Positions 1 to 64,000 of a stretch of DNA of 64,000 bases are shown piece after piece (position 1 is the stretch's first letter; every line of letters begins with the position of its first letter). The notes beneath the pieces are model-generated. The model was not told the origin of the DNA and searched no databases. It saw only the letters and a program-made list of their open reading frames with translations. Both the position numbers and the translations under genes were made by a program. Source of the DNA: Allolobophora icterica (Eukaryota > Annelida > Clitellata > Crassiclitellata > Lumbricidae); the NCBI GenBank assembly GCA_963556255.1, contig OY744613.1, positions 47,521,546 through 47,585,545 of the forward strand, in the 5' to 3' direction.

Positions 1-3000
1 AAGTCGTACATCAAAGTTTTACTTAAGTCTAATATGCACATGCCTAGATATATCGGTTTATTATAAAACAACCTCGGTCTTTTCATGTCAACGGCGATTA
101 GATTCTCGTCGAAAATCGTCAGGCGGTCATAATTAGTTTTTGCAGCTAGCTTGATAGCTTCCTTCTCGTGACATACCAATTTTATATCTACATGAGTTTC
201 GATTCTTTCAAGGGTTTTTCCAAAGGCGCTATTGTTCATCAATTTGAAAAAGTCTTTCTCAAAGTTATTTGTGGCACTCGTTCTCAAGTTTGTGTTTAGA
301 TCTACATAAAACTTCAACCAAGGGCTATCTTCGAATGATATCCCTCTGTGAATTTTCGCGATCTTCAACCCGAGACTTTCGTACAACTTCAAATTTTCGT
401 AATGTACCACGTACTTCTTTTTATCGTTCAAGTTTGGAATTAGTTTTGGTATATTATATGTAAATTCCGACGAGATGCTCTCGGGAGCCAGAGGATAGTC
501 GTTGTGGAGATTGTGGATTTCTTGAGGATAGTCTAAATCGACTTCCAATATACACGATCCCAATACATTCCAATTATTTAGCTCGTCGTCGCTCATCCAT
601 TTAAATCCACGAGTCGGTAAAGGCTTCCTCATCGCCCAACCGTATAAATTATTAGCGTCTAGATAAGTTATATATGACGAAGGCTCGCTGCTCTCGAATT
701 TATCCGCCGTCATATACTTATTGTTGGCTTTCCCATAACGATTCGAAATTGTGCTGATTCCGCCTCTTATTCCTTGCTTAATCATCAGAATCATATCGTA
801 ATCGCTCAACAACTCCAACTTTATACCGGTCAACTTCAAAGCAGCATCCCAGGCCAGTCCCGGAGAAGTGTAATACCATGCGGGATCTAGGCGATAATTA
901 CTCATGCACACGTCTCTAAAGTTTTCGAAAACATCGGCTAAGAGTAGAACATCCGAAACATTGTACAGGTCGTGGTATTCTCTAAACGTTTTACATCCGA
1001 ATGCATTCCATACATTTTTGGCGTTATCGTAATCTTCGTCGCTAATATCTGAGTCGTTTAGCCTCGAATAAAATGCGGACTTGGGAGGTAGTTCGGTTTC
1101 GTTAAATCTATCGATGGAAGCAACGTAATCGTACGGGTAAATTCCTTTTTTAAGTAAAAGATCGAGCTGTATCCCAGAATATGATGCACCAAGATTTTTA
1201 CATTGTTCTTTCTTCAGATTCTTAGATAAAGCGTCAAGACTCGATGCCATGAATAACTGTCGATGAATCGCAATTCACGTTTAACGTTAATTTCTTTCCC
1301 TTCTTTGTTTAGAAACTTATCGACGATCACTTCTCTGCTAAACGATATGTACTTCTCTTCGTTATTAGGAATGCATTTAATTTTCTCATTCTGATCACCT
1401 CGCAATTTTTTTACGAACAGATGGCTATCGTATCCGGACAGATTATGGAATACTACTGGAAAGAACCTCGGAACTTTATAGTCTAGATTACAACCATTAT
1501 GAGCGGCCCCTCTAAAAATACCGCTCAAATGACAGTGGTCTCTAACCCGATCTGTACCCAACGCCCCTCCACAGATATGACATAAAGTAGTTTCCTTAAA
1601 CTTTTTCGGTCATCTGGAGTAAATATCATCTTCTTCGGAAATTTAAACTGATTGTAGATTCGTTTTATAGTCTCTTCGAGACTATCTACGAATATTTGAC
1701 CGATATCGTCGTCTTCGCTTTCGGCCGTGTACGTTACAGGATCTTGTTGATATAATATATCGTCGAAGCATTTTACGTAATAACAAAACGAGCTAGGTGT
1801 GTATTTTTGGTATTTATCGGTATAAGACACGCGAGGATCTGGCTGGCATGTGTCTATAGGTTTGATGAAAGATTCGAAATCTGCATAAATTATAAAGGGA
1901 ACTCTCATCGACCTATTATAATTTTTAAAACTTAACGTAGTTCCCGGTTCTGGGACTTCTATTTTTTGAGCGGCGTTTTGCGAACAGTACTCGGTATGTT
2001 TATTAAGCGCTTCTATTCTTGTATAACCGTTTAAACATCTTCTACAATAGTGCATTGATATAGTTGACTTTTCCGTTCTTGAAGCCATCAATCTGTTAAA
2101 ATTCTTTATCCAACAATAATGTTTCTTATCTCCGTCTGAAATAAGCAATAGTTCAACGATAGAAACTTTTTCGTCCCGTTGATTCGACACATAAATTGGG
2201 AATACTATCTTATTTTCATAACCGAATACGTCAACGCTGATATTATTATTTCTCTCAAACTTGTTTATTATATTAGCATCTGCAGCGACCGGAAATTCGA
2301 TACCGCTCCAATCGAGTTGCTTCGATTGTTTGATTAATTCTTTCGTAATTCTTTCGAGATTTTTGCCCGTTGGATTTAACGCTCTAGTAATGCACCACTT
2401 GAAACATTGCTCGTCATTATTCTTCATATTGATAATAGCTTTTTTGCTAGATAGTTCTGTGGGCAACGGAATGTAAGAACTGCCTTTCAGTGGTTTATAA
2501 ACAGCAGTCTTGACATCTAACTTTACAACATTCACGAATCTCCAATTACTTCCCCGCATCTGGAAACTTGCCATAGTCTCTGGGATCTTATTTATTGCAT
2601 TATCGTATATTTCGTTAATATCGGTAGCATCTAAAATAACTTCAGTTTTCGAGACGAATGGAACATTCGCGGATTCTTCTTCTCCAGATTTCATATCAAC
2701 GCGCTCCATGGTACATGTAAGAACGAGTTGAACCTTAACCTGACGATTTCTTGACAACAGACTAAAAACCTGCGGTCTAACGGCGTTAAGAAAAGACACG
2801 GCATCGATTCCAGAAGAACCATCGATATTGTATTGTTTAGTGAATCCTTTAATAGCCGATGCAGTCTTTCGAATTTCAAACTTCTTTGTATTGATTTTAG
2901 CAAAGAGACTCTTTATTTTCGATTTGAACGATTCCAATCTTTCGTTCACAGGTTTCTTCACTTTAGGAGGTATGTAACTAACTAACCAATCCGCAAAAGA

Positions 3001-3252
3001 ATTAATATTCGACCTAACCTTAGTTTTCAACTCACTGAGAACTTTATTTGGCGGGGAAATATATTTGGTCGGAGTAAGAATTGGGGTTCGAATATCGGGA
3101 ACTGGAGAGTCGAGCAAGGTTCCTCCTCCATTAGAACCATCGTTGCTCATAGCAGCAATCAGATCCGCTTTTCGCAGTTTCCAATATCCGACCATGCCGC
3201 TCCGTTTTGCCATGACTCTCAATTCTGTTACAGTTTTCAACTTGTAGTCCAT
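1..3252 (-). pseudogene. Protein-primed family B DNA polymerase (Polinton PolB), partial, two frame breaks
   Basis: This is the replicative polymerase of the element. The N-terminal third is lysine-rich with a SAP/HeH-like helix pair at about residues 5-35. An exonuclease DxE motif (YADFES) lies near residue 455. Next come a Cys/His cluster of the endonuclease-VII/HNH look (CHICGG, then HCHLSGIFRGAAHNGCN, about 1495-1585), ExoII motif HNLSGYDSHLF (about 1420-1455), motif A YLDANNLYGWAM (about 632-672) and motif B NNSAFGKT (about 216-240). Motif C and the C-terminus are beyond base 1. The frame changes by one base near 1595-1600, in an A-run of the coding strand just before the Cys cluster, and again near 1248; from about 1250 to 1 the last frame stays open. 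The start is the ATG at 3252, 9 bases after a TATATATA-rich stretch. As read, the gene cannot give a full polymerase unless the breaks are sequencing errors. Confidence 0.93.
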
Positions 3253-3360
3253 TCCTTTATATATACATATATATATTCATTTCTTTAAGTGTTGTTTAAG
3301 AAAAACACAAATATTTATTTATGTTTAATTTTTTATTTATTTTATTTTTTCCCAAAAATC

Positions 3361-3960
3361 TCACAGCTCATTCACAACGGAATCGATAGTTTTGTCGTTA
3401 ATGCGATCGTACACCTTAATTTTGTATCTATTTCTCCATACTTTTCCATTATACCATTCTATTATTGGTGCGTTTTGCCCGTGCGCCTTAGCTGCTTTGT
3501 AAATCGACGGATACACGACAACATCACCGGTTTCTAGGTCTAAGATTTCTACTTTTCTCGGCTGATTTCTGATATACCTCGCTCTATCATATGCGCCTTC
3601 CTAGAAGTTTCTTTTCAATATTCGTTCTTTCCGATATTCTTTCTAGTATCCTTTCTGATATTCTTTCTGATATTCTTTCCGATATTCTTTCTGCTGCTCT
3701 TTCTGCAGTTCTTGCCTTTGTCGCCTCTCTAGTTTCTCTAGTTTCTCTTTTTCTGAGACATCGCGAGCAAGAATCTCCATTGCGCTCAATAGAGCTATAA
3801 GCTCGGGCTTGTTGAGATGAGCACAACCCTTAACGTTGTGCTGGACCAGTAAGCTTCTCAGCTCTGGAAGTTTCATCTTCTTATTACTAATATAAGTAAA
3901 CATCTCTTTATGTATGTTTAAGAAAAAAATTTTTTTATTCATAGCCTTCACCCTTAGCAT
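3361..3960 (-). pseudogene. Small SAP-domain protein with Glu/Arg repeat and NUMOD-like tail, frameshifted
   Basis: A SAP/HeH-type helix pair (MKLPELRSLLVQHNVKG and following) begins at the ATG at 3876, a better start than the upstream in-frame ATGs at 3942 and 3960 because the domain starts there. A highly charged segment with 12-base repeats follows (reads as KEYQ in one frame and SERI in another, about 3630-3710). The tail, in a third frame (about 3361-3600), has the pattern EILDLETGDVVVYPSIYKAA and then WRNRYKIKVY. This resembles NUMOD1-type DNA-binding modules of homing nucleases. A stop and frame changes in the repeat stretch separate the parts, so the gene looks broken, or the repeat number was altered. 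A DNA-binding role is inferred from the SAP and NUMOD-like resemblance only. Confidence 0.6.
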
Positions 3961-3982
3961 TTAGCATTTAAATCGCGGCGAT

Positions 3983-5280
3983 TTAAGACGAGCTCCTACC
4001 GTAGACGACGTTTAGCTTCTGCCCGTCCGATTGAAACTCTAGCAACTTGTCCGAAATTACGATAGCATAAGCTTCGGTTTCGGCCGGCACTGCCGTATTA
4101 AATATAGCTTTGATCTGAATATCGACGACCGACGACTTTAATCGCTCAGATTGTTTGCTAACGTCGAAAATCATTAGCGGATATAGTTCTTTATAATCAC
4201 TCGGTGTTATATTACTCTGCGTTATCAACTGATCCATTCCGTAGAGTTTTTCGCTAAACGTTGCCGCTGCTCGGTACGCTCTCGAGAATTGTTGATTAGG
4301 AAACGATAGGTTGTAGTCCACAGCCGGGTATCTTTCCTGATTCATCATCACGTACATGTTCTTAAGATCGCAATGGTCGAAGATCGACGGATTAGCTTCT
4401 TGATTCCCGTCACGACTTGTCTGAAATCCTACTATTATATACCTCGGTTTTTCCGGAGATGTCTTGACACTAAGTCTCCAACTGAAAGTAGTCGACTGAG
4501 GAACAGTTATGGTATCGCATTGACGAGCGCGATAGGCTACAGCCAACGATGCTTTCGATTCGATCGTTTTATATAACTGCATTTTTTCCATATCGGATGG
4601 AATAACGTGAGGCATAAACCACGATATCTTCTCTATTGCAACTTTTCCAGCCGCTGCATCGTGGCCTCTATTAATTGCGTCGTCGTCGGATTTGCGCACT
4701 AACGTTAGCGTATGTTTCAAACCGTAAACAATCTTGTCGTAATCATCGCAAAAACCGAAGATATGCTTTAATGCAACTATAAAGCTGAACGTTCCCTTAG
4801 CATTCGGTTTTCGAATAAGATACTGTTGTCTGACCGCAAACCCCGTGTTATCGGCGACAACGGCCGTTGCACCACTGTCTTTGTACCACGGCTGATTTAA
4901 ACCTTGTGCCAGTTGAAAATCGTTTGGGTATTTAAGCAGTCCGAGCATCGTGGTAGCTTGACCTGGGTGAAATAACGTTTCTATTTCTTGATTCGACAGA
5001 GAATACGATATTTGGCTAAATAGATGCATTAGCCCGTTATTCGTAACAGCCACTGCATCGGCATTAACGTATGCGGTGTTATCCGCTTTTGTCAGTCTTC
5101 CTTCGAATAGCAAATAAGACTCTGAAGGGTGGCTGAACAAGTCTTGGAGTTCAATATTGATACGAATCTCTCTGTGTTTAGATTCGTTCTCGCAGTAGGT
5201 TCGTACTCGTGAAATTCGTATCGTTCGATACTCTCGTCCGTCAAAGGTTGTTCCGTGAATCTTAGTATATCTGATTGCAT
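3983..5280 (-). pseudogene. Polinton major capsid protein (double jelly-roll), one frameshift
   Basis: This is the hexon-like shell protein. The start is the ATG at 5280 after an A/T-rich leader; about 40 N-terminal residues (including YEFHEYEPTAR) are in one frame, and from about 5160 the remaining ~390 residues are in another, so one single-base change lies near 5160. The downstream part has the conserved Polinton capsid stretch NGLMHLFSQISYSLSNQEIE followed by HPGQATTMLGLLKYP, and ends at 3983. Total coding length of ~430 codons is about usual for the family. The rest of the frame is uninterrupted, so the break is recent or an assembly error. It sits in the late block, between the SAP protein and the small virion proteins. 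Confidence 0.88.
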
Positions 5281-5327
5281 TTTTTTATTAATAATATATG
5301 ATTTTATTTTATTTAAATATAAATAAC

Positions 5328-5858
5328 CTATGCAACTTTCAATCCAGCTCCGCTTAAACGTCTAACGAGATCTTGAATTCTAATAGCGCTCTTTGCATTG
5401 GAATTCATACCGTGCCCCATCATTAAATTATTTATATTTGTACTCTTCGAACGCGTTCCGTCGTTAATAAGTCTAGTTAGCACGTCTTTACTTTCTTGAG
5501 TTAGCAAGTCTTTGCCTTCGTTCAGCTGCGGTTGGAACGCTGAAAGCGCTGGAAGCGCTGAAAGCGCTGAAAGCGTTTGTGAACTTGTAGTAGGTAAATT
5601 TTTGGGACTCATAATTTTAGCAACCGCTTTATCGACTAATCGTTTCCCGGCGTCAGCAACGACAGTTTTACCAACATCCAGCGCTTTCTGCCCGATGTCT
5701 TTAGCCACATCTTTTCCTACGCTGAGAGCGGTTGACGCTATTTGTTTAGCCGCATTCGACGTAAATAGTTTCTTGAAAAAACCCGCAACAATATCGAATA
5801 TTCCCGCCCCTCCGATAACGTATTGTTTCTTATACCTTCTTTTAGTAACTACTAACAT
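5328..5858 (-). CDS. Small basic, amphipathic virion-type protein of the Polinton
   Basis: An intact 176-codon frame. The N-terminus is basic (TKRRYKKQYV), followed by a Gly/hydrophobic stretch (GGAGIFDIVAGFFKKLF) and a long Ala/Lys/Val amphipathic helix region to about residue 85. A Ser/Ala/Leu repeat (SALSALPALSAF, around residues 98-110) and a basic C-terminus follow. Polintons and adintoviruses encode small core or membrane-active virion proteins in this position; this one could be one of them, but I infer that from composition and neighbourhood, not a named family. Only three bases separate it from the next gene upstream. Confidence 0.7.
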   Translation of the reverse strand: MLVVTKRRYKKQYVIGGAGIFDIVAGFFKKLFTSNAAKQIASTALSVGKDVAKDIGQKALDVGKTVVADAGKRLVDKAVAKIMSPKNLPTTSSQTLSALSALPALSAFQPQLNEGKDLLTQESKDVLTRLINDGTRSKSTNINNLMMGHGMNSNAKSAIRIQDLVRRLSGAGLKVA

Positions 5859-5861
5859 TTT

Positions 5862-6077
5862 TTATATTAATAGCATTATATTTTTATATTCATTTTTATT
5901 TATCGCTCCTTGTCTTAGTAACTCGTCGCATATACCAACTATCTCATTTCTCACACCCGTATTGCCCGCCTCGAAGCTGGCCATTCGCAGAGATAACATT
6001 TCTATTAATGCATTAGGATCTTGAGGAATGACGATACGCTGTAGGCCTATTCCTTTACCTTGCGCCTTTGACATCAT
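5862..6077 (-). CDS. Small Polinton protein of unknown function (71 aa)
   Basis: An intact short frame lying tightly between two late genes (3 bases before the next start), with an A/T-rich TATAAAAA-like leader. The protein is mostly alpha-helical by composition (IEMLSLRMASFEAGNTGVRN), with no cysteine cluster or membrane segment. Spacing and strand make it a likely real late gene of the element. I do not recognise a function. Confidence 0.6.
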   Translation of the reverse strand: MMSKAQGKGIGLQRIVIPQDPNALIEMLSLRMASFEAGNTGVRNEIVGICDELLRQGAINKNEYKNIMLLI

Positions 6078-6113
6078 CGAGTCCCATATCGGTTTAATAA
6101 TTTTTTTATATTT

Positions 6114-6812
6114 TTAGCTCCTAGAGGATTTTGGTTTACTTGGATTTTTCGGCTGCCTCATAGCATTCGTTATCTTCAGAATCTCGGCATATTCTTCCCG
6201 ATCGTTTGCATTGAAAATCGACTCGTCCGGTTTGGCCATCGTTAATAATTCCCAAAGTCCTGGAGTTCCTTCGTATATCTTAGGCCTATCGCCTACCGTC
6301 ACGTTATTGCCGTCGATCGATATAGGACTGTCGCCTATATAAAATTGGCCGGCTTTTGAGTTTATACCGAACGTTGTGTCTACCGTCTTTTTATCGGACG
6401 CGTATTGCTGCAGGTACTTCACCGCAACATCTCCTAGTTCTAAGGTTTTAATAGGCCTATCATATAACGTTTTTATACCTTCTACCGGGTCTTCTCCGTA
6501 AGCCTGTATCGAAGGGTATTGAGGAAACTGAATGGCTTTTAACGATGTCGAAATAGAAGCGGGAAGCGCTTTTAGAGCGTTAGCTGTCTCGGCAGAGTTT
6601 TCTTTTATAGTAGATAACAAAGCCTTTTGTTCTTTTGAAATTGTTGATTGCGAGTCGACTATTGGTTTGTACAATCTCGTTAATTCTCGTTATAGTCCGA
6701 TGTCTCCTAATCTCTCGGATAAAAAGTTTTGTCGAATATTCTTTTTCGATTTCAGAAACTCCTCAACGATAAAATCTCTTTTTGCGGGATCGGTTATCTT
6801 TAGAAACGACAT
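6114..6812 (-). pseudogene. Conserved Polinton virion-type protein with an in-frame stop
   Basis: The ATG at 6812 follows a TATATAAATAAAATATA leader. Codons 1-40 begin MSFLKITDPAKRDFIVEEFL, matching a conserved N-terminus of Polinton late proteins as I recall the family. Codon 41 is TAA (6692-6690), after which the same frame runs open for 192 more codons to 6114. A downstream ATG would give a 186-residue product without the conserved start. The C-terminus is rich in Pro, Lys and Ser. One nonsense change is the simplest reading. Function unknown; late block placement suggests a virion or assembly protein. Confidence 0.7.
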
Positions 6813-6848
6813 TATATTTTATTTATATAAGCTTATAGCTATATTTTT

Positions 6849-6910
6849 TAAACGTAAATTCGAACGTAAATTCGAACGTAATTTCGAACGTTGATTTCGA
6901 ACGTTTAATT
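6849..6910. repeat. Short tandem repeat of about 12 bases between two Polinton genes
   Basis: Four to five imperfect copies of AACGTAAATTCG lie in the gap between the start of the 6114-6812 gene and the stop of the 6910-7446 gene. The last copy overlaps the end of the neighbouring gene. It may be slippage or a control or packaging site; nothing in the sequence decides. Confidence 0.8.
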
Positions 6911-7446
6911 TACGTTCCAGTTAAAACGTTCTCGTTAAACGTTAATTTTTCTGTGCTAACTTTGGTTTTATTTTTAATTTTTTCTTTCATATTGTTGAAT
7001 TTCACAAACTCGCTTAGAATTAGCGAATATTCAACGTCTGAAATATTGTCGTCCACAAGAGCTTTTGAAATGAGGCTACTGATAGTGTTTAGTTTTGCTT
7101 CCGCTAACGTTTTAATCTTTTCGTGCTTTGTCAATTTCAGTGCAAGCTTCTTACTAACTTGTCCTCCGATAATAATTAACAATCCTACACCTACTGCCGT
7201 ACCTGTTGCTATCGCTATGGCCGGAGTTGCAATTACAGTAGCCAGAGCTGCCAGACCCGAGCTGCTGAGCCCGATCACAGTTACTATTAGAGCGTTGTCG
7301 ATAATGCTAATCATTCTTATGTTCCTACGATACTTTGTACTTAAGGCGGTCCTTTTATCGCGTTCTTGTTCGATTTCTTTTTGAATTTCGTTAATTTTTT
7401 TAAAACGATACGATTGCGCTGAATTTTCCATTTGTTTATATTCCAT
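6910..7446 (-). CDS. Conserved Polinton membrane protein (coiled coil plus two hydrophobic segments)
   Basis: An intact 178-codon frame. Residues 1-45 are charged and helical (YRFKKINEIQKEIEQERDKR). Two adjoining hydrophobic segments follow at about 48-72 and 73-97, rich in Ala, Gly, Ile and Val, then a Lys/Glu helical tail (HEKIKTLAEAKLNTISSLIS). This N-helix, membrane hairpin and helical tail plan matches a protein common in animal Polintons as I recall it. It may sit in a membrane during assembly or entry; the role is inferred. The start follows an ATT repeat. Confidence 0.75.
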   Translation of the reverse strand: MEYKQMENSAQSYRFKKINEIQKEIEQERDKRTALSTKYRRNIRMISIIDNALIVTVIGLSSSGLAALATVIATPAIAIATGTAVGVGLLIIIGGQVSKKLALKLTKHEKIKTLAEAKLNTISSLISKALVDDNISDVEYSLILSEFVKFNNMKEKIKNKTKVSTEKLTFNENVLTGT

Positions 7447-7476
7447 TATTATTATTATTATTAAGATTTTTAAAAT

Positions 7477-7878
7477 TTAAACGTGGTAATTAATGTAGCA
7501 TAGCGAATCTTTTTCGTTAATGATAACTACAGAATCGGAATTGTTTTGAATGGTAATAACAATGTCTTCTACATCTTCGCAAATGGTTGAATCTTGCAAG
7601 CTACATTTCTTTTCTTTAATCGCCTGTCTAAGCGAGACTAGACAGACTCCCCTAGTTAGTCGAACGCCAAATCCTAGCTCTTGCGAGACCGACGATCTGG
7701 GTTGAATTGTGATCGCTCGTTGTGCGAAAATCTCCCAACGCTGTGAGCCCGGTTGTCTTATAGCCCGATGCGTTACTTCTTTAGGCAACCAAAATACTGA
7801 TTCTGGTCGAGTTCTAACTCTGCTCGGAGAATTGCGTTTTGTTATAAACTTGTGCATTGGCATACCGTATCGCGACAT
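7477..7878 (-). CDS. Polinton protein with dUTPase-like beta fold pattern, no catalytic motifs
   Basis: An intact 133-codon frame whose ATG directly follows a TATATATAA run. Residues 1-45 are basic (KRNSPSRVRTRPESVFWLP). The remainder reads like beta strands in the order of a trimeric dUTPase: ITIQPRSSVSQELGFGVRLT, then RGVCLVSL, then VEDIVITIQNNSDSVVIINE and KDSLCYINY. The dUTPase motifs that bind nucleotide and metal are not visible, so it is at most a derived structural relative. It could serve as a capsid-associated protein. The family assignment is inference. Confidence 0.55.
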   Translation of the reverse strand: MSRYGMPMHKFITKRNSPSRVRTRPESVFWLPKEVTHRAIRQPGSQRWEIFAQRAITIQPRSSVSQELGFGVRLTRGVCLVSLRQAIKEKKCSLQDSTICEDVEDIVITIQNNSDSVVIINEKDSLCYINYHV

Positions 7879-7911
7879 TATATATATTTATATATATATA
7901 TATTAAAACCT

Positions 7912-8535
7912 TTACAAAATCATTCCAAGAAGCGGACCAAGGATTGGGATGTTAGAAAGTATTTTTGAAATAGGATTGTCGTTTCCAAGAATTAATCCTG
8001 CACCATTGACAAATCCAGAACCTCTGCGCATGTACAGTCCTTCTCCTACACCGTCTAATCCCGACCCTGACCATGGTTTCAGGTAAAGACCTGCTGCGTG
8101 CGGAACCATCTTGTAGCTTCTTCCTCCTTTCTTTATGTATAAAGCACCTCCATTAACACCCGATCCCATTATCTTACTTACTCCTGTACTCGCTAATCCG
8201 CTTAAAGCTCCAGTTGCAAGACTTGGCAGAACCCTAGAAAGAAGAAATTTTCCAGCTGTAGCTAGAAGTGGTAATAACGCTGGAAGAAAACCACCTTCGA
8301 CTTTCATATTATGGTCTATTTGCGTTTTACTCATTTTGAGCGTAGTACCAGTCCCATTCTGATATGCTTTCGCCATTTTATTAATTTGTGCTCGTGTAAG
8401 AGCTAAAACGTGTTCCCCGGATAGATCTCCGTGAGTTAGTCTTATACTCGTTCCTGTCCCTGCTTCAACTGCGCGTTTAATTTTGTCTTTTTGTCCATCC
8501 GAAACATTAACTTTTGTATTCGTATATCGACTCAT
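7912..8535 (-). CDS. Conserved Polinton minor virion protein (Gly-rich)
   Basis: An intact 207-codon frame; the ATG follows TATATATATAAA. The N-terminal half carries a repeated helix pattern (VSDGQKDKIKRAVEAGTGTS and later RAQINKMAKAYQNGTGTTLK). Then comes a hydrophobic stretch (FLPALLPLLATAGKFLL, about 83-110) and a Gly/Tyr-rich tail with ALYIKKGG, GLYLKPWSG and GLYMRRGSG. The start MSRYTNTKVNVSDGQKDKIK is typical of a protein widespread in animal Polintons as I recall. A pVI-like membrane or cement role is possible but not shown. Confidence 0.75.
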   Translation of the reverse strand: MSRYTNTKVNVSDGQKDKIKRAVEAGTGTSIRLTHGDLSGEHVLALTRAQINKMAKAYQNGTGTTLKMSKTQIDHNMKVEGGFLPALLPLLATAGKFLLSRVLPSLATGALSGLASTGVSKIMGSGVNGGALYIKKGGRSYKMVPHAAGLYLKPWSGSGLDGVGEGLYMRRGSGFVNGAGLILGNDNPISKILSNIPILGPLLGMIL

Positions 8536-8587
8536 TTTATATATATATAATTGAAATTAAAAACTTTAATACCACGATAATTAATTC

Positions 8588-9379
8588 TCACACTTCTCTA
8601 ATTTTAAACCTGATCGACAACTCCTCTCCTCGAAGGTTGATTAGTTTTCCATTTTGATCTGTGAGTTTTGTTTCCATTGCTGAAATCGTAAATAGCGTAA
8701 TAGGAAGATATACTAAATTAACGGGCACTTCTATAATCTTGTATCCGGGGCCTACATTCGGGAAAAAGGAATATATAATGTTTTCCGTTGTTCCGTTAGA
8801 GTACGAAGATCCGATTACGTCACTGGTTACTCTCAAACTATTTACGTTCATTATATTTACTATGTTCTCCGATTCGTTATATCCTTCTGAATACACTCGG
8901 CTATTAAATCCTAAAACAGTTCTAATCGAGTTCTCGATTGTCATATTAACCTGATAGTTAGCACCGATATCTAACACCGATTTCAAAGTATTGTTGTTCG
9001 CTTGTAACGTTATACAGTACGCATCTCCCGTTTCGTCATAATGTCCTGATTGTTTCATGATTCTCTGAATGTGTTCGTTTATATCTACGATTTCGTAACT
9101 CCCTTCTGGGATTTCTATGGTAAACCACGTTTTACCATTATCCGGCGAATACACAAATTTGTTGTTTAAAGAATATATATTCGGGAAGAAATTATACGTC
9201 TCAAGATTAACAAGACACATTTCATACTTTTTGTTTTTGTCAAGTTGAATCAGAGGATTAAATTTTGTTCTTATTTGCGTGCTCCTTTCGCTCACCAAAA
9301 TGCTGAATGACTCTTTAGGCTCTGTGTTACGAGCGATCTTTTCTGTGTTCAGAACTATCTTTTCCAACCGCGCTTCCAT
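8588..9379 (-). CDS. Polinton minor capsid (penton) protein
   Basis: I chose the ATG at 9379 (MEARLEKIVLNTEKIARNTE): it follows a TATATATGATATATATA leader and lies just past the ATPase stop at 9414, whereas the upstream in-frame ATG at 9448 would overlap the ATPase gene. The 263-residue product is mostly beta-strand. The C-terminal SFFPNVGPGYKIIEVPVNLV and LPITLFTISAMETKLTDQNG match the conserved end of Polinton penton proteins, a single jelly-roll placed at capsid vertices. The frame is intact. Confidence 0.85.
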   Translation of the reverse strand: MEARLEKIVLNTEKIARNTEPKESFSILVSERSTQIRTKFNPLIQLDKNKKYEMCLVNLETYNFFPNIYSLNNKFVYSPDNGKTWFTIEIPEGSYEIVDINEHIQRIMKQSGHYDETGDAYCITLQANNNTLKSVLDIGANYQVNMTIENSIRTVLGFNSRVYSEGYNESENIVNIMNVNSLRVTSDVIGSSYSNGTTENIIYSFFPNVGPGYKIIEVPVNLVYLPITLFTISAMETKLTDQNGKLINLRGEELSIRFKIREV

Positions 9380-9413
9380 TATATATATCATATATATCTT
9401 ATGAAGATTATTT

Positions 9414-10196
9414 TTATGCTGAAGGCATATAAAATGTATCCAACGCACTCCTATACTTACCGTTGTTTTTTTTACTGGTTAAATCTATCACTACAAATCC
9501 GTGCGGACGCTCCCACGCAGTTTTGCACAGTTTTACAAATTCGTCTTTAGGCATATCATCTACGCCTACGTGATCGTTGTATATATTATTAATATTTTTA
9601 AGGTCTTGACGAAATAAACAGATAAAGTTTGAATTCTCTCTGATGGTCTGTCTAGGCAGTTTGAAGTAGTTTTGAGCGAGGTAAAAGCAATCAACATTAC
9701 TGTGTCTTCCTCTGATGTAATACGATTCACATTTGTTTTGTTTTTCTAATTGTAAATCGTCGAAAATCATCAGGTTCTTTTTATGCTGATTCAAGTCTCT
9801 CGGATCGGGCACTTCTTCCGAAGTTTCAAAGAATCGACAGTTCATATCGGATTTTTTAACTGTGCTTTTAGCCATTTCTTCAACGACTAATGCTGGCGAT
9901 ACATTTAACCTTGCAATCTCGTCTTGACAACCAAACAAATTGACAATTGCTTCTTTCGATAACTTTTCTTCGAATGCTTTTTTAAGTATTTTATATTCTG
10001 GTTGAAAGGGAGATCTTCCAAATACCTGTAGGCTGTCGTAATCTAACCATCCTGGATTCAAAAGTAAATTTAATAATAGCGTAGTCTTACCGCATCCAGA
10101 CTTCCCAACGATCAGACCCCTTATACTTCTAGGTAATAACGGGTTATTAAATCTTTTAGATGTCTCGTCGTTCCAGGATAAATCTTTAACTTCCAT
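9414..10196 (-). CDS. DNA-packaging ATPase (A32/FtsK-HerA type)
   Basis: An intact 260-codon frame. Walker A is GLIVGKSGCGKTTLL (about residues 28-42) and Walker B is NLMIFDDLQLE (about 140-150), followed by a HSNVDCFYLAQNYFKLP sensor-type segment. Order and size match the Polinton/adintovirus packaging ATPase that pumps the genome into the capsid. It is the first late gene, divergent from the zinc-ribbon/PLA2 frame across a 41-base A/T-rich gap, and is one of the best preserved genes of the element. Confidence 0.93.
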   Translation of the reverse strand: MEVKDLSWNDETSKRFNNPLLPRSIRGLIVGKSGCGKTTLLLNLLLNPGWLDYDSLQVFGRSPFQPEYKILKKAFEEKLSKEAIVNLFGCQDEIARLNVSPALVVEEMAKSTVKKSDMNCRFFETSEEVPDPRDLNQHKKNLMIFDDLQLEKQNKCESYYIRGRHSNVDCFYLAQNYFKLPRQTIRENSNFICLFRQDLKNINNIYNDHVGVDDMPKDEFVKLCKTAWERPHGFVVIDLTSKKNNGKYRSALDTFYMPSA

Positions 10197-10237
10197 TTCT
10201 TTTTTAATTATAAAAATAGTTTTATATTAAAATCTAT
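10197..10237. promoter_or_regulatory. Divergent A/T-rich promoter region
   Basis: The 41 bases between the ATPase start (minus) and the zinc-ribbon start (plus) contain TTTTTAATTATAAAAATAG and TTTTATATTAAAATC. They can supply TATA-like boxes in both directions. The same kind of A/T-rich leader precedes the other genes of the element, often ending within 10 bases of the ATG. Confidence 0.5.
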
Positions 10238-10399
10238 ATGGAACAGATGTATTGCGTAAAGTGCAAGAGAGATACTGAAATGAGAGATATTCAAAATTTC
10301 ATCAGTAAAAATAAAAGAATTATGATTAGAGGCCTCTGTGTCGATTGCGGAAAAACTAAAACTCGTTTTGTTTCACTGCCAAAAGAGGAGGCGATCTAG
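10238..10399 (+). pseudogene. Zinc-ribbon N-terminus of the Polinton PLA2 protein
   Basis: The frame starts at the ATG at 10238 and has two Cys pairs, MYCVKCKRDTE and GLCVDCGKTKT, a small zinc ribbon. It ends at TAG 10397-10399, but the PLA2 frame (+1) is already open from 10384. A one-base change near 10375-10384, within CCAAAAGAGG, therefore separates ribbon and lipase. In Polintons these two parts occur in one protein, as I recall the family. Confidence 0.7.
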
Positions 10400-11715
10400 T
10401 TGGGTCTTTAAATTCAGCTACGAAAAATCTAAAACTGCCATGGTCAAAATTTCCTGGAGAATTGCATCTCCCAGGACATTCGTTTACGGGCCCCGGAACA
10501 AGATTAGATTTAAGATTGAATCCTGACGCCTCCCCTAAAGACTGGAGTCAGCCTGTGGACAGAATCGACCAAGCAGTTTATCGTCATGATTTAGCTTATG
10601 ACCAGTTTTCGGATACCGCTGCCAGAAATGCCGCCGACAGAGTAATGGTAAATGAATTAAATAATATATCCAATCCTACATTACGTGAGCGCGTCGAAAG
10701 AGCGATAATTAAACCTATTTTAGCGACAAAAGCCAATCTTGGTTTAGGTCTAACTTCATCCGATTTAAAGTCCACTGTAAATGCGTCTCAAAAATGGACG
10801 GATCAACTGGCTGAAGAATTACATAAACCGGTAATACGACATTTTACAAAAAGGAAGGTTTACGTTAAAGGTATCGATCAAATTTGGGCTGCAGACCTCA
10901 TAGACATGCAATCTTTCGCGGAAGATAACGATAACGTTAAATATTTATTAAGTGTTATCGATATATTTTAAAAATACGGGTGGCTTGTCCCGATTAAAGA
11001 TAAGAGCGGAAAATCTGTGTTCGATGCTTTCACCAAAATACTTTCTAGTAGCGGACGGAAACCCGAGAAACTGTGGGTCGATAAAGGTAAGGAGTTTTAC
11101 AATAAAAACGTGAAATCAATTGGAATCCAGTTATATTCTACTGAGAATGAAGAAAAGAAATCCGTTATCGAGCGATGGAATCGAACTATGAAGGAGAGAA
11201 TGTTCAAATACTTCACAGCTAATTCGACTAGGAAATATATCGATGTTTTAGAAAATATGGTTGCTCGTTATAACAACACTAGACACTCTTCCATCAAAAT
11301 GACTCCAATAAAAGCGAGTATGAAGAAAAATGAGACCACTGTATGGAGAAATTTATATAGAGGATTGAATCCAGAACCACTTGATAAACCTAAATTTTCA
11401 ATAGGCGACAGAGTCCGAATTTCTAAGAAGAAGAAATTCTTTGAGGCGGGTTTTACGCCTAGATGGTCCGAAGAGATCTTTACTGTATCACAAGTTCAAT
11501 ACACAGATCCTCCAACCTATAAGATAACAGATTTCAACGGAGAACAGATTCAAGGATCTTTTTACGAAAAGGAACTACAGAAAACGACTCAGGAAATTTA
11601 TAGGATCGAAAAGATCATAAAAAAACGCGGAAACAAATCCTTTGTTAAATGGTTAGGATATAACGATTCGTTTAACTCTTGGGTTGATAATAAAAGTATG
11701 ATAAAGCTACATTAG
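10384..11715 (+). pseudogene. Phospholipase A2 fused to chromodomain integrase (Polinton), one stop
   Basis: The frame opens with linker RGGDLVGSLNSATKN. A parvovirus-VP1-type PLA2 follows: calcium loop FTGPGTRLDL and catalytic DRIDQAVYRHDLAYD (about 10485-10605). Without any new in-frame ATG the frame passes into the integrase: WAADLIDM (first Asp), LWVDKGKEFYN (second Asp), SVIERWNRTMKE (Glu), a KPKFSIGDRVRIS SH3-like part and a C-terminal chromodomain (YRIEKIIKKR to WLGYNDSFNSWVDNK). A TAA at 10969-10971 interrupts the catalytic core; the same frame then runs to 11715. PLA2 would act on membranes during entry; the integrase inserts the element. The stop makes integrase inactive unless read through. 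Confidence 0.88.
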
Positions 11716-12044
11716 AATCTCCATTCGAAACTGTGAGAAATCTCCATTTGCAACCTAATGTTACAACTTACTTATCACACCGGCCCAGATTGATACAACT
11801 TCTACTACTTGTATGACCCAAGTCTTAAGAAAAGCCATATAATCTAGCAGCTCAATAGGCTGTTCCACTAGTATGTTAAATCGCCTTGGAGTAAGCCTAC
11901 TACTGTAGAAAGCTGGCAGGTATTGGGAACAAAATTCAGCAATGTTGACCTTTACATATATATCCGAAATAAGCCAACGTTTGGCACGTCACGATGTATG
12001 TTGATGTGTTTGTATGTCTTTTTTACATGCATATATGTATATTT
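11716..12044. other. Non-coding, probably the Polinton end and its flank
   Basis: No supported gene. By family layout the terminal inverted repeat should lie here, because the integrase is usually the last gene before it. Its partner is outside the window, so the border cannot be placed. Confidence 0.4.
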
Positions 12045-12660
12045 GGACGTATGGATGGATGGTAGATTCAAGTATGGACGAGTGAAAGGATTAATGGTTG
12101 GATGTATGTATGGTTGTATGGACGAGTGAAAAATTGGATGGAAGAATTTGTTTGTGGGTGGATGTATAGTTGGCTGGATGGGTGAATGGGCTGAAGAATG
12201 GGTGGGTGGGAGGACGGATGGATGGATAGATGGATGGATGGATGTATAGTTGGCTGGATGAGTGATAGATAGATGGATGCATGCATAGTTGGCTCAACGA
12301 GTGAAACGATTAATGGATGGATGGATGGATGATTGGATGGACGAGTGAAAGAATGGATGGATGGAGGGATGGATGGATGGATTTATAGCTGGATGGATGG
12401 AAGGATGGATGGATGGATTTATAGCTGGATGGATGGATGGTTGTATAGTTGGCTCAACGAGTGAAAAGATTAATGGATGGATGTATGTATGCTTGGATGG
12501 ACGAGTGAAAGAATGGATGGATGGAAGGATGGATGGATGGATGTATGTATGGTTGGATGGACGAGAGAAAGAATGGATGGATGGTTGGATGGATGGATGG
12601 ATTTATAGCTGGATGGATGGATGGTTGTATAGTTGGCTGACGAGTGAAAGGTTGGATGAA
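12045..12660. repeat. TGGA/TGTATGGT-type tandem repeat block
   Basis: Over 600 bases of imperfect TGGA tetranucleotides, arranged in longer units that share GTATAGTTGGCT and GACGAGTGAAAG. A unit with TTTATAGCTGGATGGATGG recurs at about 12,390, 12,420 and 12,600. Open frames on both strands here are products of the repeat and are not genes. Confidence 0.95.
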
Positions 12661-12762
12661 CATCTGGATTGTTGGATGAATGGGTGGGTGTTTGGTGGAT
12701 AGCATTATTGGATAGTTGTTCTCTTGCTTCTTGTTTCTGTTTCTTGTTTTTGGTATTTTATG

Positions 12763-12812
12763 TAAGTAAGTAAGTAAATATATTCTTTATTGGACCACTT
12801 GCAAACGCACTC
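12763..12812 (-). repeat. LINE 3' tail, reverse orientation
   Basis: AAGTAAGTAAGTAAATATAT is followed by TCTTTATTGGACC and TTGCAAACGCAC. Read on the minus strand this is a GTTTGCAA...AATAAAGAATAT tail ending in (ACTTA)n. The same tail occurs at about 18,320, 36,205 and 60,605, so it marks one LINE family. 12,813-13,021 holds only low-complexity sequence. Confidence 0.6.
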
Positions 12813-13021
12813 CCCCCCCACACACATATTCAGGTCGCTGCTGCTGTTTCTGCCCCAGTCGTTGCTGCTGCCACAGAATTGATCTCTGCCTCTGTCTCTC
12901 TGCTTCTGTGTCTACCTGTGCCTTGGATACACCATCCAACACTTATTATTAAAACACTTAAAATCGGCTGTTCAAATATCTCTATACACATATACATGAG
13001 GCACGTTCATAGGCTTTATGC

Positions 13022-13702
13022 CACCCGGGGAAGCAAGGAAGATAGGAAGGAACGTAGGAACGAAGGAAGGAACGAACGAACGAAGAAAGGAAGGAAGGAA
13101 CGAACGAACGAACGAACGAATGTAGGAAGGAAGGAGCGTAGGAACGAAGGAAGGAAGGAACGAACAACGAACGAATGTACGAAGGAAGGAACGTAGGAAC
13201 GAAGGAAGGAAGGAACGTAGGAACGAAGGAAGGAAGGAACGAACAACGAACGAATGTACGAAGGAAGGAACGTAGGAACGAAGGAAGGAAGGAACGTAGG
13301 AACGAAGGAAGGAACGAACAACGAACGAATTTACGAAGGAAGGAACGTAGGAACGAAGGAACGTAGGAACGAAGGAACGAACGAAGGAAGGAACGAACAA
13401 CGAACGAATGTACGAAGGAAGGAACGTAGGAACGAAGGAAGGAAGGAACGTAGGAACGAAGGAAGGAACGAACAACGAACGAATGTACGAAGGAAGGAAC
13501 GTAGGAACGAAGGAACGTAGGAACGAACGAACGAACGAACGAACGAATGTAGGAAGGAAGGAGAGAAGGAAAGAAGGAAGGAACGTAGGAAGGAACGAAC
13601 GAACGAACGTAGGAACAAAGGAAGGAAGGAAGGAAGGAAGGAACGAACGAACGAACGAAGGAAGGAAGGAAGGAACGTAGGAAGGAAGGAAGGAAGGACT
13701 CT
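13022..13702. repeat. GGAAGGAACGAACG tandem array with a higher-order unit
   Basis: A purine-rich array built of GGAA, CGAA and CGTA tetranucleotides. The junction word GAACAACGAACGAAT recurs at about 13,162, 13,241, 13,316, 13,395 and 13,470, which gives a higher-order period alternating near 79 and 75 bases. All open frames within it are repeat artefacts. Confidence 0.95.
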
Positions 13703-14221
13703 CAATCTCGTTTAGTTACTTCAGTTACTTTCCGGTTACAAGGCAAAGAATATACAGCTACACCACCGCTTCCCACTTATGCAATATACATGCATACATG
13801 TAGCCTATATGAAATATGTGTAGGCCTACATGCACATATTTAGGCAATATCAGTGTTTCAATTGCCAAAAAAAGCCGGAGTTCAAAAATGTTACAGTTTA
13901 CCAAAGTACAAAACGCAGGTCAATATCTAATGTTGTTCAGTTACTTCGTCTAATTACATATTCTTGTAATTGCAGGCTTGTATGAATCCACAACACAGTC
14001 AACGCACAAGGCTAATAATCGATTCGGCCTTGACCCCCAAAGTTGTCACGTCCGGACCAAAAACGTCCCAACAGGAAAATCTTGTCACAGATTTCTTTCG
14101 TGACAAAATTTCTCGCCCGCATGCATCGACGCAGCGACCACTCTGTTTAGTTGCTCGATATTCATCCGCTAGTCGGTTCGTGGCTACAAACGCTTATAAG
14201 GAGTTGTACTCTTGGGCATAC
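13703..14221. other. Unique-looking non-coding stretch
   Basis: I see no gene or clear element. The words GGTTACAAGGCA and CTACACCACCGCTTCCC near 13,733-13,773 resemble the reverse of a tRNA-derived SINE head like the one at 48,255-48,345, so a decayed SINE may start here. Confidence 0.35.
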
Positions 14222-14306
14222 CGTTAGCGTCGATGGAGCAGTGGTATATGTCATTGCCTTGAGACCGCACGGTCGCGGGATCGAATCCACTTCACAGCAG
14301 TATTTT
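14222..14306 (+). repeat. tRNA-derived SINE head or tRNA pseudogene
   Basis: TGGAGCAGTGGTATATG fits an A box and CGGGATCGAATCCACTTC a B box, about 45 bases apart, as in internal RNA polymerase III promoters. The ends do not pair into an acceptor stem and no clear anticodon arm is visible, so this is SINE-like and not a functional tRNA gene. Confidence 0.55.
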
Positions 14307-14382
14307 TTTATTTATGTTATTTTATAACAGAGAACGCGAACAGAACACCTAAGATACACGCACACAGCAACTGTGTGTGTAT

Positions 14383-14580
14383 ACTTGAATGTATACATGT
14401 ATATATACATGTGCGTATACATGTATGTATACATGTATGTATTCAATAAAATCTGAAGCTGCTGCTCCTGCTAATCCAACTGATGCAGCTGCTGCTGCAG
14501 CTGCTGCTCCTGCTGAAGCTGAAGCTCCTGCTGAAGCTGAAGCTCCTGCGGCTGATGCTCCTGATGCACCTGTGATTGGC
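14383..14580. repeat. Two short tandem repeats: TATACATG and GCTCCTGCTGAA types
   Basis: About 14,383-14,443 is alternating GTATACATGTATG. About 14,455-14,570 is built of GCTGCTCCTGCTGAAGCTGAA units. The latter gives Ala/Pro/Glu-rich frames in one direction and Gln-rich frames in the other, with no sign of a real gene. Confidence 0.85.
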
Positions 14581-15261
14581 ATTTGCACCTGTGATGGGCA
14601 TTTGCACTGTTTATTTCAAAATGCACCAGAATCGAACAAGTTTCCCTACTCACAAGGCAGGTACCGATGGCGCACTAAAACCAAAACGTAATCACGTCAA
14701 TATCCAAAGAAAAGTCCATAAGACAATTGTAGGGGCTGCGACGTTCACAGTTTTAGAAGAGCGACGAGTAAAGCAGATTTGGCCCATACTTAATTTGGCA
14801 TACAATCTTTACGACCTTTACTTCAATCACCAGGATATTTACGGAAGACCTTCCTGTGGTACACCTTTCTGGTGACTTTTTTGCTCTACAAACTGCAATT
14901 TCATCTAGTGACTTCAACCGGATCATTGACCCTTTAATTTGTAAGTAGAAATTCGCCAATTCGGGCTTAAAGCTACTCGTAATCATTCTTTGCCATAATC
15001 TCAAACGCTTTTAGCTGAACCTAAACTTGGGACGACAAATATATGTTTTGCCTCATATATTCGAGTAGGGCCATGGTTCTAAGGCTTTTTACTTATACAA
15101 TACATTATTTGGAATCCATAGGTAGTCTTTTTGCATATGCTCAATTTGTGAAAACAGTGTGTAACACGGCGTTCAATCCTGTTGTGTCTTACATGTATAT
15201 ATTTTAGTATTTCATATTTTTTACGAATATTTATTTTATTTGTATACTCCTCACTATTTCA

Positions 15262-16895
15262 CATGACTTTGCATTGAAGTCTTGTGAGCTGGATCCGCTC
15301 CCTCCGTTCATCATTGTTAATGTACTTGATGACATTGTTTCATTTCTTGTGTATTTGTTTAACAGGTCACTCTCTGAAGGTTATCTTCCACCATCCCAGA
15401 AACGTGCTGTAGTATTTCCAGCGCTGAAGAAGCCTAACTTGGATGCTAATGTTTGTCAAAATTACCGGCCTATTTCCAACTTATCATACTTATCCAAAAC
15501 TCTCCAGTTGTAATGACTTGTTGCTGCTCAATTTGTGCCCTACTTAGAACAATCTGGACTCCTGCCTCCAACTCGATCTGGTTTTAGGAGTCACCACTCC
15601 ACTGAAACTGTTCTTCTTTCAATCCTCTCTGACATATACACGGCTATTGATCGATCTCAATTGTCTCTCCTTGCACTCTTTGATGTTTCTGCTGCTTTTG
15701 ATATGGTGGATCATGAGCTCCTTCTGCAGCGCCTGCATAATATCTGTTGGTTTATGTGGCACTCCCTTCCTTTGGTTTATTTCTTATTTTACTGACCGCA
15801 CACAGATGGTTGTCCTGGGTGACACTAGAACACTATGGGTTAGGGTTGACCTAGGTGTCCCGCAGGGGTCGGTCTTGGGCCCCATTTTATACATACTGTT
15901 TTCTTCAGACATCGCTTCTGTGTTGGCTAAACACTTAGCTTCGGGTCATCTATAATTATGCTGATGATATTCAAGCTTTAGTACATGGCTCGCCATCTGA
16001 GCAGATCTCTATGGTGGGTAGGGTGGAGTCATTAGCACCGGGTCTCCACCTCTGGATGATGGCAAATAGACTTAGCCTTAATCCCTCAAAAACCCAATTG
16101 ATTTGGTTTGGAACCAAACAGTAATTGTCAAAACTTGACCTCCAGCTACTGGCCTCACTATTTCCTGACTTCACATTCTCCTCTAGTTTCCGTGATCTGG
16201 GTGTCACGCTTGACAGTGCCTTAACGTTCACTGAGCACCTAACACTGCTGACCCGCTCCTGTCACTACCAACTAAGGCGTCTTAGAGCCATTAGGAGGTC
16301 AGTATCCACCACTGTCTTTACGACCATGGTGCACGCCTTTGTCTGTACACGCATCGACTATTGTAACTCGGTGCTAATCGGACTTCAAAAGACGCGTCTG
16401 TCCTCAATGCAGTCGGTCTTGGATGCTGCAGCCAGACTTATTGCACGTCTTCCACGTTACTCGCATATCTCCACATACATGACCAATGAACTTCATTGGC
16501 TTCCTGTGGCGTCTAGGATCAGATTGAAAGTCTTGCTCTTAGTAACTAAGTCCCAGCAGGGTTTAGCGCCTAAATATCTCTGTGATTTGATGTGTAAACC
16601 ACTCTCTGCCCGCTCATCTCGTCCTCTTCGTTCCTCCGTCCGACTTGATCTCTTTGTACCTCGATCGCGGACTTCCCTGAGCCAGCATCGGGCCAAGTGG
16701 ATCCGTCACTATGGAATGACCTTCCCCCTGCAGTCCGTAGTATAATTCTAGAGGGGATCACACCTGCTTCTTTTCGCTGCCTAAAGACTTACCTGTTTAC
16801 GGGCCTGTCACGTTGAGAGCGCTTCTGTATAGCTCTGCTGAGAGAAGCGCTTTATAAATGTTCAGATAAGATAAGATAAGATAAGATAAGATAAG
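15262..16895 (+). pseudogene. 5'-truncated CR1/L2-type LINE reverse transcriptase, decayed
   Basis: Pieces of one LINE polymerase appear in order but in shifting frames: KSCELDPLPPF and NYRPISNLSYLSKT (15,275-15,510), SGFRSHHSTETVLL and LFDVSAAFDMVDHELL (15,560-15,720), GVPQGSVLGPILYILF (about 15,855-15,905), FRDLGVTLDSALTF and IDYCNSVLIGL (about 16,190-16,385), then the C-terminal LHWLPVASRIRLKVLLL region. The 3' end has the hairpin AGAGCGCTTCTG...AGAAGCGCTTTATAAATG and an (ATAAG)n tail to 16,895. The endonuclease half is missing, as in most LINE insertions. Confidence 0.88.
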
Positions 16896-17017
16896 AATAA
16901 TATTCTCGGAACGGAAAACGAAGATACATTTTGTTTGGCTGGTAGATTTCGCAACATGATGACCAACAAGATTATAATCCCCACAAGCGAAATGCCGAAT
17001 AGAACACCCATTGCTAT

Positions 17018-18280
17018 ATAGTCCCCAGAGTCAGTCGCTAAGGAGTTACCGACTGACTTGATGAGTTAGCGACTGACTTAGCGACTCAGTCGACTAAGTC
17101 GCTTGCTTATCGACTGACTAAGTCGCTTAGACTTATCGACTGACTTAGCGACTTGCTATCGACTTCTCATGTAATTAGGTATGTCTATTAGACATACCTT
17201 ATTACCTAACAATATAATGCATTTCACCGCATACTGTACTGACCGTACCATCATTTCCGTTTTATATTGGAACCTATGGAACCCATATGGGCTTAATACG
17301 GGTCCAATGTGGGAATATGGGCTCCGCTCCATGTTGTCATGCTGACAGAGGACAGATCGATGACTGTGAAAATTAATGTTCATGTGAATTCGTGAAATTG
17401 AGAGCTTGATAAATCGAATGAAGCGAGGAGGATCTTACGGCCAACCAGTTCGCCGAAACTGCTGGTGCGTGTCTCTCACAGACAGTATAGCATAGAACGA
17501 GAATCATGTAGGCCCTAATCCGGAACTTATTCCCAGTGTGAGAATTGTAGAAAAAAGACTGTGGGTGGGTTAGACTTTGATCCTTGTGGATGTGAATATT
17601 TAATTCGTATTTTGCAAACTGATGTCAGCGAAACTTGAAAGCAGGAGATTTCAACGCTAGCACTTTTGCATGTCAAACTCGAATCAAAAATCAATTTCTT
17701 CTCTGAGAAAATTCAAAAATGCATACATGATGTCATGATACACCATGGAAATTTCTTCACTTTTTCAGAGATTCAGAATCGAATAATCAAATCATACCAG
17801 CACAACTGATGGGGTTGGAAACGACCCAATGGGGTGTGCAATGAAGACTTAACTGTTGGGTCTTAAGAAAGACTAGAGGGTTGAACCCAACAAATCTCAC
17901 CCTGCTAATATCCCCCTTTTCGTAATCATCAACACCATCTTCGTAATACAGTATTACAGTGCATAATTTCCCTTTATCAAAAAGAATTCTCTATAAGAAC
18001 TTTTATTAATAGAGCAAACTCTTTCTCTTATACAGTACCAAGTTGCGGCATATATCAGCTTGTTTTCCTCAACAAACGAATATTGTATTGTAGTATATTG
18101 TAAATGTTGCTCATGTCCTGCTGCTAATGTCTTCGTCAAACCAAAACTTGGAATCCGCGATTAAAACAAGAGGACAAATATTAAGTGAACGAAGTCGCTA
18201 GCAGTCGATAGCTTAGCGACTGGTTTCGACTTGAGGCCTTAGCGGCGGCGGCGGCGGATGGCGGCGGCGCCGGGGACTAT
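17018..18280. mobile_element. Short-TIR DNA element with GTCGCTAAGTCAGTCGA arrays
   Basis: Termini are ATAGTCCCC at 17018-17026 and its inverse GGGGACTAT at 18272-18280. Both sides carry TGCTAT (17012-17017 and 18281-18286), a 6-bp target duplication. Just inside the left end (17,028-17,165) is an array of GACTGACTTAGCGACT and CGACTGACTAAGTCGC. A shorter, reversed set lies at 18,190-18,240. No transposase frame is visible, so the element is non-autonomous. I do not recognise the family. Confidence 0.6.
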
Positions 18281-18317
18281 TGCTATGGCCACAGCTAAGA
18301 GTACATCATTGTTTGTA

Positions 18318-18779
18318 TTGGAAGTAAGTAAGTAAGTAAGTAAGTATATCCTTTATTAATCCAACTGCTAACCGCATTTTGGTTTACACATGTATATCAC
18401 GTCCAGATTAAAGTACTAAGGCCTATATTCCGGTGAAAATCATCCTAATTATGAAAGATTTACGAGCTAGACTGTCAGCAGTCGGGAGAACCCGATTATG
18501 AACACGGGGTCGCAAAGTATAACCCGTATGCTTAACAGGAGGTAATAGCACATGAAGCACATGTGTAGGACATGTGAGGACGGTCGTGAAATTTTTAGAA
18601 TCAGCAGTACGGATCAATTGTTCGAATCTAGGGTAGTCCACAGGAAGATAACCAGCTGTAATCAGTCTCCTAAATATTGCCTGTAGTCTCTCACGTCCCC
18701 TCTGCCCCACATAACCCCACCAAGCGGACGCAGCGTACGTCATCCTCGCCACTGTGGTAGCTGTCACCACATCGTACAA
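18318..18779 (-). pseudogene. LINE C-terminal fragment with 3' tail
   Basis: On the minus strand the frame 18779-18423 reads RMTYAASAWWGYVGQRGRER and ends with LRPRVHNRVLP and RKSFIIRMIF, the usual C-terminal region of animal non-LTR reverse transcriptases. It is followed by the AACCAAAATGCGGTTAGC...AATAAAGGATAT(ACTTA)n tail (18,400-18,318). The front of the LINE is missing. Confidence 0.75.
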
Positions 18780-20656
18780 GTAGACACAGTAGTTGCAACT
18801 GAATCACACGAAGCAAACACATCATAGTTCGGTAGAGATAATATTAACTATAATATTTCTCTTCCACGTAGAAACTTACATTTAGCACACAAATTCACTT
18901 ATTACATGTAATATATACTATAAAATATACTAATATATAGCCACTTTATAGACTAATACACCAGTATATTAATATCATAGGCGCCGCCTTCTTGGGAGCC
19001 TTGGGTGCCAATGCACCCAGAGAGAAAGTTCATTGGGTGCCTGGCATCCAGAAGAATTCGGACCTTAAATTCAAATTTTTTACAACTAATTAATCTGACA
19101 ACTTGAGAAGTACAACTGCAACACAAATACCCAACATTGCATGATCTTACAGTCACAGCTCGTACATAAATAAATAATTTATTTATATATAATTTTTAAA
19201 AATAAATAATAACACTAGAACGTCGTCACCGATTTCCAATACTTTTTCTAACCTCGTAACTTTTGACAAGAAAACAATTTTATTTCTCCTAAAATCCGCT
19301 AAAACTCAAATTGCTAAGGAGAGTTGGAAGGGTAAGGGAGGGATAGGACCCAGGCACCAAGAGACAAAAGCAAAAGTCGGCGCCTATGAATATACTACTT
19401 AGTAGATTATATTGACTGGTTTAAATGCGTTTCGCTGAGTAGCATAGATCTGCTTAATAACTAGTTTAAATGGGTTTCACTGTCACTAATGTGAGTAAAC
19501 GTGTAATCGGACTAATCAGTAAAGCGTAGACTTGCCACTGGTGTCACAAGCCAGGAGTTACTGGATTTACAGTTTAAGAAAAGGATTTACATTTTGCTGT
19601 GAAATTCGCTTGAACAAAGTCGTAACTGATATAACCCATAAATCGATCATCTGTAGGGTGAACAAACAATGTGGAAACTGAAAGCATTCTCCAAAAATGG
19701 ATTTATTGTGTTTATCATACTAGTGTCCAGAAGCATTGGCGCACTCATTAGACTAAAATTTAGTAATTAGGGCCTATCATTGACGCTACAGCCTGTCGTC
19801 GCTCTGGATCAGCTACGCAACTTAGTCCAGAAACTCTGGACATGGTGTCATCTTTCAACTTTGGACTCTTCTAATATCATCTTCACTAGGTTGCTTGCTG
19901 ACGTACGTTCTGTTCTAAATGAGATTTGTAGCCCTTTTGGAGTAATACTGCGGCGTTATATTAAATGTCTAGATAAAGGACTAATTGATGTCAATTTGTC
20001 CTGTTGATAAAGGACAGAATTCAGCCGAAATCAAATCCATCAGCATAAGTCGGGAAACATATGCAGTGTTGCCTATTCACGTAAACACAAACTGACAAAA
20101 GGTGTGAATGTGGGTAGAGGAAATATATTGCGTAAACATGGTTTGCAAATGATTTTTTTTGGCAATATTTAAATATGAATATAATTTAAATTGCCTCAAG
20201 CGTATGTGTATAGAAAGCGTTAAAGCCAGGATAAAAGCCAAACGTGAATTTGAGTTAAAGCAAAATTTAGAAAATGCAGAGCTGCGTGTATTTCAGAAGC
20301 ACTCTAAAACTTAGACAAAGCTTTTTGCCAATTAGGTCACTGCAATGAATGCAGGAACAGTTTGTAGCATGATTATTTCTTTCTGATACAAGGTATTTGA
20401 TACTGCCCTTCTTCCAAAGTTCAGGAGTGCACACGACCATACTACTGTACAGAACGTCGATTGCGCAGAGCAATTGTGAGTGGATGGGTATATCTATGGG
20501 TGAACCAATGTCCCTATGCAGTAACTGCCGCGGGCGAGGCTCGAACCCGTTCCATCCGCGTTATTCTTTGATTGTTTCCTTATGTTGCAGAAAAATTAGC
20601 CAATCGTAGACATGAACCTTCTTCGAGTTTAAAATATTGCTCACTTAATGTTGCTG

Positions 20657-20657
<1 letters not shown>
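18780..20657. other. Non-coding stretch, no element assigned
   Basis: No gene or clear repeat borders. A 75-codon open frame at 19,780-20,007 (plus) has an AG just before it and a balanced composition, but I recognise no domain and cannot support it as an exon. 19,000-19,400 is A/T-rich with no features. Confidence 0.3.
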
Positions 20658-20692
<35 letters not shown>

Positions 20693-20720
20693 TTTTTTTT
20701 TATTATTATTATACATTTAT
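20658..20720. repeat. (ATT)n microsatellite at the 3' side of the RLE LINE
   Basis: About eleven ATT units, a T-run and more TTA units lie directly beyond the end of the minus-strand LINE reading frame. Read on the LINE's own strand this is (AAT)n/(TAA)n, either its tail or its target. Confidence 0.9.
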
Positions 20721-20733
20721 TTTTTTTAAAACA

Positions 20734-23215
20734 TCATTCGACAAGTTCTGGCCGCATGAAAGTTCCTATGAAGGCAACAGCATTGAAGCGTTGTATGGTG
20801 ATTGACAACCGCTGGAGTAGATAACAAGTCTCCCTAGGGTCTCCGGTGGTTAAAGCTAAGTATCTCCCCAAGTCTTTTATAAGGGCCATTCCGTCGTCAT
20901 TGATAGGGCCTAAGGTCTCGAAAGCTAGAGGGACAAAAAAGTGGTCTGCGCGGATCTGGCTGTACTTGTTGTTCTTTCTCGTGGCCGCTAGTTCCGCTGC
21001 TGCTCCTGATGTCGCGGACGTTGCATGAAGGTAAGAGGGCGCCACAGTGTCAGTTACGGTGACGTCCCATACAAGACTTCGTCCTCTGCGCCATGGTATC
21101 AGCGTAAGTCCGTCCGGTCGTCTCCCGTCCGTCCTCGACAGTCCAGGTGGTTCCTTGATATTAGGGACGCCCGCTCGAGATAGGCCTCGGCTTATCAAAT
21201 CGTTCAAAGCCGCATGTCTGGCGATTCTGCCAGGTCCTAGGTTGCACGACATCCCGTGTGACCCGTCCGCCGTCACCATTGCTCCACAGGGACATGCGTG
21301 CGGTTCGCATATATTCGTCCCCAGTCTGAGGCCTAGTGCAATTCTTACCGCCTCGTCATCCAATCGCAGCCCGCATGATGACACCGGTAGTGCGAACAGC
21401 CAGTCGCTGGCGTGTGGTGCTGAGGCTGCTTTGAATCTTGCTTGGTGGTAAGCGTCGACCAGAGAGGCGTCCAATGAGTCCACCACTTTCTTCACGAGAG
21501 GACCATCCCAATACGATTGTCTGTATGCTGCGTAATTATCTGAATGTGTGATTTGACTTTCGGCGTTCCATCAATGTAACAACTTTTCAACGCGCGCGTC
21601 GGTGATGGATTGGTCGTAACCTAACATGGAAGACTGAAGGACGTGGGTGCCTGCAGCGGAAGCCAAGAAGGCAGGAAGCGCAAGCGAAGCGACCCGACGT
21701 ATGCCCAGTCCTCCCGTCTTGACCGGTAAGGACGCTTGAAGCCATTGCATATCGGTAAGGTTAAGGTTGAGGATTGAGCACAAACCTTTCTTCTGTATTT
21801 CGTCATATTTGTCTAGTAGAGCATGTCCGCTGCAGGGGTGGGATCTTAGGGTGTGTAGTAGCTTTTGTGAACACAGTGAGCTTCTGAGGAGGACTAAGGC
21901 ATCATGTTTTGCAATATTTTCCAGTCTTGAAAGCGCCAGCGTCAGTTCCGAGCAGCGAAACTCCAGGCTTGCAGTTAGGGCCTCCTCGGACGACAGCGGT
22001 GCGCCAAGCAAACAGGCCGCTTCCGGTGCGATAGCGGGAAAGTGTTGAAGGTTTGAAGGAACTTCCCCCTCTCCATGCGCGATATTACTTCGCATTTTGC
22101 GTAGTTGAGTTGCAGACCTAGCAATCCGCTCTCGTATTCCAGTGTTTTCACGTCCTCCGCCACAATAGAGGCCCTTCCTCCCAGAGACAAATCGTCCAGA
22201 TATCCAAGCACAAGCGATGACGATAATTTCTCAAGCATTGGTTGCAACGGCAGGCAAAACAGTAGCGGTCCCAACGGGTCGCCTTGTTGGGGACCGACTT
22301 GTGAGAGAATAGTATATTGTCCGAATTGTAGTATCGAAGCTTCAGCATAAGCAAGACGGATATATGATGTCAGTTCTGGCGCGATCTCATCCATCGAGGT
22401 GAGCATGCGGTCTCTGTGTAGGCTGTTGAAAGCATTGCTGAATTCTAGCTTGATCAGGACCGAATCTGTAGGCATTTCTTCCAGAAATCGCCTAGCCGCG
22501 TGAACCGCGGCTTCCGTCCCTCCAGGTACACCTACTCCCACCTGCCTCGGCGCGAGGTAGGTCACTGCTTTTGGAACTACATGGGTGTTTGCACATTTGG
22601 ATGTGAGTCTGCGCCAGTAGTAGCCTATTACAATGGGGCGCAGGCCTCCAGTTTTCTTTCTCAGTGCCAGGAGTGTGCCTCCGAACAGGATCGGTGTAAT
22701 CTGTTCCGGGCAGGTTCCTGTCAGGAGGAGGTTAACTAAGCCGGTGATGGCTGAGATAAATTCCGCCCCGATATCGGCGCAGTTCATCAGATCTGACAAA
22801 TGCTGTGGCCGTAAGCCGTCCGGCCCTCCCGAAGAACCCGCCGGAAAAGAGCGTATTTGAGCTCTAACCTGATCCTCGGTGGTTTGGAAGGGCGGTATAT
22901 GGGTTGTCGGCGAGATCACATGTCGTTTGGGCGGAGGCTCCGGATGTTTTGTTCTCAGTTCTTCCAGGGTCTCGAGGTCTGCCTGCGCCGGCTTGTCGCT
23001 TGAGCATAGGATTCTGACTGCCGCTCTTATGTTACCGTCTTCCAACTTGGACGCCACCGCCGCAGCCACCGCCTGCTCGTCACTCAGTTTTGTTCTTCTT
23101 CCGCGGTTGTTGTCAGTGAGGCTGTTTGATGAAATTTCCGCCCATTTGAGTGGCCAGTCCGTGGGGAATTTTTCAACCCGCTTTTTTATGGTTGATGTTA
23201 GGTTGTGACGTTTAC
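20734..23215 (-). pseudogene. LINE with restriction-like endonuclease (R2/R4-like), two lesions
   Basis: The frame opens near 23,215 and runs to a frameshift near 22,060-22,075, in a G-run of the coding strand. It then continues in another frame to 20,734 with one in-frame TGA at 21573-21571. Reverse transcriptase motifs are FPAGSSGGPDGLRPQHL, KLEFSNAFNSLHRD, GPQQGDPLGPLLFCL and the catalytic GYLDDLSLGG. The C-terminus has a Cys/His cluster (CPCGAMVTADGSHGMSC) followed by RRPDGLTLIPW and LVWDVTVTD, the CCHC plus PD-(D/E)XK-type nuclease arrangement of R2/R4-like elements. No N-terminal start is certain. (TAA)n borders both sides. The clade is inferred. Confidence 0.78.
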
Positions 23216-23232
23216 CTCCTCTTATTGGTTGC

Positions 23233-23379
<147 letters not shown>

Positions 23380-23994
23380 TGACTCATCTGATCCTCCGCC
23401 TTGTAATTATTCTCGCCGTAAACGACACCCGCCTTGACAGCTGCTCTGCCTCACCTGATCTGGTACCCTGGAAATCGGACTTGGACCTTTTTGGACTACT
23501 CTCTGGAACCCCATGATTTGGTTTGGCCTTCTGGAAATCGGACTTGGACCTCTTTTGGACTAATCCCTGGAAACCCCCTCTGATCTGACGTAGCGCTCGT
23601 GAATAGGATATTACGATTACGATTACGATTATTTGTTTTCTCCACGTATGCAAAATTTGCACTTTCCACGTTTCCTTTTAGGCCTGGTGTGGTGTTGGTT
23701 GCTATCTATATTATCAGTGCCTACTGACATGTTGATCGTTCCAAACAAATTCTCTTCTGCTGCATCATTGTTTGCAAAACATTCTTCGATGATGGTCCTT
23801 AGACAAATTGAAGGAATGTTGCTGCAAGCCTCAATCGCATCTGTTTTTGCACAAGAGACAGTCCCGGTTCTTTCTAAAATATGCAGTTGGGCCAGGAACC
23901 TGTTTCATACACTTTGGGAACCATACCTTCTCGTAGCATTGGGTGAGTTTTTATAGCCAATCATCATTACCATTGTTACCATCTTTCCTACGCG

Positions 23995-24282
23995 AAATTT
24001 GCCGCCCAGTCAGTGAACGACGTCGTATCGCGTTGGGCACTTCGCTCCTCGCCCAGATGGGAGCTCTTGTTCCCACGTGCCCGTCCTTCTAGGCATCGTC
24101 GGGCTTTCTCAGTTGTTGGTACCTCCACTTGGAATGGGCTCCTACTTGAACTATGCCAACTACCTCTGAGCAATTTGCCTGCGTTACATAAATCACTCTA
24201 AGTTTTTCTTTCTAGCCATGGCTGGACTGGTAGCGCTTCTGAGTAAGTAACTTGAAGGGGCGCTATATAAAGGAGGAGGATG
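23995..24282 (+). pseudogene. LINE C-terminus and 3' hairpin tail
   Basis: The plus-strand frame contains RWALRSSPRWELLFPRARPS and RRAFSVVGTSTWNGL, the terminal motif of CR1/L2-type LINEs. The 3' hairpin GTAGCGCTTCTGAGTAAG...GGGGCGCTATATAAAGG follows at 24,230-24,277. It matches the ends at 54,705 and 16,825. Confidence 0.75.
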
Positions 24283-24289
24283 AAGGACA

Positions 24290-24506
24290 GGTTGCAATGA
24301 TGATGGAGGCACTGAGAAACTGCGGAATTCAGGGGGAGATCATTCCATAGGGGTGGTGCTGTGTTGGATATGGCTCGGTTGGAGAACTTGAGGTGAGTAG
24401 TGACTGGGGGTCGAGAAAGACTGAGATAGGAGGAGGATACGGAAAGTGTGTAGCAAGTGCAGATCCTTTGTAAGTGGTGGACACAGTAATGTGGTGTGCA
24501 TATCAT
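24290..24506 (-). pseudogene. LINE C-terminal fragment, reverse orientation
   Basis: The minus-strand reading gives FSNRAISNTAPPLWNDLPLN, the R(A/S)FS...APPLWNxLP signature of a LINE C-terminus, abutting the previous fragment head to head. It is 5'-truncated. Confidence 0.6.
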
Positions 24507-24892
24507 GCGAAAAATAAAGTAAACAACGTGTCAGTTGCGTTTTTAATAGAGCTTAGTATTTGTTTTCCTATCATAAAACAGTATCAAGCTTTTTTATGCC
24601 TGTTATAGTTAAGTGATGATAAGTAGTAAACTGGACTTCCATCTTCATCTGATGTTCTAAATATTACTGAGATACAACGACAACAGCAGAAAAAAATACT
24701 AAGATGCAATGACAAGTTTGAAATTTTTGTCAATTCTCTGCCTTCTTGCTTTTTCCCAATTTCCCTCCTTTTTTTAACTTTTATCACGCAATAAAGTCAT
24801 AACAACTGCCACCATTTTGTTAGAAAGCAAATGAGTATAACATGACCACATATCCTATTGCTACTGCATAATGTTTTACCAATAATCAGTTG
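24507..24892. other. A/T-rich flank of the Gypsy insertion
   Basis: No gene or repeat border seen. It ends with GTTT at 24893-24896, the left copy of the Gypsy target duplication. Confidence 0.4.
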
Positions 24893-24896
24893 GTTT

Positions 24897-26712
24897 TGTG
24901 GCGGTCAAGGCCACAGTGCGTATGTGGGAAGATTTATTTTATGCGAATAGCATCGTTTTCTTTAATTTTACATGCGAAGGGAACAGCATCGTTTATCTTA
25001 ATTTTTCATGCGAAGACCCAGTATCGATCATTTAATTTTTATTTAATTTCAATAGGCGACTGTCCGGCAACGACCGTGGTAGGGAAGCCCGATCGAAGGT
25101 GTAAGGCCAGCGCATAGCGAGCAGACGCGTTAATTCGGGATGCATAGAGCCTGCCTCACGGTGCGCTGCTTTATACGTGAAGAGTTGGTTCGACTCTTCA
25201 TACATAGCAATACTGTTAAACAGCGTTGTTGGTTAGCGATTCAGTTACCGATTCAAATATACTGCACTCAGTGTGGTAGGCGAGTGATTTTGGTTACGAC
25301 CGAGTCAGAGTTCGAGTTTCCGGTTAGTACAAATATATTTACGGACGAAAGGGGCGTTCGAATAATATAATCAGGCGATCCCGAGTACAGCTAAAGAAGT
25401 TCACTGTTGGGAGACGGGCCGACAGCGCCGATCCGGCGGGTTGGATCCCTCCGTTGATCGCGAAGCGGTCTAGATCGCGATCGTGGGAAATCTACGGCTG
25501 AGTAATACTCGGGGAAGGATACCGTTGATACACAGGAAAACCAATTCAGTGTGAGATCGAAAACCAGGGTGAATTTGGCGACGGGCAGGAAAGTCCCTCT
25601 TGGGTTTTGAAGAACCCCGCGATCGGAGCTTGTCCGGTTACCTGTGGGAGTAAGCGTGACCTTCGTTAGGGAACCAAAATTCGGAAATTCTTGGGAACAA
25701 AATTCAGGACATTCTGGTAACCTTACGGGGTCGGCGTTACATTTGGATTGTGACACTTGGATGGCTGACACGCCGGTGGAGCGTTGGAGGGGCTCCATCG
25801 CCCGGTAACTAAAAATAGTTACTGGGAAAGACCACTGTTACCGAAAGACCGCAGTACGGGAAAAGACCGCCCGACAACTGATTACAGTGCGGTAAGACCA
25901 GGAAAACGATAGAGTCAGGAAAATCTTGTATTCAAACCAATCGTTATTCAGAGCAAATAACTTGGTGATCGAAACACGTAGTTCCGAGAACTGACCGAAG
26001 TGCGAAGTAGGGCCCACCTCGTGCGCCGGTCGGAACACAGTTCTGCGTGCGGTTAGGGAGGTTTTAGACCTAGAACCTGTCCTATCAGAAGAGAGTGTCG
26101 TGAGACCAGTATACCGCGTTAATATTACACGTATATATATTATCGCAAGATGTTCGCGTGTTTGAGACGGCACGACGTGACGACTCGTCAGATGTACACC
26201 TTGTCCTCTCGGACAGGAGAACGTTCAGAGTTTTCCCCTATTGACGATAACTCGAGAGTCATGAGATGCAGAATGGTACGTGAGGGTTCGGTTAAGGTGG
26301 AGAAAAAGAGGAAGTCTTTGACTAAGAGATCTCACAGGAAGCTGAGGACTCCTGCCGGCAAGAGAGCGAACCCTGTTCTAAAGGACGGCCATCCTGAGGA
26401 CGAGGACGTTGCCCACCCGGCGACCGCGGCAGTGGCAGAGTCCGAAAGTGAGATGGAGCTTGACAGCGACACTGTTCGCAAACAAGCGATACCCTCGGGA
26501 CCTCCTCTTGGAGAAATGGGCACTGAGAGCGGAGACAGGGAACCGCTCGTCTACAGCAGAAGTAGACAGGATAGTGACCCGGGCGACTCCAGAAGGTCAG
26601 TTGGCTGGAGCCGAACCCAGCCCGACGACGAAGCAGCGTCTCGGGTAAGACCGACACAAATTGGTACCACGTCTGATGAAGGGTTAGTTGATCTCGAGCG
26701 ACGAACGTCACA
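24897..26712 (+). repeat. 5' LTR of the Gypsy element (1,816 bp)
   Basis: Matches 33,639-35,867 from TGTGGCGG to CGTCACA, with TG...CA ends. It is 413 bases shorter than the 3' LTR because only one of three copies of the GGCGACGGGCAGGAAAGTCC-type unit remains near 25,560-25,640. The last 563 bases (26,150-26,712) are the start of the gag-pol frame. TATATATATTAT at about 26,132-26,144 sits directly before the first ATG; whether it is the promoter cannot be told. Confidence 0.9.
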
Positions 26713-29700
26713 AACTGGTACCAGAAGTGGGGTTCTAGCGTTTTCTTGTCACAGAACCAGGCAAGGTCAGGAAGATACCGAGGACGAGTCGGATGAAGTG
26801 CCCCATAGTGAGCACGGAGGCGCGCGTCCAAAGTTACGTAAACGGAAAAGCAAACGAAGGTTGCTTGATGAAACGGGTGCACCTGACGAAACCAGTGCAT
26901 TTGAAACGGAAGCTGGAACCCGCAGTGGGCGTGAAAGAGGTTTCCATGAGGATAACGGATGGTTGATAACCGTTCCAAAGACTACTGAGGTAGTACGGAA
27001 CGATGTGAATAACGAGACATTCACACACTGGCGAGAGACCGTTGGTGAGAGTAGGTTTGACAGGTCCAAACCACTCGACGACAATAGAGTTCCGCGTATA
27101 ATACATGAGAGAACGTTCGACAATAGATCGGGGAACCTTGTGCAGGTTCAAGTACCTAGTATTGTACGGGGCAAGCAACCTGTACAGTTGAGACAGGCTT
27201 GTGATAGGCCAAGAGACATTGAGACAGGCCTGAAACCGCGGGGTGACGCTGTAGTGCAGAAAACGAGTGGTGACATCGTGGCGCATCAGCGAAACGAAGG
27301 TAATCGAGTACCGTTTACCAACATGGAAGAAGGTCGCCCAAGACCTGTGACAGATGAGGTAGATTGGCAAGCGGAGATGTCTTACCTGCGACAGAGTGTG
27401 GCAATGATGAGCTCGAAACTTGAAGGACTGTCTGTTCCTGCTGCTCAGCATGCGAAGTCTTACCGACGCGAGACATCGGGGAAACCTACGGGCCCAGGTT
27501 GCCAGATGGATCGCCGAGGGAAGCTGCAGGTCGAAGAGTCGGCACGGAGCCGAGGTAACACAGAGACACGCGAGGAAGTTTCGCTTTCGGAAACTTCGGA
27601 AAAGTTACGTAGCCGCTATCTTCCCGAGGACAGCGGGAGAGAGTCACACGGAAAAACGGCAAGGCAATCGAGTCGACAACGTCTGTTGACAAGAGGAAGA
27701 GTTGAGGCGAAATTACGTTCGTCAGTGAGTTCTTCGGATTCAGACACCGATAGTGTTGGTCCAGAAGAGGCCATGAGAACCGGAGTCTTTGACAGGAAAA
27801 ACCTCCGCCAACGAGGAAGACACGAGAGTTATGAGAAAACTGAAAGGGAGACGTATGGTAAGGAACGTCTACCAGAGTACGAGAGACGTGGTTTAAAACA
27901 GGCACTTGATAGAGAAACCGAGAGAGAATCGAACATGGGAAGAGGCAGAGATCATTTGGCCTGGGATGAGACCCACGAGCGGTACTCTAAAGGGCACAAA
28001 CCAGATTCGAGAAGTCGTAATTGTCTTAGGTACGACGAATCTGACAGACCGCCAGAGTCAGGAAAAAGAGATATTCGCGAAGAAGACAGAAGAGTTACGT
28101 TCGTCAACGGAAACTCTCAGAGCTCTCGCAATAAATATAAACGATCGGAGTCCAAAGACTACGCAGGTGGTGAGCCTCGTAGAAAAGGTCAGAGACAGGC
28201 TGAGTACATCTCTGATGAAGACAGTGCAACGTCAGACGACCGAGAGATGACTACGATGTATTCTAAGTGGCGTACAGGGAAGACGTTGGGTACTCTGAGG
28301 GGACAGAGTCGGCACCGGTCAGAGGTGAGGACAGACGAGGAAAACGATTCCAGGAGTAACGATGAGGACAACCGGAGAGGAAATCCCAAGAAGAGTGTCG
28401 GAAGATCACTTGTTACGCGGACAAGAGGCGAAGACCGATCGGATCGCGGTATACGAATCAAGCTAGAGAAGTACGACGGCAAGTCAGCGATCGCAGCCTT
28501 TCTAGCAAAGTTCGAAGTTTGTGCACGGTGCAACCGGTGGAGTGATCAGGAAAAAGCAGACCAGTTAATGTGTGCCCTAACGGGTCCCGCTTCGCAGCTG
28601 TTGTGGGACATGGGTGCACAGAGGGACGTGTCTTGGCGAGAACTTGTTGAGCGGCTTAAGGCCCGGTACGGGTCTGATGACCAAACTAGCCTATATCGGA
28701 TGAAACTTCGCACTTACCGGCAGGCTCACGGAGAAACGCTGAGTAGTGTAGTGCAGGAAGTACGAAGGCTAATGGCTTTGGCATACCCAGGACCAACAAG
28801 TGATATCGTCGAGACGGTCGCTTGTGACGCTTTCATTGATGCACTGGCAAACCAAGATTTGGGGCAGAAGGTGCGCGAGCGAGAACCAGTTAACCTCGAA
28901 GCGGCGTATAAACATGCGGTGAGGTTGGATGCCTATGGTCGATCTTCGACACAAGGTGGTGATTTAGACCGGAGACACGCGAGAGTTAAAGTTACCATGG
29001 AAGACCGAAAAGACTCGAGCACTGAGGGGCAACAGTCTCGTCGTCTAGAAGATCTCGAGCGAAAGATTAAAAATCTTTCAAGAGAACTTGATCGAGTGAC
29101 AATAAATCAGAATTTGGGCATCGTTCCGAGAAAACCTCATGAAAGGGAGAACAGTTCTGATCTAGCTGTGGGAGATCAGAGGACAACCGAACCGAATGTG
29201 GGGTGGCGACGGATTTATCCGCCCACACGGTTGCGTAACCCGGATATCGAATGCTACTTGTGCAAACGAAAAGGACACATGAAGCGATTTTGTCCTCAGA
29301 GAAACGCTGAGACGAATGGTGCAACCGGTACCAGTGAACCTACAAAGGCTGAACCGATACAAGAGGAAACCCAAAACCGACTGGTCAAAGGCAGTAGGGT
29401 GGCCTACGTGGTTGCGAGACTGGCAGGAAAACGTATACACTGTCTACTTGATTCTGGAAGTGAAATGTCACTTGTGCCACGACGTTTCGTGCTAGACGCT
29501 GTACTAGTACCGTCAGAACAGCGACTCCTAGCCGCTAATGGAAGTCAGATTAAGGTGGATGGTGAAACTAACCTTAAGATTCGGATCGGAAAGCAGGTGT
29601 ACCCTGTACCCTGTCTAGTTACAGACCAAGTGACAGAAGTGATCTTGGGGTTATCTTGGCTGGAAGCCAATCAGGCAAGATGGGACTTCGCAAGTCGATG

Positions 29701-32041
29701 CGTTTTCCTTGGGAGCGAGAAGATCCCTCTGAAAGAGGTCGTTACCGAGTCCATGTGCCGGAGGGTTATTGTGCAAGAGGACATAATAGTTCCTCCAAGG
29801 AGCGAAGTTGACGTTCCAGCTTGGGTCGTATACCCGCATTTCCAAAAAGATAACGAAGATTGGACGACCATTCCAATGGAATTATCAAAAGATTTGATAA
29901 TCGGACGTACGTTGGTGACAGGAAGAGACACGGAAGTGTGGATCAGGATGTTGAATGTTGGAGACAGAGATTCGCTAGTCAAGAAACGGACTGAATGTCC
30001 GCTGGAGCGAGTGAACGTAGTCGATGTGACAGTTAATCGAGCCAGAACGGAATCGTATGATGAGCCTTACCGAAGCGAAAACCCGGAGAAGCCTATGGGC
30101 CCAGGTTATCCGGAGGAACGCCGAGGAAAGCAGCAAAGTACGATTGACCGGTTTGGATCGAAGATTAGTACAACGGCCAGTGTGGCGGAGCAGACGCTCA
30201 ACCCACTTGCCGAACAGACCCTAAAACGACTATGGGAAGAAGTGCCAGCCGACATTTCGGAAGAAGAGCGAATCAGGTTACGAAAACTTGTGCTAACGTA
30301 CAGCGCAACGTTTTCCCTTAACGAAAGTGATAACGGATTCACTTCGGTGATCCAACACGAGATCGATACGGGACAGGAGAAACCAGTTCGGCAACCTTTG
30401 AGACGTCAACCGCTTTCCATGTTACCGGAAGTTGATCGTCAGGTAGAAGACATGTTGAGACAAGGAATCATTGAACCTTCGATATCGGAATGGGCATCCA
30501 ATGTCGTAATGGTTAAGAAAAAGGATGGCAGTATGCGTGTCTGTATCGATTACAGGCAACTGAACCTGAAGACACGGAAAGATGCTCATCCGTTACCCCT
30601 TATCCGCGAGAGTTTAGATACCCTGGGTGGCGCCAGATGGTACAGTACGTTCGATTTGAGAGCAGGTTATCACCAGATGGCCTTGCACCCAAGAGACAAA
30701 CACAAGACCGGGTTCGTTACGAGAAGGGGCAGCTTCCAATTCAAAGTGTTACCTTTCGGATTGTGCAATAGTCCGGCCTCGTTTTGTCGACTAATGAACT
30801 TAGTCTTGACAGGGCTAAACTATGACATCTGTCTGGTTTACTTGGATGACATAATTGTGTTCTCGAGGGACGTAGAGACGCACATGCAACGTCTAGAGAT
30901 GATTTTCAGGAGATTACAAGAGTATAATCTCAAGCTGAAACCATCCAAATGTTACCTGTTACAACAGAGAGTATTGTTTCTTGGTCACGTTTTGAGTGAA
31001 GAAGGGGTCGCGACGGATCCGAGCAAGATCAAGGCCGTAGAAGAATGGTCTGCTCCTCGGAACTTGAGGCAAGTCAGATCCTTCGTTGGTCTTTGCTCCT
31101 ATTACCGACGTTTCATACATGATTTCGCGGTGGTAGCTCAACCACTTCATTTTCTGACCAGGAAAAATGTACCGTTCCATTGGACTGACGAATGTCAGGG
31201 AGCTTTCGAAGAACTTAAACGAAAGTTGGTTTCCGCACCTATACTTGGGTTACCGAACGACGAGGGCCAGTACATCCTAGATACGGATGCCTCGGCATAC
31301 GCCATTGGAGCGGTGTTATCGCAAGTACAAGAAGGAGAAGAGACAGTGATTTGTTACGCGAGTCGGCTCTTGTCGACGGCGGAACGGAACTATAACGTTA
31401 CCAGGCGAGAGTTGTTAGCTGTGGTGTATTTCTTGAAAGAGTTTCGTCAGTACTTACTGGGTAGTAAATTCCTACTCAGAACAGACCACTCCGCACTTCA
31501 GTGGTTACGCAGAACACCGGAACCGATTGGCCAACAGGCTCGTTGGTTAGAGATGATAGAGGAGTTTGACATGGAGATATGTCACAGACCGGGAGCAAAA
31601 CACGGTAACGCAGACGCGATGTCTAGAGGTCCGGGTGAGGAACAACCTAAAGTGGTTACCATGACAGTTACGAATGAAGACGTGATGTGGGCACGTCCGA
31701 TCGGAGAAGTAACGCGCTCCGAGGTTACCAGTGAAGATACAGGCCAGGAAATCCGTTGGACAAAGGAGTTTCTTCGAAGAGAACAGCAGAGCGATTGTAG
31801 TATTGGTACGGTCCTTGGTTGGAAGGAGTCGAAGCATCATCCAACACAGGCAGAACTATCACCTGCTAACGGAGAGGTGAAAGTGTTGGTGAGCAACTGG
31901 AATCAGCTGGAAGTCCTGCAAGGAGTGTTACACAGAGGCTGGATTCAGGGTAACACAGGAAAAGCTGAGCGATCTCAGTTAGTTGTGCCCTTATCTCTAC
32001 GGCAAGAGATGCTTCAGTTAACACACGCAAGCTTTGCCTGA
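26150..32041 (+). CDS. Gypsy Gag-Pol polyprotein, first open section (1963 codons)
   Basis: Residues 1-188 are encoded inside the 5' LTR and are basic, then acidic (KRSHRKLRTPAGKR, SESEMELDS). About 189-765 is Arg/Glu/Ser-rich and probably disordered. About 765-930 is a retrotransposon Gag core (IKLEKYDGKSAIAAFLAKFE). A CCHC knuckle CYLCKRKGHMKRFC is at 1034-1047. Protease HCLLDSGSEMSLVP is near 1097. Reverse transcriptase runs about 1420-1620 (VCIDYRQLNLKT, VYLDDIIVFS near 1563). RNase H is about 1700-1820 (LDTDASAYAIGAVLS, HGNADAMSRG). The frame stops at TGA 32039-32041, within the integrase zinc-binding region. The initiating ATG is not certain: 26150 is the first in the frame, but later ATGs exist. 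A single Gag-Pol frame without a shift is common in Gypsy elements. Confidence 0.9.
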   Translation: MFACLRRHDVTTRQMYTLSSRTGERSEFSPIDDNSRVMRCRMVREGSVKVEKKRKSLTKRSHRKLRTPAGKRANPVLKDGHPEDEDVAHPATAAVAESESEMELDSDTVRKQAIPSGPPLGEMGTESGDREPLVYSRSRQDSDPGDSRRSVGWSRTQPDDEAASRVRPTQIGTTSDEGLVDLERRTSQTGTRSGVLAFSCHRTRQGQEDTEDESDEVPHSEHGGARPKLRKRKSKRRLLDETGAPDETSAFETEAGTRSGRERGFHEDNGWLITVPKTTEVVRNDVNNETFTHWRETVGESRFDRSKPLDDNRVPRIIHERTFDNRSGNLVQVQVPSIVRGKQPVQLRQACDRPRDIETGLKPRGDAVVQKTSGDIVAHQRNEGNRVPFTNMEEGRPRPVTDEVDWQAEMSYLRQSVAMMSSKLEGLSVPAAQHAKSYRRETSGKPTGPGCQMDRRGKLQVEESARSRGNTETREEVSLSETSEKLRSRYLPEDSGRESHGKTARQSSRQRLLTRGRVEAKLRSSVSSSDSDTDSVGPEEAMRTGVFDRKNLRQRGRHESYEKTERETYGKERLPEYERRGLKQALDRETERESNMGRGRDHLAWDETHERYSKGHKPDSRSRNCLRYDESDRPPESGKRDIREEDRRVTFVNGNSQSSRNKYKRSESKDYAGGEPRRKGQRQAEYISDEDSATSDDREMTTMYSKWRTGKTLGTLRGQSRHRSEVRTDEENDSRSNDEDNRRGNPKKSVGRSLVTRTRGEDRSDRGIRIKLEKYDGKSAIAAFLAKFEVCARCNRWSDQEKADQLMCALTGPASQLLWDMGAQRDVSWRELVERLKARYGSDDQTSLYRMKLRTYRQAHGETLSSVVQEVRRLMALAYPGPTSDIVETVACDAFIDALANQDLGQKVREREPVNLEAAYKHAVRLDAYGRSSTQGGDLDRRHARVKVTMEDRKDSSTEGQQSRRLEDLERKIKNLSRELDRVTINQNLGIVPRKPHERENSSDLAVGDQRTTEPNVGWRRIYPPTRLRNPDIECYLCKRKGHMKRFCPQRNAETNGATGTSEPTKAEPIQEETQNRLVKGSRVAYVVARLAGKRIHCLLDSGSEMSLVPRRFVLDAVLVPSEQRLLAANGSQIKVDGETNLKIRIGKQVYPVPCLVTDQVTEVILGLSWLEANQARWDFASRCVFLGSEKIPLKEVVTESMCRRVIVQEDIIVPPRSEVDVPAWVVYPHFQKDNEDWTTIPMELSKDLIIGRTLVTGRDTEVWIRMLNVGDRDSLVKKRTECPLERVNVVDVTVNRARTESYDEPYRSENPEKPMGPGYPEERRGKQQSTIDRFGSKISTTASVAEQTLNPLAEQTLKRLWEEVPADISEEERIRLRKLVLTYSATFSLNESDNGFTSVIQHEIDTGQEKPVRQPLRRQPLSMLPEVDRQVEDMLRQGIIEPSISEWASNVVMVKKKDGSMRVCIDYRQLNLKTRKDAHPLPLIRESLDTLGGARWYSTFDLRAGYHQMALHPRDKHKTGFVTRRGSFQFKVLPFGLCNSPASFCRLMNLVLTGLNYDICLVYLDDIIVFSRDVETHMQRLEMIFRRLQEYNLKLKPSKCYLLQQRVLFLGHVLSEEGVATDPSKIKAVEEWSAPRNLRQVRSFVGLCSYYRRFIHDFAVVAQPLHFLTRKNVPFHWTDECQGAFEELKRKLVSAPILGLPNDEGQYILDTDASAYAIGAVLSQVQEGEETVICYASRLLSTAERNYNVTRRELLAVVYFLKEFRQYLLGSKFLLRTDHSALQWLRRTPEPIGQQARWLEMIEEFDMEICHRPGAKHGNADAMSRGPGEEQPKVVTMTVTNEDVMWARPIGEVTRSEVTSEDTGQEIRWTKEFLRREQQSDCSIGTVLGWKESKHHPTQAELSPANGEVKVLVSNWNQLEVLQGVLHRGWIQGNTGKAERSQLVVPLSLRQEMLQLTHASFA
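26716..26733 (+). promoter_or_regulatory. Primer binding site, tRNA-Leu type
   Basis: TGGTACCAGAAGTGGGGT lies three bases after the LTR ends. It is complementary to a tRNA 3' end of the form ...CCCCACTTCTGGTACCA, as in animal tRNA-Leu. It is also coding: the gag-pol frame passes through it without a stop. Confidence 0.85.
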
Positions 32042-32565
32042 GGACATTTCGGGATTCGGAAGAGTTTAACTCAGTTGCAACGCCGGGCGTATTGGCCGAG
32101 TTGGAAGGACGATGTTAGACGGTTCTGCCAAAGGTGCGATCGCTGTGCTCGTTATCGAAGGGAGAAACCTCCAAGACAGGGTTACATGCAGACTCCTGTG
32201 GTCGGTGAACCAATGGAGAGATTCGGAATTGATATAACTGGTCCGCATCCTGTATCAAGTAAAGGCAACAAATACATACTGACAGCGATAGACCGTGTCT
32301 GTACCGGATTCAGAAGAGTCCGAAATCCACGCTAATGGTTGTGCACGTGGATAAATTGAAGCCGTTTTACGGTAAACCTCCGAGTACCTGGTTACCGGAG
32401 AGGGACAGAAATCTTGAGTTACCTACAGTAGACTGGCCAGTCCTGGCTCAAGATCCTAATGCAGAACATGAACCAGAGGAACCTTCAGAGAATCCAGACG
32501 AGACCGCTGATCCAGAATTGCCACCTGGACGACGGACGAGACGAAGACCTCGCTTGGATGGATGA
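32042..32565 (+). pseudogene. Gypsy integrase remainder with internal deletion
   Basis: The gag-pol frame continues after the TGA with GHFGIRKSLTQLQRRAYWPS, the Cys pair FCQRCDRC and the first catalytic Asp (RFGIDITGP), to about 32,300. There it jumps: the +1 frame from about 32,302 reads YRIQKSPKSTLMVVHVDKLK, the C-terminal integrase region. The middle, with the second Asp and the Glu of the DDE triad, is absent. The C-terminal tail is Pro/Glu-rich, then Arg-rich, ending at 32,565. No chromodomain is visible. This product would be inactive. Confidence 0.88.
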
Positions 32566-33625
32566 CTACGACTGTAGAAGTCCTTGTTAGTGACCTTCTG
32601 AAGCAGACGTGTATCTAGGACCAACTAGATGAACGCTTAATTGCGTTGGTTTTATTGACTAGTCGAGACCCATGTTTCAGTTGCCCTTTTGATGAGAGTA
32701 TTTCTTTTGAGCGGTATCTGGGAGCATACAGTACCTGTGCTACCATCAACGCTTGATTGCGTTGGTTTTACAGATTGTCAGTGAATGACTGTTTAAGTTT
32801 CCTTTTGATGATATGTTTCGGTTAAACATTGGCTTAGTGGTTAGTACTGAAACGAGTAAAGATTCCAGTACTAGAACGCTTCATTGCGTTGGTTCTACAA
32901 GCGAATTATTGGAGAACCATGTTTCCGTTTCCTTGTGATGACAGAGTTTCTTTTCGACAGTATAATGCTCGTAACAACGAGTGTTAAGGAAATTCGGGGC
33001 AATGCGATTTCCTTGGTTACCGTTTCATGATACTTTAGTGCGCTACCTTAGTGCGCACTTAGGATAGATCATCATGCGATAGAAGCATATGTTAGGACTT
33101 AGATCATGTGCGTAAATATGATAACTTGTAACTGTTGTCCGCTTTTATTTTGCTTTCACGATTTGGAAGTGGTACCGGGTGTGACTGATCGACGATGGTT
33201 ACCAGATCGGGAGACAGTGGGCGACTTTTCTCTCCTTTAGTTCTCCTGGCCCTTGGGGTCCGGTAGAGCCCAGGTTCATGATAGAGGGCCTGTTAAGGTT
33301 GGCGATTTGTCAGGTACGACAGGTTGCCAGTAGGGTGGTGGTTCGGATCGAAAGCATCATTAAATAGGCTGTCGCTATCACGGTTCTCATCGTGTTTGGC
33401 GTACGTGCAGGGTGCCGAGAGATCGAAAGCATCATTAAATAGGCTGTCGCTATCACGGTTCTCATCGTGTTTGGCGTACGTGCAGGGTGCTGAGATTGCT
33501 GATATACCGCCCTATAACCAAAGGTGCATTTGGTTCCTTGCTCTCTAAGTGGATCTGGGTTGGGGATGTTCCTGTCACGTTTGATTAAGGTCCCCGATTT
33601 TGGCAGAGATGCTCCGCATCTAAGT
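32566..33625 (+). other. Gypsy 3' untranslated region with two sets of tandem repeats
   Basis: Three diverged units of about 116-127 bases each start at ACGCTTnATTGCGTTGG (32,633, 32,749, 32,876) and share CCTTTTGATGA and TTTCTTTT words. Further on, a unit of about 74 bases, starting GATCGAAAGCATCATTAAAT, occurs twice back to back (about 33,347-33,420 and 33,421-33,494). No env-like frame is present. Confidence 0.8.
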
Positions 33626-33638
33626 AAGGTGGGGAGAG
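33626..33638 (+). promoter_or_regulatory. Polypurine tract
   Basis: AAGGTGGGGAGAG abuts the TGTGGCGG start of the 3' LTR. This is the expected primer site for plus-strand DNA synthesis; the equivalent position before the 5' LTR (ending TTGGTTT) has no such tract. Confidence 0.85.
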
Positions 33639-35867
33639 TGTGGCGGTCAAGGCCACAGTGCGTATGTGGGAAGATTTATTTTATGCGAATAGCATCGTTT
33701 TCTTTAATTTTACATGCGAAGGGAACAGCATCGTTTATCTTAATTTTTCATGCGAAGACCCAGTATCGATCATTTAATTTTTATTTAATTTCAATAGGCG
33801 ACTGTCCGGCAACGACCGTGGTAGGGAAGCCCGATCGAAGGTGTAAGGCCAGCGCATAGCGAGCAGACGCGTTAATTCGGGATGCATAGAGCCTGCCTCA
33901 CGGTGCGCTGCTTTATACGTGAAGAGTTGGTTCGACTCTTCATACATAGCAATACTGTTAAACAGCGTTGTTGGTTAGCGATTCAGTTACCGATTCAAAT
34001 ATACTGCACTCAGTGTGGTAGGCGAGTGATTTTGGTTACGACCGAGTCAGAGTTCGAGTTTCCGGTTAGTACAAATATATTTACGGACGAAAGGGGCGTT
34101 CGAATAATATAATCAGGCGATCCCGAGTACAGCTAAAGAAGTTCACTGTTGGGAGACGGGCCGACAGCGCCGATCCGGCGGGTTGGATCCCTCCGTTGAT
34201 CGCGAAGCGGTCTAGATCGCGATCGTGGGAAATCTACGGCTGAGTAATACTCGGGGAAGGATACCGTTGATACACAGGAAAACCAATTCAGTGTGAGATC
34301 GAAAACCAGGGTGAATTTGGCGACGGGCAGGAAAGTCCCTCTTGGGTTTTGAAGAACTCCGCGATCGGAGCTTGTCCGGTAACCCATGGGAGTAGAGGTG
34401 ACCTTCTTAAGGTAGCCATTTTCTGGAATTCTGAAATCCTTGAAACCAAGAGTAAATTTGGCGTCGGGCAAGGAAATCCCTCTTGGAGTTCGAAGAACTC
34501 CAAGATCCGACAGTGTTTGGTTTTATACACTGAGACGAGTTTTACGCGATTTCGGCGTACTCGACACAGGGGAAGTTCTACGCGCTTTCGGCGTACTCGG
34601 CCGGGAGAGTTTTACGCGACTTCGGCGTCCTCGGCTGGGAGAGTTTTACGCGACTTCGGCACTCGGTGAAGTGACCGTCGGGATACCTGAAAAAACCAGT
34701 TTAGTACAAAAACGATAATAAGGGTAAATTTGGCGACAGGCAGGAAGTTCCCTCTTGGGTTTTGAAGAACCCCGCGATCGGAGCTTGTCCGGTTACCTGT
34801 GGGAGTAAGCGTGACCTTCGTTAGGGAACCAAAATTCGGAAATTCTTGGGAACAAAATTCAGGACATTCTGGTAACCTTACGGGGTCGGCGTTACATTTG
34901 GATTGTGACACTTGGATGGCTGACACGCCGGTGGAGCGTTGGAGGGGCTCCATCGCCCGGTAACTAAAAATAGTTACTGGGAAAGACCACTGTTACCGAA
35001 AGACCGCAGTACGGGAAAAGACCGCCCGACAACTGATTACAGTGCGGTAAGACCAGGAAAACGATAGAGTCAGGAAAATCTTGTATTCAAACCAATCGTT
35101 ATTCAGAGCAAATAACTTGGTGATCGAAACACGTAGTTCCGAGAACTGACCGAAGTGCGAAGTAGGGCCCACCTCGTGCGCCGGTCGGAACACAGTTCTG
35201 CGTGCGGTTAGGGAGGTTTTAGACCTAGAACCTGTCCTATCAGAAGAGAGTGTCGTGAGACCAGTATACCGCGTTAATATTACACGTATATATATTATCG
35301 CAAGATGTTCGCGTGTTTGAGACGGCACGACGTGACGACTCGTCAGATGTACACCTTGTCCTCTCGGACAGGAGAACGTTCAGAGTTTTCCCCTATTGAC
35401 GATAACTCGAGAGTCATGAGATGCAGAATGGTACGTGAGGGTTCGGTTAAGGTGGAGAAAAAGAGGAAGTCTTTGACTAAGAGATCTCACAGGAAGCTGA
35501 GGACTCCTGCCGGCAAGAGAGCGAACCCTGTTCTAAAGGACGGCCATCCTGAGGACGAGGACGTTGCCCACCCGGCGACCGCGGCAGTGGCAGAGTCCGA
35601 AAGTGAGATGGAGCTTGACAGCGACACTGTTCGCAAACAAGCGATACCCTCGGGACCTCCTCTTGGAGAAATGGGCACTGAGAGCGGAGACAGGGAACCG
35701 CTCGTCTACAGCAGAAGTAGACAGGATAGTGACCCGGGCGACTCCAGAAGGTCAGTTGGCTGGAGCCGAACCCAGCCCGACGACGAAGCAGCGTCTCGGG
35801 TAAGACCGACACAAATTGGTACCACGTCTGATGAAGGGTTAGTTGATCTCGAGCGACGAACGTCACA
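33639..35867 (+). repeat. 3' LTR of the Gypsy element (2,229 bp)
   Basis: The full-length LTR form. Near 34,310-34,800 it has three units with TTTGGCGACGGGCAGG/AAATCCCTCTTGG words, plus a TTTTACGCGACTTCGGC sub-repeat (about 34,540-34,670). The last 563 bases repeat the LTR-encoded start of gag-pol; here the frame stops two codons after the LTR, at 35,872-35,874, so that 189-codon frame is not a separate gene. Confidence 0.9.
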
Positions 35868-35973
35868 GTTTTAACATTGGGTCCATATGGACCCCAACAC
35901 CCTAAGTATGATTAATATGACTAACTTAGCGACATACTACGAGGGTAGGGACCTGTGAATCACAAATTTTCAG

Positions 35974-36052
35974 TCGAATCGAATTTCGAATCGAATCGGG
36001 GGTAAAGATTCGAATTCGAATCGAATCTCGAATCGAATCTCGAATCGAATCA
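35974..36052. repeat. GAATCGAATC tandem repeat
   Basis: Repeated GAATCGAATCTC and TTCGAATCGAATC words just outside the Gypsy insertion. The unit is partly palindromic. It may be the end of another DNA element whose other end I could not find. Confidence 0.7.
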
Positions 36053-36204
36053 GCGGGTACCAATTTGATATTCATGAAGCTTGATTGCACAAGCGTATCA
36101 CAGTATCAATATATCAATAACTTTTCTGCAGTTTAAAATCGATTTAACTAAACATTAATTAAGCTAATCAACAGAATTAAAAATGACACAAATAATTTAT
36201 GAGT

Positions 36205-36270
36205 TAAGTAAGTAAGTAGGTATATTTTTTATTGTACCAACTGCATAACCGCACTTTGGTGCACATACAT
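36205..36270 (-). repeat. LINE 3' tail, reverse orientation
   Basis: AAGTAAGTAAGTAGGTATAT and TTTTTATTGTACCAACTGC, then CCGCACTTTGGTGCACA. It is the reverse of the LINE tail seen at 18,318 and 60,604. Coding remnants of the LINE are not visible beside it. Confidence 0.6.
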
Positions 36271-36287
36271 CTAAGCGGAGTATAACC

Positions 36288-36385
36288 AGAGCTTCTCACT
36301 TGAGGCGAGCGATCGATCGCTCCCTTGGTCGCTCGTCTTGCAAAGGTACGGGCGAGCGGTTAATCGCTCGCCTAGCCGAAGGCGT
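36288..36385. repeat. Palindromic GCGAGCGATCGATCGC cluster
   Basis: AGGCGAGCGATCGATCGCTC and GCGAGCGGTTAATCGCTCGC lie within 90 bases. They are each self-complementary and related to each other. They look like the end motif of a foldback-type element. Confidence 0.5.
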
Positions 36386-36839
36386 CGCACCGTCGGTCGT
36401 CGGTCGATGAGTTTAAGTTAAACTCAAAAACGATAGACGGAACTGGAGCCAGACCATTATTTTATTTACCTAATTTACATTAATTTACTTACTTTAGGCA
36501 GAGTTAGAGTTAAGGTAATAGATCAGTTGAAAGGAGACACATTTTCCCAGAAGTTTTGAAAGGAAATAGAGGTTTGAGATAGGACGATAGTTTGAAAGAG
36601 AGTTAGGATCAAGGCCTTGGTGCTTAATGGAAGGGAAGCCAATCCCTATTTGCACACTGTAATAAAATTCCCGTAAAAAAACGGGTCAAATGCCCGTCAA
36701 CCGCGTTGCCAGATCTTTTCCCGTTAAATGACGGGCCTCCCGTTTTTTGAATCACGGGCCACCCTCTATTTTACGGATAATTCCCCGTTTTATTTTACGG
36801 CGATTTTCCCTCTTTTTACGGCGAATCATCGTGTATTAA

Positions 36840-37115
36840 CGGAGATTTCCCGTTAATTATACGGCAATTCAACGTATTTTAACGATAAAATGCCTTCAAT
36901 TTACGAGCATTTTACGTGAAATCCCCGTTTATTTAACGGAGAATTCTCCTATTTTTACGGCGAATCATCGTGTATTTACGGAGATTTTCCGTTAATTATA
37001 CGGCAATTCGACGTATTTTAACGAGAAAATGCCTTCAATTTACGAGCATTTTACGTGAAATCCCCGTTTATTTAACGGAGAATTCTCCTATTTTTACGGC
37101 GATTATTCGTATTCT
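36840..37115. repeat. Direct duplication of about 125-130 bases inside the subterminal region
   Basis: The unit beginning ACGGCGAATCATCGTGTATT and ending GGAGAATTCTCCTATTTTTA occurs twice in direct order. Both copies are full of TTTACGG and TTAACGG motifs. Confidence 0.8.
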
Positions 37116-37339
37116 TTACGTGTATATATCCCGTTTTTATGCGGGAATTAGGCGTAATTTTACGATTAATATCAGTTTTTTTTAGCGGGGATTTTCTTAA
37201 ATTTTAGGGCGTTTTGCCGTTATTTTACGGCAAATGTCCTTTTATTAACGGGTTAATTGTCCTATATTTACGGTGAATTGACTTGAATTTACGTTTTATT
37301 TATCTTCTTCTAACGGAGGGTGGCCGTTTATTAATGGCT

Positions 37340-38856
37340 CATTTTTGCCTTCTCATTGTTTATTAATTGCTTTTTATTAGAATTTTATTTTCTCATTTTT
37401 ACAATGAAATGCTTCTTGGATATTTTCCTTATTTTTACTGTTGCAGACCTTTCAATAACAGCTATTTATCTGACTAACAAAAGACTTGGAGTCAATGGCT
37501 CATCACCATAAGTTTTAAATACATTATACGAAACAAATGTTTAGATTTACACCATAACATCACTGTATGACGATGTAGTTCAGTTTGAAATATCAAACAT
37601 ATGCCTGTGAACGCTAATTAATGGTAGCTTGTATATTTAGATGAATTTGGGGTTCATTAAATGCGGATCACAGTGGACATGCGAAGTGCATACCACCTAT
37701 TTCATTACAGGAGTAATATTTTTCGTTACGATCTGTTTGTACACAACAGGCTATATATAGGCTATAGGAGCTTAAAAATTAAATTTTAATTTGCCATGCA
37801 TATATGATAAAGCACAAGTGCTGACATGAACAGAGGTTGAAGCATATAATTTATTTAAACATCATAACAGACAATTCTCAAACTCGCACTACTGACTATA
37901 AAGCCGGTATTACTATGAAGAAAAGTAAAGAAGAAATATACGTAAATATAAAAATTTCGGATAATATTGCACTATCTAATTTATGACTTCTACAGGGCCA
38001 TTATCACAATGCTGCAGGTATAATTCAAGTCAGCATCGCTATACAATAGAAATCAAGTCAAATGCTGAAAGTTCAAGCTACAGGATTTTCAGTAATTGTC
38101 AGCAGTTCTGTTAAAAGACGCAGGACTGCACTCTTCGGTTTGCAACTTTTCGTTCCTCGTGCTGGATTTATATCCGCAAGTGCACTGGAAAAGAAAAAAA
38201 ACATTATCACAATTAACCACAGAGCATCATGGCTAGGGCGCCTTTCAAACACTGATGCTTTGAATGCGGTATAATCACTGTAAAAATAGACCCTACTAAA
38301 ATATTTTCCACTCCGTTACTCCTCCGTTACCAAACACATATGAGCTATGTATATATAGTAGACAGCTTCCTGTTGCCTAGTTTTATCATTAATATTTATA
38401 AAAATAAATATAAAAGAAATTACAATACAAATGATTATTTAACTCCATCACATTTTTAATTTTATTAAGAAATTCCACTCCATTACGGAAATAAAAATAA
38501 GGGACCTAATCAATGTAAAGTTGAATGTATTTTTTAGTCAAATAACAAAATAAAAATCAGCCAATCATTCCCAGTGATCAAATAAACAGAAAACATTAAA
38601 ATATTTATGATGTGTTAAAAATCTGCTCATAACATCAAAATTACATAAAAATTACCATACAATAAGTCCGCTCCGTTACTACCTGTCGAGAATTGAGCAC
38701 AGAATGTGAAAAGTGAACTTTAAAAAACAGTCTGCCGAAACAAAAATTTATTTAAAATGTCATATATTGTTAAATAAATTATATTAGAAATGATAATTTA
38801 AGTAGACGACTTACCCAGACAGTGGAATAAATTTTAGTACCTCAAGGGTAACATTT
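37340..38856. other. A/T-rich non-coding interior of the CACTA-like element
   Basis: No gene. The word CCACTCCGTTACT or close variants occurs near 38,308, 38,463 and 38,663, and in inverse form near 39,860 (CAGTAACGGAGTGGA). This hints at another decayed repeat spanning the hAT-like insertion. Confidence 0.35.
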
Positions 38857-38864
38857 ACAATAAC

Positions 38865-39705
38865 CAGTCTTGTTGTCAAGACCTTTACCTCAAGACCAAG
38901 ACTTTGAACCTCAAGACCAAGACCAAGACTTTGAACCTCGATACCAAGACCAAGACAAGACTTTGAAACTCAAGACCAAGACCAAGACCCAAGAAATCAC
39001 AATCAGGTCAAGACTTCTATTCCTTACTAAAAATTTGTCAAGTCGGAATACTCGCTGTTTTAATGAAAACACGAGTCTTTTATTTTATTCAAGCAAATCA
39101 ACTTTAAATACAGACTGCAGAGAATTCCGAATTCGTATTTACAAAATTCCTTCATACAAAATGTTATTCCAACTGTCTTTTGTATGTTATAAAAACCAAT
39201 TCGCTCATAATTTTCTGACCAGGAAGTGCCTGGTTGGCTTCATTAAAATTGCACCATGTGAAAATATACGTTATACAGGTGCTGAAGTCGCTGGCACACA
39301 CAGTCACTTTTCAAGCACTGGATGTAAATGTCTTTTTAAAATCCTCCCATGGTTTACCATATCGTCTGACACAGTAAAACTGTTGCTGCTGCCAATGAAT
39401 TTTCCTGACCAACAAGACTTGTATCTGTCCATAGATATTGATCGTATGACGCAAGCAGGACTAATAAATTTTTTAATTCTTGAGTTTTGTTAAATGACTG
39501 TTCATATTCACACCCGAGTATTGGTCTTGGTCTTGCGAAACCAAGACCAAGACTTTGAACATCAACACCAAGACCAAGACTTTAAACCTCAAGATCAAGA
39601 CCAAGACCAAGACTTTTGGTCTCAAGACCAAGTCCAAGACTTTTAGAAACGAACTCGAGTGCACTCGAGTCCAAGACCTTGTTGGTCTCGAGGATAACAA
39701 GACTT
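38865..39705. mobile_element. hAT-like non-autonomous element with CCAAGACCAAGACTT arrays
   Basis: The left end CAGTCTTGTTGTCAAGACC and the inverse of the right end (AAGTCTTGTTATCCTCGAGA) form imperfect inverted repeats. ACAATAAC (38857-38864) and ATAATAAC (39706-39713) are an 8-base duplication with one mismatch, the hAT size. (CAAGAC)n arrays lie inside both ends (38,875-38,990 and 39,520-39,690), and the right one contains the palindrome ACTCGAGTGCACTCGAGT. A related copy is at 61,565-62,390. The interior frame (38,870-39,493) resembles no transposase I know. Confidence 0.5.
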
Positions 39706-40840
39706 ATAATAACGAGTGGATAAATGCTGTATCACCACGGTAAATATATTATCTCTCATGCGTCCACATCAATCGTCGGTACACTCATTGTATAGCTTAT
39801 AAACATTATATTTAAAAATATTATTTTAATTAAATTTATTCATAATCATTGCAAAAATGCAGTAACGGAGTGGATGTATAATAAACACTTTAGGTACGAA
39901 ATAAATGAAAATTACTAAGAAATTTGTGTTAGCAGTCGGATCCTGTATTAAGACATACTTACTTACATAGATCTTCACAGAAGAGATTCGAACTCAGCCC
40001 TGCAATCATTTGTGCAGAGGGCGACATTTCCAGGTGGTCTAACCTTGACCTTGCCTCTTTTAGGGTTTGATCTTACGTTTGGAGCCGTATTCCTGTTTGT
40101 GTTCGTTCTGCTTTTTTCTCTTGCACCACTTCACTCTCGATTCACGACATCCCGTTCTGTTGGCTTGTCCAGTTAACTTACTGACTTATTGGGTACTGCG
40201 GCCTTCTTTTGTGGTTTCTGCATTAGACGCTGGTGCTACAGAAGTTGCTAATTATAATTTTCGTGCATGAGAATCTGCAAGCACGAAAACTGATTGTGAC
40301 AGCAAAATCACATAGGCCTAAGTCTATTAACAGTGTAGAACCTACCACCACATGCGATATGAGGATGATTAAGCCCCTTCTCCTGCATTTCGTGTCGATC
40401 CACAACATCCTATAAACACATTCGAAATAATATCAGGATGAGTCAAAATATACTATAAGCATAGTTTTAATGGTAGCACAGAAGCAGTTGTCAAGCACCA
40501 AGTAATAAGTATGTTTATGTTTATGTTTATATTCGCTTATTACGTAGAACAACAGGCAAAACGCTGTAGGTGTACATGAAAAAAATAGCTTAGTATGAGT
40601 TGGCAAATAACATACGAGAAATAAAGTTTCGTGAGTCTTTATCAGGGAGGTTAAAGTTATGAGGTCTGTCTCTAAGAAAATAGGGAGTTAAATGATGGTT
40701 AGGGAAGAGGCATCTTAGTGAATGGTTTTCAATACACAGGACAGCTTTAAATAATGCAGTTTCGGCTTTGTTTGCAAGCTCTGCGATAGAGGGAGAATTA
40801 GCGTGAATATAGCCGGATCGTTTAAGTTTGTTCATTAGGC

Positions 40841-43102
40841 CAGAGGTTTTCAAACTTTTTGGACCAGGGACCCCTATTTTTTCTAGGCATAGCTCGCGGA
40901 CCCCAGTATTTACAAAGCAAAATGTAGGCCCCTATCACTTAAAATTTAATAAAAATAACAGGCAGACAGACTATTTCCACAATACACGCTTGCTTATTTA
41001 TGACGCTGAGGACTACTATAACATAAAAGGTAACACTAAATAAATTGTTAATTACTCCCTGCAATAACTATGGAACAGTCATTTTTAAAAGAAATGAATA
41101 ACATCGGTTTCGCCAAAAACCAGTAATGTCAGCGAGAGGGATGTGCTTGCTTTGCTTTGCAAAAACTGTTCATAATTGGTGCTATTTTGGATAGGCCTAA
41201 GCACTGTTTTCTTACGTTTCAGAAAGTTATCTATAATACAAACAGCAAAATTAGCCTATATATAGTTAGCATATAACAGCGAACGTGAACGAAATAGGGA
41301 TATGCTTTGCAAATTTCTGTATTATCAATCATTTAAAGGCTAAAATCAGGCGAAGTCCACAAATTTCTAATTCTACAAGTCCAGAGGAAACAATCAGGAA
41401 ATAGACCAGCATATTGCAAATGAAGCCTTCACTGGAGGAACCACTAGAGTCCATTTTTTACATTTTTTTTTAGCTAACTGTGTCCTGTAATACTTAATGC
41501 TATAGACTATAGAGCAAGTATGTTTTTTCAGAAAACCCAAGTCAGTCCAGAGTTACAATGAGAAGAAAATATAGCGTTTATGTAAAAACAACTGGAGTCC
41601 TAGCTAGAGCTTCAGCAACCAGACTCAGAGTCAGTGTTGATTTTCTAAATGAAACACTTGTAGACTTTCAAAGATTGTTTTGTGAATATCTTAAACTTTT
41701 TAAATTTAATCTAGTTGTAGGCCTACTTCTGATGAAGGCTTCAAATACATCGCGCTTACATTAGGTACAGAAATGATTAGCAGTCGATTAGCAGAAATTA
41801 TATACCGTAAAACGGGGTGACTTTGGCCCAAATTGAAAAATTAGTTTGTAACCTTCTGACCTTCCGTAGTTATCACGTGATTTCGACTTTATTTACGAAT
41901 AACAATCAGTAAACATGTAGCGATTATTTTAAAAAAAATTTCGTTTATTTCATTGTAAAATTTGTTGAAATTTTCCCGAAATGTTTGTAAGCCTAAAAGA
42001 AGTTAAATTTTGAAGATGACATTTGTGCAAACTTATTTTTCGGTGAGAAAGACCGTTAATAATACCGTGGGTGATAATAACACTTTTCAATGTACATTGT
42101 AGTGGCACGTGTATGGCGCAGCGTTTGCTCCACGATGTCACCAATAAGTACTTTACAAATGCAAGCCAAGTTTTTGGGGTGACTTTGACCACAGTATAGG
42201 TTCACTTTGACCCACATTTTAAAGTACGGTACTCCTGGTGATATTTATATAATTTCTATTTTAAAATGAATGTATTTGCTCAAATTTCACTTTGGCCATA
42301 TTCTAAAGTACTAGCGATGTTTATATAATGTTTTTTTTAAATTAATTAATGTATTTGCTAAAATTTCACTTTTCAGGATATTTTGACTGGTCGGTGCATA
42401 CGGTACCAATTCGTTCTAGTCATGCCAGTACCGGTATGGTACCATTGTCACTTAGTGTTAGTTTTAAGTTTAGATATTTTTTAAACATATTCTTCGGGCC
42501 AAAGTGACCCCAGTAACAGGTTTACTTTGTCTAATAACTGAAAAACTATTGGGTGACAAAGTCACCCCACCTGATGAGGTGACTTTGGCCCACCCCAAAA
42601 GTTTTAAAAAAATTGTTCAACTGTTATTACCCAAAAAAGTTTGCTTTATACGTTTTCTCTTTAACCCTATGCACATCTAATCTAATTGTTAAGCCAACCA
42701 TATTCAGTCACATTATCGTTTTATTATTAAAACAAGTTCAAAAAAGGCCAAAGTTTTACGGTAGTAAATTTTATTAAAACACACGTTTTATTAGGCTAGA
42801 AATGTAACGTGACCATATTATATTAAGCCTGCATCTTATTTACGCCACTGTAGGCCCTAGTACGCAAAGAATAACTATCAGCAGCATCACAAAACTGGTG
42901 TGATCGAATACCCAATTGGATCCTTGTGGATCATACAGTTACAGGGATACTATAAGTAGCGTATGAATTTGAAAACACAGGCTGTTAATGCTAAAACCAT
43001 GCAGTGTTAAGCATCACATTATTTTCAGAACACTCTCGCGGATCCCCGCCATATCCTTCGCGGACCCCCAGGGGTCCGCGGACCACAGTTTGAAAAACTC
43101 TG
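40841..43102. mobile_element. hAT-type non-autonomous DNA transposon (2.26 kb)
   Basis: Ends are CAGAGGTTTTCAAACTTTTT on the left and, in reverse, CAGAGTTTTTCAAACTGTGG on the right, with the related words GGACCAGGGACCCC and CCCAGGGGTCCGCGGACC inside. A perfect 8-bp duplication CATTAGGC is at 40833-40840 and 43103-43110. Both the CAG terminus and the 8-bp duplication are hAT hallmarks. No transposase frame. It is inserted in a LINE and itself carries a MITE (41,805-42,761). Confidence 0.88.
41805..42761. mobile_element. TA-flanked MITE nested in the hAT element
   Basis: The left end CCGTAAAACGGGGTGACTTT and the reverse of the right end (CCGTAAAACTTTGGCC) match, flanked by TA at 41803-41804 and 42762-42763. 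GGTGACTTTGGCCCA and close variants are repeated inside (41,817, 42,179, 42,578). The 957-base length and absence of coding mark it as non-autonomous. TA duplication suggests a Tc1/mariner-like or similar superfamily. Confidence 0.7.
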
Positions 43103-43420
43103 CATTAGGCGTTCCAGGCGAGATTTGTCTTTTTCGTCAGCTAGGCTCCACCAGGCAGGAGAAGCATACATTGTTCTTGCTATAATGGTTGCATTGGTTA
43201 TCACGTGAAGAGAATCTAGAGATGCGCCGTGATTTTTAAGTGTTTTTAGTGCGAATATGGACGAGGAGCCACTGTAAAACAATGTAAAGTTGTTTTCTAG
43301 GGTTTGGTTCAGTAAAGGACGAAATGGGTCCTGTTCAAATTCAGATTCAAACCCAAATCTTGAAAAGATGCTTTGTCTAGTATAATACAAAATAAATACG
43401 GTATCATTTTTAGATAGCAC

Positions 43421-44551
43421 CGCAGAATGACACGGAAACGGTTACCGCTGTAATGGCGCAGAATGTAAAAGCTGCGGTAAAAGCGCGATTTTTTAAAATC
43501 TTTGTACGTTATTACCGTGGAGATGGGTAAAGAATTGGCGGTATTACCGCAGTAATGGTAACAGAGTTCATAAATATAATTTATTCATTTGATTTATTCT
43601 TTAATTCATATCAGCGTTCAGTTAAATCGTCTTACTTATTAACATAGCGACTTGAGACATGTTGCCTCCTTAAATATATTATCTGTGGTCCATCTCCATG
43701 GCAAAATAGTCGTTGTATAGTATTTGCTCTCAGTACTTTATTTTCGTGTTTGCTTTGTATTGCAAGTTTACGGTCGAAAATGGAAAATTGCGATGTTGCA
43801 AAGCTAACTAGAAAAAATTGAAGAGTTTCGTTTACAAATTGCAGTGGTTCAATCAGTATTTGGCCTTATTTTGAAAAAACTGAGGTCTTTGAAATGAAGA
43901 GTTGCATGCCGCTGGATCTGCTAAATGCAATCGAGACATCCAGGAATCGAATACCCAACAGAAAAGAAAGGTATTTCTGTACTTCGTCTTCATATGCATC
44001 TCTTATATAACTTGCTATAGAATGAGGATTTAGTGACTGATAATCATAACGACTAAAATTGGCAAATGTAAGCATCTGAAAACTTGAAAAGTAACTGATG
44101 AAGCACGCTAATTCAGTGTGTCGATGCTTCAAGCATGGAACCAAAAAATAGCCAACAGAAAGCAACTCATTTTTGGAGACTTGTTCACAGCAAAAGTTGA
44201 TAATAACATTGACACTGAGTTTGACGCTTACTTTTCATATTCACAATTGTTGGATGATATAATGGCCTACTTAAATAAGAATTCGACTATGTAGCCAAAG
44301 CTGGCTTCAGTTGCCTGTGCCATCCTTGCCATACTGGCGATAGAGTCATAATTGGAATGGGTATTTCTTTGACAGGGCGAACAATCGAGAATTGTCGAAC
44401 ACAGTTGATTACTGACACTATACAATATCTGCTATTAATTCATGGATTAAACAACAAGCTGAGGTACAGCATTTTAGTGTTTATCTTTCAGACATCTTAA
44501 TAATATGCTTTCAGTGATAGTGTTACAAGTGTTGATGTTTCTTAATTTAAG
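43421..44551. other. Non-coding with short GTAATACCGCGG-type repeats
   Basis: 43,430-43,565 has repeated ACCGCTGTAATGGCGCAG, GTTATTACCGTGGAGATGGG and GGTATTACCGCAGTAATGGT words. 43,780-44,450 carries several medium open frames on both strands, with no domain I recognise; a decayed transposase is possible but unsupported. Confidence 0.35.
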
Positions 44552-44998
44552 ATGCCGGGACATTGCGGAATAACAACGCTGGACAGAAGGAGGAGCAGAG
44601 GAGATCTAATCGAAGCTCATAAGATTATCACTGGAAAGGAAGCACTGCAGTGGGAGACGTTCTTTGAATTAGCACCAAACAAGGCAACTCGGGGGCACAG
44701 GTATAAATTATTTAAGAGGCCAAAAGGAACTTTAGGGCAGACATTTTTCAGTGCAAGAGTTGTTGACTTGTGGAATGGTTTGGATGATAGTACTGTCTCA
44801 GTGGACACTATCACAGCTTTTAAGAAGAAGCTAGGGAAATTGGGCTATTGAGCGTTCGAGATTAATTTGCAGTGGTTCTAACACAGACTAAACGTCTTCT
44901 GAACCACTTAAAACCCTTGTTATTTTATGTTTTTTATGACTTATACCTCATAAATGGCCGAAAAGGTTACATAAAGTATGCGCTATATAAATATGTCA
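44552..44998 (+). pseudogene. LINE C-terminal fragment and 3' end
   Basis: Plus-strand frame with LDRRRSRGDLIEAHKIITGK, RGHRYKLFKRPKGTLGQTFF and SARVVDLWNGL, the conserved C-terminus of an animal LINE. The frame stops at 44,851, followed by a 3' region ending ATGCGCTATATAAATATGTC at about 44,998. Confidence 0.75.
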
Positions 44999-45671
44999 GA
45001 TGCAAATACAGGCTACTTACTTACATCCGCTGTCTGCCACGTGACCTATCGTACGCGTGGCTAGAGCCAGAATCGCGATGAATATTCATGAAATTTGGTA
45101 TTCATGCACTCGTGAACAAGCTGTTACTTTGCGCTATCTCTTTCACCATGCTTTAAAGTAGCACTTTGTAAATTTGGAGATTACGATTAGGTGTACGATA
45201 CTCCTCTTGTGATTCTCTTGTTGCAATTTCCATGTGCATTTTCAGAATACGAGGCCAATCTGTTGAAAAATTCTGGGGGTTGTATGCTAAATCCTGTTGG
45301 CGGAAGGTGGAAACAAAATGGTGGTCAAGAGCGTTGCTTTGTCTGCAGGCACATGGCATAGTCCTAAAATGGAGGAAGGCACTTCAAGATGCAGGCAGGA
45401 ATTCGGTTATTATGAGATGGACAGGTGATACACGAGGAGGTTCCTTTCGTCCCATTGAAAGGCAATCGCTCCCCGTCCCATGTCCAATAATAGCTTTGCT
45501 TCTCACGGTGTTCAAATTTAGATTTTTACTTGCTCAGCTGAGTCGGTCACCGTTGCCGTTCAAAAATAAGCGTCCTTGTTTAAAAAATCCGCCTAGAAAG
45601 AAATAATGCATTTGATACTGTAAATAAGTTTGGCTGCAGTGCATAATTAAGTTAAACACCGTAGAAAAAAT
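44999..45671. other. No feature recognised
   Basis: A 124-codon open frame (45,232-45,606, plus) overlaps a shorter one on the other strand. Neither shows a known motif. Confidence 0.3.
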
Positions 45672-45752
45672 TAAATGCTACCGGGATTTGAACCCTCAAT
45701 GTTACTGACTAGGCCTACTACAATATTGACCAGTCCCTCTACCATGTGAGCT
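45672..45752 (-). repeat. tRNA-like SINE head or tRNA pseudogene
   Basis: On the minus strand TTAGCTCACATGGTAGAGG fits the A box and GAGGGTTCAAATCCCGGTAG the B box. The 5' and 3' ends do not form an acceptor stem, so a functional tRNA is unlikely. Confidence 0.5.
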
Positions 45753-45897
45753 AAAGAACAACAATGTTACAAGGATCTGTTATAAGCTATATTAAAACAC
45801 ATTATATTATCTGCCTATATGTCTGTAACTCTGATTGGATTCAGTTTATTTCTCTGTGTGACTGCATGTCAATTTATGAGTTTGTATTTGTGATGGA

Positions 45898-46170
45898 TTA
45901 TTTGGTAACGTTGGTAAACTCCGCCCATTCTCGAGGAATCTGATGAATAATCCTTCGGTATTGTTGGTCAATCATTTTTGCGGTCGGCAGGTGGCGTTTT
46001 CGATGACCTGAAATATGTGATAAGCTTTCGGTAGAGGGCTCATTCTCGTTAACGCTCTTGCGTGTTTGATGTATTATAATAGCCCGCATTCGTTTCGAAG
46101 TAAAGCGGTTTTTAATAACGTTACGAACTTGTTGTTTGTTTTTTCCACGCATATGTTCACTTATAAACAA
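45898..46170 (-). other. 90-codon basic open frame inside the CACTA-like element
   Basis: It starts MFISEHMRGKNKQQVRNVIK and is rich in Arg and Lys, with no recognisable domain. Its place about 260 bases inside the right end could suit a transposon gene exon, but nothing else supports it. Confidence 0.25.
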
Positions 46171-46542
46171 TACTAAATAAATGCAAATACGTTTAATTGC
46201 CTTTTATAAATATTTTTGCAACTTTAAAGTCGATGTTTATCAGTGTTGTGCGGGAACTACATTTTTGATACACTAATATACAATTGTATTCTGTGAGCAA
46301 AGGTCCCAAAAGCAGATGATTTCTCGTTATCGAGGATCTGATAACGGGAATTCAACCCTTTTCATGTACACGGCGGAATCTCCGCAATAATACGGATAAA
46401 ATCCCACTCATATTTACGGGATTCTATTACAGTGCAGTACCGGGACACAACCTTGAGCCAGATAAGAATTACACAGTAATGCGAAAAATGGAGTGAATTC
46501 ATGTACAAAGTCCTCAACTAGAAAGGAAGAATCCAGTGTCAG

Positions 46543-46833
46543 CTAACGGATGGCAGGTGGTTCAAGAGATTTCCATGATGAAAGGATAGCTGCAGTAGAA
46601 GTGAACGACGGAGGTGGTGCATTTTTCGTGGATTTGCGAGTAGAATCGATCCTGGCCTGGACGAAGTTTAGGTTATCGTTCGCTGTCAAAGGAGTCTGAA
46701 ACGAAGAGCCGGAGGCAGTAGAACGACCGAGTACGTCTGCAATTGTCGCCCAGATCCGGCGTGGATTTCTCTTTTCAAGATCAATCAGCGATTTCCAATA
46801 TGTAGTCTCCTTTAGCCGGAACTCTACCCTCAT
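46543..46833 (-). pseudogene. LINE linker-region fragment, reverse
   Basis: Minus-strand frame with KSLIDLEKRNPRRIWATIAD and LGRSTASGSSFQTPLTANDN, resembling the region between endonuclease and reverse transcriptase of CR1-type LINEs (compare RRLWSTFNDLLGRHRS at about 52,930). Confidence 0.6.
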
Positions 46834-47744
46834 TCAAGCCTCGCAAAACAAGCAGTGCGATCTTGACCAAATCCCAACATTCTTACTCAAAGACTGTGCA
46901 ACTCTTCTTGTTCCTACTATAACCAAGATCATCAAACTGTCTCTATAGACCAGGTACGTTTCCTGTGCTTTTCAAAACTCAGTTGTTAAACTACTTCTCA
47001 AAAAACCATCCCTAGACAAGGAACTTCTCTCCAACTACCGTCCAATATCAAATCTGTCTTTCCTATCTAAACTCTCAGAACGGGTTGTCCTCTCTCCTCT
47101 CAACAGCTATCTTACCTCGAACAATCTCTTAAACCCAATTCAATCTGCCTACTCCAAACATCACTCCACTGAAATAGTTTTCACCTCGCTATACAGCAAA
47201 CTTGTCATGGCGATAGGTCGTCAACAAGTCTCTTGTCTGTGTCTTTTGGACATCTCTGCAGCCTTTGACACAACTGACCACGCTATCCTTATTAAACGCC
47301 TTGCCTCTGCATTCTGAATTTCTATTACTGCCTTATTGTGGATCAAGCCTTTTCTTTCCTCACGTTCTCTCACCGTTAATGCCGCTGGTCACTTCTCTAA
47401 TCCGCACACCCTCACGTGCGGCGTTCCTCAAGGTTCTGTCCTCGGTCCTCTGCTGTTCATTCTTTACACCTCCCCACTCAGCAAACTCATTTAACCCATA
47501 TCAACCCATGACAGAAATTAATGGTTTCTTTCACATATTTATGCTTGCCTAGACCCAAAACCACTGTAATCAGCAAGATTTTCACAAATTTTGGCACACA
47601 TTAGAAGTTGTAGTAAAAAAAGTGACTGTCAGTTTAAACTGACGCTAGCCACATCAGGGTACATCCACGAACCTTGACTACTAAACAGAAGCACATTTTA
47701 TTCACTCTGAACAATTAAATTACTTTATGAAATGTTATGAAAAC

Positions 47745-47911
47745 CAGTGCTCGAAATGGAAAATTTTAGGAAACGGAACGCTAGTCAAAGATATGGGAGC
47801 ATTCACGTTCATTTCATAGTATTTTCCACAATAATTCATTTGACGAACCGGAACGGAACGCTGACGAACCGGAACGGCGTTCCGGTGCGTTCCGGTCCAT
47901 TTCGAGCACTG
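47745..47911. mobile_element. 167-bp hAT-type MITE inside piggyBac
   Basis: CAGTGCTCGAAATGGA at the left and TCCATTTCGAGCACTG at the right are perfect inverted repeats, extended by GGAACG-type words inside (CGGAACGGAACGC, CGGCGTTCCGGTGCGTTCCG). The CAGTG start suits hAT. No clean 8-bp duplication is visible. Confidence 0.7.
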
Positions 47912-47989
47912 AATTGAAAACAGTTTACATTTTAACATTGCTTGTATTAGTCACATGTTGACACCGACTTGTAATTTGTAATCGAGAAT

Positions 47990-48620
47990 TTATATAGCGC
48001 CACTCAAAAATCAGAGGCGCTCCCGATGCAGGTCAGTGTGTTCACTGACAGGACTGTTTTCAGGCGCTTGCGAAACTGGACATGAGAGAGAGGAAGACAT
48101 GCCTAATGGCCTGGGAGAGGCTGTTCCAGCTGGAAGGGCCCACAACCGCAAAACTACGAGACTGGGCAGTAAATAAATAAATAAATACTAGAGATTAGAG
48201 TGCCGTATTTCGTAGACAGTCGATTTGATCGAAGCAACGATTCAGAAGCACTTGGGTCGCTACGCAGTGGCTTGAGGTGGATTCGAACCTGCGACCCAGC
48301 GGTTACAAGGCACCGACCTACACCACTACACCACCGCGTCCCCCTAAGTAGCAGTGCGCATCCAAGGAACTACCAAGTGGCCACGGGCAGATGACCGGAG
48401 AAAGGCCCGACCAGGCAAACTGGAAACCGGGGTGCAGCAAGCCCTGAGATACAGCAGCGCTGAGCCAAAAAGACAGTTACGCATGAGGGAAAGGGGAAAG
48501 GGCCTTAAATTGGATGCATTGGTGAATGGGAAGCCAGTGAAGGAAGTCCCGGATGTAAGAAGAGATGTGGGCAAACTTCATGATGCCCCTATGAGGCGAG
48601 CAGCAGCCTGTAAGCCTGAG
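47990..48620 (-). pseudogene. LINE C-terminus (minus strand) interrupted by a SINE
   Basis: Minus-strand reading from 48,574 gives LPGRAFLRSSARGHLVVPWM and RTAT, then breaks at the SINE. It resumes at about 48,170 with RSFAVVGPSSWNSLSQAIRH and ends in GSASDF near 48,022, with the GAGCGCCTCTGA...GGCGCTATATAAATT 3' hairpin (48,030-47,993). Confidence 0.72.
48172..48345 (-). repeat. tRNA-derived SINE inserted in the LINE
   Basis: On the minus strand the head is GGGGGACGCGGTGGTGTAGT (A-box region) and GGGTCGCAGGTTCGAATCCA (B box), and the tail is (TATT)n. The LINE reading frame breaks exactly at its borders. It differs in body from the SINE at 56,254. Confidence 0.65.
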
Positions 48621-48939
48621 TTAATGCGTATTAGGCCTATAATATTATGCATTATAAATGTTCTGACAGTTATATACAAGTGCCTACTACACCAAAGACA
48701 TAGTCCAAATTAAAACTAAATGATTAGATTCCAGCTTTAGCAAACATTCAACACCGTTTCAGAATAAGATCAGATAATGTATGCCATTTGCTACCATGCT
48801 CAGTTAATATTACTTAGCATCTTTAGTGCAACAACTTATTGATGAGCATATTGACAATAAACGATTAAACACAATGAAGAGTATTTTCTTCAGTTGTGTT
48901 TCATCGTTTATGTAAGTGAACAAAATTACTGGCAAACTT
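48621..48939. other. A/T-rich 5' part of the piggyBac before recognisable transposase
   Basis: No conserved motif. 48,700-48,890 is A/T-rich and may include the promoter and the decayed N-terminus. Confidence 0.3.
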
Positions 48940-50500
48940 CTCAGCTGAGGATGCACAAGAAAATCCACCTACTGGACCACCAGCTGCAAAGGGTTCAAAC
49001 AGAAAATCTAACCTCAAACTTACTACCCCTACTAAGACCACTGATTCCGTCTCAGTTAACAATGGTGAAGAGAATCCACCTCATGGTCCGTTGTTCAAGG
49101 GTAAATCTGCTGCCTATAAACCGACCTGGAGTATAGGAGATTTAAAAGAGGCAGATGGAAAGGTAAAATTTCCATGGAGAATCCCCCTCCAAAGTCGACG
49201 ATGGACCTGTCACCAACAACATTATTTGAATTGTTCTTCACACCTTAGCTAATGAATCACATTTGCATAGAAGGCAATGAGTATGCTGCTCAACAGGACC
49301 AAGTGAACTTTGATTTAGACGTTCAAACACTCAAGCTATTTATATCCATACTTCTAATCAGCGGATATGCTCCTTTACCCCGCTGCCCAATGTATTGGGA
49401 AGCCAGTGGTGATGTTCACAACACGATGGTATCTGGAGTAATGACTTGAAACCGGTTCAGTTCCATCATGAGCAATATTCACTTTGCCAACAACAACGCC
49501 TTGGATCCAAAGGACAATTTTCAAAAGTCCGCCCTCTGTTGGATCTCATCAATGCTGCATACCTCGCCAACTTTCAACCGGAACAGACACTTAGTGTTGA
49601 TGAAAGCATGGTGCCCTATTATGGTCGCCATGGTGCCAAGCAAGTACATTCACGGCACGCCTTCAAGTTTGGCTACAAGATGTGGGTGGCTACAAGATGT
49701 GGGTGTTAGCTACGCGTCTGGGCTACATCATGAAGTTCTTTCCATACCAAGGTGCTGGTACGACTGACAAAGACCTCGGTCTCGGTGGCTCAGTAGAAGA
49801 TCTACCAATACTTCCTGGTGGTTCATATCACATTATCTTTCATAACCTGTTCACCAGCCCCCGATTGTTGCGTTTACTTGCAGACAAAGGCACGGATGCA
49901 GCCGGCATTCTCCTCCCCAACCGCAATGAAGGAGCTCCCTGGCAAAGCATTGAAGATATGAAGAAAAAGCCTCATGGTTCTTACGATGTGGTATTAGACC
50001 GCAAAGCGGCAGTCTGAGTGGTTCGCTGGACTGACAACAAGGTTGTTACGGTTGCCTCAACATATGCGGGAATTGAGACAATCCAGAAAGCAAAGAGATT
50101 TTCCAGAGCACACAAGCAAAGAATTGACATCCCCAACCTGAAGTAGTCCAGCTCTACAACCATGGCATGGGTGGCGTTGATCGTCTCGATCAAAACCTGT
50201 CTTGCTACATGATAGAACATCGCTCGAAAAAATTGTATTGGCCCATCTTTAGATTTTGCGTCGATTTGGCAGTTCAAAATGCTTTCCAGCTGTATCATCT
50301 GCAAGAGAACATTTCTGGAGTTCCGGAGCATGATTTGCTTTCGTTCCACCGAGAAATTGTTCAAGTTTATATGCAAACCTTGTTGCCTCAAAAAGGCTGT
50401 GGAGCGGCTTTTCCTCCTGCTCGAATTCCTGCTGATCGTCATGTCCACCACGAAGTCCGCACCGACGTTACTGGTCACTGGATCATTCAAGGTTCGCAAC
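48940..50500 (+). pseudogene. piggyBac transposase, several frame breaks and stops
   Basis: Family motifs in order: KPTWSIGDLKEADGKVKFPW (about 49,115), DVQTLKLFISILLISGYAPL and PMYWEASGDV (49,318-49,415), SNIHFANNNALDPKDNFQK (about 49,470), LSVDESMVPYYGRHGAKQ (first catalytic Asp, about 49,592-49,643), VLATRLGYIMKFFPYQGAGT (about 49,705), GGSYHIIFHNLFTSPRLLRL and MGGVDRLDQNLSCYMIEHR (about 50,167-50,225). The second catalytic position reads FHN where the family has FDN. At least four frame changes or stops make it dead. Confidence 0.85.
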
Positions 50501-51440
50501 GACGAGGCGTTGCACCCGGGTGCAAAGGCACATCTGTGAGAAGTGGAATGTTGGCTTGCATCCAGGTTGCTTCAAGGCTTTTCACATTCCTTTCACATTC
50601 CTTTTTAACTTCTTTTCAAAAAGAGGTCCAGCAGGCGGATTGACTTCAGCACTATCACTACAATCCGATTCTTCCTCCAGACCAAGTATAACATATCCAT
50701 CCGGTCTTTGCACTCGGACGCATGTTACTGCTAAAAGTTGATTGCGTTGAGGTTGTTCGGGTCTCCACTGGCAACAAACTCATCGCCAGAATCCGCATCA
50801 GATTCTGTTTCGTTACCGGTACCAATGTTGGCAGGAGGAAGTATTGAGATGTCAGCACCCAGAAGACTTTCGTCGCCCGAATCCTCCAACATTTGAAGGA
50901 CTTCATGCAGCTTGTACCTACAGCAAATACTGCTACTGTTAGAGTATATAATTAATATATTATGCCCTACTTTTGATGTTTCGTAATGTAATTTCACCGT
51001 CGGGGTAAATATAATACGTTTTAATGCTCCTCAGACAGACGTGGCTGGAAAAAACCCAAGACTAAGGACGCCATGGCTGGAAAAAAGCCAACCCTGCTGT
51101 GGCTGGCGTCAGTTTAAACTGACGGCACGAAATTTCGGATATTGTTCAATATAAAAATTAGTTTTTTAAATAATCACTATCACTACCTCTGGGAGGCTTG
51201 TAGCGAAGTTTTTTATTAACAAAGTAGTAAAATATCATTTAGTGTCTCTTACGTTTTCTTTGTTGAACGCTGCATATTAAAAACTGTCAGATGACCGAGA
51301 TCAAAATATTCGTGCCGCGCACGCAAAACACAGATCAACTGAAATAAATCTGCATAGATATTCACACAAGCACTAGAGTTTAACCTAAAATAAGTAAGAA
51401 TTGAAAATGTAACGATACTGCCTAAAAACCGCCATTTTCT
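50501..51440. other. 3' part of the piggyBac, non-coding or reverse open frame
   Basis: After the last transposase motif I see no conserved plus-strand frame. A minus-strand frame (50,997-50,731) reads HEVLQMLEDSGDESLLGADI, acidic; it resembles the acidic N-terminal region of some piggyBac transposases, so a second reversed remnant is possible. Confidence 0.35.
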
Positions 51441-51960
51441 GCGTGTAAGTTTAAACTGACGCTAGCCACATATGGGTTAATCATCCTCTGTCGATCATCA
51501 CCTCTATGCTGACGATACCCAACTATTTATATCTTTCTTTCCTCGCTCCCTTCCAGATGCACGAAATCATCTACGAAACATCATAGCCCAGATAACAGCC
51601 TGGATGACCGCCAACCTCTTATGCTTAAACCCTTCAAAAACAAAATTTATCATCATTGGCCTCCGTGGGCAACTAAGCAAAGTAACCTATCCTTCCGACC
51701 TATCGCCAACATAATATACTTCCCTGTATGTTACTCTTCTCCTGTCCGCAATCTTGGAATTATCTTTGATGAAAAACTCACCTTTGACGACCATATCACC
51801 CAGCTATCCCGCACCTGCTACATGCACATTCGCGACCTTCGTCGACTGCGCATACTACTTGATTACAAGACCGCCTGCACAATAGCCACCTCAGTTGTCC
51901 ATTCCAAACTTGATTACTGTAATTCCATTTTCTACAACATCGACTCTTCTCAAATAAAAT

Positions 51961-52426
51961 GGGGCCATGCATATATTACGCACGCATGGGGGAGGGAGGG
52001 TAACCGAAATGCATGTGCTTGCGTACGATTGCGAATGGGGAGGAAGGGGTCAACTGATAATGTATGTACTCAAATTGATTGGCCTTCAAGTGAGCTAGAG
52101 TTCAGTCAGTCCAGCTATCTGATACTACCAGAGGAAGTAGGACTGTGAGAGAGGTGTCACTGGTATGCCACCTTATGTCTGCAGGCTATTATTAAACTAT
52201 AACACAACTCAACAGTGGGTCCATGGATTACTCATCCTTCAATCTGGCCTCAAGTGCAGACAATCGCTACCTGGACCTGTGTAACTGACACATTCTGCAG
52301 CTGGTCTTGGGGGGGGGGGGCATGCGTCAACTGTACGTACGCAGGTGGGGGTGGAAAAAAGTACGCCTGTGAACAGGGAGGGTCCAATTTTCCGGAATTT
52401 TGCGTACGTAATATATGAATGGCCCC
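51961..52426. mobile_element. 466-bp MITE with GGGGCCATTCATATATTACG ends
   Basis: The left end GGGGCCATGCATATATTACG and the reverse of the right end (GGGGCCATTCATATATTACG) match at 19 of 20 bases, followed by CACGCA/TACGCA. It interrupts the old LINE reading frame cleanly. No target duplication is evident, so the superfamily is open. Confidence 0.72.
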
Positions 52427-52599
52427 TAAGTATAAATAAGTTACAAATGTTGGCGGAGTTATGTATGCATGCAAAGTCGATTCATTTATGCTGGCCCACC
52501 CTGTAAAGTAACGTTGAATTAAGCTTTAAACAAACGTCCGTTGGAATGTCGTTATTTGTAAACAGTGACGTCATTGGCCCTGATTACTCATTAGTTCGA

Positions 52600-54770
52600 A
52601 GCAGCCAATGAGAGGAGCGTAACAAAAAGTGTACCTCATGAATGACTTCGTGACCTCGTGATATTTCTGAGAGCTCTATGACAACCATCATTGACCGTCT
52701 TCTTCCATCCCGTCCGGTCAGACATCGCCGTCACCCTCTCTCCCCGTGGTTCGACGCTGAATGTCATTCTCTACGGCGTCAGGCCCGTCGTTTCGAGCGC
52801 GTTTACCAGCGCACACACTCGCCAACCGACCATTCAGCATGGATCCAGTTTGTCCGAAGGATGCACCGACGTCATAGTGAGAAGCAAAAGGAACACTGGG
52901 AGCGCCGGATATCATCCAACGCCAGTGACCCACGGCGGCTTTGGTCGACTTTCAACGACCTGCTCGGCCGTCATCGATCACCACCATCGGCTCTTGATCC
53001 ATCCTTTACTGCATCCGACTTCTCGAACTACTTCGATTCTAAAGTGCAATCGGTCCGCAATGACACCGCTGGTTCTCCTCCGCCTGACTTTCCTCCTACC
53101 GACCCTCGGCTCTCAGCTCTTCACGAAGTCTCCAGTCTCGAACTGCGCAGCATCATCTTGGCTTCTGCAGCGAAATCCTGCGAACTTGACCCCCTGCCTC
53201 CTTTCTTGCTTCAGGATTACATCGATGTCCTTCTCCCTTTCCTGACCCTCCTGTGCAACTCCTCGCTCCGCGACGGTACTCTTCCAGCTTCCCAGAAGAG
53301 GTCTATCGTCACTCCTCTCCTCAAGCAAGCCGGTCTCGACTCTTCGGACCCTGCACACTTCAGGCCCATTGCGAACGTCTCATTTATTTCTAAAATCATT
53401 GAGAAATTAGTCGCTCAGCAATTATTGGCATAACTTGATGCTAATAACTTACATGTACTTCCTGCCTATCAATCTGGCTTCCGCAAAGGTCATTCTACGG
53501 AAACTCTTCTCCTTCGCCTTCTCTCTGATTTCTATGGCGCCATTGATCGCTCCCAAGTCTCCCTTCTTGCACTCTTTGATGTCAGTGCTGCCTTTGACTC
53601 GGTCGACCATGCCATCCTGCTCAATCGCTTGACTATATCCTTCGGTCTATCTGAAAAGCCCCTAGAGTGGCTGGCCTCCTACCTTTCCGACCGCTCCTCG
53701 TTGGTTGTTCACTGTTCTACCAGGTCCCTCTGGACCCCAGTCCGTTTTGGCCTTCCTCAGGGATCAGTTTTGGGCCCCCTCCTCTATATAATCTTCACTT
53801 CTGATCTCAGTCGTCTGCTTGCCACCTGCTCTTTGTCCAACCATTTATATGCTGACGACATACAGGCTTATACCCACTGTTTTCCTTCTGATGCTGCTGC
53901 TGCAGTCTGCCTAATGTGCCATTCTACTGTCTCTTTGACTGCCTGGATGTCTTCCAACCGCCTTCGCTTGAATCCCTCTAAGACTCAATACATATGGCTG
54001 GGCACCCCTAGGCAGCTTGCTAAGATTGATCACGCTTCTCTTACCTCTGAGTTCCCCCATATCGTCTTTTCCACCTCCGTCAGAGATCTTGGTGTCATCT
54101 TGGATTCAGAACTCACCCTCTCTCCCCATATCTCGCAACTGAGCCGCGCTTGCTACTTTCAGCTACGACAGCTTCGCGTTGTTTCCAGCTCTCTTCCCCC
54201 CTCCCCAATCTGCTGCTACTCTCGTTCATGCGTTCATTACCTGTCGACTTGACTACTGCTGCCCCCTCTATATTGGGCTTCCCCTCACTCGTCTGAACTG
54301 TCTCGAACGTGTACTACGCGCTTGATAGGGCGCATTCCTATATTTGACCATGTCTCTGAATACATGCGAGATGTCCTCCACTGGTTACCACTTTCGCAAC
54401 GCATTGTCTACAGGGTAGCCTCCATTATCTGGAAATGTCAGCTTGGCTGTGCTCCCTTCTATCTGCGTGAGCTCTGTTTTCGTGCCTCTGTTCCACCTGG
54501 TCAACGCTCTCTTGGCTCTACCACCCGTGGTGATCTCTCTGTTCCTTTCGCACGAACCGCTACTATGCAGCAGCGCGCTTTCTCTGTTGTTGGTCCCACA
54601 ATTTGGTATTGGCTTCCTTCTGAACTGCGGCCTCTTCCTCGAAACTCATCCACCACTTTCTTCTCTGCTCTAAAGACTTTTCTCTTTCGCCGAGGTTGGG
54701 CTGGGAGCGCCTCTGAGTAGCTTCCTGAAAGGAGCGCTATATAAATGATTGATTGATTGATTGATTTCTG
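52600..54770 (+). pseudogene. CR1/L2-type LINE, 5'-truncated, few lesions
   Basis: The frame from about 52,678 reads SPWFDAECHSLRRQARRFER, RRLWSTFNDLLGRHRS, KSCELDPLPPFLLQDYIDVL and HFRPIANVSFISKIIEKLVA. A stop occurs at 53,431. Then come YQSGFRKGHSTETLLLRLLS, LFDVSAAFDSVDHAILLNRL, GLPQGSVLGPLLYIIFTSDL, catalytic NHLYADDIQAY (about 53,842) and VRDLGVILDSELTLSPHISQ. The C-terminus VLHWLPLSQRIVYRVASIIW...RAFSVVGPTIWYWL ends in GSASE and TAG (54,720). The 3' hairpin GAGCGCCTCTGAGTAG...GAGCGCTATATAAATG is followed by (ATTG)n. At least three breaks; the endonuclease is missing. Confidence 0.9.
54706..54766 (+). repeat. LINE 3'-terminal hairpin and (ATTG)n tail
   Basis: GAGCGCCTCTGAGTAG can pair with the following GAGCGCTATATAAATG region through AGCGC/GCGCT; the tail is (ATTG)4. 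The stop codon TAG of the LINE lies inside the hairpin. Related ends: 16,820-16,895, 24,230-24,277, 47,993-48,030 (reverse) and the SINE end at 56,417-56,465. Confidence 0.75.
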
Positions 54771-55600
54771 TTTGTCTATTTTATTAACCTATATTTAAAT
54801 GTTGACCTTCCTGATTGATATATGTTTACCCACAATTAGTACAATAACTTGTAGGCAATGTAGGGTCTCTGTAGGTTACACGACGAGTCAGTAAGGCCAC
54901 TTTACTAGGAAGGCTATAACATACTAATCCTATATTTCGAGCTACATTCTACTAAACAAACAACTTAATTTTGTTGATTTAAGTTGTCCTAAAAATTCTT
55001 AAATAATTAACTAACCTGCAGTGATCAACAGAAAAATATACACAAGTAGGCGCGATCCCAGTGAAACAGACATTCTTTCAATTCGGCAAAAATAAATCAG
55101 TCCTCAATCTATTGGCTTATCTAGAGAAGAAATCCAGACTCTGACCTTTTCATTACAATATCTTGCAGCTTGGTGTCTCAGCTTAAATATACAATTGGTA
55201 GAGCAATGAAAAATATATATTCACTGGAGAATTTAACCGAATTGGCTAGAATGAAAACAATTGCCGCAGCGACCCCTTGCGAATAATCACGAGATATGTT
55301 CACCCTTGTTAATAAGTTCGTCGAAACTTTTTCATATTCAGCTGTCATAAAAAAATAGATTGGCCTATAAGCAAATACATAACACATATGCACAAAATTC
55401 CCACCACCTTAAAACACTCTATTACAACCTGCCTTCTCTAGGAACCTAACATCGACAAGAAAAACCTCTCAAACTCTCTGCCCATCTCCAGTCTTTTCTT
55501 TTTATATAAACTAATCGAACGCATTGTCCTTGTCCGGTTGAATCACTCTTCTCGATCGCGGATCTTGTTAACTTAGATACTCGATATCTTTTCGCAATGC
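54771..55600. other. Non-coding stretch
   Basis: No gene; A/T-rich. CTTAAAACACTCTATTACAA and RNLTSTRKTSQTLCPSPVFS-like reading near 55,410-55,520 may be a LINE trace but is too weak to call. Confidence 0.3.
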
Positions 55601-56090
55601 CTTTTGTTCGATTATATCCAACACCATAAGCAAACCTTCGATATTTCATTCTCGGTTCCACGACAAATTGTTCACCGACAAATGGTTGACGGACTTGTAA
55701 ATGGTTCGCGACAAATGGTTCACTACTTTTCACCATCTCCCAACTTATAGTTTGAGCCATATTTTCATCGATCATCCAGCTTCTAGTTTGAATCTTCTTA
55801 TGGCATGTTTCATCTAATAAAATGCTTTCGCTCAGGTAGTGTAAATAAAACGAAATAATTTCCGCTACAATCCGAGTTTATGAAAATATAGCTCAAAGCA
55901 GAAGCTGAAAGAGCGTTGAAAATAGAGCGCAAACTGATCGTGAACTATTTGTCCGTGAAGGATTTGTCGTGCACCATTTGTCTGTGAAACATTTGTCCGT
56001 GGACTATTTGTCGTGACACCTTCATCCTCATAGCTCGAAACATTGAATGTTAATTGAGTCCCGCAAGTGGCAGTCTCAAATTTACTGTAA
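55600..56090. repeat. GACAAATGGTTCAC repeats in inverted order, plus MITE remnant
   Basis: Left arm (55,655-55,730) has GACAAATTGTTCACCGACAA and GCGACAAATGGTTCACTAC words; right arm (55,935-56,020) has GTGAACTATTTGTCCGTG and GTGCACCATTTGTCTGTG. Between them, 55,740-55,870 resembles the interior of the MITE at 59,722 (CATCCAGCTTCTAGTTTGA). Words next to both arms (TTTGTTCGATTATATCCAAC; GCTCGAAACATTGAATGTTA) recur in the other orientation at about 59,405-59,475. Probably a foldback-like element. Confidence 0.5.
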
Positions 56091-56099
56091 CAGTTACTG

Positions 56100-57350
56100 T
56101 GACTCACTTCTCAACCCCCAACAATCGGGTTTCTCTGAACACTACTCCACAGAAAAACTTGTATCTCTATAAAATTGACTGGTCTATGTTGTGAGTCATA
56201 GACAAATCTGATGCCTCTGCCTCCTAGATATCTCTGCTGCTATCGACACCATAGGGCGTGGTATCTCAGTGGTAAGTTCGGCGCCTTGTGACCGGAGGGT
56301 TGCAGGTTCGAATCCCACTCTAGCCGCTGTGTACGGACCTTGGGCAAGTCCTTCACTCGCAATTGCTCGTGGCGTTCGGCGTGAAAATGCCGGCACAGTA
56401 TCAAATGCTGTAGTCGGAAGCGCCTCTGAGTAGTAGTTGACTTCGAGAGGCGCTATAGAAATATCCGGATTAAATAAATAAATAGATCACGATCTATTTC
56501 TTCGGCTGTCTTCTTGCTTTAACGCGTCTCACAATGTCTTATGGTATTTCCAATCTTAATTATATTTCCACTACTTGTCTGTCAAAGCCACTAGTCGCTG
56601 TTCACAGCTCTTCCAACTCTCTTGTAGGGTTCCACAAGGATTAGTTCTACGGCCACTTTACTCAGCAGTGACTACAATCCGAACCATCTCATAAGAATTT
56701 CGTCTGTTGACCACAATCTTTACCCAGCCGACCCCATCTCTTAATATTCTTCTCCCGCAGCGCTTTCTCCACATCCATTCCTCACTTAATCCATGCGGTA
56801 AATCTAATCTCTAAATTACTGCCCTCCAACCTCATCTGCCTCAACTTTGTTAAACAACATTTATTAGCTTTGGTCCCCCAGAACAGATAGAGAATTTTTT
56901 TAATACCAGACACTCCCACACATTTCATCTCTCGCTTTTACATCCGACTCGACTGTGCGAGTCTTGGCATTACCTTTGATCCACAGCTACATTGTATCAT
57001 TCTCTAATCACTTTTTCAACCTCTCGCGCACCTGCGTCATACATACATATTCGTGATCTCCTCCGCATTATGCTAATACTTGACTTAAAACTGCTGCTAT
57101 GGCACCATCGTTACCTCATTTATTCACTCCAGATTAATTCCCTTTTCCATCATCCACCCAAATCAAGAGCCTACAACTCATGCAACATTCAGTCGTCCGA
57201 GCTGTCACCAGAACGCCCAAGCATAGCCATATCACTTCCTTTCCTAAACCAATCCACTGGTAGAACAATTCCTATGCTCATCCACTTGAAAGTTCTAAAG
57301 GTAACCTACAAGTCCTTAAAATCATTACCCAGTCCAAAGTAACTTCGCGA
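56100..57350 (+). pseudogene. Old LINE reverse transcriptase remnant split by a SINE
   Basis: Readings in mixed frames: GFSEHYSTEKLVSL (about 56,130), CLLDISAAIDTI (to 56,253), then after the SINE DHDLFLRLSSCFNASHNVLW (56,486 onward) and CRVPQGLVLRPL (about 56,625). A later part (about 57,180-57,342) resembles a LINE C-terminal region. Heavily decayed. Confidence 0.6.
56254..56481 (+). repeat. tRNA-derived SINE with LINE-like 3' end
   Basis: The head has GTGGTATCTCAGTGGTAAG (A box) and TTGCAGGTTCGAATCCCACT (B box); the body has CCTTGGGCAAGTCCTTCACT. The 3' part AAGCGCCTCTGAGTAG...GAGAGGCGCTATAGAAAT matches the LINE end at 54,706. The tail is (AAATA)n. ATAG stands on both sides (56250-56253 and 56482-56485), and removing the SINE rejoins the LINE frame at the Asp-Thr-Ile/Asp-His-Asp motif. 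Confidence 0.85.
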
Positions 57351-57719
57351 AGTCTTCACCGTGCACACACACCGTGTTCGATCGAGTCAGTCGATCAAGT
57401 TGTACGAAACTCTGCCAAGTCGAGTCGGTCGAAAAATCTTCGACTCGATCGACTTTTAAGTCGAGTCGATCAAATGTTTTGAAAAGTAGAGTCGATCGTT
57501 GTTTCCTCGACTTGATTCGACTCTTAGATATTTACCAACTATGTTAGTCGGCTACGTCACCAAATGCCCAAACTCATCTGTATACACGATAATTTTCTTT
57601 TGCTCAACAACTAACTGTGCATATTGTGAGCGATTGCACATAACTGAAGAACTTCTAACAGTTGACAGAATTTACAGTGGGCGTAGATTAGCTGGAGACT
57701 AAACGCAGGTTTACAAATA

Positions 57720-58440
57720 ATCAACAAAAGCAACTGCACTTTTAAATATGCCGATGATTGTGACCTTGCAGTTCCCGCATCAAACATCACTACCACTGAG
57801 ATCGATTTGGAGCACTTTAATTCCTCGACACACCTAAGTAACCTAAGCTTTAATAATATGAACAAGACCAGTGAAATAGGCCTACAGTTCACGCGCCCTC
57901 GTTGGTCCACTGATACTCCCCCATCTTCCATTCTAGATGGTATCGCTGGGGTGTACATTCTTAATATTCTGGGTGTCGAGCTTAATCAGAAATGTGGTTT
58001 CTATAGTCACATCATACACCTTTTCATCAAGGCAAAACAGTTCTTCTACGCTCTCCGGGTTTTGAGGTCACATGGGCTTTCAGAGGACTGTATTTGATGT
58101 GATGCACACCACTTCAGTTGGCAGGATGCTTTATTGCACGCCCGTGTGGTGGATTTTGAGAGCGGACAGAAGCGCGAGGCCCTAAAGGGAATATATAGTC
58201 CGGAGGCTGGTGCGTCAGGAGTACTTACCCTCATCATCACCTCATTTGATTCACTTTGTAATAATGCCGACGCTAGTCTCTTTGCTAGTATTTGGCACAA
58301 TCACTGCCATGACATTGTATTACACACTCTGTTGCCGCCGATTTAGCTCACTTTCCATTCTCTGCGCCCACGGCTCCATTAGTGCCAAGGTATAACCCTG
58401 TCTTGTCTCAGAAATGCTTCCTCGTTAGGATACTATACAA
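57720..58440 (+). pseudogene. LINE reverse transcriptase C-terminal half, decayed
   Basis: Plus-strand pieces: LEHFNSSTHLSNLSFNNMNK and TSEIGLQFTRPRWSTDTPPS (57,810-57,930), NILGVELNQKCGFYSHIIHL and FYALRVLRSHGLSEDC (57,960-58,094), then in other frames GADASLFASIWHN-type and LHTLLPP words to about 58,345. It belongs to the family of the 18,423-18,779 fragment rather than the GCGCTATATAAA LINE. Confidence 0.65.
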
Positions 58441-59000
58441 ATAACCTATGCTCTCCCTGTGTCTAGCTACTTTACTCCTCTCCTCTTCGACCGCCCCCCC
58501 CCAACGTCCCACATGATTCGTAATGCCTTCTTTCTATTATAATTGGTTATATTGTGTGTTTGATTAAAACTAATCTACCACGTTTGATTGAAATATGTTT
58601 ACAATTTGTACAGCACTGTGCGTTTGCTAATGCTTTTTAATAAAGGATATATACTTGATTACATATGTTTACAATGTTTGGACAATGAATAAAAGTTGTA
58701 ATAATTGTCAAACACTGGGGAAGCTTTGTGTCGCTCTTCTGTTTAACCTTAACCTATGCACTACAGACTACTGTAGTAACTAATTTGAGTAATCTTGAGC
58801 AGTTTAAAGTTGTCTGGAGTGTGTAGTACGAATTTTTGAGAGATTAGCTCAAGTCAACCACAAACGATATCATTATAATGCTTGAATTTTACCTGCCAGT
58901 TCAATTACAGTTTGAAAGTTTGATGAAGAGTGTGCAATTGAAATTCACAAGTAGGCCTAATTCCAGTACTGGTATATAAGAATGCAACAATCGTAGGCCC
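58441..59000. other. Non-coding LINE flank
   Basis: Includes AATAAAGGATATATACTTGA (about 58,640), a LINE-tail-like word in forward orientation. Nothing else supported. Confidence 0.4.
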
Positions 59001-59721
59001 TAGTCAATTTTGGCCAAGCGACTACAGTTCAAATCGACCAAGTCGATCGTTAATTTGCCAAGTCGATCGAGTCGACGAGAGGTCGACAAAATCGATCGAG
59101 TCGATCGTCGGCCGAGCCAAGTCGATCGTAGCAGTTTGACTCGATCGATCACGAGGCATATCACACATCGCGCTCTACCCCATCATACTTTCAGTTTTGC
59201 TAATTTGATGTATCTGCACCAAAGTATGATTAGCAATTGAATAATAAAGAATATACTTGCTTACTTATGTTGGTAAGTTTATTTAGTCATATTCGCAGGA
59301 GGTCGCCACTGTTAGTTGGTTAACACAGACAACAATCTGTAGTAGTTTCTTATACGTCAGGCTGTGAAGGTTAAATTCGAGTCTGCCACATGCAGGACTC
59401 AATTAACGCTCAATGTTTCGAGCTATAAGGACGAAGGCTTACTCATGTTGTTGGATATAATCGAACAAAAGACTGCGAACAGAATTCCAGTATATAACTG
59501 AGAAAGATCCGCTGTGGTATACCACGGTTTCTTTCGCAATATAGGCGTATTTACAGATTAAACTTGAAAGTTCAGTTGTTACCAGATTAGAGTAATGTCT
59601 CGCTCAAATGGAATCGGAATAATTGTTTGGATATACCTGATGATTATAAACGGTTAGCAATTTAGCAAACTATTATTCTTGACAAAATAATACATATTTG
59701 GTTAATTTAAATCATAGGCTT

Positions 59722-59980
59722 GTAATCCTGGGTTTTAGCGTCCGAAATTATTTTAATTGAAACGTTCTAATACAATATACAATAGCCTAATACAATAAAT
59801 AATCATAGAAGTTGGATGAACATCCAACTTCTATTTTCAGTTATATTTTAAGCGATTATCCAGCTTTTAGTTTCGTGAATATTTTCATCAATCTTCCAAC
59901 TTCTTGTTTGAGTTTAACTGTGACACGTTTTCATCGCTCACGCAATGTAAATAATTTCGGACGCTAAAACCCAGGATTAC
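59722..59980. mobile_element. 259-bp MITE with 31-bp near-perfect inverted ends
   Basis: GTAATCCTGGGTTTTAGCGT at the left and its inverse ACGCTAAAACCCAGGATTAC at the right extend through TCCGAAATTATTT/AAATAATTTCGGA. A perfect hairpin, AGAAGTTGGATGAACATCCAACTTCT-type, lies at about 59,808-59,833. No clear target duplication. A degenerate relative sits at 55,740-55,870. Confidence 0.8.
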
Positions 59981-60601
59981 CCATAGGCCTATATTAGAAT
60001 GGGTGACCCGACAAAAGAGCGCCGACGAAACCTTTATATCGAGGTTCAATACCGAAACTTGTATTAGCATTCAAGGTTGAGGGACAGCTGAGAGATTATC
60101 AACTCACTTTAACATTTATCAATTATTGTTACCAATTGCGTTATATCAGCTGGTATGGGAAATAAACAAGTATTTGATTTTATGTCACATAGTTGAGCGC
60201 CGACATAACCATTAAATCGCGCGGATGACGTGAACAGAATACTGGTATTCGGAACGAAAGAAAACATGATTGGCTTTGTAATCTTTTTCGTTGCCTACCG
60301 TTAATAAATTTTTAATCTTTTTTCAATGCATTCCATTAAATACATTAAATTTATATTTTTACACTTCGGTTCCAATACCAAATTGTTTATTGCCAGCATA
60401 TCGAACTAGTGTCTTAGAGATATTATACATCATACTATCAACTTTGAATCGGGTATTGTATACTCATGATTATACTCTCTGCCATAGCTACTCATTCTGT
60501 ATCTCAGCCTCTATGCGTGCCAGAATCATAGCGCAATGCTTAAAAGGTTATAATTTATTATATGCCATACATGGCGACCACAGGACTGTCCCGGCGCTAA
60601 T
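59981..60601. other. Non-coding stretch
   Basis: A/T-rich. A 105-codon open frame (60,291-60,608) is hydrophobic, without a start context or domain that I can support. Confidence 0.3.
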
Positions 60602-60657
60602 AGAATAGAATAGAATATTCTTTATTGGAACCAATTGCAAACCGCATTTTGGTGTAC
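60602..60657 (-). repeat. LINE 3' tail, reverse orientation
   Basis: (AGAAT)n, then TATTCTTTATTGGAACCAAT, GCAAACCGCATTTTGGTGTA. This is the reverse of the GGTTTGCAATTGG...AATAAAGAATA LINE tail seen elsewhere in the window. Confidence 0.65.
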
Positions 60658-61191
60658 AGCAGCATTAAACATGTTTATACAGATAATATACTAATAATAT
60701 GCTAATATTAGCAACTAATATTTGTCTCAATTATCCACAATTTATATTTAAATCCGCTAATGCACGCCAGTCCTAATATATTCGTTTTCCTGAGTAGGCA
60801 ACGTATAACCTAGCAAGTAAATTACCTTAGCCACTCAATACTAATTTCAAAATGTTTTGTTCCGTGAACATGTATACAGTAATGATACTATCATATTATA
60901 ATGTGTAGGCCTATAGGCCTAATATACTCATTTTGTACAACTAACTGCCTTCTCTCCAGTGTTATCTTTCAAATTTCAAAATAAGACATTTCAAAATGTT
61001 TTGATCCTGGAACATTAAGTAAAACTACATCACTAGTACATGGCTTCCCAATTTGTTAGTTGGATCATTTTTGCTTGGTTTGTGTACTATTTGTAAACCA
61101 TTTCTACTAGTTGTGTCCTGGTCAGCAATGCAAGACCGTCTTGAGCAATAAGGATAAGCTGATCCACTCCTATCAGCACTGCAGTATGATA
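60658..61191. other. A/T-rich non-coding stretch
   Basis: No gene. GTAGGCCTATAGGCCTAATA near 60,906 is an example of the TAGGCCTA word common in this genome. Confidence 0.35.
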
Positions 61192-61492
61192 GCTTAAAAT
61201 GCTACCACTACAATGTCGAAATTAAAAAAGTCCTCAATTAAGATGACAGCTTAAAATGCTACCATTAGGCCTACAATGTCGAAATTCAAGACATTTCTAA
61301 AAATTTAGTTAAGATGACGGCTTAAAATGCTATCATTACAAATGTCGAAATTCAAAAAAATTCTAAACATTTTGTTAAGATGGCAGCTTAAAATACTACC
61401 TTTACAATGTCGATATTCAAAAAATTTCTAAACATTTTGTTAAGATGGCAGCTTAAAATACTACCATTACAATGTCGAAACTCAAATTTCTA
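61192..61492. repeat. Tandem repeat, about five units of 60-66 bases
   Basis: Units carry AAGATGGCAGCTTAAAATAC, TACCATTACAATGTCGAAAT and TTCTAAACATTTTGTT. Five copies run head to tail; the last is shortened. The second copy has an extra AGGCCT insertion. Confidence 0.9.
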
Positions 61493-61564
61493 AAACCCCT
61501 CCCTGCGCGCCTCGGCGATCATCCTTCGGACGCTCGTTCGCCCCCTCCAAAAACCTTGGCCCCT

Positions 61565-62390
61565 TTAAATGCAAACTGCAGAGAATTCCGAATTCGTATT
61601 TACAAAAGTCCTTCATGTAAAATGTCATTCCAAAATCCTTTTGTATTTTATAAACACCAATTCGCTCAGAATTTTCTGACCAAGAAGTGCCTTGTGGGGC
61701 CTCAAAAAAATTCCGCCATGTGAGAAAAAAATACTTTTCATAGGTGCTGAAGTCGCAGGCACACGCAGTAGCTTTTCAAGCACTGGATGTAAATGTACAA
61801 ATTGTGAGCCTTTTTGAAATCCTCCCATGGTTTAACAGACCGTCTGGCTTCAGAAAAAGTCTCGGCAGGGCTTCCAGACACAGCATAACTTAGTTGCTGC
61901 TCAGTGTTTAATCTAGACGTCTTTTGGGGGGGAAATTTCCCCCAGGATTGAAGTTTCCCCCATAACTCAGCAATATTATAAGGCAGAGACCTTTTGGGGC
62001 GGAAATTCCCCCCCAGAAACCTTGTTCCCCCCCCCAGAACAGAGGGACTAGATTACACACTGGTTGCTGCTGTCGATGGGTTTTCCGTCCGTAGGTATTT
62101 GTCGCAGGCTATGATGCAAACAGCCTTGATAAATTTTTAAATTCTTGAGTTTTGTTAATGACTGTTCATATTGACAGCCGGTCTTGGTCTTGCGAGACCG
62201 AAACCAAGACTTTGAAACCTCAAGACCAAGACCAAGACCAAGACTTTGTACATCAAGATCAAGACCAAGACAAAGACTTTTGGTCTCAACACCAAGACGA
62301 AGACCAAGACTTTTAAAAACGAACTCGAGTGCACTCGAGAACAAGACCTTGGTCTCGAGGACAACAAGTCTGATTACAAGTGGCTGGTTC
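61565..62390. repeat. Second copy of the CCAAGACC hAT-like repeat, truncated
   Basis: Shares with 39,100-39,705 the words CTGCAGAGAATTCCGAATTC, TTTCTGACCAAGAAGTGCC, TTTTTAAATTCTTGAGTTTT, the (CAAGAC)n array and the CTCGAGTGCACTCGAG palindrome, ending ACAACAAGTCTGATTAC. The left inverted end is missing. G-run repeats (61,920-62,045) lie inside. Confidence 0.75.
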
Positions 62391-63421
62391 TGCAGGCTGT
62401 CGATAAAATAAACGTTCAGGCTAAACTGAAGTATATAAGAATTCAATGCAAAATGTTGCTATGAGGCTATAATTTCACTCTAAAACTTTGCTTCATCTCG
62501 CTTTTTAAAATCCGACTATGGCTCACAGTAGAAGCATAGAAGGGCATTTCAATTTTTAATGCTGTGACTGCAAATTGTGTTCTTCTAACACCTAAAATCT
62601 CAGTTTCCTCACATAGGCCTATAAAATACCCAAATTTTATCACAGATTGAGATGGTTTTGGTAGTTTTATTTCGAAATCGTCGTTGAAAAAGTTAGGTAA
62701 ACAAGAGCCAAAATGTGCTCCTTTTGGCGTCAAATGCTCAAAATTGCGTCGGCTTCTGGTGCTCCGCCCCAGACCCCACTGGGGGAGCTTACGACGCTCC
62801 CCCAGACCCCTAGTCGTTAGGAGCTTCTTGCCTTCGCAATCGCGGCTTCGCGCCTTCGGCGCTCGCAATTCCGCCACTCACACGTTCTAGTAGGTCCTCC
62901 AACTTCTAGACCATGATTGCGCCTATTGTAAGGGGCGTCCAGACACTTCTTTTTTTACACTTTAAGCACTGGGCATGACTTATCATTCATATTAGAGGCA
63001 TAACTTCTTATGGAACAGTCAAACGCCTGTTAAAGTTAGAGATGATAGCTTCACTGTGCAACTAACTTTTTATAGCTCAAAGTTCCACAAAATGTTATTT
63101 TGTTTGCTTTTCTTCGAATCGCACGTTATTGAACTATAGGCCAAAATCTGTCTTTGTACCATTTTGTAAGATTATTATGAATGTTGTCTGCCTTACCCCA
63201 TGTTTGTGTTCATATTGGCGGATGACGCGATGGTGCCTGCGTCACTTCACCGGCACCCTGTCACTAAATTTGAGAATTTCCGCAGTTAAGTGCAATTACT
63301 TTAACGACACATTACTTCCTCACTTACTGCCTTTTTGGACAAATAACACGGAAGAAACTCCGTCAAAAGACAAGATGACTATGCTTATATCGTATTTGAA
63401 TTATGTTATGAATGTTACTAG
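62391..63421. other. Non-coding; GC-rich CCCCAGACCCC block
   Basis: 62,755-62,880 has CGCCCCAGACCCCACTGGGG, GACGCTCCCCCAGACCCCTA and CGCGCCTTCGGCGCTCGC, unlike its A/T-rich surroundings, and probably a repeat piece. A 140-codon open frame at 63,129-63,551 overlaps the Ig exon in another frame and looks spurious. Confidence 0.4.
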
Positions 63422-63736
63422 GCGATGTGGCACGTGGGCAAACTGGTGGTCCGAATGCAGTCGCTTTGATCAACGGTCAGACGATGCTGAATTGCTCTGT
63501 AGGCTTACTGGCAACTACTTCGTGGATACAGACAACGGATGGAAGCAGTAACCCGTTAGTGATATCAGCTGGTTGCGCTCCTGTCACTGGAAACAATTCA
63601 GAGTATTACAGAACAGAACTGCTAGGAGGAAACATATGCAGACTGAATATTGCAAATGTCACGATTCAACAGGCTGGAGTCTATTCATGCAATGACGGCG
63701 TATCAACGTCATACAGAAGCTTAGTCACGGTAATTG
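63422..63736 (+). CDS. Immunoglobulin-domain exon of a host gene
   Basis: A 315-base exon between TTACTAG (acceptor, AG at 63420-63421) and a GTGAGT donor starting at 63737. It begins and ends in phase 1, the usual arrangement for Ig-domain exons. The reading has the first Ig cysteine (MLNCSVG), core Trp (TTSWIQT) and the F-strand LNIANVTIQQAGVYSCNDG with the second cysteine. Two further cysteines (AGCAPV, GNICRLN) may form an extra disulfide. The rest of the gene lies outside or is not recognised here. It would be part of a secreted or membrane receptor; which one cannot be told. The polypyrimidine tract is weak. Confidence 0.75.
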
Positions 63737-64000
63737 GTGAGTGACAACACACGTGCTAGTTTTTAACCCTCAGGCTACCAAGGTTATTTCGCGACATCGG
63801 CCACCAAGGAGTGGGTGGTTACCCCCCAAATTTGGTGTTTGGTTTCAAATATTATATCATGTAATACAGCAATTGATTCAGCATTCATTTATGACCGAAA
63901 TGGTATATTTAGTTGTAAATTATACCAGTGCACCTCGAAGTTATGTAATTGTGAACAACAGAACCGGTCCATAGTTAACGGTACGTCATATTATCCCGCA
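63737..64000 (+). other. Probable intron after the Ig exon
   Basis: Starts with the GTGAGT donor and contains A/T-rich sequence with no clear next exon before the window ends. Confidence 0.5.

Follow-up and report, generated by a model that had tools for sequence, protein, structure and literature searches.

The closest precedent for the element described here is yeast Ty1, a member of the Ty1/Copia group (Pseudoviridae). Ty1 GAG starts within the LTR, which holds about 14 of its codons. The Ty1 primer binding site (PBS) sits in the GAG ORF (PMC4974528), and changes made from nucleotide 335, just after the 334-bp LTR, disrupt primer annealing while the GAG amino acids are kept (PMC5454406). 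Among Ty3/Gypsy elements, the polyprotein of the plant CRM group A chromoviruses reaches into the 3' LTR (PMC3059260).

The window analysed here (the whole stretch of DNA, 64,000 nucleotides of the Allolobophora icterica genome) contains a young and abundant LTR retrotransposon of Ty3/Gypsy type whose copies in this genome are called family A. Like Ty1, this element has its PBS within GAG. Ty1, however, belongs to Copia and its 334-bp LTR contains few GAG codons, whereas the families found here have the Gypsy order RT-RNase H-integrase and LTRs of 1.8 to at least 3.3 kb, with about 190 codons and a leader of at least about 1 kb inside. The CRM group A elements also share Gypsy coding sequence with an LTR, although the overlap there concerns the C-terminal end of the polyprotein and the 3' LTR, whereas the present element shares the N-terminal end of Gag, 5' of the PBS. 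Proteins encoded in the LTR are also known from MMTV (Sag) and lentiviruses (Nef). Both are accessory genes in the U3 of the 3' LTR, whereas the present case involves the start of Gag in U5. K02A2.6-like Gypsy elements (e.g. P0001, from Cordylochernes scorpioides) are related, with 53% identity in RT/RNase H. In the accessible parts of the literature covered, which included few subscription journals and was without Repbase reports, no Gypsy element with a gag start in the LTR was found.

Anatomy and classification of the element

All features lie on the forward strand, except the target site duplication GTTT, which has no strand (left copy 24893-24896, right copy 35868-35871). The 5' LTR occupies 24897-26712 (1816 bp, TG...CA ends) and the 3' LTR 33639-35867 (2229 bp), with a polypurine tract read from the sequence at 33624-33638, immediately 5' of the latter. 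Both LTRs start with TGTGGCGG and end with CGTCACA. These borders and the flanking GTTT copies agree with the first-pass annotation, which had placed the LTR end at 26,712 from the duplication and the TG...CA ends. About 413 bp of the 3' LTR are missing from the window's 5' LTR. The longer form was present at 37 of the 38 other loci fetched (L017 was not measurable), with 1272-1274 nt in the segment that measures 860 in the window's 5' LTR.

Three bases, AAC, separate the 5' LTR end from a PBS of tRNA-Leu(TAA) type at 26716-26735, TGGTACCAGAAGTGGGGTTC, which is read in frame as part of ...QTGTRSGV.... A tRNA-Leu-type site three bases past CGTCACA had already been proposed, and a tRNA-Leu(TAA) gene whose 3' end is the exact complement of this site was found in the same genome.

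A single gag-pol frame of 1963 codons extends over 26150-32041 in the window copy. It encodes a Gag capsid domain (28571-28783; PF03732 Retrotrans_gag, with PNMA matches too), a CCHC zinc knuckle (29249-29299; E 0.0094 and 16.5 bits, under the curated cut-off of 20.8), an aspartyl protease (29411-29659), a reverse transcriptase (RVT_1, 30512-30991) and an RNase H (31181-31567). A stop codon in the integrase H2C2 zinc domain, together with an integrase remnant, covers 32039-32335, and, compared with copy L047, about 690 bp are absent past about 32292. The window copy is integrase-defective and is not the full-length form.

The LTR pair with TG...CA ends and a short duplication, the PBS-type site just 3' of the 5' LTR, the purine tract before the 3' LTR and the pol order aspartyl protease, RVT_1, RNase H, integrase H2C2 are those of Ty3/Gypsy (Metaviridae). 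Membership of Ty1/Copia was rejected, since the integrase does not lie upstream of RT. When the RT was compared with solved sequences (194 matched), the top two were 4ol8_A ('Reverse transcriptase/ribonuclease H'), which we take to be a Ty3 structure, and 7q5b_A ('Transposon Ty3-G Gag-Pol polyprotein'). Judged by these best matches, the RT is closest to Gypsy-type RTs. Rfam gave nothing at gathering scores.

The LTR-encoded frame and its start

The first-pass annotation had claimed that the gag-pol frame opens within the LTR, reads through the PBS and has 188 codons carried by both LTRs. The frame indeed spans the border at 26712: its N-terminal part within the 5' LTR (26150-26712) comprises 187 complete codons, codon 188 is split by the border, and the same frame recurs in the 3' LTR at 35305-35874, where it has 189 codons and ends with TSQF-stop in the flank. 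The nearest upstream in-frame stop is at 26120. Within 26150-26712 this frame has no stop; the remaining forward frames contain 8 and 15. A stop-free frame over this interval was obtained in 5 of 20000 base shuffles.

Upstream of this ATG lies a putative transcribed leader (R-U5) at 25147-26149 that contains 1 ATG versus about 13 expected, the lowest z of the 64 trinucleotides in the window leader. A second, diverged family of the same genome, family B, is alike in anatomy and has about 65% DNA identity to family A in this region. ATG is the most depleted of the 64 trinucleotides in both leaders (A, 2 versus 15.0 expected; B, 1 versus 17.8), in line with what a leader crossed by scanning ribosomes should show, and no such shortage arose in 1000 shuffles of either leader, the longer form being used for A. 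ATG frequency is normal in the 3' non-coding part and in the leftmost 250 bp of the A LTR, and in the window's LTR ATGs grow sparse past 25140. The reverse complement, CAT, is also mildly low in the A leader (5 versus 9.6, z -2.0), so the shortage may be partly compositional. The sole upstream ATG of the window leader opens a 15-codon uORF (25761-25808) that is not kept in family B; a conserved uORF was rejected because those of the two families differ. The ATG desert in A and B agrees with predicted initiation at or near 26150, and, with the ATG-poor tract reaching back about 1 kb or more, the scanned leader looks long.

It is rather unlikely, though worth weighing, that translation begins inside the LTR at another codon, either a non-AUG one or one of the ATGs at codons 15, 38 and 42, from a TATA-proximal transcript or by internal initiation. 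A TATA-like string, TATATATA, is present at 26132-26139, 10 nt 5' of the ATG at 26150, and if transcription began 25-30 nt beyond this string, codon 1 would fall outside the transcript and the ATGs left would be those at codons 15, 38 and 42, also within the LTR. The codon-42 ATG lies in AGAATGG, a better start context by known rules, and the public protein P0122 is predicted from it; a non-AUG codon could also serve as the start. However, constraint on codons 1-42 between A and B (pS 0.57, pN 0.30) resembles that on the remaining LTR codons, family B and the public protein P0123 align within three residues of A's codon 1, and the ATG-poor tract extends from about 1 kb or more upstream. Family B itself has two possible start ATGs, and A's ATG aligns with the inner one, 19 codons downstream of the other.

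Conservation of the LTR-encoded codons and selection on them

In family A, the LTR ATG is present and the LTR codons are without stop in all 40 best-scoring LTR copies (24 elements), and the only indel in the frame is of 6 nt. Three of these 40 are solo LTRs with an open frame. Solo LTRs had been proposed as a source of N-terminal peptide; the open frame is thereby borne out in these three, and the peptide output is putative. Among the 21 5' copies read, the window included, the frame is open past the LTR/PBS border in 19, with indels of 6 and 39 nt, both multiples of three, and it is broken inside the LTR or at the border in two. A genome-wide search was performed for the 187-codon peptide, with 150 matches scored of 2657 candidates. 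Within these 150, 149 are without stop, 50 are surrounded by open frames of at least 1900 codons, and for 32 the open frame measures exactly 2363 codons (20 matches) or exactly 2376 (12 matches). When further families were sought with the capsid, 126 of the 2399 candidates were scored, and all of these were 100% family A.

Within family A alone the selection signal is weak. Among 20 5' copies pN/pS was 0.52 (p = 0.063), with 0.45 in the next gag stretch and 0.63 in one shifted frame. In the 40 LTRs it was 0.85 for shared changes and 0.64 for single changes, and a shifted frame gave 0.23 for shared changes, on 10 sites. Because too few changes exist among the young A copies, the test was moved to the comparison of A with B.

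All 21 family B 5' copies fetched are open from the LTR into the PBS. The first 22 nt past the LTR are identical in the two families, which have the same PBS, and a family B 5'/3' LTR pair shows 99.65% identity over 2006 bp, to one base beyond the LTR end. Over 178 LTR codons, A versus B gave dS 0.90, dN 0.35, dN/dS 0.39 and pN/pS 0.54 (bootstrap 0.42-0.69), against pN/pS of 0.98 and 0.81 in the shifted frames, which carry 7-18 stops per sequence. With the border and PBS codons omitted (170 codons), dN/dS was 0.38 and the bootstrap of pN/pS 0.43-0.68. These results demonstrated that the LTR codons are under purifying selection between the two families, the check set in advance for the first-pass reading that they are protein sequence and that LTR, PBS and protein co-evolve; that reading is supported. 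The frame is open and selected across the LTR/PBS border, a Ty1-like arrangement.

The same comparison contradicts the view that the LTR frame is chance read-through, with translation starting at a later ATG (27323 or beyond) and the LTR part untranslated, which we regard as very improbable. In its favor, the N-terminal 763 codons of the frame are without any Pfam family match (no family at E <= 0.1 for the LTR-encoded part plus the N-terminal extension), the public pol relatives P0002 and P0003 are shorter, and the LTR part differs from pol in its synonymous codon usage (correlation 0.08, versus 0.43 for a wrong frame). Codon log-odds of the LTR part are the best of six frames (0.7 versus -8.5 or less), and codon preference is a poor witness for coding here, being weak and partly contrary. 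Besides the in-frame pN/pS, chance read-through is opposed by homologues about 45% identical with the frame kept, by indels in multiples of three in the open A copies, by the ATG desert upstream in both families, and by a run of about 196 more open but ATG-free codons from the PBS to 27323, the first in-frame ATG 3' of it.

A search of 5.8 billion proteins with the LTR-encoded peptide found five relatives. Three of them show 42-49% identity when aligned (44-50% by the search table), and the PBS codons are read through in two of those three. Three of the five end at the apparent LTR border or just beyond, one runs through the PBS, and another is identical to that one there. A protein search with frame residues 1-330 gave none among 3733 candidates at E <= 0.001, the five relatives probably being hidden from it by length limits, and IMG/VR scans with RT-RNase H and alignment A1 confirmed no relative. 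The segment is, as read from the sequence, rich in basic and acidic residues and resembles a disordered tail; this composition would suit an exon captured from the host or an independent gene fused to gag by chance, and homology of the segment outside the element was not found. Such an origin is scarcely credible, since relatives that end at the LTR border or cross the PBS indicate that the segment travels with the element. Misplaced borders, with the true 5' LTR ending before 26150, found no support and are a negligible prospect, contradicted by the shared end GAACGTCACA with unrelated flanks beyond it at all 22 loci assigned to the 3' LTR or solo class, by continuation into AAC and the PBS in 16 of 16 5' copies, and by 5'/3' identity that reaches the LTR-end base in the window and comes within one base of it in family B.

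Proposed mechanism and significance

Taken together, these features make it very probable that this is a Ty3/Gypsy LTR retrotransposon with its PBS inside the Gag-Pol coding sequence, and that a start in the LTR operates as a whole in the following way. Transcription would start near the 5' end of the LTR, leaving a short U3. The U5 of a retroelement is by definition the RNA stretch from R to the PBS, so all sequence upstream of the PBS would be copied into minus-strand strong-stop DNA and hence into both LTRs; here this would be the first ~188 codons together with the long leader that is poor in AUG. Ribosomes would cross the AUG-depleted leader, initiate at the LTR ATG at 26150 and translate via U5 and the PBS into Gag-Pol. 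During reverse transcription, tRNA-Leu(UAA) would anneal to the same nucleotides as its primer site. The LTR codons would thus be coding in the 5' LTR and recopied to the 3' LTR in every cycle.

The border may also have moved. A 15-nt near-copy (14/15) of the LTR end and PBS start lies at 26655-26669, in frame with the original and 54 nt 5' of it, and none of 20000 shuffles gave one equally good. At this site, P0123 and family B are shorter by 15-17 codons. The near-copy is possibly a former LTR/PBS border, and the in-frame repeat suggests that the family A border was shifted 18 codons down the gene.

Since the promoter, the leader and the first ~188 codons would all be within the LTR, 3' and solo LTRs could express a truncated basic Gag N-terminal peptide acting in trans. 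That the LTR is in this sense a gene in its own right, with a sliding LTR/PBS border, is a speculative proposal that we hold to be unlikely. If true, the peptide could act on full-length Gag, either as a dominant-negative control of copy number or as a help in assembly or packaging, and the border would be a sliding coordinate that in-frame PBS duplication displaces along the gene.

In the usual picture of Ty3/Gypsy elements, the LTR (regulation), the PBS (priming) and gag (protein) are separate. Here, two families of a single genome have about 190 selected codons in U5 and a priming site that is itself in frame. Because the tRNA priming site alone defines the border, coding sequence can be drawn into the LTRs, which would be one route to long LTRs. 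In such families, dates derived from LTRs, the annotation of solo LTRs and the assumption of neutral LTR evolution would all be misleading, and gene predictors may annotate their solo LTRs as genes.

Reading frame of the window element

The window carries one LTR retrotransposon with TG...CA ends and a 4-base duplication (GTTT) at either side. Its 5' LTR lies at 24897-26712, its 3' LTR at 33639-35867, and the 5' LTR is immediately followed by AAC and then TGGTACCAGAAGTGGGGTTC. The frame starting at ATG 26150 meets its first stop at 32039-32041, and 187 of its codons plus two bases of codon 188 belong to the LTR, which ends at 26712; the other forward frames contain 8 and 15 stops over this LTR-coding stretch. 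These positions bear out the first-pass annotation, which had the frame open inside the LTR and cross into the primer binding site (PBS, 26716-26735). The encoded domains are, in order, capsid, a weak CCHC knuckle, protease, reverse transcriptase (RT), RNase H and integrase, as in Gypsy elements. The top solved-structure matches of the RT piece were 7q5b_A (Ty3 Gag-Pol) and 4ol8_A, which is titled just reverse transcriptase/ribonuclease H and which we take to be Ty3.

The window copy is incomplete. Its frame stop sits in the integrase zinc domain, at a site where it lacks ~690 bp that another copy, L047, possesses. The 5' LTR lacks ~413 bp that is present in its own 3' LTR and in 37 of 38 other loci (the remaining one was not measurable). 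As this segment is flanked by partial direct repeats in the 3' LTR (25566-25668 compared with 34308-34823), the two LTRs of this single element differ by a deletion. Elsewhere in the window, a minus-strand ORF run (1525-10196) contains a double-jelly-roll capsid domain (PF21738, E 5.6e-57) together with an ATPase of the Pox_A32 type (PF04665, E 2.4e-09), and appears to be an endogenous Polinton/Maverick- or adintovirus-like element. A minus-strand RT fragment at 21978-22787 (RVT_1, E 4.4e-14) is probably the remnant of a non-LTR element.

Conservation of the frame in two families

Near-identical copies of the LTR tail (25566-26712) of this family, family A, are numerous in the 1.12-Gb source genome. 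Among 1188 candidates, the best-scoring 40 were scored and listed; they represent 24 elements, three of them solo LTRs, and, being best-scoring, are the youngest copies. All these 40 LTRs kept the ATG and were stop-free over the LTR-encoded codons, with a 6-base deletion in one (L037). Over 873 bases, gaps not counted, 12 of 16 5'/3' pairs showed no difference, three showed one and one showed three. Of the 5' copies read into gag (n = 21, window included), 19 had an open frame across the border. The border codon was a stop in L038, L049 had a ~50-base deletion within the LTR, and L033 had a stop downstream, at codon 792; the remaining indels were of 6 and 39 bases.

When the 187-residue LTR-encoded peptide was searched genome-wide, 149 of the 150 matches scored (out of 2657 candidates) were stop-free. 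The surrounding frames fell into two classes: a short one of up to 410 codons (78 frames, presumably from 3' or solo LTRs) and a long one of 500 codons or more (72 frames, presumably from 5' LTRs). Among the latter, 50 had at least 1900 codons, 20 exactly 2363 and 12 exactly 2376, the 13-codon gap corresponding to the 39-base indel. These classes indicate that a common form of family A is a single gag-pol frame of ~2350 codons starting in the LTR.

A search of 5.8 billion proteins with the peptide gave five matches at E <= 1, all of them with E of 1.1e-21 or lower. Two of these (86% and 99%) run up to the LTR border and close with one or more other letters. The other three share 42-49% identity in the alignment; two of them read on through the PBS as QTGTRSGV, and the third stops at the apparent counterpart of the LTR end. 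With one relative, P0123, as query, a second family, B, was found in the genome. Among 150 scored of 3021 candidates, the 25 rows extending beyond the PBS (query end 242) were stop-free, and many rows ending at the LTR border had one to four stops. In all 21 5' copies fetched from these 25 (L055, L056, L058-L076), the LTR-to-PBS frame was open and the first 22 bases past the LTR were AACTGGTACCAGAAGTGGGGTA. The pair L055/L057 was 99.65% identical over 2006 bases, reaching one base beyond the LTR end; its LTRs measure at least 3.29 kb (left ends not reached).

Evenly spaced LTR matches, at ~8.5 and 9.8 kb, were observed in the source genome for family B (C5:5414338-5448957) and family A (C4:21509505-21529695 and C14:44011236-44031336), which suggests tandem arrays of elements with shared LTRs. 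At C7:40317194, C8:13263673 and C9:49266432 the capsid match lies in open frames of 4752, 4035 and 2789 codons, respectively; these exceed one element and are possible nested or tandem fusions.

Selection on the LTR-encoded codons

Purifying selection on the LTR codons, the check proposed by the first-pass annotation, was assessed between families A and B and was supported: over 178 aligned codons pN/pS was 0.54 (bootstrap 0.42-0.69) in frame, against 0.98 and 0.81 in two shifted frames, which had 7-18 stops per sequence. The corresponding dS was 0.90 and dN 0.35 (ratio 0.39). This set takes in the border codon and seven PBS codons, also under tRNA constraint; without them (170 codons) the ratio was 0.38 and the pN/pS bootstrap 0.43-0.68. 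Codons 1-42, including an ATG at codon 42, gave pS 0.57 and pN 0.30. The A/B gaps are all multiples of three, a consequence of aligning at the protein level, whereas the open frames do not follow from the method.

Family A copies alone gave a weaker signal: pN/pS was 0.52 for the LTR-encoded codons (p 0.063) and 0.45 for the adjoining gag stretch. In the 40-LTR set, shared changes gave 0.85 and single changes 0.64. Shifted frames in these small family A sets scattered from 0.23 to 1.57 and are therefore not decisive. Codon usage gave little support for the LTR-encoded frame.

Leader, border and known arrangements

Upstream of the start, 25147-26149 contains one ATG against ~13 expected, a count equally low in 0 of 2000 shuffles; of all 64 trinucleotides, ATG is the most depleted there by z. 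The longer leader form of family A (33889-35304) has two against 15.0 and the family B leader one against 17.8, each with the lowest z and with 0 of 1000 shuffles as low. In family B the switch is sharp: the first 435 bases fetched contain 14 ATGs, and the ~2290 from there to the start contain one. ATG counts are normal in the first 250 bases of the family A LTR and in the 3' non-coding part of the element. CAT is also rather low in the family A leader (5 against 9.6 expected), so composition may contribute. The depletion probably marks a scanned 5' leader, which would begin close to the LTR's left edge. Tandem repeats with a 34-bp unit lie at 34537-34660, inside the putative leader of the window's 3' LTR; the nearly ATG-free family B leader (L078/L079) is repeat-rich too.

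The LTR end and PBS start of family A read CACAAACTGGTACCA (26709-26723), and a near-copy (14/15) lies 54 bases upstream in the same frame (26655-26669), with 0 of 20000 shuffles as good. Between the common VGWS and QTGTRSGV, P0123 has 17 and family B 15 fewer codons than family A. It is likely, judging from these alignments, that the border formerly lay at the upstream site and that a PBS duplication would have shifted it 18 codons into the gene. The genome has two occurrences of the 22-base tRNA end GGTTCGAACCCCACTTCTGGTA, and at L077, the one that was inspected, it forms the end of a tRNA-Leu(TAA) gene.

In yeast Ty1 the PBS lies within GAG (PMC4974528; PMC5454406), as it does within the gag-pol frame here, and in plant CRM group A elements the polyprotein reaches into the 3' LTR (PMC3059260). 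A literature search of partial coverage found no Gypsy element with a gag start in the LTR. The gag start inside the LTR of a Gypsy element is a variant of a known arrangement, and isolated examples of it may well be present in element databases without having been pointed out.
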